Source of the DNA: an uncultured Clostridia bacterium
GTDB lineage: Bacteria; Bacillota; Clostridia; Christensenellales; Borkfalkiaceae
Direction of reading: 5' to 3'
Length of the DNA stretch: 45,293 bases
Assembly (NCBI GenBank): GCA_947630605.1
Contig: CANRIO010000005.1
Coordinates: 1 to 45,293 of the forward strand
Shown here in pieces: positions 1-45,293 of this stretch; positions within the stretch are counted from its first letter, which is position 1; each line of letters starts with the position of its first letter. The notes beneath the pieces are model-generated. The model made no database searches and was not told the DNA's origin. It was given only the letters and a program-made list of their open reading frames with translations. The translations under genes and the position numbers were made by a program.

Positions 1-252
1 GTCATGATCTTGGACGAGGCGACCTCCTCCATCGATACCCGCACGGAGGCCATCGTCCAGCGCGGCATGGATAAACTCATGGAGGGCAGAACGGTGTTCG
101 TCATCGCCCACAGGCTCTCCACCGTCAAGAACTCCAACGTCATCATGGTATTGGAGCACGGCCGCATCATCGAGCGCGGCACCCACGAACAGCTCATCGC
201 CCAGAAGGGCAAATACTACCAGCTCTATACGGGCGCATTTGAGCTCGAATAA
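1..252 (+). CDS. ABC transporter ATP-binding protein, C-terminal end (partial)
   Basis: Only the last 83 codons are in the window; the reading frame enters at base 1. The fragment holds the end of an ABC-type nucleotide-binding domain. The Walker B/D-loop stretch (ILDEATSSID) lies at residues 3-12 and the switch histidine (VIAHRLST) follows about 25 residues later. The ending pattern (GRIIERGTHEQLIAQKGKYYQLY) is typical of type IV exporters in which a transmembrane domain is fused to the ATPase, as in MsbA/LmrA/BmrA-like proteins. Substrate and partner cannot be told from this piece. A strong terminator follows the stop codon by about 15 bases, so this is the last gene of its transcript. Confidence 0.9.
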   Translation, partial: VMILDEATSSIDTRTEAIVQRGMDKLMEGRTVFVIAHRLSTVKNSNVIMVLEHGRIIERGTHEQLIAQKGKYYQLYTGAFELE

Positions 253-266
253 TTTGTAAAAAAGGG

Positions 267-306
267 CCGCCCGCCGTGCATTGCACGGCGGGCGGTTTTC
301 TGTTTT
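267..306 (+). terminator. Rho-independent terminator after the ABC gene
   Basis: A near-perfect GC-rich stem (267-280 pairing with 282-295, CCGCCCGCCG against CGGCGGGCGG) is followed by TTTTCTGTTTT. It sits just after the ABC stop codon and points along the plus strand. Confidence 0.9.
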
Positions 307-360
307 GAAAATTCAACTCCGACACATTTCCCCCATACCATGTCCGAGGAGATGGGAGAA

Positions 361-414
361 GACAGCAGTTCTTGCTGTCCCCTTCAGGGGAAAGTGGCGC
401 GCCTTGTGCGCGCC
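361..414 (-). terminator. Three consecutive hairpins downstream of the aminopeptidase gene
   Basis: Three small stems sit in a row: GACAGCA/TGCTGTC (361-367/373-379), CCCC/GGGG (379-382/387-390) and GGCGCGC/GCGCGCC (396-402/408-414). They lie just past the stop codon of the minus-strand aminopeptidase and may end its transcript, although none is followed by a good T-run. The CCCCTTCAGGGG plus GC-hairpin plus AAGGGGTG arrangement resembles the two-hairpin dispersed repeats elsewhere in the window, so this may be a degenerate copy. Confidence 0.4.
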
Positions 415-427
415 CAAAGGGGTGCTA

Positions 428-1669
428 TTACTTCACGATAATCTCATTCCCCGCGACCTCGATCTCAGCCTGATAGAACGCCGCGAGGGCCCTTTCAAGT
501 TCCTTGATATCGCTCCACGCCGCCGTCTCTACAGCGGAGTGCATCGCGAGCTGGGCGATCCCCAAATCGACGGAGGGAATGCTCACTGCCCTCATAGAGA
601 TCGCCCCGAGGGTGGAGCCGCTCTTTGCGTCCGAGCGGTTATAGAAGGTCTGCACCTTCACGCCCGCCCCGGAGAAGATCTTCCTCGCAATGGCGGAAGT
701 CCAGCCGTCCGTCGTGTACGCCCCGCCCGCATGCGCCTTCAGGACCACCCCTCCGCCGAGAACAACGCGGTTGGTCGGGTCGCTCTTTTCGGGGTGATTG
801 GGGTGAACGGCGTGCGCATTGTCGAGGGAGAAGACAAGGGAAGAGGAATATGCGGCAAGCTCCTCCTCGAGGCTCCTCTTTTGCGCGTTTGAGATGCGGG
901 AGAGGATGTTTCTCAAAAGGTCGCTCCCCGCGCCGCTCTGCGTGCCGCTCCCGATCTCCTCCGCCTCGAAGCAGGCCGCAACGAGGGTGTCGGAAGAGGG
1001 CTCCGCGGCAAGAAGGGAAGCAACCGACGTGTAGACGCCTAAGAGATCGTCGAGGCGGGGCGAGGTGAGAAATTCCCCGTTCGCACCGCTCGAAAAAGGC
1101 TCCTCGGCGGGCACCAAAAAGAGGTCATAGGCAGAATACGGGCCTACCATGTCCGAAACAGAGGTCTCATTTAACGCCGCAAGCGCGAGTTCCGTCTGGA
1201 GATTTACCGCAAACTTCTCGTTCGCTTCACGGTTCTGATGAATGGCGAGCGAGGGGAGGACGATACGAAAATCGCTCGTGAAAAGTTCGGCTGTGAGCGC
1301 GTCGCCCTTCTCCCGGATGACCCTTCCCGCGAGGGCGAGCGGACGGTCGAAGAAGGTGTACCAAAGCCCTCCGCCGTACCCCTCCGCGTTGAGGCGGCAA
1401 TGCGTGCCGTCGAAGCATGCGGCGTTTTCCTTGAGCTTGAGGCAGGGGGAATCGGTATGCGAGGCCACGATCCTGAACTTCCCGCCCTTCGCATAGCGAA
1501 AGGCGACGATACTCCCGCCCCGCACGACATAGTATCCCTTTCCGCCCTCGAGTCTCCATATATCCTGCTCCCGAAGGCGCACAAAGCCCGCTTTATCGCA
1601 CATCGCGGCCGCATGTTCCGCCGCATGATAGGCAGTGTAAGAACTTTTCAAAAATTCGCAAACATCCAT
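428..1669 (-). CDS. apeB: M18 family aminopeptidase (aspartyl aminopeptidase type)
   Basis: This is a predicted cytosolic, two-metal aminopeptidase that removes N-terminal, often acidic, residues from peptides. The 413-residue product has the M18 landmarks in order: the metal-binding ASHTDSP (His about 71), the DDLLGVY region, the catalytic EAEEIGSGTQSGAGS stretch, a DNAHAVHPNHPEK segment, and AMHSAVETAAWSD near the C-terminus. The frame is open upstream to 1720. The start at 1669 is preferred because AAGGAGA lies 7 bases upstream and because a TTGCAT-17-TATAAT promoter occupies 1692-1720. The longer starts (1693, 1720) would lie inside that promoter. It is a single-gene unit, convergent with the ABC gene. 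Confidence 0.93.
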   Translation of the reverse strand: MDVCEFLKSSYTAYHAAEHAAAMCDKAGFVRLREQDIWRLEGGKGYYVVRGGSIVAFRYAKGGKFRIVASHTDSPCLKLKENAACFDGTHCRLNAEGYGGGLWYTFFDRPLALAGRVIREKGDALTAELFTSDFRIVLPSLAIHQNREANEKFAVNLQTELALAALNETSVSDMVGPYSAYDLFLVPAEEPFSSGANGEFLTSPRLDDLLGVYTSVASLLAAEPSSDTLVAACFEAEEIGSGTQSGAGSDLLRNILSRISNAQKRSLEEELAAYSSSLVFSLDNAHAVHPNHPEKSDPTNRVVLGGGVVLKAHAGGAYTTDGWTSAIARKIFSGAGVKVQTFYNRSDAKSGSTLGAISMRAVSIPSVDLGIAQLAMHSAVETAAWSDIKELERALAAFYQAEIEVAGNEIIVK

Positions 1670-1691
1670 GAGCACTTTCTCCTTTTCCAAC

Positions 1692-1720
1692 ATTATATAA
1701 TAATTTCTCCTTGAATGCAA
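1692..1720 (-). promoter_or_regulatory. Sigma-A-type promoter of the aminopeptidase gene
   Basis: On the minus strand the -35 TTGCAT (1715-1720) and -10 TATAAT (1692-1697) are separated by exactly 17 bases. Transcription would start near 1685, giving a leader of about 16 bases that contains the ribosome binding site and the ATG at 1669. Confidence 0.8.
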
Positions 1721-1731
1721 TCAATTTTATG

Positions 1732-2072
1732 TCCTCTTGCCCACCCCTTGAGGGGTGGGTGTCGCCTTCGGCGACGGAAGGGGTGTCTACCGCGTCATCC
1801 TGAGGCGAACTGCAATTACGCAGTCCATATAAGAAAGTCCCCGAAGGATCCCCTCATACGCAGTCCGCGTTTAACTGCGTCATCCTGAGCCTGTCGAAGG
1901 ATCCCCTCATACGCAGTCCGTAGGGCTTCCCCCATCCATGGGGGAAGCTGTCACGCTATGCGTGACTGATGAGGGTAACCGCGTCACCAGAATGACGCAT
2001 ACCCCCTCCACTGGAGGGTACGAACCATGCCCCCTCCACTGGAGGGGGGGTAGGGGGTGGGTGCAAGTCCCC
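1732..2072. repeat. Intergenic island of dispersed hairpin repeats (island 1)
   Basis: No gene is visible here. The stretch holds two repeat families that recur at 21640-22016 and 34243-34620. Family A is a two-hairpin unit: a C-rich/G-rich stem (CCCACCCC/GGGGTGGG at 1740-1759) followed by a small stem (GTCGCC/GGCGAC at 1761-1775). A second copy is at about 1927-1976, and a related GGAGGGGGGGTAGGGGGTGGG end lies at 2050-2071. Family B is a GCGTCATCCTGAG ... GAAGGATCCCCTCATACGCAGTCC unit, with copies starting at about 1795 and 1881. The repeats end directly at the -35 of the next gene. Such elements are common between clostridial genes; their role is unknown. Confidence 0.75.
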
Positions 2073-2101
2073 TTGACACATCCTCTTCCGCATGCTATAA
2101 T
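2073..2101 (+). promoter_or_regulatory. Consensus sigma-A promoter of the GH3 gene
   Basis: Perfect TTGACA (2073-2078), 17-base spacer, perfect TATAAT (2096-2101). The start of transcription is expected near 2108, giving a leader of about 18 bases with GGGGAGGG before the ATG at 2126. Confidence 0.9.
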
Positions 2102-2125
2102 ACACAAAAAACGGGGAGGGACCGC

Positions 2126-4477
2126 ATGCCAAAGACGGTCAGGGAACGGCTGAAAAATTTTGCCGCACGCATCTTTTTCAAACTCACGGGATCCGCGCTC
2201 TCACAGAAGGAGAACGCCCATCTCGCCGTGGGCGCGAGCGTCCCCGAGGAGACCTCCGCCCTCCTTCGCCGTGCGGCCGCCGAGGGGGCTGTCCTTCTCA
2301 AAAACGACGGCATGCTCCCCTTAAAGGGCAAATTCGCCCTCTTCGGCAGGGTGCAGGCAGATACCTTCTTCACGGGGTACGGCTCGGGCGGCGACGTCGT
2401 CCGTCCCTATGCCGTGAGCATCCTCGAGGGTCTCGAGCGGGCGGAAGCCCCCCTCGTCAAATGCGTCAAAAAGTTCTACGAAGATTGGAGAAGGCAAAAC
2501 CCCGCCCCCGAGGGGAGCTGGGGGAACTGGCCCTATTTCTACCCCGAGGCTGAACTTCCCGAAGAAATTTTATCGTCAGCCGAACGGGAGACGGACACCG
2601 CCGTCATCGTCCTTGGGAGAGCGGCGGGGGAGGACCGCGAGAACGAACTGCGCGAGGGGAGCTTCTATCTCACGAAAGCGGAGAGAGAGCTATTGCGTAA
2701 GGTCACGGCGCGCTTTCCGCATGTCGCTGTTCTCCTCAACATCGGCAGTATCATCGATCTTTCGTGGGTAGAGGAATTCCCCGTCGGAGCCCTTCTTCTC
2801 CTCTGGCAAGGGGGGATGGAGACGGGAAATGCCGCAGCCGACCTGGTCCTCGGCAAGCTCTCTCCCTCTGGGAAGCTCCCTGCCTGCATCGCGAAGGAGT
2901 ACAAGGACTACCCCGCGCAGAACTTCGGCGGCGCGGACTACAACGAATACGAGGAGGACATCTTTGTCGGCTACCGCTACTTCGAGAGTTTCGCAAGAGA
3001 GCGCGTCCTCTTTCCCTTCGGCTTCGGGCTGAGCTATACAAAGTTTGAAATAGCGGCGTCCCTTTCGGAGGACACCGTAAAATACCGTGTGAAAAATGTG
3101 GGGAGCACTGCAGGGCGCGAGGTCGTCGAGGTGTATGTAAAAGTTCCGAACGGCCCCGCCCGCTGCCTTGCCGCCTTCCGAAAGTCGCGTACCCTTTCCC
3201 CGGGCGAAGAGGAGGAGGGGGAGCTTTCCATCCCGAAGCGGGCATTTTGCAGCTACGACGAGGAAAGATCGGCCTTCGTAATGGGCCGCGGACAGTACGA
3301 GATTTATGTCGGATCTGACGTGCGGACCGCGGACATGGTAGGTGGATTTTACGTCGAAGAGGAAAAAATCGTCGAACAGCTCTCCGAAAATTGCGCCCCC
3401 AAATATGCCTTTTCCGTATGTGCTGGGGAGGGCACAAAGCGCAAGGTCCGCCCCGCGCAGAAGGACCTGAAAGAAGAAATTCTGTCCCGCCTCCCCGCCG
3501 AAGTTCCCTTCTCGGGGGAGCGGGGCGTCACCTTTTCCGATGTGAAGGCGGGCCGCGCTACCGCCGAAGAATTTTTGGCACAGCTCACAAATCGGGAGCT
3601 CTTCGACCTCTCCCACGGCGCCCTCAAAATGGACAGCCCCTTGGGTGCATCGGGCAATGCGGGCGTCATGGGCGGCGTCACAAAAAAGCTCCGCGCGCGG
3701 GGCGTCCCCTGCGTCACGATGACGGACGGCCCCTCGGGCATCCGCTTGAAAATGCCCTCCTCCCTCATTCCCATCGGCACCCTGCTTGCGAGCAGTTTTG
3801 ATGTCGCTCTCATCGAAAAGGTCTATACCATGCTCGCGACAGAGATGTCAGAAAGGGGGTCAAACGTCCTCCTCGCCCCCGCCATGGATCTCCAGCGAAA
3901 TCCGCTCTGCGGGCGCAATTTCGAGTACTTTTCCGAGGACCCGCTCCTCACGGGCAAGATGGCCGCTGCCGCCGTCCGCGGCCTCAGAACGGGCGGCGCC
4001 TTTGCCTGTCCCAAACACTTCGCCTGCAATGATCAGGAGTTCAACCGCAGCCGGAATGATTCCCGCCTCTCCGAGCGTGCCCTGCGCGAGGTGCACCTCT
4101 ACGCCTTCGAGATCTGCGTGAAGGAGGGCAGGCCCGACTTTCTCATGACCTCCTACAACAAGATCAACGGCGTCTGGGCATATTATAATTTCGAGCTCGT
4201 CCGCGGCATCCTTCGCGGCGAGTGGGGCTTTGACGGCTGCGTTGTCACCGATTGGTGGATGAAGTGCGCAAAGAGCCCCGAATTCCGCCATGTGAGAAAC
4301 AACGCCTACCGCATCCGCGCGGGGGTCAACGTTCTCATGCCGGGCGGTGGCTACCTCGGAAAGAAGGTGCAGGGAGGCTCTCCTTTGCGCGGCCTCGGCA
4401 AGAAGCATTCTCTCACCCGCGCCGAACTTTTCCGCAACGCCCTCGAGATCGTAAAAGTTCTCGCAAAATTGTCATAG
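2126..4477 (+). CDS. Circularly permuted glycoside hydrolase family 3 protein (beta-glucosidase-like)
   Basis: This is a predicted retaining exo-glycosidase, probably a beta-glucosidase or beta-xylosidase. The 783 residues contain all GH3 parts in unusual order. The alpha/beta-sandwich C domain comes first (GAVLLKNDGMLPL at about 54-66), then an Fn3-like domain (from about residue 310), and the TIM-barrel domain comes last. The barrel is recognised by TMTDGPSGIR, the KHFACNDQE substrate-binding block and VVTDWW near the C-terminus; Asp709 there is the expected nucleophile. Barrel-first is the usual GH3 order; reversed forms are known from some rumen clostridia. No signal peptide is obvious, so it probably acts in the cytosol. 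The start at 2126 is set by GGGGAGGG and by the promoter just upstream; the in-frame ATG at 2057 precedes the promoter. Confidence 0.9.
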   Translation: MPKTVRERLKNFAARIFFKLTGSALSQKENAHLAVGASVPEETSALLRRAAAEGAVLLKNDGMLPLKGKFALFGRVQADTFFTGYGSGGDVVRPYAVSILEGLERAEAPLVKCVKKFYEDWRRQNPAPEGSWGNWPYFYPEAELPEEILSSAERETDTAVIVLGRAAGEDRENELREGSFYLTKAERELLRKVTARFPHVAVLLNIGSIIDLSWVEEFPVGALLLLWQGGMETGNAAADLVLGKLSPSGKLPACIAKEYKDYPAQNFGGADYNEYEEDIFVGYRYFESFARERVLFPFGFGLSYTKFEIAASLSEDTVKYRVKNVGSTAGREVVEVYVKVPNGPARCLAAFRKSRTLSPGEEEEGELSIPKRAFCSYDEERSAFVMGRGQYEIYVGSDVRTADMVGGFYVEEEKIVEQLSENCAPKYAFSVCAGEGTKRKVRPAQKDLKEEILSRLPAEVPFSGERGVTFSDVKAGRATAEEFLAQLTNRELFDLSHGALKMDSPLGASGNAGVMGGVTKKLRARGVPCVTMTDGPSGIRLKMPSSLIPIGTLLASSFDVALIEKVYTMLATEMSERGSNVLLAPAMDLQRNPLCGRNFEYFSEDPLLTGKMAAAAVRGLRTGGAFACPKHFACNDQEFNRSRNDSRLSERALREVHLYAFEICVKEGRPDFLMTSYNKINGVWAYYNFELVRGILRGEWGFDGCVVTDWWMKCAKSPEFRHVRNNAYRIRAGVNVLMPGGGYLGKKVQGGSPLRGLGKKHSLTRAELFRNALEIVKVLAKLS

Positions 4478-4527
4478 CCCTGTCATAGGGGCTTGTGACC
4501 GCGAAAATTCTACCTGAAAACGCCATC

Positions 4528-4552
4528 TCCACCCTAAAGGGTGGATTTTTTT
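4528..4552 (+). terminator. Rho-independent terminator of the GH3 gene
   Basis: Stem TCCACCC (4528-4534), loop TAAA, GGGTGGA (4539-4545), then seven T. It separates the GH3 transcript from the giant gene. Confidence 0.92.
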
Positions 4553-4582
4553 ATGAAATTTCAATTTTTTTCTGTCATTTTC

Positions 4583-4611
4583 TTGACAAGCTGTCATAAA
4601 GTTGGTACAAT
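4583..4611 (+). promoter_or_regulatory. Sigma-A promoter of the giant surface-protein gene
   Basis: TTGACA (4583-4588), 17-base spacer, TACAAT (4606-4611). Transcription would begin near 4618 and the leader of about 60 bases ends in GAAGGAGG, 6-7 bases before the ATG at 4678. Confidence 0.85.
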
Positions 4612-4677
4612 GATGTCATAAACCATTATTACACATGTCATCACCGTGTTGTGACTTCTTTGTGAAGGAGGATCAAA

Positions 4678-7600
4678 ATGCGTTATCGTTCTAAACCCGT
4701 CAAACATTCAGGGATAAGGAGCAATCAGATGAGCGGCGGCATGAAGGCCGTTGCCGTGCTCTCCGCACTCGTCGCCGTGGGCGCCGGCGCGGGGAGCCTC
4801 ATCGTTGCATTTACGAAGGAGGCTAAGCGCAACAGCGTCGACCTCTCCTACGGCTCCGTCATAACGCCCGTGGAGCAGGGGGAGGTATATACCTCCTCCG
4901 GCGGGTATGATCCCGTCGATATCTTTGCCCGTCTCAATTGGACGTTCGCACAGCAGACGGAGTGGTACGGCGAGTATTCGGGCTATGTGAATACCGTCGT
5001 CACACAGGACGTGCATACATACAAGTACTACAAGGACGGCATGCTCATCTCGGCGGACATCACGGAGAGCTCTCTCGTGAATGCTGCGCGGGAATTTTGT
5101 TATGTTAAGGACAATGACCGCGTCCTCTGGCGCGAGGCTGCGGGCGGCTCCTCCACCTACGATAAGTTGGACACGCCTTGGCAGAGCGGCGATCCTCACC
5201 GCAACATGACCATCTCGGGCGAGAACGGCTTCAAGGCCATAAACGGCCTTCCCGCATACGAGCTCAGCCCCTACGTCATCGAGCCGAACACCGTGCTTTC
5301 CTCCACCGTCCGCGAGGCGACCGATGAGGAATACGACTTGTATTACCCCGGAGATGAAGCTGCTCAGGCGGCGATGAGAAGAGCGCGGCAAAACGGAGGA
5401 ACGCTCTATCGGGCAGACTTTGTCATGAACCCCGAGATCTGGAAGGACAAGGATGCGAACGGCAACGAGATCGTCAAGGGGGCGACCGCCTACTACATCA
5501 ACCAAATGATCTTCACGGGCGGACTTCCCGAGGCCCCCGAATTCACCTCCCTCAACATCACCTACTACTTCGACGAAAATTGGGTGACCTATGCGACGGT
5601 CGTCGAAGAGAACTACAGCGCGGCATACGGTCCCATCAAGGCCCCCTGCAAGGGCGGCGGCACCACGACCTATTCCTACAAGCCCTACAACGAAGCGGAC
5701 AATCCCTATCCCGACGCCTATGAGGAATACTTCCAGTACTACATGGACGCAGCTCCCGATACCGACTTCGAACGTCCCATCACCGCACTCGATGCGTTGG
5801 CGGGCGCGTTCGGGCCGCTCCTTGCCGAGCCTACGACCTTGAAGCTCGACCTCTCGATCGGCGGCAAGCAGACGGCGGGGAGCGTCTTTGTGGATCTGAG
5901 CAAGACCGATCTTTCCGCCTTTGACGTCGGCGCCATCGAGGCCCGCGTCGGCCTCGGAGCCCTCAACCTCTGGGTGGAAGGCGGGAAGGCATACATCAAC
6001 TACGGCGGGGCCAAGCTCTCGCTCACCCTCTCCGAACTTCTCTCCCTCCTCACGCCCGCACAGCCGGCGGCGGAGACGGAAGGGGAAGAGGGCGGGGGAC
6101 TCAACACCGACGACCTTCTCGGCGCACTTGCAAACGGCGAATTCAAAGTGGAGGAAGGGAAGGCGGAATTGCACTCCAAGCTGCCCCTCCTCGGCTATGA
6201 GATCCCCATCGACTTCTACTTCAACGTGGATGCGGAAAAGAAGGTCACGCTCGACCGTGCCGCCGTCTCGCTCGACCTCGACGGCCTTGCGCTCGGCGCG
6301 GACATCTCCTTTGGCGGCGAGGCCATCCCCGCCCTCAAAGAGGGGGAGAAGGCGGACTATATCGAACTTGTCCCGCACATCCAAAGCCTTATCGACCTCT
6401 TCACCTCGCCCGCGCTCCACGCCGACCTCGGCTATGAAGGACACGGCGTACAGGTTGAAGGCGGCATCGATATCGCCGTCTCCCCGTTCGCTTTGAAGGG
6501 AGACATTGCCGTGAAGATCCCCGCCTACAATGCGGAAAAGAAGATCTCCCTCGTCTATCAGGAGGGGGCGGTCTATCTCGATCTCGACGGCATCCGGTTG
6601 CGCGCGTCCATTGCCGACGCGGGCTCTCTCATTTCCAAATATCTCGATTTTAGCTCGCTCACGGAAGGCGGGCTCTCTTTGGATATCGGGGGTGTGGTCG
6701 AAAAGCTCCTCTCCTCCGAATTTGCACAAAACATCATCGCCTCGAAGGAGGAGAGCAAACTGCATCTCCTTCTGCGCGGGACGAATATTTTGCAGGCGCT
6801 CGGCATCGACTTCGCGCTCGGCGACGTCTCCCTCGAAATTGCGCCCGAATCGCTCTCTTTGGGCGCCCTCGGCATAAGTGCCACCCTCACGAAGGGGGAG
6901 GCATTCACCTTCACGCCCGAAGGATATACCGACATCGTCCCCTACGCCGCACGCATCGCAAAGCTTGTCTCGGGCGGCTACCTTGCGGCCGAGGTCTCCT
7001 ACACGGGCGAAACGCTCTCCGTGACGGGCGGCCTCACCCTCGATGTGAAGAAACTCGCCGCGAAAGGGACGTTCACCCTCTCGTACATGGGTACTCCGAA
7101 AACGCTCGAAGTCCTCTATGCGGACGGGGAACTCTATCTCACGGTCGACGGCCTTCGCATCAAGGCAAACGTCAAAGAGGCCATCGATCTTGTGAAAGAG
7201 TTCGTCAAAATCCCCTCCGGGGACAGCGATGCCCTCAAGATCGTCGCGGACCTCTTCGCCCTCGACTTCTCGAAACTCATCAAACTCTCCGAAGAGGAGG
7301 ATACCCTCACCCTCACGGTCGCGGGGACCGACCTTCTCCATGCCCTCGGGCTCTCCTTCGACCTCGGCGACATCGCGCTCTCCATCGAAGAGAAAGACAT
7401 CACCCTCACGGCAGAGGGCATCTCGGCCAAGCTCAAGGCGGGCGAGTCCTTCGAATATTCCGTCGACGGCTACTCCGAGATCGTGCCCTATGCAAAGACC
7501 ATTCTCGACATTTATCAGAGCGGCTTTATCGCCCTCAATGTGAACGTTCCCATCGGCAGTCTTTGTCTCGCGGGCAGGGTGGATATCGACCTCGGCTCCT

Positions 7601-10600
7601 TCAACGTCGCCGCCACGCTCTCGCTCATCTCGGGCAGCAAGCAGAAGGACGTGGAAATCTTCTACGAAGGCGGGGAGATCTTCCTTGCCGTCGACAATAT
7701 CCGCCTCAAAGTGAATGTGGAGGAGGGGGCGGAGCTCCTCGGCGGTCTTCTCGATCTCGGTAGCACGGGCGAGGAGATCGACGCCATCAAAGCGCTCCTC
7801 GGGGCAAACTTCTCTGAACTCATCCCCGAACTTTGGGAATCGGACGGCGCCCTTCATATCACGGTCGCGAGCGGGAAACTTCTCTCCCTCTTCGGCGTCT
7901 CTTTCGACCTCGGCGATCTCCGCCTTGCCGTTGACGGAGAAGGTGCGGTCGCCAAACTCGGCAAGATCGTCCTCACGGCGGCGGCAGGTGCCCCCTTCGA
8001 AGGCCCGAGCGGGCAGTTCCTCGACATCACCGATTATCTCGGCGCGGTCGCGACCTTTGCGAATGCAAAGTCTCTCACGGTCGACGTCAGCTACGACGGA
8101 GGGGAAAAGTTCTCGCTCAAGGGTGCCATCGACATTCTTCTCGACGGCACGGCCGCACAGGGCAACCTCACCCTCACCGCGAACAACAAAGAGGGCGGCA
8201 AGGCGGAGCATGCGATCTCCCTTCTTTGGACGAAGGAAGAGAACATCATCTATCTCGCCGTCGACGGCATCAAACTTCGGGCGAATGTCGAAGAGGCAGT
8301 CGGCCTTGTCAAATCTCTCATCCAAAAAGTAAAGCCCGCCACCGCAAGGGGCAGGGCTTCAGACGGGGAAACGCAGGAAGAGGAAGCGCTCACCGTCCTC
8401 GAAAAACTGCTCTCCTTCGACCTCGGCGAATTCTTCGCCCTCGCAGAGGAGCGGGATGAAACGTCGGGCACCCTCACCCTCACGGTGAAGGGGACAGAGC
8501 TCCTTTCCGTCCTCGGGCTCTCCTTAAACCTTGGCGACGTGGACCTCTCTTTGGATACAGACGGACACATCTCCCTCCATGCCATGGACGAAAAACTCGT
8601 TCTCTCCGTCCACGGCGGCGAAGGGTTCGAAAAGCAGAGCACGGATGGGTATGTCGATATCGTCGCCTACGGGCAATACCTCCTCGACCTCTTTGACAAC
8701 AATACCTATAAAGTCACGGCCACCTATCAGGGAAAAACCCTCAAGGTGCGTGCAGACGTCTCCTTCGACACCGAAAAGAAACTTGCCGTCGGCAGTCTCA
8801 TCCTCATCTATAAAGAGGCGGCGAAAGAGATCTCCTTCGCCTATGAGGAGGGCTGGTTCTATCTCGCCCTCGGCGATTCCTATCGTCTCAAGGCGAAGAC
8901 GGCGGGGGCCCTTGCCCTCATTGCGGGCTATCTCGGCCTCTCGGAGGACGGCGTAACTTGGGAAGAGGGGCTTGACAAGGCCCTCACCACGACCCTCGAC
9001 GGGCTCCTCACCCTTCACGAAACGGGAGAGGGGGATGCGCGCATCCTCACTGTCCTTCTCGACGGCTCCGCGCTTTTGAAGGCGCTCGGCATCGACTTTG
9101 ACCTCGGAGAAGTGGACCTGCAGGTCGCCAAGAATTACCTTTATGCCTCCGTCAAGGGGGTCGGCGTCGAAGTGATCGGAAACGGCGTGACGCTCCCCGA
9201 CATCCAAGACAGAGACAGTTACACCGATCTCTCGGGCTATCTCGACAGCGTCGTCAACGTCTTCAAGCAGGACTATATCACCTTGGACCTTGCCTATGGC
9301 GAGAGCGCGGATGCGTTCCAGGTGACGGGCACGCTCTCCATCGACGTCCAAAATAAGCAGGCCCGTGCGGACATCACCGTCAAGAAAGATGGGACAGAAA
9401 TCTCTCTCGGCATCGTCTACGACAAGGACGGCTATATCTATCTGAACCTCGATGGCGCGAAGATCAAGGCAAGTGCGCAGCAGATCATCGACCGCATCAA
9501 GGGTCTCTTCTCAAAGAATGACAATTCGGAGCAAGACAGCGGCGAGCCTCTCGGCCGCAGGCTCTCTGCCCGCACGCCGCTTAAGGCCGCGCTCACCGAG
9601 GACCAGAAGAGCAAACTCCTCGGCATCCTCGAGACCATTCTTTCTCTCAACCTCGACGACTACTTCACTCTCAGTGAAAAGGACAACGCCCTCTCCATTG
9701 TTCTCGACGGCACCGGACTTCTCGCAAAGCTCCTCAAGAAAGACGAGAAAGACATTTCCCTCGGCGACATCACCGTCGAAGTGAAGGGCGGCGCTCTCAC
9801 GCTCACCGTCCTCGGCGCGACCATCACCGCAACGGGTAGCAACGAAGGTTTTACTGCGTTGACCGACGAGGAGAAGGCGGGCTACGCCGATATCATCAAA
9901 TACGTCGGCTACATCACTGAACTCTTCAAATCGGACATCCTGAAGCTCCATATCGAAAACCTCTCCGTGCAAGTGGGGGATACGGTCATTTCCGCCGAGG
10001 GCGACATCGATATCAAGACGGACGGCTCTCTCGCGGGCGGCACGCTCACTTTGAAAGTGGGCGGCAAGTCACTCACGCTCACCCTCTATTACGAGAATGC
10101 AGAAAAGAGGACCTTCTATCTCGAACTCGGCGACGTCAAGCTCAAGGCGAGCATCGAGGACATCAAGACCCTCATCGACAAACTCAAGAATAAGGAGCCC
10201 GCGGCGGCGCATGCACTTCGTCTTGCGGCAATCTTTGCCGAGAATGATCTCTTCGGTGCGAATGTCGAGGATGGCGTTTTCAGTCTTGCCCTCAACGGCA
10301 AGAAGCTTGTCAAGCTCCTCGGCTTGGATATCGCACTCAACAACATCGCCCTCACAGTCAAAGAGGGCAGCCTTGGCGTTTCGGCCTCTTCGGATAAGTT
10401 TGGTCTCGACGCGACCCTGTCCAAGGCGAACTCCATTGAATTTGATACGCCTGAAAACAAGGCATCCTACGTCGACCTTGTGAAGTACGTGGACTATGCA
10501 GTCGATCTCTTCCGCAAAGACGCCTTCGAGATCGGGCTGAGCTTCACAAAAGGGGAGTTCACCATAACGGGAAGCTCCTCCTTCGCGCCCAAGTCCAAGG

Positions 10601-13600
10601 TCGCATCGGGTGAATTCACCATCACCTACGGGACGACCTCGAAGCACGCCGAGTTCGCCTATCAAGACGGCACGGCCTATATCGCCCTCGACGGCTCGAA
10701 CGGCGTCATGAAATTCAAGGCGAAGTCGGCGGCGTCCGTCGCCCTTCTCGCGGCCTATTTCGGCTTCTCGGGAACGGATAAGACCCTGACGAACACGTTC
10801 ACCGACGCATTCCAAGGCGTCTTCACGAGCTTTGATTCGCTCTTCGCACTCTCCGAGAACGCCGAAAAGGATGTCCTCACCCTCCTTGTAAACGGCACAG
10901 AGCTTCTCAAAAAGCTCAAGATCTCTCTCGGAAGTTTCGAGCTTGGCGACATTGGCGTGAAGCTCGGGAAAGACAACCTCGTGCTCTCCGTGCTCGGCTT
11001 GCAGGTCACGCTCCGCGGGACCGATACGGCACCCGTCCTTCCCACAGAGGAAGAGCTCGCGGGCTATATCGACCTTTCGGACTATGCGGATACCCTTGCC
11101 GCGCTCGCTTCGAGTGAATATCTCGGGATCAGCATCTCCTATACCTCGAAGGATACGGTGCCCCTTTCCGTGCGAGGCGACGTCTACATCGCCGTCAAGG
11201 AGAAGAATATACGCGCCAATGTCACGATCGAAAAGGACAAATCTTCCATCGTTCTCGGCGTCGTCTATACGGGCGGCAAGCTCTACATCGATCTCGACGG
11301 CGCGAAGATCGCCCTCGACGCCAAGGAGGCGGTCTCCTATCTCGAAAAGCTCATCAAGGGCACGAAGGGCAGGGCACGCTCTGTGCGGAACGCCCCCACG
11401 GCGATCCTGAACGAGGAGCAGACGAATAAACTTCTCTCCGTTTTGAAGGATCTCTTCACGCTCGAGCTCGATAACTTCTTCACCGTCGAAGAGGGGGAGG
11501 GCGGCATCTCCATCCTCCTCAACGGCACGGGGCTTCTTCAAAAACTTCTGAAGAAGGAGATCGCCCTCGGCGATGTAAAACTCACCGTTGGGAAGAGCGT
11601 CTTTGGCGCGGATGGCACCGTCGAGAAATGCGGCGACGCCACCCTCGAAGCGCTGGGCGCAACGATCGTCTTGGGCCGTTCGACACAGTTTACGGTCTTC
11701 TCTGAAGACGACAGCGCAGATGAGTATGCCGATATTCTCGAATATATTGGCTACATCACCGAACTCTTCAAGTCGGACATCCTGAAGCTCCACATCCAAA
11801 ACCTCTCCATGAAAGTGGGCGAGACGGAGATCACCGCCTCGGGTGACATCGACATCAAGACGGACGGCTCTCTCGCGGGCGGCACGCTTAACTTGAAAGT
11901 GGGCGGCAAGTCCCTCACGCTCACCCTCTATTACGAGAAGACAGACGGGACCTTCTATCTCGAACTCGGCGGCGTGAAGCTCAAGGCGAGCATCGAGGAT
12001 ATCCGGGATCTCATCGACAAGCTCAAGAATAAGGAGCCCGCGGCGGCGCACGCCCTTCGTCTTGCGGCGACCATTGTGGACAACAACCTCTTCGGCGTGG
12101 GTGTAGATGTCGAAAACAATATCCTCGACCTCGTCATCAACGGCGGGAAGCTCACGAAACTCCTCGGCTTGGATATCGCACTCGACAACATCGCCCTCAA
12201 AGTTGCGCAGGGTAGCCTCGGCGTCTCGGCCTCTTCGGATAAGTTTGGTCTCGACGCGACCCTGTCCGAAGGAGCTGATGATAGCTTCAAGGACATTGCC
12301 GATGAAAATAAGAAGGATTACGTCGACCTTGTGAAGTACGTGGACTATGCAGTCGATCTCTTCCGCCACAAGGCATACGACCTCACGATCTCTTACGCGA
12401 AGAACGATCTCACGATCGAAGGAACAGTTTCCTTCGATACCGAGAGCAAGACGGCGAAGGCCGCTTTGAACCTCGGCTATAAGAGCGCGAAGAAGCACCT
12501 CGACCTCATCTATAAGGACGGGTATCTCTATCTGACCCTTGCCAAGGGGAACAAAGAGGAGTTCAAGTTCAAGGCGAATACCGCCTCGGCGGTCGCGCTC
12601 ATCCTCGGCTACCTCGGCGTCTCGGGAACGGACATTCTTCCCGACATGAAAATGCCCGATGATGTCTTCGGAGAGCTCTTCGCAGACTTCGACGAGTTCA
12701 TCTCTTTGAGCGAAAGCGAAGAGATCAATGAAGAGAACAATGAAGTGAACTATGTTCTCACACTCCTTGTAAACGGCACAGAGCTTCTCGAAAAGCTCAA
12801 GATATCGCTCGGCAACTTCGATCTCGGCAACATCGGCGTTCAGCTTAAAAAGGATAGCCTTGCCCTTACCGTCCTCGGCGCGAACCTCACCCTTACGGGC
12901 ATAGAGAAAGTCACCCTTGGCGAATTCAAAGAAGCGGACTACGTTGACCTCTCCGCCTACGTGGACAGCGTCGTGAACATCTTCAAACAGAAAGTTATCA
13001 CGCTGGCGGTCGATTACGATGATAATGGTGTCGCGGTAGAAGGCAGTATTCGCATCGACGTCCAAAATAAGCAGGCCCGTGCGGACATCACCGTCAAGAA
13101 AGATGGGACAGAAATCTCTCTCGGCATCGTCTACGACAGCAAGGGCGTGATCTACCTCAACCTCGACGGTGCGAAGATCAAGGCGAAGGCACAGGATATT
13201 CTCGATCTTGTCGAGGGGCTCTTCTCAAAGAAGGATAGCTCTGAGCAAGACAGCGGCGACCCTCTTGGCCGCAGGCTTTCCCGCACGCCGCTCAAGGCCG
13301 CTCTCACCGAGGACCAGAAGAGCAAACTCCTCGGCATCCTCGAGACCATTCTTTCTCTCAACCTCGACGACTACTTCGAACTTGCGGAGGAAAGGGGCGA
13401 GAACGGCGAAACGGATTCTCTCACCCTCACCGTCAAGGGAACAGAACTTCTCGCAAAACTTCTCGGTAAGGACATCAAGCTCGGCAACGTCGATCTCAAA
13501 GTTGAAAACGGCGGCGCCCTCACGCTCACCGTCCTCGGTGCGACCATCACCGCAACGGGCAGCGAAGAAGGTTTCGTCCTCTTCGACGAAGGCGACGGCG

Positions 13601-16600
13601 CAGCCAACTACACCGATGTCCTTCAATACATCCAATGGGCAGCGGACATCTTCGCACAGGAGGCGAAGAAGGTAGAGCTTACGATCACTTCGGGCGACCT
13701 CTCCGTCGGCCTTACCCTCAATGTCATCAAGGGCAACGCCTTCATGCAGGGCGAGATCACCCTTACATATAAGGAAAATAACAAGGACTTCAACTTCGTC
13801 TATGAGAAGAACGGCGGCGAGAGCGGCACAGAGGGATGGATCTATCTCGATCTCGACGGCGTCCGGATCAAGGCCAAGACGGACGACATCGTAGCCCTTC
13901 TCAAGAGTTTGTTCAAGAATGCGACGGGCGAAGAGGCGGATTCTTCCCGCACGCGTGCGCTCGGCTATGCCGCAGCCGCCATCCTGAATGCGGATGAAAT
14001 GGCGTTCGGCGCATTCTCCCTCACAGAGAAGGACAGCGTGCTCACCCTCACCTTGAGCGGCGAAAAGCTCATGAGCCTTCTCGGCGAAAAGGTGCAGTCC
14101 CTTCTCGGCGATAAGTTCTCCCTCGAGAGCGTCGGCCTCTCCATCTCCGAGAAGGCCTTCACGGTGGAAGCGGATGCCGCCATCTCGGGTAGCTCCGTCG
14201 ATCTCACCTTGGACATTTCGAAGGGAGAAAAGACCTCGCTCACCGAAGAGGAAAAGAAAGAACTTGCAAGCTATATCGACGTCTTCAAGTACGGCAAGAT
14301 GGTGAAGGATCTCTTCACCGAATCGAAGACATTGCAGGCAGAGATCTCCGCAGAGCTCTTCGGTCAGGATGTCGATCTCACTCTCAAATTCAACAAGGAC
14401 TTCACGATGGCAAAGGGGACGCTCAAAGTCGGCTCCATCATCGACCTCGGCCTCATCTACGTGCTCAAGGAAAGCAAGACGGAAGGGGAGAAGGACGTCG
14501 TCCTCTATATAAAAGTGGGTGAAAACGTCAAGCTCATGGCCAATGTCTCCGAAGTCATTCGTATCATCCGAAGTGCGAAAGGGGACGGGGAGACGAAGGG
14601 CCGCGCAAGGTCCGCCGCACCCATCGCCCTCACCACCAAGCAGGAGGAGATGCTCGGGAAGTTCCTTGGTCTCAAACTCAGCGACATTATCGCACTCACC
14701 GAAAAGATCGCAACGGAAGGCGACAGCCTTGAAATTGCGATCAAGTCGAAGGATCTTCTGGGCCTTCTCGGCATCGACTTCGACCTCGGCACCGTAAACG
14801 TCAACATCTCTGAGGGCGAACTCATGATCGCGCTTCCCGACAAAGCCGGCCTTACGATCGACCTCTACGACACATCGCGTACCTTCATGATCGAAGAGTC
14901 TGAATTGGACGAATATCGTGATATCACGCCCATTGTCTCCCGCGTCGTCGAGCTCATCGAGGCGCAGGCGATCGAGTTCTCGGGCGACCTCGTCATAGGG
15001 GATCTGACGCTCACCATCGAGCGGGGCGTCTTCAGTTGGAAGGATGGGGAGAACAAGAAGTTCTACCTCAAGGCTTCGCTCGGCGATATCCACCTCGAGC
15101 TTCTCATCGTAGGGGAGAACGCCACACTCAAGGTCGGCAGCTTCGGCGTGAAATTCGCCTTCTCGGATATCGGCGACCTCATCGAGGCCGTGAAGGGTCT
15201 CATCGCCAAAGTGAAGGCGACGATCGCCGACATCAAGGAGAACATCACGGGCACCTTCAACCGCGACGACCTCGTCGGCAGCTTGCAGGGCATCGCCGAT
15301 GTTCTCACAAACATCGTGGACTTCCTCGGCGGGAGCAAGGATGCAGCGGCCGCGGCCGTCACCGCAAAGGAAGTTCTGGATATGGGCGGCATGCGGCTTT
15401 CGCCTTCCGCTCTCACACCGGAGGGGAACAAAAAGGTCAAGCTCTTCGGCTTCTCCCTCGGCAAGCTCACGATCGAGCTCTTCGACGAGACGGACTTTGA
15501 TGAGCGCGGCCTCCTCGGCCTCGGTCTCACCATCGGGGATACGACTGCGCCCACCCTTTCTGCGACCGTGAATACGGCGATCTTCACGGGAGAATTCCCC
15601 GAGATCGCAGGCGCAGAAGACTTCTATGATCTCAGAGAATTCATCGAAATGCTCGGCTATGCGGGCGATGCGGTCGCTCTCGTCTCCGAGCGCAACCTCA
15701 CCGCGAAGATCGGCGGCAACGTGATGTCTACGAACACCGCCATGTATACAACGGCAGGCAACGAAGGCCTCGTCTACGATATCACGGGGAATATGGACTA
15801 CGCCTCGGGCGACAGTTTCCCCATTCATCTCGACATGGACGGCAACAACCTTTGGGTGAATACGGACTTCTTCCTGCATTTCAATCTTTACATCAAGGCG
15901 GGGACGCAGCAGACCATGGTCAACGGTTCCCCCGTCGACACCACGCCCAAGAACCTCTACATCGACATCTTCATCACCGACTGCGATCTTGCAGGCGAGC
16001 AAAACGGCGAGCTTGACTTCTTCGTCTCCATCTCCCAGATCGGAGAGGGGAACGAGGGCTACAATCCTTTGAAGCTCTATGCCCCCGCAAAGGAGATCCT
16101 CACCATTCTCTCCGGTGTGGCATCCATCCTCGGTATGGACGCCGTGACCTATGTCAACCAATATCTCATCCAGCCCCTTCTCGATGAGGACATGGTCGCC
16201 CGCCTCAAGGGCTTGGGCGTCAGCCTCGTGCCCACCATCCTCGACATGCTGTTGAAGGATACGGACGAGACGGAAGGGTCTGCCACGATCGCAAACAATG
16301 TGCCGATCCCCGAGGATGCCTTCGGCGTGCAGTTCGGCAATGTCAAACTCCATTTCAAGTCGGAAAAGGACGGCGACAATTCCTACCTCGCCCTTCTCGG
16401 CATCACGACGGAAGAGGAGGAGAAGTCGGGCGATGCGACCTACACCAAGACCACCGACCTCGCCTTCGCGTTTGAGCGCAAAGTCGAATACACCCCCGAA
16501 CAGAAAAAGCCTACGGTCCTTACGGGCTTCTTCGACATCGAGGGCGTCGATGAACTCGTTCTCGCCCTCGCCCGCACGGCGACCCACAAGGCGACCGCCC

Positions 16601-19600
16601 AAGAAGTGGAACAGGGCATCGCCAAGACGGGCGAATATGTCCGCAACGATCTGTTCTTCGTGGACGGACTTCTGCACCTCGACCTTTCGATCATCGGCAT
16701 CAACATTGAGACGATCAATATCAATGTGCTCGGGCTCACGGTCAACTTCGATGCAAACAATCAGATCTCGCTGAATGCAAAACTTTCCTATGATGGCGTT
16801 TATAATGCATTGGCGGGACTTGCCGGTGACAGTACTATCATCAACGGTGATACCGTGCTTGATCTCACCATTGCGAACGGTATGCTCTATATGCGCCGCG
16901 AACAGACGAGCGATTTCGGCGGAAGGAATCATGATTGGCGTCCACTCGGCAACGAGAGCATCGTCATCTATCGCGCAATGCCGCTTGCCAATTTTGCGAA
17001 GGATACTACGACCATGATGGATAACATCTGCTTCATGTTCAACCTGAGCAAAGACCTCATTTCCACTATCATGGGCAGCATTGGCGGTGGCACGGGCGGC
17101 GGAACGGCGGCGGCTCCCTCCGATATCGGCGGCTTGTTCTACAAATATATCAATAGTTGTACCTATGAGGACCAAGGCGATACAAACGGCCTTGTAAACC
17201 TTCTCTATACCCTTGTTCTCAATGGCGCGGGGCTCACGAACAGCGATTCTTTCGGTAACATCACCGTCAAGCTCGGCGTAGAAAAGGGCGTCCTTCGCAG
17301 TATCGAAATCCCGAAGTTCTCCATTGCAAGCGTCGTGAATATCAATGCGAATTTGCGGCTTCGCAATCCCGAATATGTTTGGGATGACGGCTATTCGGAT
17401 TTGACGCAAGACATTGCCGAACAGCTCAAACGCGGAATGGACGCGAAGTTGCAGAAAGTGGATTGGAACGCCACGACCTATCTCGAAGGGCAGTTTACCA
17501 CCGTCACCTACAAACTTCAGGATCAGGTTTTGGGCACACAGGACGTTGTTTTCGAGCCCAACACAAAGGAACTCTATGCGACGCTCTCCTATCCCGATAT
17601 TGAATCGTTCTTGAATAAGAACCCTTCCTTCCGTCAGGACGGATACACCTACGAATGGGTGAAGCCCAATCCGAACGATTTCAAAGCGGGCATGACGATT
17701 TCTGCCAAAGCGCAGGCAAATAAATATGACTTGGTATTTATCATAGAAGAGGATGATGTGGAGAGATATCAGGTCACCGTTGCAGAGCTCGAAGCGGCGG
17801 GCTATTCATGGGACGATGAGTACAACGCATACGTTCACATCTATCACTGGACGTACGATCCCGAGAATTATATCGACCTTCCCTACATCACGACGAAGGT
17901 CGGAAAGATCATCGGCTTCCGTTGCCCCAACGACAATCTCCACAACGAAGATCACCGCGGCCTTGACTTCTACGATCGGCCTACCGTCGAATACAGGGCA
18001 GAGTGGGAGTATATCGACTACACGGTCACCTTCGACTTCGGCAACGGAACTTCGGAGGGAAGAACAGGGCACTATGAGGATCCGCTCAACTATCCTGATG
18101 CGCCCACCCGCACGGGCTATACTTTTGCGGGATGGGACGTTACGGTGAGCAGCTTCACGGGGAATATGACCATTCACGCGAAATATACGCCGAACACCTA
18201 TCAGATCACGCTCGTGAGCGAATATGCCATCGACGGTTTCACACCTCGTGCAGACGGTAAATATGAGAAAACGATCGACTATGTGTATAACACACAGACC
18301 GATCTTCCCGTCAATATTCGCGCAGATGGTTTTATCCTCAACGGTTGGTCTCTCACAGCAGAAGATACGGGGACGCATTTCACGCAATTACCTGCGATCG
18401 CTGAAAACCGTGAAATCTATGCCGTATGGGATATTATCGGTTTCGATATCCGCTTTGTCGTAAAGGCGGCGGACAGCACGACAGGCGTTGAGCAAGAGAT
18501 CGCTGTTAAGAACTTCAAATACGATGACGTGCTCGCCAATCTTCCCGAAGTTCCGCAAAAAGACGGCTACACGGGCGCATGGGATATCCCCGCCGATTAC
18601 ACCGTGTCGGGCGAAGATACGATCTACGCCGTCTACACGGGTATCCACTACTATATCACCGAATACAGCCTCTATGCGATCGCGGGATATACCGAGGTGA
18701 AAGGGGAATTCGATTCCGAAGGCGTGCAGGGCAGTTCCTATTGGAAGAAGACCTATGAATACGTCTATGGCTCGACGCCGCACCCGCTCACCCTCGGCGT
18801 GAGTGAAAATGTTTATGGCTATGATTTCAAGGGCTATTACACCGAGCGGTTCGGACAGGGGACTAAGATCGATGATAACCTGATCGACGACGATATGATC
18901 CGCGATATCTTCCACTTCAATGTGGGGGACGGCTCCACCCTCGAAGAGCAGAATGTCCTCTATGTCTATTGGGAAGATAATTCCGTCGAAGTACATCTCT
19001 ACAGCGACGTAGACTTTGCAGACAAGACGGGGCACGACGTCGACGGCTACTACAAGTCTCTCATGAAGATGGAAGGGGACTACGACATCTCGGGCGAAAC
19101 TATCACCCCCAACGAAAAAGAGATCCAGCAGATCGGTTGGTGGTATAACGACCCCGAGAAGGGTTGGCGCAAGGTTACCGATGTGGGAGTGTTCCGCAAT
19201 CACGACAATAAGAAACAGGCTACCGTCAAACTCTTTGCCCTGTGGGTCACCGATATCAAAGTCTCCATTACGACATTGGTCGATAAGAATAGCACATACG
19301 ACATCGGCGGCAATGCGCAAGGCGGCGAAGTATATCCGGGCGGCAAGAGCGCAGAGATCTATGAAAAGACAGGCATGACCAATCCCATGACGGGCATTTT
19401 CAAAATCTGCGGACGCACAGCAGAGTTTTTGGGAATGGGTGGTAATTGGACAGAGGATACTTTGCAAAGTGGAGCTGTATTTAACATCGATCGCGGCGAA
19501 GGCGGTTCATTCCTTAAAACAGGAATGATGTCATTCAACGCCGTAACATGGCAAGATAGTTCCATGCACGGAGGAGTGATCATTACTGTCAAATTTACCA

Positions 19601-21531
19601 TGAAGGACGGGACCGTCGCTGCAACGACCACTTGGACTTCGATCGTTTCCTTCCACACCTACGATGTTCGCGTCCTTGACGAAAACGGGAATGAGCTGAA
19701 AAAAGAAGCCGTTCGCCTCGATTACGATCGCGACGAATACGATAACGCCGTCTATACGCGGGATGTCCTCGAAGGTAGCACATTGCATAGCTTCAGCGGC
19801 GTAGAAATTCCCAAGAAAGAGGGCTACACGGGATATTGGACGATCAATGGCGTGGAGATCACGGGCAACGAGAAGATCACGGGCGCGACCGAAATCAGAG
19901 CCGCATACAAGCCCAATCTCTACCCCGTGGAGTTCAACGACCTCGACGACTGCGATGATGCGGCAAAGAGCTATCTGCAAAGCACGAAAGAACTTGCTTA
20001 TGGCACGCAGATCTTCTTTGTCGCCGACGGCGCGACCATTGCAAATTATACGGTAGGGCTCGAAAACAACATCTTCGCTGTACCCGCAATGGTCTATTCG
20101 GGCGCGCATGCCGAAGGTTACACGGGCAAGTGGCACCTCACCGAGAACGCAGCAGGCAAGGTAACCTTCACAGCAGTCTACGAAGCCATTTTGCAGGAGG
20201 TTGTCTTTACCGTCGTAGAGAAGCCGAACGATGGGCGCGCCTGGCAGCAGTCCGAAGGGAAATTCACGTTGGATTGCGAACTTCCCTACGATACCGTCAT
20301 CAGGTTTACGGAAAACGGTGCGGAGACCGCGGCCCACACGGTGAAGCTTACAGGCTCCAACACCTTCGCCCTTCCCGAAAGAGAGGGCTACACGGCAAGC
20401 TATTCCGTTACAAAGAGCGGCAACGTCATCACGGTTGAGGTGACCTACGTCGAGAAGACCTTCAACTACACGATAAAATTCCACTATAACGACGGAACGG
20501 AGACCGTGGACGAAGTGCCCTACACCGCGCACTTTACCAACACGACATACGAAGTGACTTCGCTTGAGCATAACGTTTCTCGTGATTACTATGACTTTGT
20601 GGGTTGGTATTTCGACGACGCGTGCGAGAAGCTCTTCGATAAATGGCCGGCGGAACCGAATAAAACGCTCGATGTATATGCGGGTTGGAAGGTAATCGAG
20701 TATACGATCGTCTACGAGTCGCAAGGACTTGATGGAGCGGAATTTACCAATCCCAACGACAAAGTTTGGAAAGATGGCGTAGAGATAACATTGAAGGAAG
20801 CCAGCTATAGCGGTTATGCCTTCGACGGTTGGTTTACTACGGACGGAACAGAAGTCACGAAGATCGACAAGGATAACGCAAAGCAATACATCGACGAAGC
20901 GACCAGCACCATCACACTCTACGCGAAATTCCACAAAGACACCGTGTATAACTTCAACTATAATGTCTCCGAGAAGTACGGCGATCTTACTTGCACAGAA
21001 ACGGCAAGTGCAAGGGTCGGCGAAACCATCACCCTTCCCGCCTATGACACAAACGGCGTGAATAAGCACGATTACGACGTGAAAAAGCAGTGGTACTTTG
21101 CGGGTTGGAAACTGCCGAACGATGAATCGCTCTATGAACTCGGCGCAGTAGTTACGATTACAGCCGACCACGTTTTGGACAGTTCTGACGATGCGGTAAC
21201 GATTACCGCTGTTTGGAAGGAGAAAGTCGTATTGACGGTGACATTAACCAAAGAAAATGGAAGGATTATGTCTGCTGATACTCCGAGTTATACTTTGGAT
21301 TATCAAACGAGCAAAGATGGCGCACTTGATGGAAAGGATTCTCAACAACAGGCATCAAACGGTACCAATAGTTGGTCATATTACATAAAGCCGGATGAGC
21401 AGATGTTTAAGATTTCTTTTGCGGGAACTAATAAACACGAAGTAAGCGAAAGAACTGCTAGCACTAATCTTACTTATATACTAAGATGCTATTACGAATG
21501 GCGGAAGCAGGAAGAATTCACACAGCCATAA
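4678..21531 (+). CDS. Giant tandem-repeat surface protein (5617 residues) with LolA/LppX-like modules and InlB-type repeats
   Basis: Not a named protein. Residues 23-45 form one hydrophobic segment after a basic start, so it is a signal peptide or a signal anchor. From about residue 560 to 3600 at least 14 related modules follow, marked by a V-x-G-T-x-L-L-x-x-L-G-x-x-F-D-L-G-D block. The T position of that block falls at residues 702, 884, 1066, 1273, 1464, 1679, 1875, 2074, 2284, 2490, 2701, 2922, 3129 and 3358. Each module runs helix (DIVPYA), beta meander, DGxxYLxLDGxxxKA, helices, beta hairpin, helix, strands. This order resembles LppX/LprG lipoproteins of the LolA fold (my inference). 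Residues 3675-4275 are beta-rich and not repeated. About 4445-5518 holds roughly eleven Listeria-Bacteroides repeats (GYTFAGW-like). No LPXTG motif or C-terminal membrane segment is visible. The start is fixed by a strong GAAGGAGG. It is probably an extracellular adhesin or binding fibre. Confidence 0.85.
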   Translation: MRYRSKPVKHSGIRSNQMSGGMKAVAVLSALVAVGAGAGSLIVAFTKEAKRNSVDLSYGSVITPVEQGEVYTSSGGYDPVDIFARLNWTFAQQTEWYGEYSGYVNTVVTQDVHTYKYYKDGMLISADITESSLVNAAREFCYVKDNDRVLWREAAGGSSTYDKLDTPWQSGDPHRNMTISGENGFKAINGLPAYELSPYVIEPNTVLSSTVREATDEEYDLYYPGDEAAQAAMRRARQNGGTLYRADFVMNPEIWKDKDANGNEIVKGATAYYINQMIFTGGLPEAPEFTSLNITYYFDENWVTYATVVEENYSAAYGPIKAPCKGGGTTTYSYKPYNEADNPYPDAYEEYFQYYMDAAPDTDFERPITALDALAGAFGPLLAEPTTLKLDLSIGGKQTAGSVFVDLSKTDLSAFDVGAIEARVGLGALNLWVEGGKAYINYGGAKLSLTLSELLSLLTPAQPAAETEGEEGGGLNTDDLLGALANGEFKVEEGKAELHSKLPLLGYEIPIDFYFNVDAEKKVTLDRAAVSLDLDGLALGADISFGGEAIPALKEGEKADYIELVPHIQSLIDLFTSPALHADLGYEGHGVQVEGGIDIAVSPFALKGDIAVKIPAYNAEKKISLVYQEGAVYLDLDGIRLRASIADAGSLISKYLDFSSLTEGGLSLDIGGVVEKLLSSEFAQNIIASKEESKLHLLLRGTNILQALGIDFALGDVSLEIAPESLSLGALGISATLTKGEAFTFTPEGYTDIVPYAARIAKLVSGGYLAAEVSYTGETLSVTGGLTLDVKKLAAKGTFTLSYMGTPKTLEVLYADGELYLTVDGLRIKANVKEAIDLVKEFVKIPSGDSDALKIVADLFALDFSKLIKLSEEEDTLTLTVAGTDLLHALGLSFDLGDIALSIEEKDITLTAEGISAKLKAGESFEYSVDGYSEIVPYAKTILDIYQSGFIALNVNVPIGSLCLAGRVDIDLGSFNVAATLSLISGSKQKDVEIFYEGGEIFLAVDNIRLKVNVEEGAELLGGLLDLGSTGEEIDAIKALLGANFSELIPELWESDGALHITVASGKLLSLFGVSFDLGDLRLAVDGEGAVAKLGKIVLTAAAGAPFEGPSGQFLDITDYLGAVATFANAKSLTVDVSYDGGEKFSLKGAIDILLDGTAAQGNLTLTANNKEGGKAEHAISLLWTKEENIIYLAVDGIKLRANVEEAVGLVKSLIQKVKPATARGRASDGETQEEEALTVLEKLLSFDLGEFFALAEERDETSGTLTLTVKGTELLSVLGLSLNLGDVDLSLDTDGHISLHAMDEKLVLSVHGGEGFEKQSTDGYVDIVAYGQYLLDLFDNNTYKVTATYQGKTLKVRADVSFDTEKKLAVGSLILIYKEAAKEISFAYEEGWFYLALGDSYRLKAKTAGALALIAGYLGLSEDGVTWEEGLDKALTTTLDGLLTLHETGEGDARILTVLLDGSALLKALGIDFDLGEVDLQVAKNYLYASVKGVGVEVIGNGVTLPDIQDRDSYTDLSGYLDSVVNVFKQDYITLDLAYGESADAFQVTGTLSIDVQNKQARADITVKKDGTEISLGIVYDKDGYIYLNLDGAKIKASAQQIIDRIKGLFSKNDNSEQDSGEPLGRRLSARTPLKAALTEDQKSKLLGILETILSLNLDDYFTLSEKDNALSIVLDGTGLLAKLLKKDEKDISLGDITVEVKGGALTLTVLGATITATGSNEGFTALTDEEKAGYADIIKYVGYITELFKSDILKLHIENLSVQVGDTVISAEGDIDIKTDGSLAGGTLTLKVGGKSLTLTLYYENAEKRTFYLELGDVKLKASIEDIKTLIDKLKNKEPAAAHALRLAAIFAENDLFGANVEDGVFSLALNGKKLVKLLGLDIALNNIALTVKEGSLGVSASSDKFGLDATLSKANSIEFDTPENKASYVDLVKYVDYAVDLFRKDAFEIGLSFTKGEFTITGSSSFAPKSKVASGEFTITYGTTSKHAEFAYQDGTAYIALDGSNGVMKFKAKSAASVALLAAYFGFSGTDKTLTNTFTDAFQGVFTSFDSLFALSENAEKDVLTLLVNGTELLKKLKISLGSFELGDIGVKLGKDNLVLSVLGLQVTLRGTDTAPVLPTEEELAGYIDLSDYADTLAALASSEYLGISISYTSKDTVPLSVRGDVYIAVKEKNIRANVTIEKDKSSIVLGVVYTGGKLYIDLDGAKIALDAKEAVSYLEKLIKGTKGRARSVRNAPTAILNEEQTNKLLSVLKDLFTLELDNFFTVEEGEGGISILLNGTGLLQKLLKKEIALGDVKLTVGKSVFGADGTVEKCGDATLEALGATIVLGRSTQFTVFSEDDSADEYADILEYIGYITELFKSDILKLHIQNLSMKVGETEITASGDIDIKTDGSLAGGTLNLKVGGKSLTLTLYYEKTDGTFYLELGGVKLKASIEDIRDLIDKLKNKEPAAAHALRLAATIVDNNLFGVGVDVENNILDLVINGGKLTKLLGLDIALDNIALKVAQGSLGVSASSDKFGLDATLSEGADDSFKDIADENKKDYVDLVKYVDYAVDLFRHKAYDLTISYAKNDLTIEGTVSFDTESKTAKAALNLGYKSAKKHLDLIYKDGYLYLTLAKGNKEEFKFKANTASAVALILGYLGVSGTDILPDMKMPDDVFGELFADFDEFISLSESEEINEENNEVNYVLTLLVNGTELLEKLKISLGNFDLGNIGVQLKKDSLALTVLGANLTLTGIEKVTLGEFKEADYVDLSAYVDSVVNIFKQKVITLAVDYDDNGVAVEGSIRIDVQNKQARADITVKKDGTEISLGIVYDSKGVIYLNLDGAKIKAKAQDILDLVEGLFSKKDSSEQDSGDPLGRRLSRTPLKAALTEDQKSKLLGILETILSLNLDDYFELAEERGENGETDSLTLTVKGTELLAKLLGKDIKLGNVDLKVENGGALTLTVLGATITATGSEEGFVLFDEGDGAANYTDVLQYIQWAADIFAQEAKKVELTITSGDLSVGLTLNVIKGNAFMQGEITLTYKENNKDFNFVYEKNGGESGTEGWIYLDLDGVRIKAKTDDIVALLKSLFKNATGEEADSSRTRALGYAAAAILNADEMAFGAFSLTEKDSVLTLTLSGEKLMSLLGEKVQSLLGDKFSLESVGLSISEKAFTVEADAAISGSSVDLTLDISKGEKTSLTEEEKKELASYIDVFKYGKMVKDLFTESKTLQAEISAELFGQDVDLTLKFNKDFTMAKGTLKVGSIIDLGLIYVLKESKTEGEKDVVLYIKVGENVKLMANVSEVIRIIRSAKGDGETKGRARSAAPIALTTKQEEMLGKFLGLKLSDIIALTEKIATEGDSLEIAIKSKDLLGLLGIDFDLGTVNVNISEGELMIALPDKAGLTIDLYDTSRTFMIEESELDEYRDITPIVSRVVELIEAQAIEFSGDLVIGDLTLTIERGVFSWKDGENKKFYLKASLGDIHLELLIVGENATLKVGSFGVKFAFSDIGDLIEAVKGLIAKVKATIADIKENITGTFNRDDLVGSLQGIADVLTNIVDFLGGSKDAAAAAVTAKEVLDMGGMRLSPSALTPEGNKKVKLFGFSLGKLTIELFDETDFDERGLLGLGLTIGDTTAPTLSATVNTAIFTGEFPEIAGAEDFYDLREFIEMLGYAGDAVALVSERNLTAKIGGNVMSTNTAMYTTAGNEGLVYDITGNMDYASGDSFPIHLDMDGNNLWVNTDFFLHFNLYIKAGTQQTMVNGSPVDTTPKNLYIDIFITDCDLAGEQNGELDFFVSISQIGEGNEGYNPLKLYAPAKEILTILSGVASILGMDAVTYVNQYLIQPLLDEDMVARLKGLGVSLVPTILDMLLKDTDETEGSATIANNVPIPEDAFGVQFGNVKLHFKSEKDGDNSYLALLGITTEEEEKSGDATYTKTTDLAFAFERKVEYTPEQKKPTVLTGFFDIEGVDELVLALARTATHKATAQEVEQGIAKTGEYVRNDLFFVDGLLHLDLSIIGINIETININVLGLTVNFDANNQISLNAKLSYDGVYNALAGLAGDSTIINGDTVLDLTIANGMLYMRREQTSDFGGRNHDWRPLGNESIVIYRAMPLANFAKDTTTMMDNICFMFNLSKDLISTIMGSIGGGTGGGTAAAPSDIGGLFYKYINSCTYEDQGDTNGLVNLLYTLVLNGAGLTNSDSFGNITVKLGVEKGVLRSIEIPKFSIASVVNINANLRLRNPEYVWDDGYSDLTQDIAEQLKRGMDAKLQKVDWNATTYLEGQFTTVTYKLQDQVLGTQDVVFEPNTKELYATLSYPDIESFLNKNPSFRQDGYTYEWVKPNPNDFKAGMTISAKAQANKYDLVFIIEEDDVERYQVTVAELEAAGYSWDDEYNAYVHIYHWTYDPENYIDLPYITTKVGKIIGFRCPNDNLHNEDHRGLDFYDRPTVEYRAEWEYIDYTVTFDFGNGTSEGRTGHYEDPLNYPDAPTRTGYTFAGWDVTVSSFTGNMTIHAKYTPNTYQITLVSEYAIDGFTPRADGKYEKTIDYVYNTQTDLPVNIRADGFILNGWSLTAEDTGTHFTQLPAIAENREIYAVWDIIGFDIRFVVKAADSTTGVEQEIAVKNFKYDDVLANLPEVPQKDGYTGAWDIPADYTVSGEDTIYAVYTGIHYYITEYSLYAIAGYTEVKGEFDSEGVQGSSYWKKTYEYVYGSTPHPLTLGVSENVYGYDFKGYYTERFGQGTKIDDNLIDDDMIRDIFHFNVGDGSTLEEQNVLYVYWEDNSVEVHLYSDVDFADKTGHDVDGYYKSLMKMEGDYDISGETITPNEKEIQQIGWWYNDPEKGWRKVTDVGVFRNHDNKKQATVKLFALWVTDIKVSITTLVDKNSTYDIGGNAQGGEVYPGGKSAEIYEKTGMTNPMTGIFKICGRTAEFLGMGGNWTEDTLQSGAVFNIDRGEGGSFLKTGMMSFNAVTWQDSSMHGGVIITVKFTMKDGTVAATTTWTSIVSFHTYDVRVLDENGNELKKEAVRLDYDRDEYDNAVYTRDVLEGSTLHSFSGVEIPKKEGYTGYWTINGVEITGNEKITGATEIRAAYKPNLYPVEFNDLDDCDDAAKSYLQSTKELAYGTQIFFVADGATIANYTVGLENNIFAVPAMVYSGAHAEGYTGKWHLTENAAGKVTFTAVYEAILQEVVFTVVEKPNDGRAWQQSEGKFTLDCELPYDTVIRFTENGAETAAHTVKLTGSNTFALPEREGYTASYSVTKSGNVITVEVTYVEKTFNYTIKFHYNDGTETVDEVPYTAHFTNTTYEVTSLEHNVSRDYYDFVGWYFDDACEKLFDKWPAEPNKTLDVYAGWKVIEYTIVYESQGLDGAEFTNPNDKVWKDGVEITLKEASYSGYAFDGWFTTDGTEVTKIDKDNAKQYIDEATSTITLYAKFHKDTVYNFNYNVSEKYGDLTCTETASARVGETITLPAYDTNGVNKHDYDVKKQWYFAGWKLPNDESLYELGAVVTITADHVLDSSDDAVTITAVWKEKVVLTVTLTKENGRIMSADTPSYTLDYQTSKDGALDGKDSQQQASNGTNSWSYYIKPDEQMFKISFAGTNKHEVSERTASTNLTYILRCYYEWRKQEEFTQP
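6352..15530 (+). repeat. Tandem array of about 14-15 divergent 550-690-base modules inside the giant gene
   Basis: The coding repeats have a period of 182, 182, 207, 191, 215, 196, 199, 210, 206, 211, 221, 207 and 229 codons between equivalent residues. Early modules are regular at 182 codons; later ones carry longer linkers. Variable basic linkers such as ARGRAS, GRRLSAR, GRARS, GRRLSR and SRTR separate the second helix from the following strands in six of them. The first (before residue 560) and last (residues 3550-3620) copies are degenerate. Confidence 0.8.
9340..13380 (+). repeat. Higher-order three-module repeat (about 1.84 kb unit) inside the giant gene
   Basis: Modules 6-7-8 match modules 9-10-11 much better than they match their neighbours. 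Stretches around 9910-10420 recur at about 11753-12265, an offset near 1844 bases. Module 12 returns to the module-6 type: 9340-9423 is identical to the copy about 3714 bases downstream (near 13054-13137), and about 75 bases at 9592-9666 recur at 13303-13377. This points to duplication of a three-module block followed by recombination. Confidence 0.8.
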
Positions 21532-21592
21532 ATAGTTGGCGACTTATAAAACAAAAGCACAGGGCGAAAAGCCCCGCGCAGAGAAAAAACCT

Positions 21593-21634
21593 CCAAAGGA
21601 AGGGGAGAGGCATTTGCCTCTCCCCTTCCTTTGG
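21593..21634. terminator. 20-bp perfect hairpin between the giant gene and the tRNA region
   Basis: The arms 21593-21612 and 21615-21634 pair perfectly with a TT loop. On the minus strand the stem is followed by AGG and then six T, so it can end leftward transcription that passes the tRNA terminator. On the plus strand it lies 60 bases past the giant gene's stop codon and has no T-run, but its stability suggests it also ends that transcript. Confidence 0.7.
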
Positions 21635-21639
21635 GCCCT

Positions 21640-22016
21640 TCATTCTCAATTCATTCTCTCACATGCCCCCTCCGTGGGAGGGGGGGTAGGGGGGTGGGGC
21701 GCATTCTTTAATCGTCATGTTGAGCGAAGTCGAAACATCACCTATATTTACCTGCCCCTGATTACGGGGGCGGGTGTCGAACGTAGTGAGACAGGTGGGG
21801 GTCAGCTCCTCCTTGGGGAGGAGCTGTCACGCGTAAGCGTGACAGAGGTGGGGTTGCCTTTGACCGCCGACCTCGTCTCGTCGCATGTTTCCGCGTCATC
21901 CTGAGGCGACGCGGCTATACGCAGTCCATAAGGGTCGTCTTCGAAGGATCCCCCCAATGAAAACACGGACTGCGTATCAGGGGATTCTTCGATCGCTTCG
22001 CTCCTCAGAATGACGC
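21640..22016. repeat. Intergenic island of dispersed repeats (island 2), with an inverted pair
   Basis: No gene is visible. It contains a GGAGGGGGGGTAGGGGGG G-rich element (about 21668-21700) and a two-hairpin unit (CAGCTCCTCC/GGAGGAGCTG then GTCACGC/GCGTGAC, about 21805-21855). It also has two GCGTCAT(C/T)CTGAGG units in opposite orientation, opening at about 21893 and closing at 22016. Both carry ATACGCAGTCC inside, so the outer 120 bases look like a small inverted-repeat element. No transposase is present. The same families occur at 1732-2072 and 34243-34620. Confidence 0.7.
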
Positions 22017-22020
22017 CATG

Positions 22021-22050
22021 AAGAAAGGGAGGTCATCGACCTCCCTTCTT
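22021..22050 (-). terminator. Terminator of the tRNA-Thr gene
   Basis: On the minus strand, directly after the encoded CCA, GGGAGGTC and GACCTCCC (22038-22045 and 22027-22034 in plus coordinates) form a stem with a 3-base loop. It is followed by TTTCTTC. Confidence 0.75.
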
Positions 22051-22126
<76 letters not shown>

Positions 22127-22154
22127 AAAATTATAACCGACCAACTTCTTAAAC

Positions 22155-22202
22155 AGTATAGTAAAATCCGCGGATTTCGTCAAGCGATAATGCGCGGATT
22201 TT
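22155..22202 (-). promoter_or_regulatory. tRNA-Thr promoter with a 14-bp palindrome in its spacer
   Basis: On the minus strand TTGACG (22178-22183) and TATACT (22155-22160) are 17 bases apart. The spacer holds the perfect palindrome AAATCCGCGGATTT (22164-22177), abutting the -35. A second, imperfect copy (AAATCCGCGCATTA) lies just upstream of the -35, around 22189-22202. Two similar sites on and above a promoter look like operators, but no regulator is known for this sequence. Confidence 0.6.
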
Positions 22203-22226
22203 GTAAATTTCGAAAAAGAATTTTCC

Positions 22227-22988
22227 TTAAGGTTCCATGGCGATCTCTCGGAGAAGGTCGTTCATGCCATACAGCCCCGCCTCTCTTTGCATGAGCCACT
22301 CTGCCGCGCGAACGGCCCCGATGGCGAACACCCTTCTGCTCCTTGCGGAGTGGGAGAGAGTGACGATCTCATCCTCGCCGTAGAAGCCGACTTCATGCTC
22401 CCCGACGACGTTCCCGCCCCGTACAGAATGGATGCCGATTTCGCCTTTTCGGCGAGCTCCGACCATACCATGTCGGCCATAGACCCGTTCGAAATCGCTC
22501 CCGCGCGCCTCTTCGGCGGCCCTTGCGAGCATGAGCGCTGTGCCCGAGGGGGCGTCCTTTTTTTGGCCGTGATGCCGCTCGACGATCTCGATGTCAAAGT
22601 CCTCGCCGAGCACTGCCGCAGCCCTCTTCACGAGGAGTTCCAAAAGGTTGACGCCGATAGAGAGATTTCCCGTCTTGAAGATTGGGATGCGCCCAGAGAA
22701 TATTTTTATAAGTTCTTCGTCCGCTTCCGAATACCCCGTCGCGGCGAGCACAATGGGAAGGCGTTGCTCTTTTGCAAACATGAGCCGTTCCTCAAGCCCC
22801 GCCGCCGAGGAGAAATCCACGATGACGTCCGCCTCCTCCTTCACCTCCCGAAAGGTGGAAAAGAGGGGATATGGCAGCTGTTTTTTCACAAGGTCGACGC
22901 CGCAGACGATCTCAACGCCCCGCTCTGCGCAGAGCTTTGTCACCTCGCTACCCATTCGCCCGCACGCGCCGCACAGGATGAGTTTCAT
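22227..22988 (-). CDS. dapB: 4-hydroxy-tetrahydrodipicolinate reductase
   Basis: Reduces 4-hydroxy-tetrahydrodipicolinate to tetrahydrodipicolinate with NAD(P)H, in the cytosolic diaminopimelate/lysine pathway. The 253-residue product has the Rossmann GACGRMG (residues 7-13), the catalytic ERHHGQKKDAPSGTA block (His139/His140, Lys143/144) and a normal family length. The ATG at 22988 overlaps the dapA stop codon as ATGA, which indicates translational coupling. The frame is open far upstream (to 23543), but that extension lies inside dapA. It is the last gene of the riboswitch-controlled asd-dapA-dapB operon; about 45 bases past its stop codon lies the promoter of the tRNA gene. Confidence 0.96.
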   Translation of the reverse strand: MKLILCGACGRMGSEVTKLCAERGVEIVCGVDLVKKQLPYPLFSTFREVKEEADVIVDFSSAAGLEERLMFAKEQRLPIVLAATGYSEADEELIKIFSGRIPIFKTGNLSIGVNLLELLVKRAAAVLGEDFDIEIVERHHGQKKDAPSGTALMLARAAEEARGSDFERVYGRHGMVGARRKGEIGIHSVRGGNVVGEHEVGFYGEDEIVTLSHSARSRRVFAIGAVRAAEWLMQREAGLYGMNDLLREIAMEP

Positions 22989-23875
22989 GCCTTCACCTCG
23001 AGTCCGAATTTTATCATTTCCGCTTTCAAAAGTTCGCGGTGTTCCTCCTCCAAAGGGGTAAGGGGGGCGCGCGGCACGCCCGCGTTGAAACCGAGGAGAT
23101 TCATCGCCTCCTTGACGGGAATGGGATTGACCTCCGAAAAGAGCGCCTTGGTGAGCGGGAACAGCCTGTCGGCAAGCCTGTTGGCGGTGTAGAGCTTGTG
23201 CTCGTCGACCGCCTTGACGAGTGCGCAGACCTCCCTCGGCACAACGTTGGAGAGGACGGAAAAGACCCCCGCCCCGCCCGCGCAGAGGATGGGGAAGTTG
23301 AGAAGATCTTCCCCCGAATAGACGTCGCATTTTCCGCGGACACGGCGCAGGATATCCAATGTTAAAGCCATGTCGCCGCTCGCCTCCTTGATGCCCGCAA
23401 AGTTGGGAAGAAGGGCGAGTTTTTCCGCTGTCTCGGGGAGCATCGTAACGCCCGTACGCGAGGGCACATGATAGGCGATGACGGGGATCCCGGCCGCCTC
23501 GCACACCCTTTCGTAGTGGGAAACAAGGCCCGCCTGCGTACACTTATTATAATAGGGGGTTATGACGAGCACGCCGTCCGCGCCTATCTCGGCCGCACGG
23601 CGGGAATTGAGCGCGGCTTGGGCCGTGGAATTGCTCCCCGTCCCCACGATGACCTTCGCCCTTCCCGCCACTTTTTTTATGGCAAAGGAGAGCGTATCTG
23701 AACGTTCTCTCTCGGACATGGTAGCGGGCTCGCCCGTCGTCCCGAGGAAACAGAGGGCCTTGACGCCGCTCTCGATCTGTCGGTCGATCATCTCGCCGAG
23801 GCACTCTTTGTTTATCCCGTAGCGGGTGAAGGGGGTCACCATTGCGGTGACGCATCCATGCAAAAATCCTGTCAT
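22985..23875 (-). CDS. dapA: 4-hydroxy-tetrahydrodipicolinate synthase
   Basis: Condenses pyruvate with aspartate semialdehyde, the first committed step toward diaminopimelate and lysine. The 296-residue protein is a TIM-barrel Schiff-base aldolase of normal length. It has the GTTGE motif at residues 45-49, a tyrosine in PVIAYHVPSRTG (about 135) and the Schiff-base lysine in GIKEASGD (Lys163). AGGAGA lies 7 bases before the ATG. It follows asd by 44 bases and overlaps dapB by four bases, so it should share the lysine riboswitch. Confidence 0.96.
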   Translation of the reverse strand: MTGFLHGCVTAMVTPFTRYGINKECLGEMIDRQIESGVKALCFLGTTGEPATMSERERSDTLSFAIKKVAGRAKVIVGTGSNSTAQAALNSRRAAEIGADGVLVITPYYNKCTQAGLVSHYERVCEAAGIPVIAYHVPSRTGVTMLPETAEKLALLPNFAGIKEASGDMALTLDILRRVRGKCDVYSGEDLLNFPILCAGGAGVFSVLSNVVPREVCALVKAVDEHKLYTANRLADRLFPLTKALFSEVNPIPVKEAMNLLGFNAGVPRAPLTPLEEEHRELLKAEMIKFGLEVKA

Positions 23876-23919
23876 ATCGTTCTCCTCATCTAATAGTATG
23901 CCGGCCGCCTCTCATTTGC

Positions 23920-25002
23920 TCAATCGAAGTAACCCTTTGCGGCGAGAAGTTCGGCAAGGAGAACTCCTCCGCCCGCCGCACCCCGCAGGGTGTTGTGCGA
24001 AAGTCCCACAAATTTCCAATCGAAGACGGCGTCCCTTCGAAGCCTTCCCGCCGTCACCGCCATGCCGCCCTCACGCATCCTGTCGAGCCTCGGCTGCGGC
24101 CGGTCCTCTTCCTCGAAATAGTGCAAAAATTCTTTGGGCGCAGAGGGGAGGGCGAGGTGCTGGGGTTCCCCTTGGAAATTTTTCCATGCGGACAGGATCT
24201 CCTCTCTTGTCGGCGCATTGCGGAAGGAGACAAACACCGCCGCCGTGTGGCCGTCCGAGACGGGCACACGCACGCATTGCGCCGTGATAAGCGGGCTCTT
24301 TGCCTCGACGATCGCCCCGCCTTCCACCTTGCCCCAGACCTTCAGGGGCTCCTTCTCGCTCTTTTCCTCTTCGCCGCCGATGTAGGGGATGAGGCTGTCC
24401 AAGATCTCGGGCATCGTCTCGAAGGTCCTGCCCGCCCCGGAGATCGCCTGATAGGTGCAGACGGCCACCTTCTCGAGCCCGAACTTCTGCAGGGGGTGCA
24501 GAAGGGGAACATAGGATTGTAGCGAGCAGTTGCTCTTGACGGCGATAAATCCCCGCTTGGTGCCAAGCCGCTTCCGCTGCGAGGGGATGACGGCGAGGTG
24601 CTCGGGGTTGATTTCGGGAATGATCATGGGCACGTCGGGCGTAAACCGGTGTGCGGAATTGTTGGAGACGACGGGGATCTCATGGCGGGCATACGCTTCT
24701 TCGAGTGCGGCCGTCGCGCTCTTGTCCATGTTGACGGCGCAGAAGACAAAGTCCACCCTTCCCTCGAGTGCGGCGATTTTTTCCCCATCCTCGAGGACCA
24801 TGTCCCGTGCATAGGCGGGAATGGGGGAAGTCTGTGCCCAGCGGCCCTCCATTGCGTCCGCATAGCGTTTTCCCGCATTCTTTTCGCTTGCGAGAAGGAC
24901 GACGGGCTCAAACCACGGATGCCCCTCCAAGAGGGTGACGAATTTTTGTCCGACGGTGCCCGTCGAGCCGACGATCCCGACGCGATATTTTTTAGTTTGC
25001 AT
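23920..25002 (-). CDS. asd: Aspartate-semialdehyde dehydrogenase, archaeal/fungal-type
   Basis: Converts aspartyl phosphate to aspartate semialdehyde with NADPH, feeding lysine/diaminopimelate, threonine and methionine. The 360-residue product has the nucleotide-binding GSTGTVGQ (residues 12-19), the catalytic cysteine in KSNCSLQ (Cys159), the AISGAGR loop and a histidine in VSDGHTAA. The length and the SNCS/LQ pattern fit the archaeal/fungal branch of the family. The frame is open to 25203. The ATG at 25002 is chosen because GGAGAA precedes it and because upstream lie the riboswitch and its terminator. First gene of asd-dapA-dapB. Confidence 0.94.
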   Translation of the reverse strand: MQTKKYRVGIVGSTGTVGQKFVTLLEGHPWFEPVVLLASEKNAGKRYADAMEGRWAQTSPIPAYARDMVLEDGEKIAALEGRVDFVFCAVNMDKSATAALEEAYARHEIPVVSNNSAHRFTPDVPMIIPEINPEHLAVIPSQRKRLGTKRGFIAVKSNCSLQSYVPLLHPLQKFGLEKVAVCTYQAISGAGRTFETMPEILDSLIPYIGGEEEKSEKEPLKVWGKVEGGAIVEAKSPLITAQCVRVPVSDGHTAAVFVSFRNAPTREEILSAWKNFQGEPQHLALPSAPKEFLHYFEEEDRPQPRLDRMREGGMAVTAGRLRRDAVFDWKFVGLSHNTLRGAAGGGVLLAELLAAKGYFD

Positions 25003-25012
25003 GGCGTTCTCC

Positions 25013-25042
25013 AAATAAAAACGAGGCGGCCGCGCCGTCTCG
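25013..25042 (-). terminator. Riboswitch expression-platform terminator before asd
   Basis: On the minus strand CGAGACGGC pairs with GCCGCCTCG (25034-25042 with 25022-25030; one A-C mismatch) around a GCG loop, followed by TTTTTATTT. It ends directly before the asd ribosome binding site. Lysine binding should stabilise the aptamer's closing stem and leave this terminator free to form. Confidence 0.8.
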
Positions 25043-25050
25043 GAAAGTTT

Positions 25051-25226
25051 GCCGAAAAAGCGCATCACCCATAGGTGACAGGAAGACGGGTATTCTCCCG
25101 CAGACCCAACGCGCCGTGCAGGGAATGGGCGCATTTCGGCGGGGATACCCTTTCCCGCACGCTCGACGGGACCTCCTGCAGCTCCCTCCCGTGCGGTACT
25201 CATGTTCGGCCGCTCCTCTTTTTAGC
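25051..25226 (-). promoter_or_regulatory. Lysine riboswitch (L box) controlling asd-dapA-dapB
   Basis: Read on the minus strand, this leader of about 176 nucleotides fits the lysine aptamer in order. The P1 5' strand GCTAAAAAG is followed by GAGGAGC and AACATGAGTA (consensus GAGGtGC...AGUA). Next come a stem CCGCACG/CGTGCGG, AAAGGGTATCCCCGCCGAA (consensus AAAGGGGA..CGCCGAA), a stem GCGCC/GGCGC, a CGGG/CCCG hairpin, CTGTCACC, the hairpin TCACC/GGTGA, and GCGCTTTTTCGGC, which closes P1. The length, the downstream terminator and the lysine-pathway genes agree. Expected effect: high lysine stops transcription. The alignment was done by eye. Confidence 0.85.
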
Positions 25227-25232
25227 AAGATG

Positions 25233-25261
25233 ATTTTACCATAGCATATCAGAAAAATCAA
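25233..25261 (-). promoter_or_regulatory. Promoter of the riboswitch-asd-dapA-dapB operon
   Basis: On the minus strand TTGATT (25256-25261), 17 bases, TAAAAT (25233-25238). Transcription would start near 25226, exactly at the first base of the riboswitch P1 stem. Confidence 0.7.
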
Positions 25262-25282
25262 TCATTTTCACCCGTTTTTTCA

Positions 25283-25311
25283 TTGAAAAAAAATTCTCCG
25301 TGTGCTATAAT
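25283..25311 (+). promoter_or_regulatory. Promoter of the 25365-30764 operon
   Basis: TTGAAA (25283-25288), 17-base spacer, perfect TATAAT (25306-25311). The leader contains a small hairpin (GGGTAG/CTACCC, 25321-25337) and CGGAG before the ATG at 25365. It is divergent from the lysine operon promoter. Confidence 0.85.
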
Positions 25312-25364
25312 GGCAAATAGGGGTAGAAGCACTACCCGAAATTCGGCTTATCGCGGAGTAAACT

Positions 25365-26654
25365 ATGGCAGAAAAACGCAGGGGCTATGTCTCGCGCCAA
25401 CTGGTCGGGAAGGAATATAGCGGCGACATCGAGCGCGTCGTGCATACAACGGGAAGGGTGCGTCTCTTTTGGGAGACCTTCAAGGGGAGATTCGGAAGGC
25501 TCATTCTTGTCAATTTTCTCATGTTCCTCTTCTTCCTCCCGTTCTTTGTCGTGCTTTTTTACAGGAAGATCAGCATCGGCGGCCAGCAGACGGTAGGCCC
25601 TTGGGGCTCCGGGCTCGGCGTGGGCTATCCCATTGTGCCCGACGTGACGGGGGTGTATGAATACATGATCCTCCGCTCCGACCTCATCTTTTTCGCCCTC
25701 CTCATTCCCAGCCTCATCATTGGCGGCATCGGGATCGCGGGCGGGGCATACCTCACGAGAAACCTCATCCGCACAGACGGCATCTTCATCTTCAAGGACT
25801 TCCTCCGCGGGATAAAGCGTGGCATCTGGAGCGTGATCGAAGCCTCGCTCATCTTCGCAGTCATCCTCTTCCTCGCCCGCTATACGGGGAATATGGCGAG
25901 TTATTATGTGGCAAAGGGTCTCCCCACGGCGGGCTGGCTCATCGCCTCGGAAGTGATAGGATACATCCTTGTCGGGCTCTTTGCCCTCATCTCTCTTTGG
26001 ATGATCGCCATCGGGACAAGTTATAAACTCGGCCCTTGGGCACTCTTCAAGAACGCCTTTATGATGACGTTCGGGACCTTCCCGCAGACCCTTCTTTTTG
26101 CCGCCGTCGCCCTTTGGCCGCTCTTTCTCCTTCTGTTCACATCGGGATTTTTCGGCCTCATAGGGCTGTTCATCTTTATCCTGTTCGGCTTCACTTATCC
26201 CTGTCTCATCTGGATGGACTATGCGGATTGGGCATTCGATAAATTCGTCAGCCCGCCCGAAGTCCCCGCCGCGAAGGAGGAGACGAAGGCCGCTCCGCGC
26301 GACAGCTCCGAGGCCCGCGAAGATGTCCAGCGTCTCATCTTCTCGCACGGGAAGTCCGACCTTGCCTCAAGGCCGCTCCGCCCGCTCGACGACGGTGCAG
26401 GGCTGTACCGCCTCCCCGAAAAGTTCTCCCGCGAGGATCTCAAAAAGCTCCGCGACAGCCGCACGAACATGCAGCGGGAGATCGATGAATATGTCGAGGC
26501 GCACAAAAACGACCCCCAATATGTGGAATATAACCGCCTCTTCGAGGAACGCGAACGCGCCATCCGCGAGGCGGAGCTCGCAAAAGCAAAGAAGAATAAG
26601 GGCAAGAAGAAGTCGCCCAAGCCGCCCAAACTTCTGACGGGCGGTAAGAAATGA
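25365..26654 (+). CDS. Polytopic membrane protein with charged cytosolic tail, function unknown
   Basis: Not recognised as a named protein. The 429 residues start with a basic stretch of about 40 residues, then carry five or six hydrophobic segments (about 44-67, 105-130, 155-180, 198-222, 240-262 and 262-285, where two segments run together). A hydrophilic tail of about 140 residues follows, rich in charged residues, ending in a lysine-rich stretch with coiled-coil character (DEYVEAHKND, EERERAIREAELAK). The membrane part is faintly like DUF624/YesL-type proteins, but I am not confident. GGAG lies 7 bases before the ATG. The stop codon overlaps the next gene as ATGA, so it is translationally coupled to the methyltransferase. 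First gene of a five-gene operon. Confidence 0.8.
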   Translation: MAEKRRGYVSRQLVGKEYSGDIERVVHTTGRVRLFWETFKGRFGRLILVNFLMFLFFLPFFVVLFYRKISIGGQQTVGPWGSGLGVGYPIVPDVTGVYEYMILRSDLIFFALLIPSLIIGGIGIAGGAYLTRNLIRTDGIFIFKDFLRGIKRGIWSVIEASLIFAVILFLARYTGNMASYYVAKGLPTAGWLIASEVIGYILVGLFALISLWMIAIGTSYKLGPWALFKNAFMMTFGTFPQTLLFAAVALWPLFLLLFTSGFFGLIGLFIFILFGFTYPCLIWMDYADWAFDKFVSPPEVPAAKEETKAAPRDSSEAREDVQRLIFSHGKSDLASRPLRPLDDGAGLYRLPEKFSREDLKKLRDSRTNMQREIDEYVEAHKNDPQYVEYNRLFEERERAIREAELAKAKKNKGKKKSPKPPKLLTGGKK

Positions 26655-27406
26655 GGGCATCCGATATGCCGCGCGCCTACGACGATCTTGCCGAGTGGTT
26701 CGAAACCTTGAACGACGACTGCGACTATCCGAAATGGTCGCAGTATTTTATTGAAGGGCTCGCCCGCCTCGGCGCGGGGAGAAAGGGGCTGGAACTCGGC
26801 TGCGGCAGCGGGGCATTTTCCCGCGCTCTCACGAAGGAGGGCTATACCATGTCTGGGATGGACGTCTCCGCCCCCATGCTCACAAAGGGGGAGGAGCTCG
26901 CCCGAAAAGAGGGGCTCGGGATACAATTTTTCCAAGCGGACGCCCGCACCTTCCGCTCCCTTGAAAAGTACGACTTCATCCTCTCTCCCAACGACTGTTA
27001 TAATTATATGCCGACCGCAGCACTTTCGTCCGCCTTTTCGCATGCGGCGGCCGCGCTGAAAGAGAACGGCATCTTCTGGTTCGATGTGAGCTCTCCGCGC
27101 AAGCTAAGGGAGAAAGTTGCAAATAATATGTTCGCCGATGACCGCGACGATGTGACCTATCTTTGTTTTTCCAAACTCTTCGGGGACCGCGTGGAGCTGG
27201 ACGTGACCATCTTCGAAAAGGAAAGGGACGGCCGCTTTGCCCGCTTCGACGAGAAACACACGCAATATATCCACGAAGAGGAGGCGATCGTCTCTGCGCT
27301 CGAAAGGGCGGGCTTCGAGCTCCTTCTCGTTGAGGGGCACCTCGGCGAAGAGAAGCAAAATTCCGACAGGTTGAATTTCATATGCAGAAAAAAGGCAAGC
27401 TCTTAA
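26651..27406 (+). CDS. Class I SAM-dependent methyltransferase
   Basis: A cytosolic S-adenosylmethionine-dependent methyltransferase of unknown substrate, 251 residues. The SAM-binding motif I is LELGCGSGAFS (residues 47-57), followed by the acidic MDVSAPML strand end and the motif IV-like ILSPNDCYNYM. It resembles small-molecule or UbiE-type methyltransferases. Its start overlaps the upstream membrane-protein gene by four bases, and its end overlaps hslO by 25 bases, so the three are tightly co-expressed. Confidence 0.88.
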   Translation: MRASDMPRAYDDLAEWFETLNDDCDYPKWSQYFIEGLARLGAGRKGLELGCGSGAFSRALTKEGYTMSGMDVSAPMLTKGEELARKEGLGIQFFQADARTFRSLEKYDFILSPNDCYNYMPTAALSSAFSHAAAALKENGIFWFDVSSPRKLREKVANNMFADDRDDVTYLCFSKLFGDRVELDVTIFEKERDGRFARFDEKHTQYIHEEEAIVSALERAGFELLLVEGHLGEEKQNSDRLNFICRKKASS

Positions 27407-28269
27407 AGACGCTCATCTGCGGCGGGGAAGTCTCCCTTGCCGTGTGTGATATGACTGCGGTGGTCAACGAAGCCATCCGCCGTCACCACCTCTCTCCCGT
27501 TGCCGCGGCGGCATTGGGGCGTACCATGTCTGCGACTGCGTACCTCTGTAGCTGGCTCAAAGAGGAAAAAAGTTCGCTCTCCGTCACCATCGACGGGGAC
27601 GGTGTCGGGGGGAAGATCTGCGCCGTGGGAGACGGTGCGCTCCGCCTCCGCGGGTTTGTCGAACATCCCGATGCTTCCCTTCCGCCGAGGAAGGACCATA
27701 AGCTCGATGTGGGCGGCTTTGTGGGAAGACACGGCACGCTCACCGTCATCCGCGACGACGGCGACGGCATCCCCTTCGTGGGGACGAGCGCGCTCCTTAC
27801 GGGGGAGATCGCGGAGGACTTTTCCGCCTATTTTCTCTCGAGCGAACAGCGTCCGACCGCCCTTGCCCTCGGCGTCAGGATCGGGACGGACGGGAAATGT
27901 CTCGGCGCAGGCGGCATCTTCTTCCAACCCCTTCCCGGAGCTTCGGAGGAGTGCCTCTCCTTCATCGAGGGGGCGATCGGAAACTATTCGAATATCTCCG
28001 CCCTCATCGAAGAGGAGGGGGCGGAAAGCATTCTCGCAGGGCTCTCTCCCGAGACGCCCATAGAGGTGCGCGAACCCCGTTTCAAGTGCCACTGTTCCCG
28101 CAGACGCATCTCCTCCCTCATTCTCTCCCTCGGGAGGCATGAAGCGGAAGATATCATCAAAGAACGGGGCAAGCTCTCCGTCTATTGCCACTACTGCAAC
28201 ACGGAATACGATTTCACCAAAGAGGATGTCGATACCATCTTTTCCAAAGAGGGGAAGCATGAAAAGTAA
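27382..28269 (+). CDS. hslO: Hsp33 redox-regulated chaperone
   Basis: A holdase chaperone switched on by oxidation, which protects unfolding proteins in the cytosol. The 295-residue product has the Hsp33 fold through its length. At the C-terminus it has the four zinc-binding cysteines as CxC (KCHCSR) and CxxC (VYCHYC), which form disulfides on oxidation. The start inside the methyltransferase gene gives the usual family N-terminus (KLLKTLICGGEVSLAV). It overlaps the next gene by 11 bases. Confidence 0.95.
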   Translation: MQKKGKLLKTLICGGEVSLAVCDMTAVVNEAIRRHHLSPVAAAALGRTMSATAYLCSWLKEEKSSLSVTIDGDGVGGKICAVGDGALRLRGFVEHPDASLPPRKDHKLDVGGFVGRHGTLTVIRDDGDGIPFVGTSALLTGEIAEDFSAYFLSSEQRPTALALGVRIGTDGKCLGAGGIFFQPLPGASEECLSFIEGAIGNYSNISALIEEEGAESILAGLSPETPIEVREPRFKCHCSRRRISSLILSLGRHEAEDIIKERGKLSVYCHYCNTEYDFTKEDVDTIFSKEGKHEK

Positions 28270-29914
28270 CACGAGCCGACTTCGATTTGACGATGAGTTT
28301 CTGCTCGAAAGTGCGGAAAAGCGCTTTGACGAGGGGGACTATTTCGGCGCGCTCAAAATTCTCAATAAGCGCGAGGAGATGAACGATCCCCTCGCGGACG
28401 GCTATGCCGCCTATGCCGATGTCTATGAGGCGCTCGAGCTCTGGCCGCTCGCCGCCGACGCATGGTTCCGTTTCCTCGATACCTGCAACGAAGCGGATTT
28501 TGCAGAGGGGTACGAGGGACTCGCCGTCTGCTTCATGAACATGGGAAACGAACTGCAGTCGGGCATCTTCTATCATCACGCCCTCTCTTCGGACGGAGCC
28601 GACGAGGAAGAATTCGAGGACATCTTCCGTCCGCATGAGGCGAAGCCCCGTCTCAGGCTCGTGCATATGGAGGGGGAGACGCTCTCCGATCCCGAGGCGA
28701 TCGCAGAGGGGCTCGCCTATCTGCGCAGCGGGGACCTCGAGGCGGCAAAACGCGCCTTTTCGGAGGTGGACGAGGGGTGCAGAGAATATCCGTCTGCACA
28801 GGGGCTTGCCGCGATGTGCACCCTCATGTCGGGGGACGAGAAGGGGGCGGAGGAGGCCTGCAAGGACCTCGCCGTAAGATTTCCCGAAAACGTGCAGGTG
28901 CTCACCACCTACTGCGCCGTGCTCGGTGCCGAGGAGCGGCCGGAGGAGGCAAAGGAGATCGCAAAGCGGCTCGCCCGCCTCGAGACGGACTCCACCGACG
29001 ATCTCTACCGCATCGCGACGGCACTTTGCGAAACGGGGCTCGACGCCTCCGCAAAGGAGAAGCTCGAGATCCTGAAAATTCGGCTTCCCTACGATGAGAA
29101 TGTGCTGTGGTTCCACGCCGTTGCGGCATACCATGTCGGCGATGTTGACGCCGCAATCAGCTCTTTGGAGCTTCTCACCCTGCTCTTTCCGAGGAAGGCC
29201 GTCGCCCGCTACTTTCTCGAGAGCATGCGCCTTGTGCGCGACGAGGGCGGGGAGGTGAAGATCAACTATTTCTACCGTCTGCCCGAGAAGAAGTACAGGA
29301 ACGTCGCCGCCTACTTTCTGGAGCTCAACGCCATGGAAGGAAAGGAGGGCGAAGAGGCCGCAAAGGGCGAGGAGTTCAAGGAGAATTTCCGCCTCGCCTT
29401 CGACGAAATGGAGGGAAGGGACGGAAAATTGCAGCTTCTCGCCGCAAAGGTCGCCGTGCGCTTCCGTGCGGATGCCCTCATCCGCTCCGTCCTTCTGGAT
29501 TATAACGGGGATGAGATCGTCAAGTTCTCCATTCTGCACGACCTCGTCTGCCGCAACGAGGACAACTCCTTCGGCGTCGTCATCTGCGATCTCTATAAGG
29601 AATTTTTCATGCACGAGATCGAGATCGGGAAGAGAAAGGGCGGCGCCTTCATGGAGGCCTTCGCGGACGTCTATTCCAAATACGCCATGCTCGGCGAAGA
29701 ATACGAGCGCAAGATCTGTGCCGCGGGGGAGGACCTTTACTTTGCCCTCTCCGAGGCGGAGGCATGGGAGCTTTTCGATGAGCGGAACGCCCTCGCCGCA
29801 GCCATCTACCGTGAGGCGCGCATGCGCAAGGGGGAACGCTCCTTTGCCGAAGTCTGCAAGATGTTCGATGCGGACAAGGTGACGGCGGAACACATTCTCG
29901 ATTTTATGATGTAG
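28259..29914 (+). CDS. Tetratricopeptide-like repeat protein, function unknown
   Basis: A 551-residue soluble, acidic, almost wholly helical protein with TPR-like helix pairs. Examples are FDEGDYFGALKILNKREE at about 22-39, further pairs with LAYLRSGDLEAAKRAF and AVAAYHVGDVDAAISSL, and a long non-repetitive C-terminal part. Such proteins are usually scaffolds for complexes; no enzymatic motif is seen. The frame is open from 28139, but the ATG at 28259 is preferred because GAGGGGAAGC precedes it and the earlier part lies within hslO. A TACCATGTC motif lies inside at 29129. Confidence 0.85.
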   Translation: MKSNTSRLRFDDEFLLESAEKRFDEGDYFGALKILNKREEMNDPLADGYAAYADVYEALELWPLAADAWFRFLDTCNEADFAEGYEGLAVCFMNMGNELQSGIFYHHALSSDGADEEEFEDIFRPHEAKPRLRLVHMEGETLSDPEAIAEGLAYLRSGDLEAAKRAFSEVDEGCREYPSAQGLAAMCTLMSGDEKGAEEACKDLAVRFPENVQVLTTYCAVLGAEERPEEAKEIAKRLARLETDSTDDLYRIATALCETGLDASAKEKLEILKIRLPYDENVLWFHAVAAYHVGDVDAAISSLELLTLLFPRKAVARYFLESMRLVRDEGGEVKINYFYRLPEKKYRNVAAYFLELNAMEGKEGEEAAKGEEFKENFRLAFDEMEGRDGKLQLLAAKVAVRFRADALIRSVLLDYNGDEIVKFSILHDLVCRNEDNSFGVVICDLYKEFFMHEIEIGKRKGGAFMEAFADVYSKYAMLGEEYERKICAAGEDLYFALSEAEAWELFDERNALAAAIYREARMRKGERSFAEVCKMFDADKVTAEHILDFMM

Positions 29915-29921
29915 GTATCTT

Positions 29922-30764
29922 ATGGGCAAACTCATTGATTTCGACGGACTGTTCGAGGAAAAACTTACAGAGTACATGCGGCGAAAACGCGGCAAACACA
30001 CGGAGGAGGAGTGGGAGGAGATCATCCCCAGGCTCTATCTTGAATTCGGCGACACCTATATCCCGCGCGCAAAGAATACGCCGAAGGGCTACTTTGCCGC
30101 CATGACGGACGGAGAGCTCATCTCTCTTCTGAAACGCCATAAGGAGGAGGGGGTGCCTGTCTCCGACTTTTTGTGCCGTGAGCTCGGCTCCCGTTCGCCC
30201 GCTGCGCTTCTCTCCCTCCTCGAAGGAGACGATCCCGCCGTTCTCACTTTAGCCGTCAATCTTCTCGGCGCGAACGAGGAGGCCTTCGATGCATACTTTG
30301 CTCTTCTTGAAAGGGAAGAGACGGACGAGGGCGTCGCGGAGGCCGTCTGCGACGCACTCAAAGAAAATGCCGACGCCGTCAAGGAGCGGGCGCTTGAACT
30401 CTGCAGAAAGGGGGTGCGCAAAGATCTCATGCTCGACATTTTGTCCCGTGTGAAGCAGCCCTCGGACGATGTGTTCGAAATGCTTCTTACCGCCTTCCGC
30501 GAGAGCGACGGCGAGCTTCCCGTCCGCGCGGGGCAACTTGCAGCCTACGGCGACCCCCGCGCCCTTGACGATCTTCTTGCCGTCATCGACAGGGAGGACA
30601 TCAATTATCTCGAATATCGGGAACTCAAGTTCGCCATTGAGGCATTGGGAGGGGAATACACCCGCCCGCGCGACTTCTCCGAGGACCCTTACTTTTTACA
30701 ATTACAGGACTATATGGCGTCCGCGCCCGAGGGCGACCCCGACCCCGACGCACACAAGAATTGA
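29922..30764 (+). CDS. HEAT-like helical repeat protein, function unknown
   Basis: A 280-residue acidic helical protein. From about residue 80 to 230 it shows repeated helical hairpins of HEAT/Armadillo type (SPAALLSLLEGDDPAVLTLA, DPRALDDLLAVIDRED). It begins 7 bases after the TPR-protein stop codon and is the last gene of the operon, ahead of a strong terminator. Co-location with the TPR protein suggests the two work together, perhaps in a metal- or stress-related response with Hsp33; this is inference. Confidence 0.8.
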   Translation: MGKLIDFDGLFEEKLTEYMRRKRGKHTEEEWEEIIPRLYLEFGDTYIPRAKNTPKGYFAAMTDGELISLLKRHKEEGVPVSDFLCRELGSRSPAALLSLLEGDDPAVLTLAVNLLGANEEAFDAYFALLEREETDEGVAEAVCDALKENADAVKERALELCRKGVRKDLMLDILSRVKQPSDDVFEMLLTAFRESDGELPVRAGQLAAYGDPRALDDLLAVIDREDINYLEYRELKFAIEALGGEYTRPRDFSEDPYFLQLQDYMASAPEGDPDPDAHKN

Positions 30765-30809
30765 AGGATACGACTTCCCGCCGCGAAAAGCGGGTGTCGA
30801 TGAAATCAC

Positions 30810-30840
30810 AAAAGGCGAGGATACTTCCTCGCCTTTTCAG
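30810..30840 (+). terminator. Terminator of the hslO operon
   Basis: A 12-bp perfect stem (AAAAGGCGAGGA, 30810-30821, with TCCTCGCCTTTT, 30826-30837) and loop TACT. The A/T flanks make it usable in both directions, so it may also stop minus-strand transcripts from the TetR cassette. Confidence 0.92.
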
Positions 30841-30873
30841 ATGGTCATTACAGTGATTTGCTCATAAAACCAC

Positions 30874-31059
30874 TCAATTCATATAGGATTGAAAGCTGTT
30901 TTCAAACTGTGTTCTCTTTGGAGTAATCGCCCGTTTCAAAGGTAAGATCGTAGGCGGATCTACCATTTTCTTGAATTGTTCCATGTCGATATCGGCCCCG
31001 TCCGCGCTTCTTTGCGGCAGTCGCATGAGGCTAAATCCCAATTTTTTGATTTCACTCAT
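30874..31059 (-). pseudogene. Aldo/keto reductase N-terminal remnant
   Basis: The first 34 codons match the start of aldo/keto reductases (KKLGFSLMRLP ... IDMEQFKKMVD), but the family's next block (GxxYFDTAxxY) is missing and the frame stops after 61 codons. About 300 residues would be expected. Just past the break, another frame reads on as coding-like sequence (FETGDYSKENTV, a stop, then LSGFMSKSL, to about 30848). This suggests a large internal deletion joined to another remnant I cannot identify. It lies 17 bases behind tetR on the same strand and still has a ribosome binding site (AAAAGGAAAAG). Confidence 0.75.
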
Positions 31060-31076
31060 AGCTTCTTTTCCTTTTT

Positions 31077-31700
31077 TTATTTGAAATTGCCATTCAGGTA
31101 AGGCTTCATTATTGCGGGCAAAAACATCTTACAAAACGTTTTTGTGCGCTCCTCGAAACTGTATGAACCGCCCGCCATATCCCAACAGAGCATTTCTCCG
31201 TAAATGATGTCCGTCAAAGCATTGGCGAGTGCGTCTATCGGCGTATCTTCTTTCAGTTCGCCTTGCTTTACGCCCATTCTTATCATTCCCTTCATGGAAT
31301 CGTTGTCCATGCGGAGTTTCTCTCTGTCGTAGGGGCTGCCCACGAGATCGGGGTCCACGGTATTGCGTACCCATTCCTGGCAGAGCTTGAGCCCGTCCCG
31401 TTCGATATGTCCCGAAAAAGTTACCATGTAAAAAGCCAGCCGGTCCATAAACGATCCGTCGTAACTTTGCGCCTTGTCATAGATCTCACGGAACATATCG
31501 TGGCTTATCGCAAATACCACATCTTCCTTGCGCTTGAAATAGGTATAAAATGTCCCGTTTGAAACGCCGCACGCCTTTGTGATCTCTTCGATGGAAGTAT
31601 TCACAAGTCCCTTTTCGCGGATGATGACCTTTGCCGTCTCCAACAGCTTCCTCTTTGTCTCCAAGGCGGCAAGCTTTCTGTTCGTCATTTTTTCAGACAT
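31077..31700 (-). CDS. TetR/AcrR family transcriptional regulator
   Basis: A 207-residue DNA-binding repressor. The N-terminal helix-turn-helix (about residues 20-63: TSIEEITKACGVSNGTFYTYFKRKEDV) is typical of TetR proteins. The C-terminal ligand/dimer domain is helical and its ligand unknown. It follows the ECF gene by 6 bases with AAGGA upstream. The inverted repeats over the cassette promoter at 32589-32619 are its most likely operator, which would make it autoregulated. Confidence 0.92.
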   Translation of the reverse strand: MSEKMTNRKLAALETKRKLLETAKVIIREKGLVNTSIEEITKACGVSNGTFYTYFKRKEDVVFAISHDMFREIYDKAQSYDGSFMDRLAFYMVTFSGHIERDGLKLCQEWVRNTVDPDLVGSPYDREKLRMDNDSMKGMIRMGVKQGELKEDTPIDALANALTDIIYGEMLCWDMAGGSYSFEERTKTFCKMFLPAIMKPYLNGNFK

Positions 31701-31706
31701 GTCCGA

Positions 31707-32285
31707 TCATTCCTTATCTTTTATGAGAAGCAGGCGCACTCCCATCACAATGAAGGGTACGATCACGGCTTGTAAAACCATGCCTAAAAGTCCCGTCTGT
31801 ATCTGCGACCAGACCACCTCTGCCGAGAGGGGAGAAACGCTTTGGAAAATGGCGGCAATGGCGAGGAAGGTGAGCCTGCCCGCGACCTCGGCAAGGAGTA
31901 CCGCGGGGAACGCCATCCAGCCGTTTTTGGCGATCCTTTGCGAAAAAAGTCCCGAGACCGCCGCAAAGACCGCAAGTTCGACGATCATATAGGGCAGTCG
32001 GGTTGCGGCAGGCATGGGATCGCCAGCAAGGGCAGTTATCGCAAAGCTGATGAGGGGGGAGAGGATCCCCACGCCCAAACCCCATTTCCAGCCGAGGAGA
32101 CACCCGCCGAGCAGGACAGGCAGATACATGGGCAGCCATTTTACGCCGCCGGGTGCGCCAAGGGCGAGATGGATAAGTTGCGGAAGAATTACCGCAAGCG
32201 CGATCATTCCGAGCGAAATGAGCGTTTTTACCGTGATCTTAACACGGAGAGTTAAGTTGTGTCTTACAAGAGCTTGTTCGATCAT
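31707..32285 (-). CDS. ECF transporter S component-like membrane protein
   Basis: A 192-residue, highly hydrophobic protein with about six membrane segments, the size and pattern of substrate-binding S components of energy-coupling factor (vitamin/metal) importers. The stretch WLPMYLPVLLGGCLLGWKWG and the glycine-rich turns fit that group. Its partners (the T protein and ATPases) are not in the window and would be shared. The substrate is unknown. GGAGG lies 9 bases before the ATG. Of the four coding units in this cassette, only this gene and tetR look intact. Confidence 0.8.
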   Translation of the reverse strand: MIEQALVRHNLTLRVKITVKTLISLGMIALAVILPQLIHLALGAPGGVKWLPMYLPVLLGGCLLGWKWGLGVGILSPLISFAITALAGDPMPAATRLPYMIVELAVFAAVSGLFSQRIAKNGWMAFPAVLLAEVAGRLTFLAIAAIFQSVSPLSAEVVWSQIQTGLLGMVLQAVIVPFIVMGVRLLLIKDKE

Positions 32286-32330
32286 TGTATATTACCTCCG
32301 ATTTTTATTTTACATTTTTCGGCTATGGGA

Positions 32331-32544
32331 TCATAGACACATTCTGAAAATCGCTTCCACGTCTTTAGGCGTAAGCGGTTTGAATCCGTGCAATGTCCCG
32401 TACCTTTTACCAGATCCCAAGCGTCGCCGTCGTAATAAGTTGCCGCGGCGATCGCCTTTGTGCAGTCTATTCTGCACCGAGATTTTTCAGTTGGTCTTTT
32501 CCGAAATGAACCTTTGTGGTGTTTTGAAAAACAAAATCGTTCAT
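32331..32544 (-). pseudogene. Iron-containing alcohol dehydrogenase (butanol dehydrogenase type) remnant
   Basis: Three family pieces survive in 214 bases of what should be about 1.17 kb. An intact start reads MNDFVFQNTTKVHFGK (from 32544, with GGAGA upstream). A middle piece in another frame reads IDCTKAIAAATYYDGDAWDL. The end, in a third frame, reads PLTPKDVEAIF and stops at 32331. Internal deletions and frame changes have removed the metal-binding core. The promoter in front is still intact and now drives the ECF and tetR genes. Confidence 0.8.
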
Positions 32545-32575
32545 ATAGCAGTCTCCTTTTTGGTTCTTCGATTTT

Positions 32576-32619
32576 ATTCTACCACATTCATTGAATTGAA
32601 GTCAATGATTTTCAATCAT
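32576..32619 (-). promoter_or_regulatory. Promoter and probable TetR operator of the decayed cassette
   Basis: On the minus strand TTGACT (32600-32605), 18-base spacer, TAGAAT (32576-32581). Two inverted repeats overlap the -35: CATTGA/TCAATG (32589-32594 and 32602-32607) and ATGATT/AATCAT around TTC (32605-32619). The position suits a repressor site; assignment to the cassette's own TetR protein is inference. Confidence 0.6.
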
Positions 32620-32715
32620 CGATATAAAAATTTTAAGGTTCCCTCTTTGAGCGGCATTCCTTATTTTGATTTTGGATCTCAAAGAGAGGTGTGCAAAGGG
32701 GCGGCTTATTTCTTG

Positions 32716-32744
32716 TCATAACTTTGCCCGTGCCGTCATATCGT
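32716..32744 (+). promoter_or_regulatory. Sigma-E-like sporulation promoter of spoIVA
   Basis: TCATAAC (32716-32722), 14-base spacer, CATATCGT (32737-32744). This fits the Bacillus/Clostridium sigma-E pattern (KMATAWW, about 14 bases, CATANNNT). spoIVA is a sigma-E gene in Bacillus subtilis. No good sigma-A promoter is seen here. Confidence 0.7.
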
Positions 32745-32773
32745 AACATAGCAAGAATTTCGCGGAGGCAATC

Positions 32774-34240
32774 ATGAAATCTTTCGGTGTTTACGAGGAC
32801 GTGGCGGGGCGTACGGGCGGAGATATCTTTATCGGAGTCGTCGGGCCGGTACGCACGGGCAAATCCACGTTCATCAAAAAATTTATGGAGGAACTCGTAC
32901 TGCCGGGGATCGACGGTTCCAAGCGTCAGCGTTCCATCGATGAACTGCCGCAGTCGGCGGCGGGCAGGACGGTCATGACGACGGAGCCGAAATTTGTCCC
33001 CGAACAGGCGGCGGAGATCGCCGTGGGCAACGCCGTCGCCCGCGTGCGCCTCATCGATTGTGTCGGCTATCCCGTCGAAGGGGCGGTGGGGTTTGAAGAG
33101 GAGGGGGCGCCCCGCCTCGTCAAGACCCCTTGGAACGACGGCCCCATTCCCTTCGAGGAGGCCGCGGAGGAGGGGACGAGGAGGGTCGCACGCGACCACT
33201 CGACCATCGACATCCTCGTGACGACGGACGGCTCGGTGACGGGCATCCCGCGCAGCGCATACGAGGCGGCCGAGGAGAAGGCGTTCGAAGAGCTTCGTTT
33301 GGCGCAAAAGCCCTTTGTCATTTTTTTGAACTGCAAGGACCCCGCTGCCTCCGAAGAGCTCCGCGCCGCCCTCGAAGAGAAGTATGCGACGCCCGTCATC
33401 GCGGCAAATGCCGAGCAGATGGACGCCGGGATGGCCGCATCCGTCTTGGAGCGCATCCTCTATGAATTCCCCGTCGTCTCCATCGACATCGATATCCCCG
33501 AATGGATGCGTGTCCTCGATGCGGATACGCCCATCGTCGGCGAACTTTTGGAGGGGGTAAGAAGCGTCGCCCCGAAAATTTGCAAGATGAGCGACTGCGC
33601 CCTCCTCGACACCCTCTTTACGGAGAGTGAAAATCTGACCCCGCCCGTCTCCATCAAAGTGGATGCCGCCACGGGCACCGCACAGTGCCGCATCGAGGCA
33701 CGGGAGGGCGTATTCTATCGTGTACTTGGCGAGCGGTGCGGCGAGGACCTCTCCGATGAATGTGCCCTCATGAACTTCGTCCTCTCCCTTACCGAGGCCA
33801 AAAAGGTGTATGAGCGCGTGGGCAAGGCGTTTGCGGACGCCAAGGAATACGGCTACGGCATTGTCCCGCCCGACACGGTGGAGATGAACCTCTCCGAGCC
33901 CCGCCTCGTCAAAAAGAGCAAGCGGGTGGGTGTCAACTTGCAGGCGGAGGCGCCCAGCTACCACATCATCCGCGTCGACCTCTGCGGGGAAGTGCGTCCC
34001 GCCGTCGGCACCCTCGAACAGAGCGAGGCCTTCGTGAAGAAGATCAACGAGGATCTCAAAGGGGACCCCGAGAAGGCGTGGAACACGAGCATGTTCGGCA
34101 GGACCCTGAAGGAGATGCTCGGCGAGGAGCTCACCGTCAAGAACCGCTCGATGGGGGAGGGGGTCCAGCGCAAGATGCGCAAGACGGTCACCCGCATCGT
34201 CAACGAGGGCAAGGGCGGCGTCATCTGCATCCTTTTGTAG
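32774..34240 (+). CDS. spoIVA: Stage IV sporulation protein A (spore coat basement ATPase)
   Basis: A mother-cell protein that polymerises on the forespore surface with ATP hydrolysis and forms the base for coat assembly. The 488 residues match the family's length. The N-terminal TRAFAC-type NTPase domain has Walker A GPVRTGKS (residues 24-31), a MTTEPKFVPEQA switch region and the LIDCVGYPVEGA stretch. A middle domain and the conserved C-terminal EGKGGVICILL end follow. GGAGG precedes the ATG by 6 bases. Expressed alone from the sigma-E-like promoter. Its presence marks the organism as an endospore former or close relative. Confidence 0.97.
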   Translation: MKSFGVYEDVAGRTGGDIFIGVVGPVRTGKSTFIKKFMEELVLPGIDGSKRQRSIDELPQSAAGRTVMTTEPKFVPEQAAEIAVGNAVARVRLIDCVGYPVEGAVGFEEEGAPRLVKTPWNDGPIPFEEAAEEGTRRVARDHSTIDILVTTDGSVTGIPRSAYEAAEEKAFEELRLAQKPFVIFLNCKDPAASEELRAALEEKYATPVIAANAEQMDAGMAASVLERILYEFPVVSIDIDIPEWMRVLDADTPIVGELLEGVRSVAPKICKMSDCALLDTLFTESENLTPPVSIKVDAATGTAQCRIEAREGVFYRVLGERCGEDLSDECALMNFVLSLTEAKKVYERVGKAFADAKEYGYGIVPPDTVEMNLSEPRLVKKSKRVGVNLQAEAPSYHIIRVDLCGEVRPAVGTLEQSEAFVKKINEDLKGDPEKAWNTSMFGRTLKEMLGEELTVKNRSMGEGVQRKMRKTVTRIVNEGKGGVICILL

Positions 34241-34242
34241 AC

Positions 34243-34620
34243 CCATCTGACAGAAAACCGCCATACCATGTCCGAGGATGATTACCGCGTCATCCTGAGC
34301 TTGTCGAAGGATCCCGAACTACGAAGTCCGCAAAAATCAAGCCCTCCCCCTCGTCAGCGAGGGGGAGGGTGTCGCTTTAGCGACAGGTGGGGGTCCAACC
34401 GCGTCATCCTTGTTTCTCCTCGCTTCGACGCCGCGTGTTTTACCTCCTCATCTCGACGCCGCGTGTTTTATCTCCTCATCTCGACGCCGCGCCGCCTTTT
34501 GGGCGGCGCGGCGGAGGAGACCCCCTCAAACGCACCAAAGCACATTGAGAGGGGATTTCCTCGCTTCGCTCGGAATGAGGGCTGGCCCACCCCACCAAGG
34601 AGGGGGTTTGCTTTGCCATA
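34243..34620. repeat. Intergenic island of dispersed repeats (island 3), with 28-base tandem repeats
   Basis: No gene is visible in the 34241-34640 gap. In order it holds: ATACCATGTCCGAGGA (also at 335-350); a family-B unit GCGTCATCCTGAGCTTGTCGAAGGATCC (from about 34290); a family-A two-hairpin unit (CCCTCCCCCTC/GAGGGGGAGGG then GTCGCT/AGCGAC, about 34343-34392); 2.8 copies of a 28-base direct repeat (34416-34443, 34444-34471, 34472-34493; core TCGACGCCGCGTGTTTTA); a 12-bp GC hairpin (34485-34496 with 34502-34513); and a final C-rich/G-rich piece near 34587-34610. Confidence 0.75.
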
Positions 34621-34645
34621 TTTCCCGAATATTTTTGTGCATCGC

Positions 34646-34674
34646 TTGACAATGCCGCGAACATTTTCTATAAT
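34646..34674 (+). promoter_or_regulatory. Consensus sigma-A promoter of mscS
   Basis: Perfect TTGACA (34646-34651), 17-base spacer, perfect TATAAT (34669-34674). GGGAGG precedes the ATG at 34702. Confidence 0.9.
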
Positions 34675-34701
34675 GTTGCAAGAAGCCACGGGAGGCATAT
34701 T

Positions 34702-35688
34702 ATGGAAGAAGAAAACAACAACTCTCCCAAAGAAGTTTTCGAACAGCTGAAAAAGGGGAAACTCAAGAAGTCCACGATCGTCGGGCTCGTCTTTCTCGGC
34801 ATCTTTGCAGTCGTGACCATCCTCGGGTTCGTGTTCTATAGAGAACTGCGTTCTAAGACGGGTTGGTTCGCCACCCATGATACGGGCATCGCATTTTTCA
34901 ACGGCGTCCTTCGCGTCGTCCCGAAGATTGTCACGAGCATCATGATCTTATTTCTCACCCTGCTCGTCCTCTATATCGTATGTGCCATCATCAAGAGGAT
35001 CTTTCGGGGGACGCCGAGAAGGGTCACCATCGGGAAACTTGTCAACAGTATCTTCAAGGCGGTCGTCTGGATCGTCTGCGTCATTGCCATTCTTGCCGCA
35101 TGGGGCGTGAACGTGGCCGCTCTCATCGCAGGGGCGGGCGTCCTCACCCTCATCATAGGCCTCGGTATGCAGAGCCTCATCGCCGACGTCGTCGCGGGCG
35201 TCTTTCTCGTGTGTGACGGTACCCTGCAAGTGGGGGACATCGTGCAGATCGACGGCTGGCGCGGCGAGGTACAGGAGATCGGTATCCGCAATACAAAACT
35301 CATCAACGCCTCGGGGGACATCCGCGTTGCCAACAACAGCACCATAAAAGTCTTCGTCAACCAGAGCCGCGCGAATTCCTTCCCGACGGTCACCGTCGGC
35401 GTGGAGTACGGCGAGGACTTAAAGCGCATCGAACGCATCTTCGAGGAGAGCAAGGGGGAGATCCGTTCCCACCTTCCGCTCATTCTCGACGATCCGAAAT
35501 ATTTGGGCGTGGACGCCCTCGACGGTTCGAGCGTCAACCTTCTCTTCGGGGCGCACTGCAAGGAGGGAGACTTCTTCCAGGTCCAAAGAGATCTGAAGCG
35601 GGAGATCAAACTTCTCTTCGATGCAAACGGGATCAACATTCCCTTCCCGCAGGTCGTCGTCAACTACCGCGAGAGGGAAAAGGCGTAA
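34702..35688 (+). CDS. mscS: MscS-type small-conductance mechanosensitive channel
   Basis: A membrane channel that opens under membrane tension and releases solutes on osmotic downshock. The 328 residues hold three membrane helices (about 24-46, 70-95 and the pore-lining 137-172, rich in Gly/Ala: GAGVLTLIIGLGMQSLIADV). The MscS beta-domain (GTLQVGDIVQIDGWRGEVQEIGIRNTKL) and a mixed cytosolic C-terminus follow. It is transcribed alone; a terminator that contains the next gene's promoter follows. Confidence 0.95.
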   Translation: MEEENNNSPKEVFEQLKKGKLKKSTIVGLVFLGIFAVVTILGFVFYRELRSKTGWFATHDTGIAFFNGVLRVVPKIVTSIMILFLTLLVLYIVCAIIKRIFRGTPRRVTIGKLVNSIFKAVVWIVCVIAILAAWGVNVAALIAGAGVLTLIIGLGMQSLIADVVAGVFLVCDGTLQVGDIVQIDGWRGEVQEIGIRNTKLINASGDIRVANNSTIKVFVNQSRANSFPTVTVGVEYGEDLKRIERIFEESKGEIRSHLPLILDDPKYLGVDALDGSSVNLLFGAHCKEGDFFQVQRDLKREIKLLFDANGINIPFPQVVVNYREREKA

Positions 35689-35706
35689 CCGAAAAAGCGG
35701 AAAATT

Positions 35707-35742
35707 TGCGGCGGAGCATTGACAATCCCGCCGCATTTTTTT
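35707..35742 (+). terminator. mscS terminator that encloses the next promoter
   Basis: TGCGGCGG (35707-35714) pairs with CCGCCGCA (35728-35735), followed by seven T. The 13-base loop contains the TTGACA of the next promoter. Confidence 0.8.
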
Positions 35743-35747
35743 ATAAT
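35719..35747 (+). promoter_or_regulatory. Consensus promoter of the UDP-sugar pyrophosphorylase operon
   Basis: Perfect TTGACA (35719-35724), 17-base spacer, perfect TATAAT (35742-35747). The -35 lies in the loop and the spacer across the 3' arm and T-run of the mscS terminator. Confidence 0.88.
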
Positions 35748-35776
35748 ATGAATAGACTCAACGCAAGGGGGATGCC

Positions 35777-36979
35777 ATGGACCTCACAGAGCGGCTCAAG
35801 GCCTTTGGGCAGGAGCATCTTCTCAATACGGACGGCCTCACGAAGGAAGAGCGGGAGGCCTATCTTTCCGAGCTCTCGCTTGTCGACCTCACCGCATGCG
35901 AGGCACATGGGAATATTTTTGCGCAAAAGGGGGAGATCTCGCCCATCGAAGGGCTGTCCGCCGACGCCATTCAAAGGAGACTGGACGAATACACCGCCGC
36001 AGGTATATCCGCCATCCGTGCGGGGAAAGTCGCCGCCGTCCTTCTCGCGGGCGGGCAGGGCACACGGCTGGGGTTCGACGGTCCGAAGGGCACCTTCAAT
36101 ATGGGCACCAGGCGCCGTCCTCGCTACATCTTCGAACTCCTCATCGAAAATCTGCTTTCGGTGTGCAAAAAAAGCGGGGCGTTCGTTCCCCTCCTCATCA
36201 TGACGAGCGAGAAGAACGACTTTGCCACGCGGGAATTTTTGCGGCAGCACGGCTATTTCGGCTATCCCGAGGAACAGGTCCGCTTCTTCGTGCAGGAGAT
36301 GTATCCCTGCACCGATTTTGACGGAAAAATTTTGTTGGAGGCGAGGGGCAAGCTCGCCCTCTCCCCGAACGGGAACGGCGGCTGGTTCTCCTCTTTGAAG
36401 AGGGCGGGCATCGCAAAGGACTTTCCCGACGTGGAGTGGTACAACGTCTTCGGCGTCGACAATGTCCTCCAGAAGATCGCGGATCCCGCCTTTGTCGGGG
36501 CGACCATCCTCTCCGGGGCACCCTGCGGGGCGAAGTATGTCAAAAAGAGAAGGTGGAAGGAGCGCGTCGGCGTCCTCTGCCTCGAGGACGGAACGCCCTC
36601 CGTCATCGAGTACTACGAACTTCCCGAGGAGCTTGCCAAGGCCCGCGGGGAGGGGAGAGAACTTCTCTACCGCTTCGGCATGACGCTCAACTATCTCTTC
36701 TCCGCCCGTCTTCTTGACGAGATCTCCACCGCAAAGATCCCCGTTCACGCCGTCAAAAAGGTCATTCCCTACCTTGGCGAAGGCGGCCAGACTGTCTACC
36801 CCAAAAAGCCCAACGGATACAAATATGAGACGCTGATCTTGGACATGGTACGCCTCTCGGGCGCCTGCCTTCCCTTCGAAGTTATCCGGAGCGAGGAATT
36901 CGCCCCCGTAAAAAACAAGCACGGAAGGGATGGCGTCGCCTCCGCAAGGCGCATGCTCTGGCTGAAAGGAAAACTGTAA
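35777..36979 (+). CDS. UTP-dependent UDP-sugar pyrophosphorylase, eukaryotic UAP/AGX type
   Basis: Makes a UDP-sugar (UDP-N-acetylglucosamine, or UDP-glucose/galactose) and pyrophosphate from UTP and the sugar 1-phosphate, for cell-envelope polysaccharide. The 400 residues carry the UDPGP-family nucleotide loop LLAGGQGTRLGFDGPKGTF (residues 89-107), the GNGGWFSSL segment, YNVFGVDN, and a C-terminal KKPNGYKYE region with conserved lysines. This is the eukaryotic-like type found in some Firmicutes and Bacteroidetes, unrelated in domain layout to the bacterial bifunctional GlmU. AAGGGG precedes the ATG. First gene of an operon with the metallo-beta-lactamase protein, recX, birA and nnrD; it abuts the next start codon. 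Confidence 0.88.
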   Translation: MDLTERLKAFGQEHLLNTDGLTKEEREAYLSELSLVDLTACEAHGNIFAQKGEISPIEGLSADAIQRRLDEYTAAGISAIRAGKVAAVLLAGGQGTRLGFDGPKGTFNMGTRRRPRYIFELLIENLLSVCKKSGAFVPLLIMTSEKNDFATREFLRQHGYFGYPEEQVRFFVQEMYPCTDFDGKILLEARGKLALSPNGNGGWFSSLKRAGIAKDFPDVEWYNVFGVDNVLQKIADPAFVGATILSGAPCGAKYVKKRRWKERVGVLCLEDGTPSVIEYYELPEELAKARGEGRELLYRFGMTLNYLFSARLLDEISTAKIPVHAVKKVIPYLGEGGQTVYPKKPNGYKYETLILDMVRLSGACLPFEVIRSEEFAPVKNKHGRDGVASARRMLWLKGKL

Positions 36980-38116
36980 ATGGCGAGAAAAAGAGCAAAA
37001 AACAAGTCAAAAAAGAGGAACGCGCGGACACTATTCATCACCGTCGCGGTCGTACTGATCCTCGCGCTCGCCGCGGGGGCATTCTGGTATTTCTTTGTCT
37101 ATAAGAAGGAAAAGAAAGAGGGAGAGATCGTCTCGGGCGAGCTCACCATCCGCTTCCCCGAACTCGGCAACGGCAATGCGGGGGATTGCACCCTCATCAA
37201 GGTGGGGGACACCGAAATGCTCATCGACGCCGGTTCCAAGCGCGGCTCCGCGGCGACCCTCGTTCCCTTCATTCAGAAATATTGCACGGACGGAGTTCTC
37301 GAATATGTCATCGCAACGCACGCCCACGAGGACCACATCGCGGCATTCGTGGGAAATGACGGCACGGACGGCATCTTCGCGAATTTCGCGTGCAAGACCA
37401 TCATCGACTATGCCCTCAAGAACACTACTTCGCAAATTTCGAAGGACTATGAACGGCTCCGCGACGAGGAAGTTTCCACCACTTCGGGTGCGGTGCACTA
37501 TACCGCCCTCGATTGTTGGAACGGTACAAAGGGCGCCGCACGTAGCTATTCGCTTGCCGAGGGCGTCTCCTTCGAGATCCTCTACCAGAAGTTCTACGAG
37601 AATAAGTCCTCCGATGAGAACAACTATTCCGTCTGCCTGCTTCTTACCCATGGGGAAAATAAATTTCTCTTCACGGGCGATCTCGAAGAGGCGGGGGAGA
37701 AGAGCCTTGTCGAGAGCAACACCTTCCCGCATGTGAAGCTCTTCAAGGGAGGCCACCACGGAAGTCCCACTTCCTCCAACGACGTGCTTCTCGAAAAGAT
37801 CACGCCCGAGAACGTGTGCGTCTGCTGTTGTGCGGGGTCCTATGAATACTCCAAAACAGACGAGAACACCTTCCCCTCGCAGGCCTTTATCGACCGCGTG
37901 GCGAAGTACACCAAGAACATCTACGTAACCACCATGTCCGTGGGCATCGACAAAGTAAACAAGAAGACGTCGGGCTATACCTCCATGAACGGCGACATCA
38001 CCGTGACCTCATCCTCAAGCGGCGTCATCGTCACGGGAAGCAACAACAGCACCATTCTGAAAGAGACGCAGTGGTTCAAAGACAACCGCACTTGGCCGCA
38101 AAACGGCGTGGAGTAG
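36980..38116 (+). CDS. Membrane-anchored metallo-beta-lactamase-fold hydrolase, ComEC C-terminal type
   Basis: A 378-residue protein with a lysine/arginine-rich start, one membrane helix (about 17-40) and an external metallo-beta-lactamase domain. Metal ligands are visible as HAHEDH (His114, His116, Asp118, His119), FTGDLEEAGE and KGGHHGS. The pattern is that of the ComEC/Rec2 C-terminal domain and its stand-alone relatives, thought to act on DNA or phosphodiesters. The exact substrate is unknown. The ATG directly follows the upstream stop codon. Confidence 0.88.
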   Translation: MARKRAKNKSKKRNARTLFITVAVVLILALAAGAFWYFFVYKKEKKEGEIVSGELTIRFPELGNGNAGDCTLIKVGDTEMLIDAGSKRGSAATLVPFIQKYCTDGVLEYVIATHAHEDHIAAFVGNDGTDGIFANFACKTIIDYALKNTTSQISKDYERLRDEEVSTTSGAVHYTALDCWNGTKGAARSYSLAEGVSFEILYQKFYENKSSDENNYSVCLLLTHGENKFLFTGDLEEAGEKSLVESNTFPHVKLFKGGHHGSPTSSNDVLLEKITPENVCVCCCAGSYEYSKTDENTFPSQAFIDRVAKYTKNIYVTTMSVGIDKVNKKTSGYTSMNGDITVTSSSSGVIVTGSNNSTILKETQWFKDNRTWPQNGVE

Positions 38117-38120
38117 CCCC

Positions 38121-38756
38121 GTGCCCGAGATCACTTCCATCACCCCCCAAAAGAAGGACAAGTCCCGCGTGAACATCGCGATCGACGGGAGATTTTTTTG
38201 CGGCATGAAGCTCGAGACCGTCATGCAGAACCGCCTCAAGGCGGGGATGGCCATTACCCCCGAGGAACTCTCCCGCATGCAGTTCGAGAGCGAAAAGCTC
38301 ACCGCCTTCGACAAAGCGCTCACGCACATTTCCCACTCCATGAAGACGGAAAAAGAGATGCGCGATTTTTTGCGGGGGAAGGGGTATCTTGAAGAGATCA
38401 TCTCCTTTGTCATCGATAAGATGAAGGGGTACGGTTATCTCGACGACAGAGAGTACGCCGCCCGCTACTATGAGAGCGTAAAGAGCCGAAAGGGTGCCCG
38501 CCTCATCGCATTGGAACTCCGAAGAAAGGGGGTGGGCGACGAGGAGATCGCAAGCGCCCTCGAGGAGCCTGAAGGGGAGGAAGAGAGCGCGAAGGCCGTC
38601 CTTGAAAAATACCTTCGCGGCAAGGACCCCTCCGACCCCAAGACCTACCGCAAGGCCTATTCCCATCTCCTCTCCAAGGGGTTTGACGGCGATACGGTGC
38701 GGGACGTTCTGCGGGATGTCCTCAAGGGAGCGCACGATGAAGACGATCCTACTTGA
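38121..38756 (+). CDS. recX: RecX regulator of RecA
   Basis: Binds RecA filaments and limits recombination and the SOS response. The 211 residues show RecX three-helix repeats (MRDFLRGKGYLEEIISFVIDKMKGYGYLDDREYAARYYE, then LRRKGVGDEEIASALE). The start appears to be GTG at 38121, four bases after the upstream stop codon, with GGAG 8 bases before it; no useful ATG lies further up. It overlaps birA by 20 bases. recA is not in the window. Confidence 0.9.
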   Translation: MPEITSITPQKKDKSRVNIAIDGRFFCGMKLETVMQNRLKAGMAITPEELSRMQFESEKLTAFDKALTHISHSMKTEKEMRDFLRGKGYLEEIISFVIDKMKGYGYLDDREYAARYYESVKSRKGARLIALELRRKGVGDEEIASALEEPEGEEESAKAVLEKYLRGKDPSDPKTYRKAYSHLLSKGFDGDTVRDVLRDVLKGAHDEDDPT

Positions 38757-39474
38757 GAGCACTTCCTCCACCAACGAATACATCAAAAAATTCCTCCCGC
38801 TCGGAGAGGATGTCGCGCTCTGCGCCGTCCGTCAGACGGCTGGAAGGGGGACGAAGGGCAGGAGCTTCCTCTCGGAAGAGGGGGGCGTATATTGCTCCTT
38901 TTTGAACTTTTACAGAGATTTCCCCGCCTCGGAGGCATTCCGCATCATGGCGCATGCCGCCGTCTCCGTCTGCAGGACGGCAAAGTTTTTCGGCGCGGAG
39001 CCCTCTGTCAAGTGGCCCAACGATATCTTCGCAAAGGGGAGAAAACTTGCAGGCATCCTCATCGAAAATGCCCTTTTCGGGGAGAAGATCTCTTGCAGCA
39101 TCGTCGGGATCGGGCTCAACGTCGCAAACGACGTCTCCGCCCTCGGCGGGATCGCGATCTCCCTTGCGGAGGCCGCGGGGAAACCTTTAAGCCCAAAGGA
39201 GGTCCGCCCCGTCCTCATCGACAATTTTTCGCGGAAAAGCGATCTTCAGGAATATCTCTCCTTTGTCCGCTTTTGGGGGAAGGAAGTGCGTGTCACGGAG
39301 GGCGAAAGATGCTATACCGCCATCGCCGAGCGCGTCCTCGAGGACGGACGGTTGGAGATCAAAGAGGGGGGGGCATGTCCGCATCCTCTCCGCTGCAGAG
39401 ATCGATTTGAACATTTGAGAGGTCAATATGAAATACGCAAAAAATTACAGAGAAGCCTTGGAAGAAAAATTTGA
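38737..39474 (+). CDS. birA: Biotin-protein ligase, catalytic domain only; C-terminus probably frameshifted
   Basis: Attaches biotin to carboxylase carrier proteins through biotinyl-AMP. There is no N-terminal helix-turn-helix, so it is a class I enzyme that does not repress genes. Motifs: GRGTKGRS (residues 36-43), VKWPNDIF, and GRKLAGILIE with the catalytic lysine. A run of eight G at 39366-39373 sits near the end. As written, the frame runs on to 39474 and overlaps nnrD by 47 bases, ending in unfamily-like residues. With seven G the protein would end HVRILSAAEIDLNI at 39418, just before the nnrD ribosome binding site. A sequencing error or a slippery tract is likely. Confidence 0.9.
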   Translation: MKTILLESTSSTNEYIKKFLPLGEDVALCAVRQTAGRGTKGRSFLSEEGGVYCSFLNFYRDFPASEAFRIMAHAAVSVCRTAKFFGAEPSVKWPNDIFAKGRKLAGILIENALFGEKISCSIVGIGLNVANDVSALGGIAISLAEAAGKPLSPKEVRPVLIDNFSRKSDLQEYLSFVRFWGKEVRVTEGERCYTAIAERVLEDGRLEIKEGGACPHPLRCRDRFEHLRGQYEIRKKLQRSLGRKI

Positions 39475-40339
39475 GGACGGCCCCGTCGCCCTCTTCGAGG
39501 ATGGGGATGTCGCCGCACTCTTTCCTCCGCGCAGAGAAAACCTCAACAAGGGGGACTGCGGAAGCGTCGCCATTCTTGCGGGGGAGGGGCTCTTCGGTGC
39601 ACCGCTCATGGCGGTCGGCGCGGCCCTTCGCTCGGGCGCAGGCTACACAAAGCTCTATCTTCCGCACACGGACAGCCGTGAGATAGGCGAAGTGCGCCGC
39701 ACGGTCTTTTCCGCAAAATATCCCGCCTGCATCGTGAAGTTCTATGCGGGGGAGCCCCTCTCCGACAGAGCGGTCGCCTTCGGCATGGGAGCGGGCATGA
39801 CGCCCGCCACAAGGGAGACGCTCGAGACCCTTCTCAAGACCTATCAGAGCGGCACCCTCGTCCTCGATGCGGACGCCCTCAACGTGCTTGCCGCCGAAAA
39901 GATGCAGGGCCTTTTGCGGGGAAGGAGTTGTTCCGTCGTCATCACTCCGCACCCCAAGGAGTTCTCCCGCATCTCGGGCAGGTCGATCTACGAAATTCTG
40001 TCTGACCCCGTCCTCTACGCGAAGACTTTTGCGGAGGAATACGGCGTGACCGTCGTTTTGAAGGATCATCGCACCGTCATCACCGACGGCAAACGGGTGG
40101 CCGTCAACATGACGGGTTCGCCCGCACTCGCAAAGGGGGGAAGCGGGGACGCGCTCTCGGGCTTCCTCGCGGGGACGGTCGCCCGCGGCCTTGCTCCCTT
40201 CGAGGCGGCCGTTGCTTCATGCTATGTCCTCGGCCGTGCGGGGGAGATCGCCGCCCGCGACATGGGGGAATACTCTCCCGATGCGACGGACGTCACTTCC
40301 CGCATTCCCGCGGCGATCAAGGGGCTCTATGAGGCATAG
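39428..40339 (+). CDS. nnrD: ADP-dependent NAD(P)H-hydrate dehydratase
   Basis: Repairs damaged NADH/NADPH by dehydrating the S-hydrate form with ADP. The 303-residue product is the ribokinase-like C-terminal half of YjeF proteins, without the NnrE epimerase half. Motifs: GSVAILAGEGLFGAPLMA near the start, VVITPHPKEFSRI, and the nucleotide-site GSPALAKGGSGDALSG. AGAGGT precedes the ATG. It is last in the operon and overlaps the convergent membrane-protein gene by 13 bases. Confidence 0.94.
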   Translation: MKYAKNYREALEEKFEDGPVALFEDGDVAALFPPRRENLNKGDCGSVAILAGEGLFGAPLMAVGAALRSGAGYTKLYLPHTDSREIGEVRRTVFSAKYPACIVKFYAGEPLSDRAVAFGMGAGMTPATRETLETLLKTYQSGTLVLDADALNVLAAEKMQGLLRGRSCSVVITPHPKEFSRISGRSIYEILSDPVLYAKTFAEEYGVTVVLKDHRTVITDGKRVAVNMTGSPALAKGGSGDALSGFLAGTVARGLAPFEAAVASCYVLGRAGEIAARDMGEYSPDATDVTSRIPAAIKGLYEA

Positions 40340-41085
40340 CCGAGCATGCGGATGAACACGGAGAGAAGGAGCAAGACGCTTCCCGAGATGAGGTAGTACA
40401 AGGGGAAGATAGCAAAGAGGCTCATGATGAGAAGTAAGATGCCGCCTGTGAAGAACGGGCGTGCATTTTTTTTGGAGAAGACGCGCCTGATCCTCGCCTT
40501 GAATTTGGGGCGGGGGATCTCGCCGCAGATGAGCTTTTCGGGCGTCGTCCCTGTCCGTTCGAAGAGGGAGAAGATCTCATCGCCCTTCACCGTCTTCCGC
40601 CCGAAGGAGGAGAGCAGTTTTTCCGCCTCCGCGGTGAGGGCGTTGCAGGCAAGCACGAAGGGGGAGGAACCGAAGCGCTTCAAAGCGCCTGCCGCCGTGT
40701 CCGCCGAGAGGGGCTGCATCGTGAAGATGGGAACGAGCGGTTCCCCCTCCACGACGAGGAGATCCTCCTCCATTTTCGCCTCTTTTCCGTCTGCAAGATA
40801 GGCGCAAAGGAGGACGTCCCGAACCTTCTCTTCCCTTTCGAGGGCGAGGTGCAAGAGCAGTTTTTCTTGTCTTTCCCGCTCCGCCCGCGAAAGCACTTTT
40901 TTGCGATGGCCGTGAAAAGCGATCGCAAAACTTGATCCGAGGACGGCGAGGGCGATGAGGGTCGCCGAGAGAAAGACCACCCATGTCGCGGCGCGGAAAT
41001 AGCGCAAGAGCCCGACGGATAAAAACCACGCCGCGGCCGCATAGAAGAGGGCGTCTAAAAGAAGTGGGGGATAGAGTTTTTTCAT
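40327..41085 (-). CDS. Membrane protein of unknown function with cytosolic middle domain
   Basis: Not recognised. The 252 residues have two hydrophobic segments near the start (about 8-28 and 34-54), a soluble middle of about 145 residues (55-200) with mixed alpha/beta character and no clear catalytic motif, and two hydrophobic segments at the end (about 212-230 and 232-248). It may sense or process something at the membrane. The frame is open to 41967 but that part lies inside nadD. The start at 41085 has no clear ribosome binding site. Divergent from nadD, with 69 bases between. Confidence 0.75.
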   Translation of the reverse strand: MKKLYPPLLLDALFYAAAAWFLSVGLLRYFRAATWVVFLSATLIALAVLGSSFAIAFHGHRKKVLSRAERERQEKLLLHLALEREEKVRDVLLCAYLADGKEAKMEEDLLVVEGEPLVPIFTMQPLSADTAAGALKRFGSSPFVLACNALTAEAEKLLSSFGRKTVKGDEIFSLFERTGTTPEKLICGEIPRPKFKARIRRVFSKKNARPFFTGGILLLIMSLFAIFPLYYLISGSVLLLLSVFIRMLGYAS

Positions 41086-41119
41086 ATGCGGATTTTTGAC
41101 AAAATGAGGGAAATTAAAC

Positions 41120-41148
41120 TTGCAATGGCGCAGAAAATATAGTATAAT
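41120..41148 (+). promoter_or_regulatory. Promoter of nadD-yqeK
   Basis: TTGCAA (41120-41125), 17-base spacer, TATAAT (41143-41148). Only six bases separate the -10 from the nadD ATG, so transcription should start at or next to the A of the start codon. Confidence 0.8.
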
Positions 41149-41154
41149 GGTTGC

Positions 41155-42285
41155 ATGAAGATCGCCATCTTCGGGGGTAGCTTCGACCCCGTCCACAAAG
41201 AACATGTGCGCCTCGTAAGGGCGGCGGTCAAATTTCTGCATCCCGAGAAGCTCTTTATCGTCCCCGCCTTTTTGCCGCCGCACAAGTTGCAGGGCTCGGA
41301 CGTGAGCGCGGAGCACCGCCTCTCCATGTGCGCCGCTGCCTTCCGCCGGGAGAAAAGGGCGGTGGTGAGCGATTTCGAACTGAGGATGGGCGGCACGAGC
41401 TACACCTATCTCACCTGCCGCCACTTTGCCGACGAGTATCCCGATGCCGAACGCTTCTTCCTCATCGGCGCGGACATGCTCGAGGACTTCTACACCTGGA
41501 AGCGGCCGACGGACATTTTGCAACACGCCACCCTCGCCGTCGTCGGAAGGGAACAGGCGATCGCAAGGGAGGCGCATACCCGTTTTCGGGAGACCTTCAA
41601 AGCGGATTTTGTCGAGATACCGTTTGTTGGGAAGGATGTCTCTTCGACGGCCGTGCGCACCGAGCTCGCTTTCGGCCTTCGCCCGAAAGCCACTCCCCGC
41701 GCCGTCTATCGCTATATCAAAAAGAACGGCCTCTACACCGAGCCCTGCATCCCCGCAGCGCTTGCATTGGAGAGCAAGGGGCGGCAGGCGCACAGCCTGC
41801 GCGTCGCCAAGATGGCCTCTGCGCGGGCGAGGAGTTTGCACATTCCCGAGAGGAAGGCTCTCATCGCGGCGGCCGTCCACGATTGCGGAAAGGGCGTTCC
41901 GCTCGGAGACGAACTTCTTGTCGGCTTTGACCCTCCCCAGGGGGTGCCCGCGCCCGTCATGCACCAATACACGGGGGCATATATCGCCGAGAACTATCTC
42001 AAAATTTCAGACGGGGAGATCTTGAACGCCATCCGGTTCCACACGAGCGGAAGGGCGGATATGGGGGAGCTTGAAAAGCTTATCTACCTTGCGGACCTGC
42101 TCGAGAGCGGGCGGGAATTTGCGGGCGTCGAAAAGCTTCGGGGAATGTTCTGGCGCGACCTCGACGAATGTCTTTTGGGAAGTTTGGCCCTTCAGATCGA
42201 CTATCTGAAGTCGAAGGGCACGCCCGTCTATCCCCTTACCGAAGAGGCTTATGCCTGGATCAGAGGGGTAAAAAACAAGGAATGA
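41155..42285 (+). CDS. nadD: Nicotinate-nucleotide adenylyltransferase fused to a YqeK-type HD phosphohydrolase
   Basis: Residues 1-195 are NadD, which adenylates nicotinate mononucleotide in NAD synthesis: GGSFDPVHKEH (7-17, nucleotide-binding HxxH) and SSTAVR (163-168). Residues 200-376 are an HD-domain protein of the YqeK family, which hydrolyses diadenosine tetraphosphate: AHSLRVAKM (His213), HDCGKG (His242-Asp243) and MHQYTGAYIAE. In many Firmicutes these are two neighbouring genes; here they are one reading frame. The start agrees with the family N-terminus (MKIAIFGG). No ribosome binding site is present and the promoter leaves essentially no leader. rsfS follows. Confidence 0.94.
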   Translation: MKIAIFGGSFDPVHKEHVRLVRAAVKFLHPEKLFIVPAFLPPHKLQGSDVSAEHRLSMCAAAFRREKRAVVSDFELRMGGTSYTYLTCRHFADEYPDAERFFLIGADMLEDFYTWKRPTDILQHATLAVVGREQAIAREAHTRFRETFKADFVEIPFVGKDVSSTAVRTELAFGLRPKATPRAVYRYIKKNGLYTEPCIPAALALESKGRQAHSLRVAKMASARARSLHIPERKALIAAAVHDCGKGVPLGDELLVGFDPPQGVPAPVMHQYTGAYIAENYLKISDGEILNAIRFHTSGRADMGELEKLIYLADLLESGREFAGVEKLRGMFWRDLDECLLGSLALQIDYLKSKGTPVYPLTEEAYAWIRGVKNKE

Positions 42286-42369
42286 TGCGGGCTGAAGAGT
42301 ACTATGCGTGACATAGGAGCCTTCAAAAACCCGATCATAGTATACAAAAACTCAACAAGGGGGAATTTT

Positions 42370-42720
42370 ATGGAAAGTTACGAACTTGCGAGAGCGGCGG
42401 CAAAGGCCCTGTCGGACAAGAAGGCGGAGGACATCGTCATCGTCCGCGTGGACGAACAGACGGTGGTCTGCAGCTATTTCGTCATTGCGAGCGGGAAGTC
42501 CTCGACGCAGGTGAAATCGCTCGGCGACAATCTGGAGGAGGCACTCAAGAAAAATTACGGCCTTTCTCCCGTCCGTACGGAGGGGCTTCGCGAGGGCCGC
42601 TGGGGAGTCCTCGACTACGGCGACGTCGTCGTGCACATCTTCAACGAGGAGTCGCGGCTCTTCTACTATCTCGAACGGCTCTGGGATTCGGGAAGAAACG
42701 TCGAGAAATACGAAGACTGA
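42370..42720 (+). CDS. rsfS: Ribosomal silencing factor
   Basis: Binds protein L14 of the large ribosomal subunit and blocks subunit joining when nutrients are scarce. The 116 residues match the RsfS/DUF143 family (DIVIVRVDEQTVVCSYFVIASGKSSTQVKSL, then GLREGRWGVLDYGDVVVHIF). AAGGGGG lies before the ATG at 42370, which is preferred over the in-frame ATG at 42304. The position after nadD-yqeK is the conserved Firmicute arrangement. Confidence 0.95.
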   Translation: MESYELARAAAKALSDKKAEDIVIVRVDEQTVVCSYFVIASGKSSTQVKSLGDNLEEALKKNYGLSPVRTEGLREGRWGVLDYGDVVVHIFNEESRLFYYLERLWDSGRNVEKYED

Positions 42721-42739
42721 GACAGGCAAAATGCAAAAG

Positions 42740-42766
42740 GACGCACCCCGCGCGGGTGCGTCTTTC
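42740..42766 (+). terminator. Terminator after rsfS
   Basis: GACGCACCC (42740-42748) pairs with GGGTGCGTC (42754-42762) and is followed by TTTCTC. The T-run is short. Confidence 0.7.
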
Positions 42767-42789
42767 TCGCTTTGTTCATTTGAATTTGC

Positions 42790-43032
42790 TCATTTGAAGG
42801 AGATGCGCTTGGGTTCGGAATACTCCGATCTCACGCGCTTTTTCTTTTTCTCCACGATATAGTAGACGGGCTCCTTCTCGGGCTCGGCAGGCTTGGGCGG
42901 TTCGGGAGGGAGTTTTTTTGCGCGCGTGCGATAGCCGAGATAGGCGAGCTTTCCCACATAGACGACGACGATGCAGATGAAGAGGATGACGAGCACCGCG
43001 ACGGCACCCGTGCCTTGAACGGAGAGGAGCAT
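42790..43032 (-). CDS. Small single-pass membrane protein, function unknown
   Basis: About 80 residues. A short N-terminal part is followed by one strong hydrophobic helix (GAVAVLVILFICIVVVYVGK) and a cytosolic tail rich in Pro/Glu, then Lys/Arg (PPEPPKPAEPEKEP, KKKKRVRSEYSEPKR). No family is recognised. The start is uncertain: ATG at 43032 has GGAG only two bases away, and an in-frame ATG at 43062 has no ribosome binding site. It faces rsfS and is divergent from the DeoC-like gene. Confidence 0.6.
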   Translation of the reverse strand: MLLSVQGTGAVAVLVILFICIVVVYVGKLAYLGYRTRAKKLPPEPPKPAEPEKEPVYYIVEKKKKRVRSEYSEPKRISFK

Positions 43033-43115
43033 GTCTCCATGATAGCGGCAATGCATTGTCATAACTTGGTAAGTTTACGAATAATTTCCCGCATTTTCGG
43101 GAAAGATGCGCGTAT

Positions 43116-43892
43116 ATGGAAAACGGAACTTTTCTTTCGGCGGCGGAGGCCGCGGAGTACGGGGAATTCAAACGCACGAGGCGGGAGGCGGAGATCGCCG
43201 TCTCTTTGCACAAGGTCATCGTCGACGCATCGCATGAGGTGAGCAGGGGAACGCTCAAGGGTGCATGCAGCTGTGTGAGACGGCTCTTTTCCTACGGGGT
43301 GCTCGTTCCGCCCGTCCTCTCTTCCTCCGCAAAGAAGAACCTTGCAGGGAGCGAGAGCTATGTCATCGCCTGCGTCGGCGGGACGGGGGAAACGCTTCCC
43401 TCCGTCAAGAGGTATGAGGCGAAAAAGAGCATCGCGCAGGGGGCGAAGGAGCTGCGTCTTATTCCCTGCGGTTCCGCTCTGAAGGCGGGGGACCTCGGCT
43501 ATCTCAGACGGGAGGTGAAGAAGGTCAAGCGGGCGGCGAGGAAACTTCCCGTCATCCTCTCCTTGGAGGACCGCTCTTTTACGGAGGAGGAGGTCGCCCT
43601 TGGAACGCGGGCCGCATGTGAGGGAGGGGCGGAAGGCGTTTGCGTCAGGGGAGAGGTCGCCCTCGTCCTTCGTGCCCTCCGCGTGAGCGCGGGGAAACTG
43701 CGCGTGGACGCCTCCCATGTCGAGAATGCCGAGCAGATGCGTTCCCTTCTGAAGGCGGGAGCGGGTCTCATCACGACGGCATGTGCCGAGGAGATCGCGG
43801 AGGAGATGTATCGTATGGCACGGGAGGAGGCCTCCCACATCGGGACGGTCCCCCTTGCGCCGCAAACCCCTTCGGAGGAGGAAACAAAATGA
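43116..43892 (+). CDS. DeoC-like TIM-barrel protein lacking the aldolase catalytic residues
   Basis: The 258-residue protein follows deoxyribose-phosphate aldolase in outline: the VIACVGGTGETLPSVKRYEAKKSIAQGAKEL block, the LKAGDLGYLRREV stretch, the SFTEEEVALGTRAACEGGAEGV strand-helix pair, and a last alpha/beta unit. The three residues DeoC needs appear absent. The acidic residue of DEIDMV is replaced (KELRLI), the Schiff-base lysine of VKTSTGF is replaced (GVCVRGEV), and the second lysine of KASGGIR is replaced (RVDASHV). It is therefore probably not an aldolase. The role is unknown. The ribosome binding site is weak (GGGAAAG). Confidence 0.7.
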   Translation: MENGTFLSAAEAAEYGEFKRTRREAEIAVSLHKVIVDASHEVSRGTLKGACSCVRRLFSYGVLVPPVLSSSAKKNLAGSESYVIACVGGTGETLPSVKRYEAKKSIAQGAKELRLIPCGSALKAGDLGYLRREVKKVKRAARKLPVILSLEDRSFTEEEVALGTRAACEGGAEGVCVRGEVALVLRALRVSAGKLRVDASHVENAEQMRSLLKAGAGLITTACAEEIAEEMYRMAREEASHIGTVPLAPQTPSEEETK

Positions 43893-43896
43893 TGCC

Positions 43897-43933
43897 CGCG
43901 CCCCCCGTCCTTATCTCACGGACGGGGGCGCGT
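43897..43933 (+). terminator. Hairpin after the DeoC-like gene
   Basis: CGCGCCCCCCGTCC pairs with GGACGGGGGCGCG with one bulged C, about 5 bases past the stop codon. No T-run follows, so termination is uncertain. The rest of the gap to secA (43934-44044) shows no gene. Confidence 0.5.
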
Positions 43934-44044
43934 TCTATGGATAGCGGTCGTCCGTTCGCCCGCAAATATCCTCTTTTTACAAAATTCACACAAAGTTTTC
44001 TTCCCGCGCGCGGGACAAAATATGGAAATCTCTTGAAAAACGCT

Positions 44045-44072
44045 TTGAATTTCCCGAAAAATAGTGTAGAAT
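44045..44072 (+). promoter_or_regulatory. Probable promoter of secA
   Basis: TTGAAT (44045-44050), 16-base spacer, TAGAAT (44067-44072). The leader of about 40 bases ends in CGGAG, 8 bases before the ATG at 44120. Confidence 0.6.
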
Positions 44073-44119
44073 AAAAGGAGAAATTTCGGCGTGCTATGCA
44101 TGCAAACGGAGATATATCC

Positions 44120-45293
44120 ATGGGTCTTATATCATACATCAAAAACAGCGACAGCCGCAGGAGCCTCAAAAAGCTCAACAAGATGGCTCTGAAGGTGGAG
44201 GAGCTCGAGCCCAAGTACAGCGCGATGAGCGATAAGGAGCTCTCCTCCCAGACGCAGATCTTCAAGGACCGTCTCGCCGCCGGCGAGACGCTCGACGATA
44301 TCCTCTACGACGCATTCGCCGCCCTTCGCGAGGCGAGCTGGCGCGTCCTCGGCATGAAGCACTTCCACGTGCAGATCGTCGGCGGCATCTGCCTCTTCCA
44401 GGGCCGTATCGCCGAGATGAAGACGGGTGAAGGCAAGACGCTCGTCGCCACCCTTCCCGCCTACCTCGAAGCGCTCTCGGGAAGGGGCGTCCACATCGTC
44501 ACCGTCAACGACTACCTCGCCCGCCGCGACGCGGAATGGATGGGCAAAGTCCACAAGTTCATGGGGCTCACGGTCGGCGTCGTCGTCCCCGGCATGGACG
44601 ACGATCTGAAGCGTCAGGCCTATAATTCCGACATCACCTACGGGACCAACAACGAGTTCGGCTTCGACTATCTGCGCGACAATCTGAAGCCCGACCTCCG
44701 CCTCATGGTCCAGCGCGAACTCAATTTCGCCATCGTCGACGAGGTTGACTCCATCCTCATCGATGAGGCGAGGACGCCGCTCATCATCTCGGGCAAAGGG
44801 GAACAGTCCTCCGAACTCTATGAGCGCGTGGATAAGTTCGTCCGCACCCTCACGGGCGGTTTCGACGACGATCTGAAGGAAGCGGAAAACGAGAGCCGCA
44901 AGAACAAGGGGAGCGCGGAGCGCAAACTTGCCCTTGCCGAAGCGCGCGAGTGGGACTATGTCATTGAACGCAAGGATAAGCAGGTGCACCTCACCGAGTA
45001 CGGCGCAGAGAAGGCGGAGAAATATTTCAACATCGAAAACGTCGCAGACGTCGCGAACGCCTCCCTCAACCATCACATCCAGCAGGCTTTGAAGGCGCAC
45101 AAACTCTTCCATCTCAACGAGGAATACATCATCAACGACGGCGAGATCATTATCGTCGACGAATTTACGGGCCGTCTCATGATCGGCAGAAGATACTCCG
45201 ACGGTCTGCATCAGGCCATCGAGGCGAAGGAGGGCGTGAAGATCCGCGAGGAGAACAAGACGTTCGCGACCATCACCTTCCAGAATTATTTCC
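44120..45293 (+). CDS. secA: Protein translocase subunit SecA, N-terminal part (cut by window end)
   Basis: The ATPase that drives preproteins through SecYEG. The first 391 codons are present. Walker A lies in [11 protein letters not shown] (about residues 100-110), followed by [13 protein letters not shown], the [15 protein letters not shown] block, the DEAD-type [20 protein letters not shown], and the start of the preprotein cross-linking domain. The ATG at 44120 gives the usual MG- N-terminus and has CGGAG 8 bases upstream; an in-frame ATG at 44096 is too far from any ribosome binding site. It would be needed to export the giant surface protein. Confidence 0.97.

Follow-up and report, generated by a model that had tools for sequence, protein, structure and literature searches.

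Within 45,293 nucleotides from an uncultured Clostridia bacterium (Christensenellales, Borkfalkiaceae), referred to here as the window, a single open reading frame encodes a protein of 5617 residues that carries a long array of repeated modules. What such a chain might do outside the cell is the question raised by this locus. A preliminary description, made from the sequence alone, viewed the protein as a string of about 14 LolA/LppX-fold modules capped by InlB-type repeats and possibly binding lipids or glycolipids. The reading favored here, to which we give about as much belief as doubt, is a membrane-anchored surface fiber of LolA-type modules with many binding sites for hydrophobic ligands. 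The features on which the argument draws are as follows:

4678..21531, + strand: giant ORF, 5617 aa, ATG start, uninterrupted
4747..4812, + strand: hydrophobic stretch from a hydropathy scan (residues 24-45), following a basic tail; putative membrane anchor
4915..5712, + strand: N-domain (residues 80-345), the best-conserved part of the protein
5731..6339, + strand: m0, a divergent module (residues 352-554); i-Evalue 1.7e-10 with the iterated order-wide profile, 0.0051 with the window-only profile
6334..14889, + strand: m1-m14, fourteen clear tandem modules (residues 553-3404), 182-223 aa apiece
6901..7470, + strand: m2 plus 8 extra residues, the modeled unit; 11 strands, 4-5 helices, pLDDT 78.2, pTM 0.64
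9196..13584, + strand: three-module higher-order repeat, from pairwise identities among m6-m12
14890..15582, + strand: m15, a divergent module (residues about 3405-3635); i-Evalue 3.1e-9 with the iterated profile, 8.1e-5 with the window-only profile
15592..16488, + strand: m16, a very divergent, enlarged module (residues 3639-3937); i-Evalue 8.6e-4 with the iterated profile
16489..18018, + strand: residues 3938-4447, without a listed Pfam or NCBIfam match
18019..20943, + strand: Listeria-Bacteroides/InlB-type repeat region (residues 4448-5422, from the first to the last best stretch listed); Flg_new 2.5e-16, TIGR02543 3.3e-9

The repeats are readily recovered from the protein. Fifteen anchors of the form [Y/F]-x-[D/E]-[ILV] recur at a spacing of 182-223 residues between residues 561 and 3413. 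In leave-one-out profiles, which also excluded the close copies of each module, all 14 modules scored 75-163 bits, and the best of 50 shuffled controls per module never exceeded 9.2 bits. Pairwise identity among m1-m14 is 19-38%, except for three closer pairs (m7/m10, 74%; m6/m12, 70%; m8/m11, 50%); m6/m9 reach 38%, and the units repeat with a period of three modules. When the bacterium's own genome (74% complete) was searched, the module appeared in the giant ORF only, in 14 copies. Fourteen modules thus lie head to tail where the preliminary description placed its tandem repeats, followed by a divergent copy from residue 3405. The span given there holds for m1-m14; the array is longer than it allowed, and its fifteenth unit is very divergent. 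An iterated profile, built from modules of the window, of relatives and of distant families in the order, extends the array upstream to residue ~352 and downstream to ~3937; in a control set of 190 sequences, either reversed or shuffled, there was 1 match, at a cut-off of 0.05. It adds one module upstream and two downstream, the weak members leaning on the array proteins on which the profile was trained, and the chain therefore comprises ~17 modules (~5731-16488). Residues 3938-4447 may hold one more decayed module. The InlB-type repeats proposed for the C-terminal end are present as well: the Flg_new match of the Pfam scan covers four stretches, and these repeats, and nothing else, exceeded the cut-offs of the Pfam and NCBIfam scans of the protein.

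A structure was predicted for one module (m2) of about 17. The model, with its 11 strands, fits the strongly curved antiparallel sheet of about 10-11 strands, with short helices against it, that marks the LolA-type superfamily. In structural comparison it lies nearest to LprG, LprF and LppX, followed by LolA, LolB and RseB, a ranking among chains pre-selected by Foldseek; families outside that set may match as well. The LolA/LppX fold proposed earlier is supported by this single model and its structural neighbors, and the model does not show an unrelated Ig- or MBG-type fold, which had been named as the contrary outcome. From this prediction we strongly infer that the modules share a LolA-type fold. 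The LolA/LolB/RseB/VioE/ependymin-related superfamily has a beta-clam fold (CATH 2.50.20), and the members treated in the available text of its description comprise single carriers, sensors, one enzyme and animal proteins (PMC6363788). LprG binds triacylglyceride and moves it between vesicles (PMC4709180). By analogy with the superfamily (PMC6363788) and with LprG (PMC4709180), the modules would bind hydrophobic ligands.

The composition of the modules was compared over a set of 111, from which two apparent duplicates of the sister-species locus L034 (L035 and L036) and three identical modules had been dropped. Each of the 11 strands has one face that is clearly more hydrophobic. Of the residues at the 41 strand positions of this face, 88% are hydrophobic and 5% charged, compared with 25% and 31% at the 42 positions of the opposite face, a contrast inflated by the choice of face, made strand by strand on hydrophobicity. 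At 22 helix positions, too, 75% or more of the residues are hydrophobic. The pattern fits the concave face of LolA-type proteins; a packed core would look alike.

At the level of sequence, the profile similarity to LppX_LprAFG (PF07161) anticipated by the preliminary description was not borne out. When 28 modules were scanned against Pfam, the matches were few in strength and scattered, LppX_LprAFG being among the weak ones with a best E of 0.16, and no module scanned passed the PF07161 cut-off; the modules are therefore not placed in that family. Profile-profile comparisons were also not significant, with P of 0.41 and 0.18 against a PF07161-like set (35 clostridial lipoproteins gathered from one barely above the cut-off, 24.1 vs 24) and P of 0.11 (iterated profile) and 0.43 against the lipoproteins of genome G424. 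A sequence search of the PDB returned Fis1 chains (E about 0.03-0.04, aligned along about 45 residues) and, at E 1.4, a chain of an acetylcholine receptor, both read as chance.

The N-terminal part of the protein differs from that of the nearest structural neighbors. LprG, LppX and LprF (PF07161) are single-domain mycobacterial lipoproteins, whereas the present chain has about 17 modules, no significant sequence similarity to them and a predicted lipid binding; it also has a hydrophobic helix in place of a Cys near the N-terminus. No lipoprotein signal peptide was found, the first Cys being residue 141 and the hydrophobic stretch residues 24-45. This stretch, which follows a basic tail, is the single strong one in the whole protein, and by eye the same arrangement is seen in six of eight relatives, the frames of the other two starting inside the gene. 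To judge from the sequence, residues 24-45 probably form an uncleaved signal anchor, and the fiber would face outward. No LPxTG-like motif occurs near the C-terminal end; a lone NPxTG-like match lies at residue 4902. The N-domain has no significant Pfam match. Its profile gave P of 0.63 against the modules, 0.32 against the PF07161-like set and 0.11 against the G424 set, and the suspicion that it may itself be LolA-like comes from topology.

Comparison with the sister species (L034; a 5389-aa ORF with 14 modules, best segment 73%) shows that conservation is highest close to the anchor. The N-domain segment (residues 80-360) is 94% identical, with a dN/dS of 0.06, and m1-m5 are 81-92% identical. 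Identity falls to 53% at residues 4441-5000 and 29% at the C-terminal end, after a climb back to 80% at residues 3405-3620. dS is 0.26-0.5 from the N-terminal end to m5 and 0.30 at residues 3405-3620, vs 0.9-1.4 in m13, m14 and residues 4441-5000. Values are rough for m6-m12, whose orthology is uncertain, and for the last segment, which aligns poorly. The uneven dS suggests that parts of the protein have been exchanged or replaced.

A search for homologues in related genomes, envisaged when the array was first described, found modules in 71 of 151 near relatives. Of these, 70 belong to the same genus, represented by 91 genomes including the bacterium's own, and one to another family. The N-domain occurs in 74 of the 151, including 71 from this genus, and with few exceptions has one place per genome. 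Within the genus (n = 91), 68 genomes have both, two have modules alone, three the N-domain alone and 18 neither. More widely, modules were detected in 9 of 391 genomes at the class level (three of this genus, the other six matches being weak) and in 1 of 348 at the phylum level, the window's own. At the order level, the N-domain was found in 60 of 347 genomes, which belong to families f1, f13, f19, f28 and f32. The distant matches are in many cases weak and limited to its second part. Far loci were examined for 15 of the 60, plus genome G430. Their 16 array ORFs contain 1-9 modules with the first profile and 4-13, mostly adjoining, with the iterated profile, which was trained on the same arrays that it counts. 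Among the 57 ORFs >350 aa in these loci, the iterated profile listed none besides the arrays. One candidate array protein (L059) was left out because its match falls in a frame interrupted by stops, and weak scores led to the exclusion of lipoproteins from L058, L093 and L095.

The number of modules is variable. Nine fetched relatives have 8-17 detectable modules in one frame, counts that lean high because these relatives were picked for many modules or long frames, with L045 cut at a contig end. Module matches per genome range from 1 to 21 over 70 genomes of the same genus, whose assemblies are often fragmented. Some arrays contain near-identical copies: in the sister species m8/m11 are 100%, m7/m10 96% and m9/m12 95% identical, 8 of 10 units in L046 share 90-96% identity, and all 10 in L045 share 87-99%. 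Given these copies and the variation in number, the arrays seem to grow through recombination.

The N-domain and the array are fused at all 10 fetched loci of the other families. In family f28, five of six loci have a gene for each, side by side and in the same orientation. At four of these split loci the array ATG lies 12-15 bases past the stop, behind a Shine-Dalgarno-like stretch, and at the fifth 2 bases past it; all five array proteins start with a hydrophobic stretch. At the sixth locus a 323-aa ORF, absent from the matches listed with the N-domain profile, abuts the array. The occurrence of both fused and split forms argues, from gene arrangement, that the N-domain and the array function jointly at the membrane.

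These observations can be assembled into a mechanism for the proposed ligand-holding fiber. A single membrane helix at the N-terminus would keep the conserved, extracytoplasmic N-domain next to the membrane, and about 17 LolA/LppX-type (beta-clam) modules would extend from this domain as a chain, up to a rapidly diverging tip made of InlB-type repeats. Each module would keep an aliphatic concave face that could hold a hydrophobic ligand, for instance a glycolipid, another amphiphile or an acyl chain. The chain would then act as a multivalent lipid- or amphiphile-binding fiber, its length probably set through recombination between repeats. Such a fiber may capture outside lipids, display the cell's own glycolipids or hand them along. 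A more ambitious version is offered tentatively and is rather doubtful: an order-wide system built on a surface chain with as many as about 17 lipid-carrier pockets. Anchored beside a dedicated membrane-proximal N-domain, this chain would take up lipids from the membrane or the environment and transport or store them beyond the membrane, in a bacterium where outer-membrane machinery was not detected.

The chief rival, less probable than the ligand-holding fiber although a serious contender, is a plain stalk of variable length, in which the LolA-type fold is a spacer brick with a closed or irrelevant pocket and copy number sets the reach of the InlB-type tip. The spread of module number among the selected relatives and across the genus speaks for it, as do the fastest divergence of the distal part and the designation of Flg_new repeats as stalk domains in PMC9210967. 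The near-identical arrays of L045 and L046 also resemble those of Periscope Proteins (PMC8201768). Likeness to Periscope Proteins and fibrillar adhesins extends to a long predicted surface protein of tandem folded domains whose repeat number varies, here between species. However, the window modules are divergent outside the three closer pairs, the protein is anchored by an N-terminal hydrophobic helix rather than through a C-terminal LPxTG-like motif, and its best-conserved parts are proximal (N-domain, m0-m3) rather than a distal adhesin. The conserved domain sits at the anchor, and no functional domain was identified at the tip. The LolA-type unit is not named in the portions of PMC8201768 and PMC9210967 that were available. 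A nearly uncharged hydrophobic face kept over 111 divergent modules likewise speaks against a plain stalk, but a packed core has the same needs.

Two further explanations carry less weight. In an unlikely one, the modules align into a conduit in which each would hand lipids on to the next, away from the membrane and across the wall. The hydrophobic anchor, the conserved membrane-proximal N-domain and first modules, the lipid-carrier fold of the modeled module and the split form, in which an array with its own hydrophobic N-terminal end lies beside the N-domain gene, would all suit such a role. However, the LprG pocket is described as one central cavity with a lid (PMC4709180), and a receiving outer membrane is not indicated: Omp85 (PF01103) had no match in the 74% complete genome, in a search that was positive in 7 of 14 control genomes, and the window encodes SpoIVA, a sporulation gene of a spore former. 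No lipid transporter is named among the window neighbors scanned. The least probable explanation is a peptide- or stress-sensing array, modeled on RseB/MucB, in which LolA-like domains that bind proteins or molecules of the envelope pass a signal to a partner. Against this, the window neighbors scanned include no named anti-sigma factor or kinase, most neighbors in other families being unnamed, and we know of no sensor with many-fold tandem expansion.

The LolA-type fold of the favored ligand-holding fiber is known, but its use in chain form is unusual. Members of the superfamily are mostly monomers, with some dimers and, in RseB, a second domain, in the available text of PMC6363788, in contrast to the tandem chains of 4-17 modules found here in a bacterium without detected Omp85. 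A search of open-licence papers found no tandem LolA-repeat or giant LolA-type protein, nor was a surface tandem chain, order-wide and split in one family, met in that literature. Such a chain might provide many predicted lipid-holding sites at the cell surface and, if the favored reading is true, a new multivalent way of handling lipids, bile-type amphiphiles or glycolipids outside the membrane; alternatively, the giant LolA-type chain would be a new brick for surface fibers. The split-gene form offers a direct handle on either, as two smaller membrane proteins that probably cooperate.

The gene neighborhood looks like housekeeping and gives no hint of function. In the window, genes for a GH3 protein and an M18 peptidase lie upstream, and tRNA-Thr, DapB and Asd downstream. 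Among the nine relatives, whose surroundings were covered in part, two keep GH3 and the M18 peptidase upstream and four keep DapB and Asd downstream. At the far loci, most neighbors are unnamed and, the N-domain gene aside, shared neighbors occur as pairs only. The sole pair that crosses families is a P-type metal ATPase, encoded at differing places.

Divergence between the giant gene and its counterpart in the sister species (locus L034) is unevenly distributed along the coding sequence. The synonymous divergence (dS) of m13 and m14, the last two of the fourteen clear modules (window 13585-14889), is two to four times that of the N-terminal half, and the same holds for residues 4441-5000 in the C-terminal region (window 17998-19677). 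Because dS is high in these segments but low (0.30) between them, at residues 3405-3620, the sequence comparison suggests that the giant gene is a mosaic.

Two further kinds of feature are called on the (-) strand, opposite the giant gene. Long open frames of 998-1394 aa lie opposite it (4708-8325, 10069-13065, and 13225-17409) and are read as a putative by-product of codon composition. Within the module array, ARAGORN places a tRNA of undetermined type with a 4-base anticodon at 12389-12485 (-). This tRNA is absent from the Rfam listing and is probably a false match arising from the module repeat.

Small lipoprotein genes occur in adjoining pairs in a different clostridial family (locus L058, 448-2205; also L093/L095). 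One of these lipoproteins weakly matches the module profile (E 7.6e-4 for its genome), and profile-profile comparison of the lipoproteins with the modules found no significant similarity. They may be single-domain relatives.

In genome G271, the N-domain ORF (L124, 3410-5098 (-)) carries a long additional N-terminal part ahead of the hydrophobic segment; on visual inspection this part resembles a methyltransferase domain.

Neighboring genes in the window include the following features:
2057-4477 (+), GH3 enzyme whose C-terminal domain precedes its N-terminal domain
25050-25228 (-), lysine riboswitch scoring 79 bits, located where the minus-strand Asd gene begins, with DapB lying beyond
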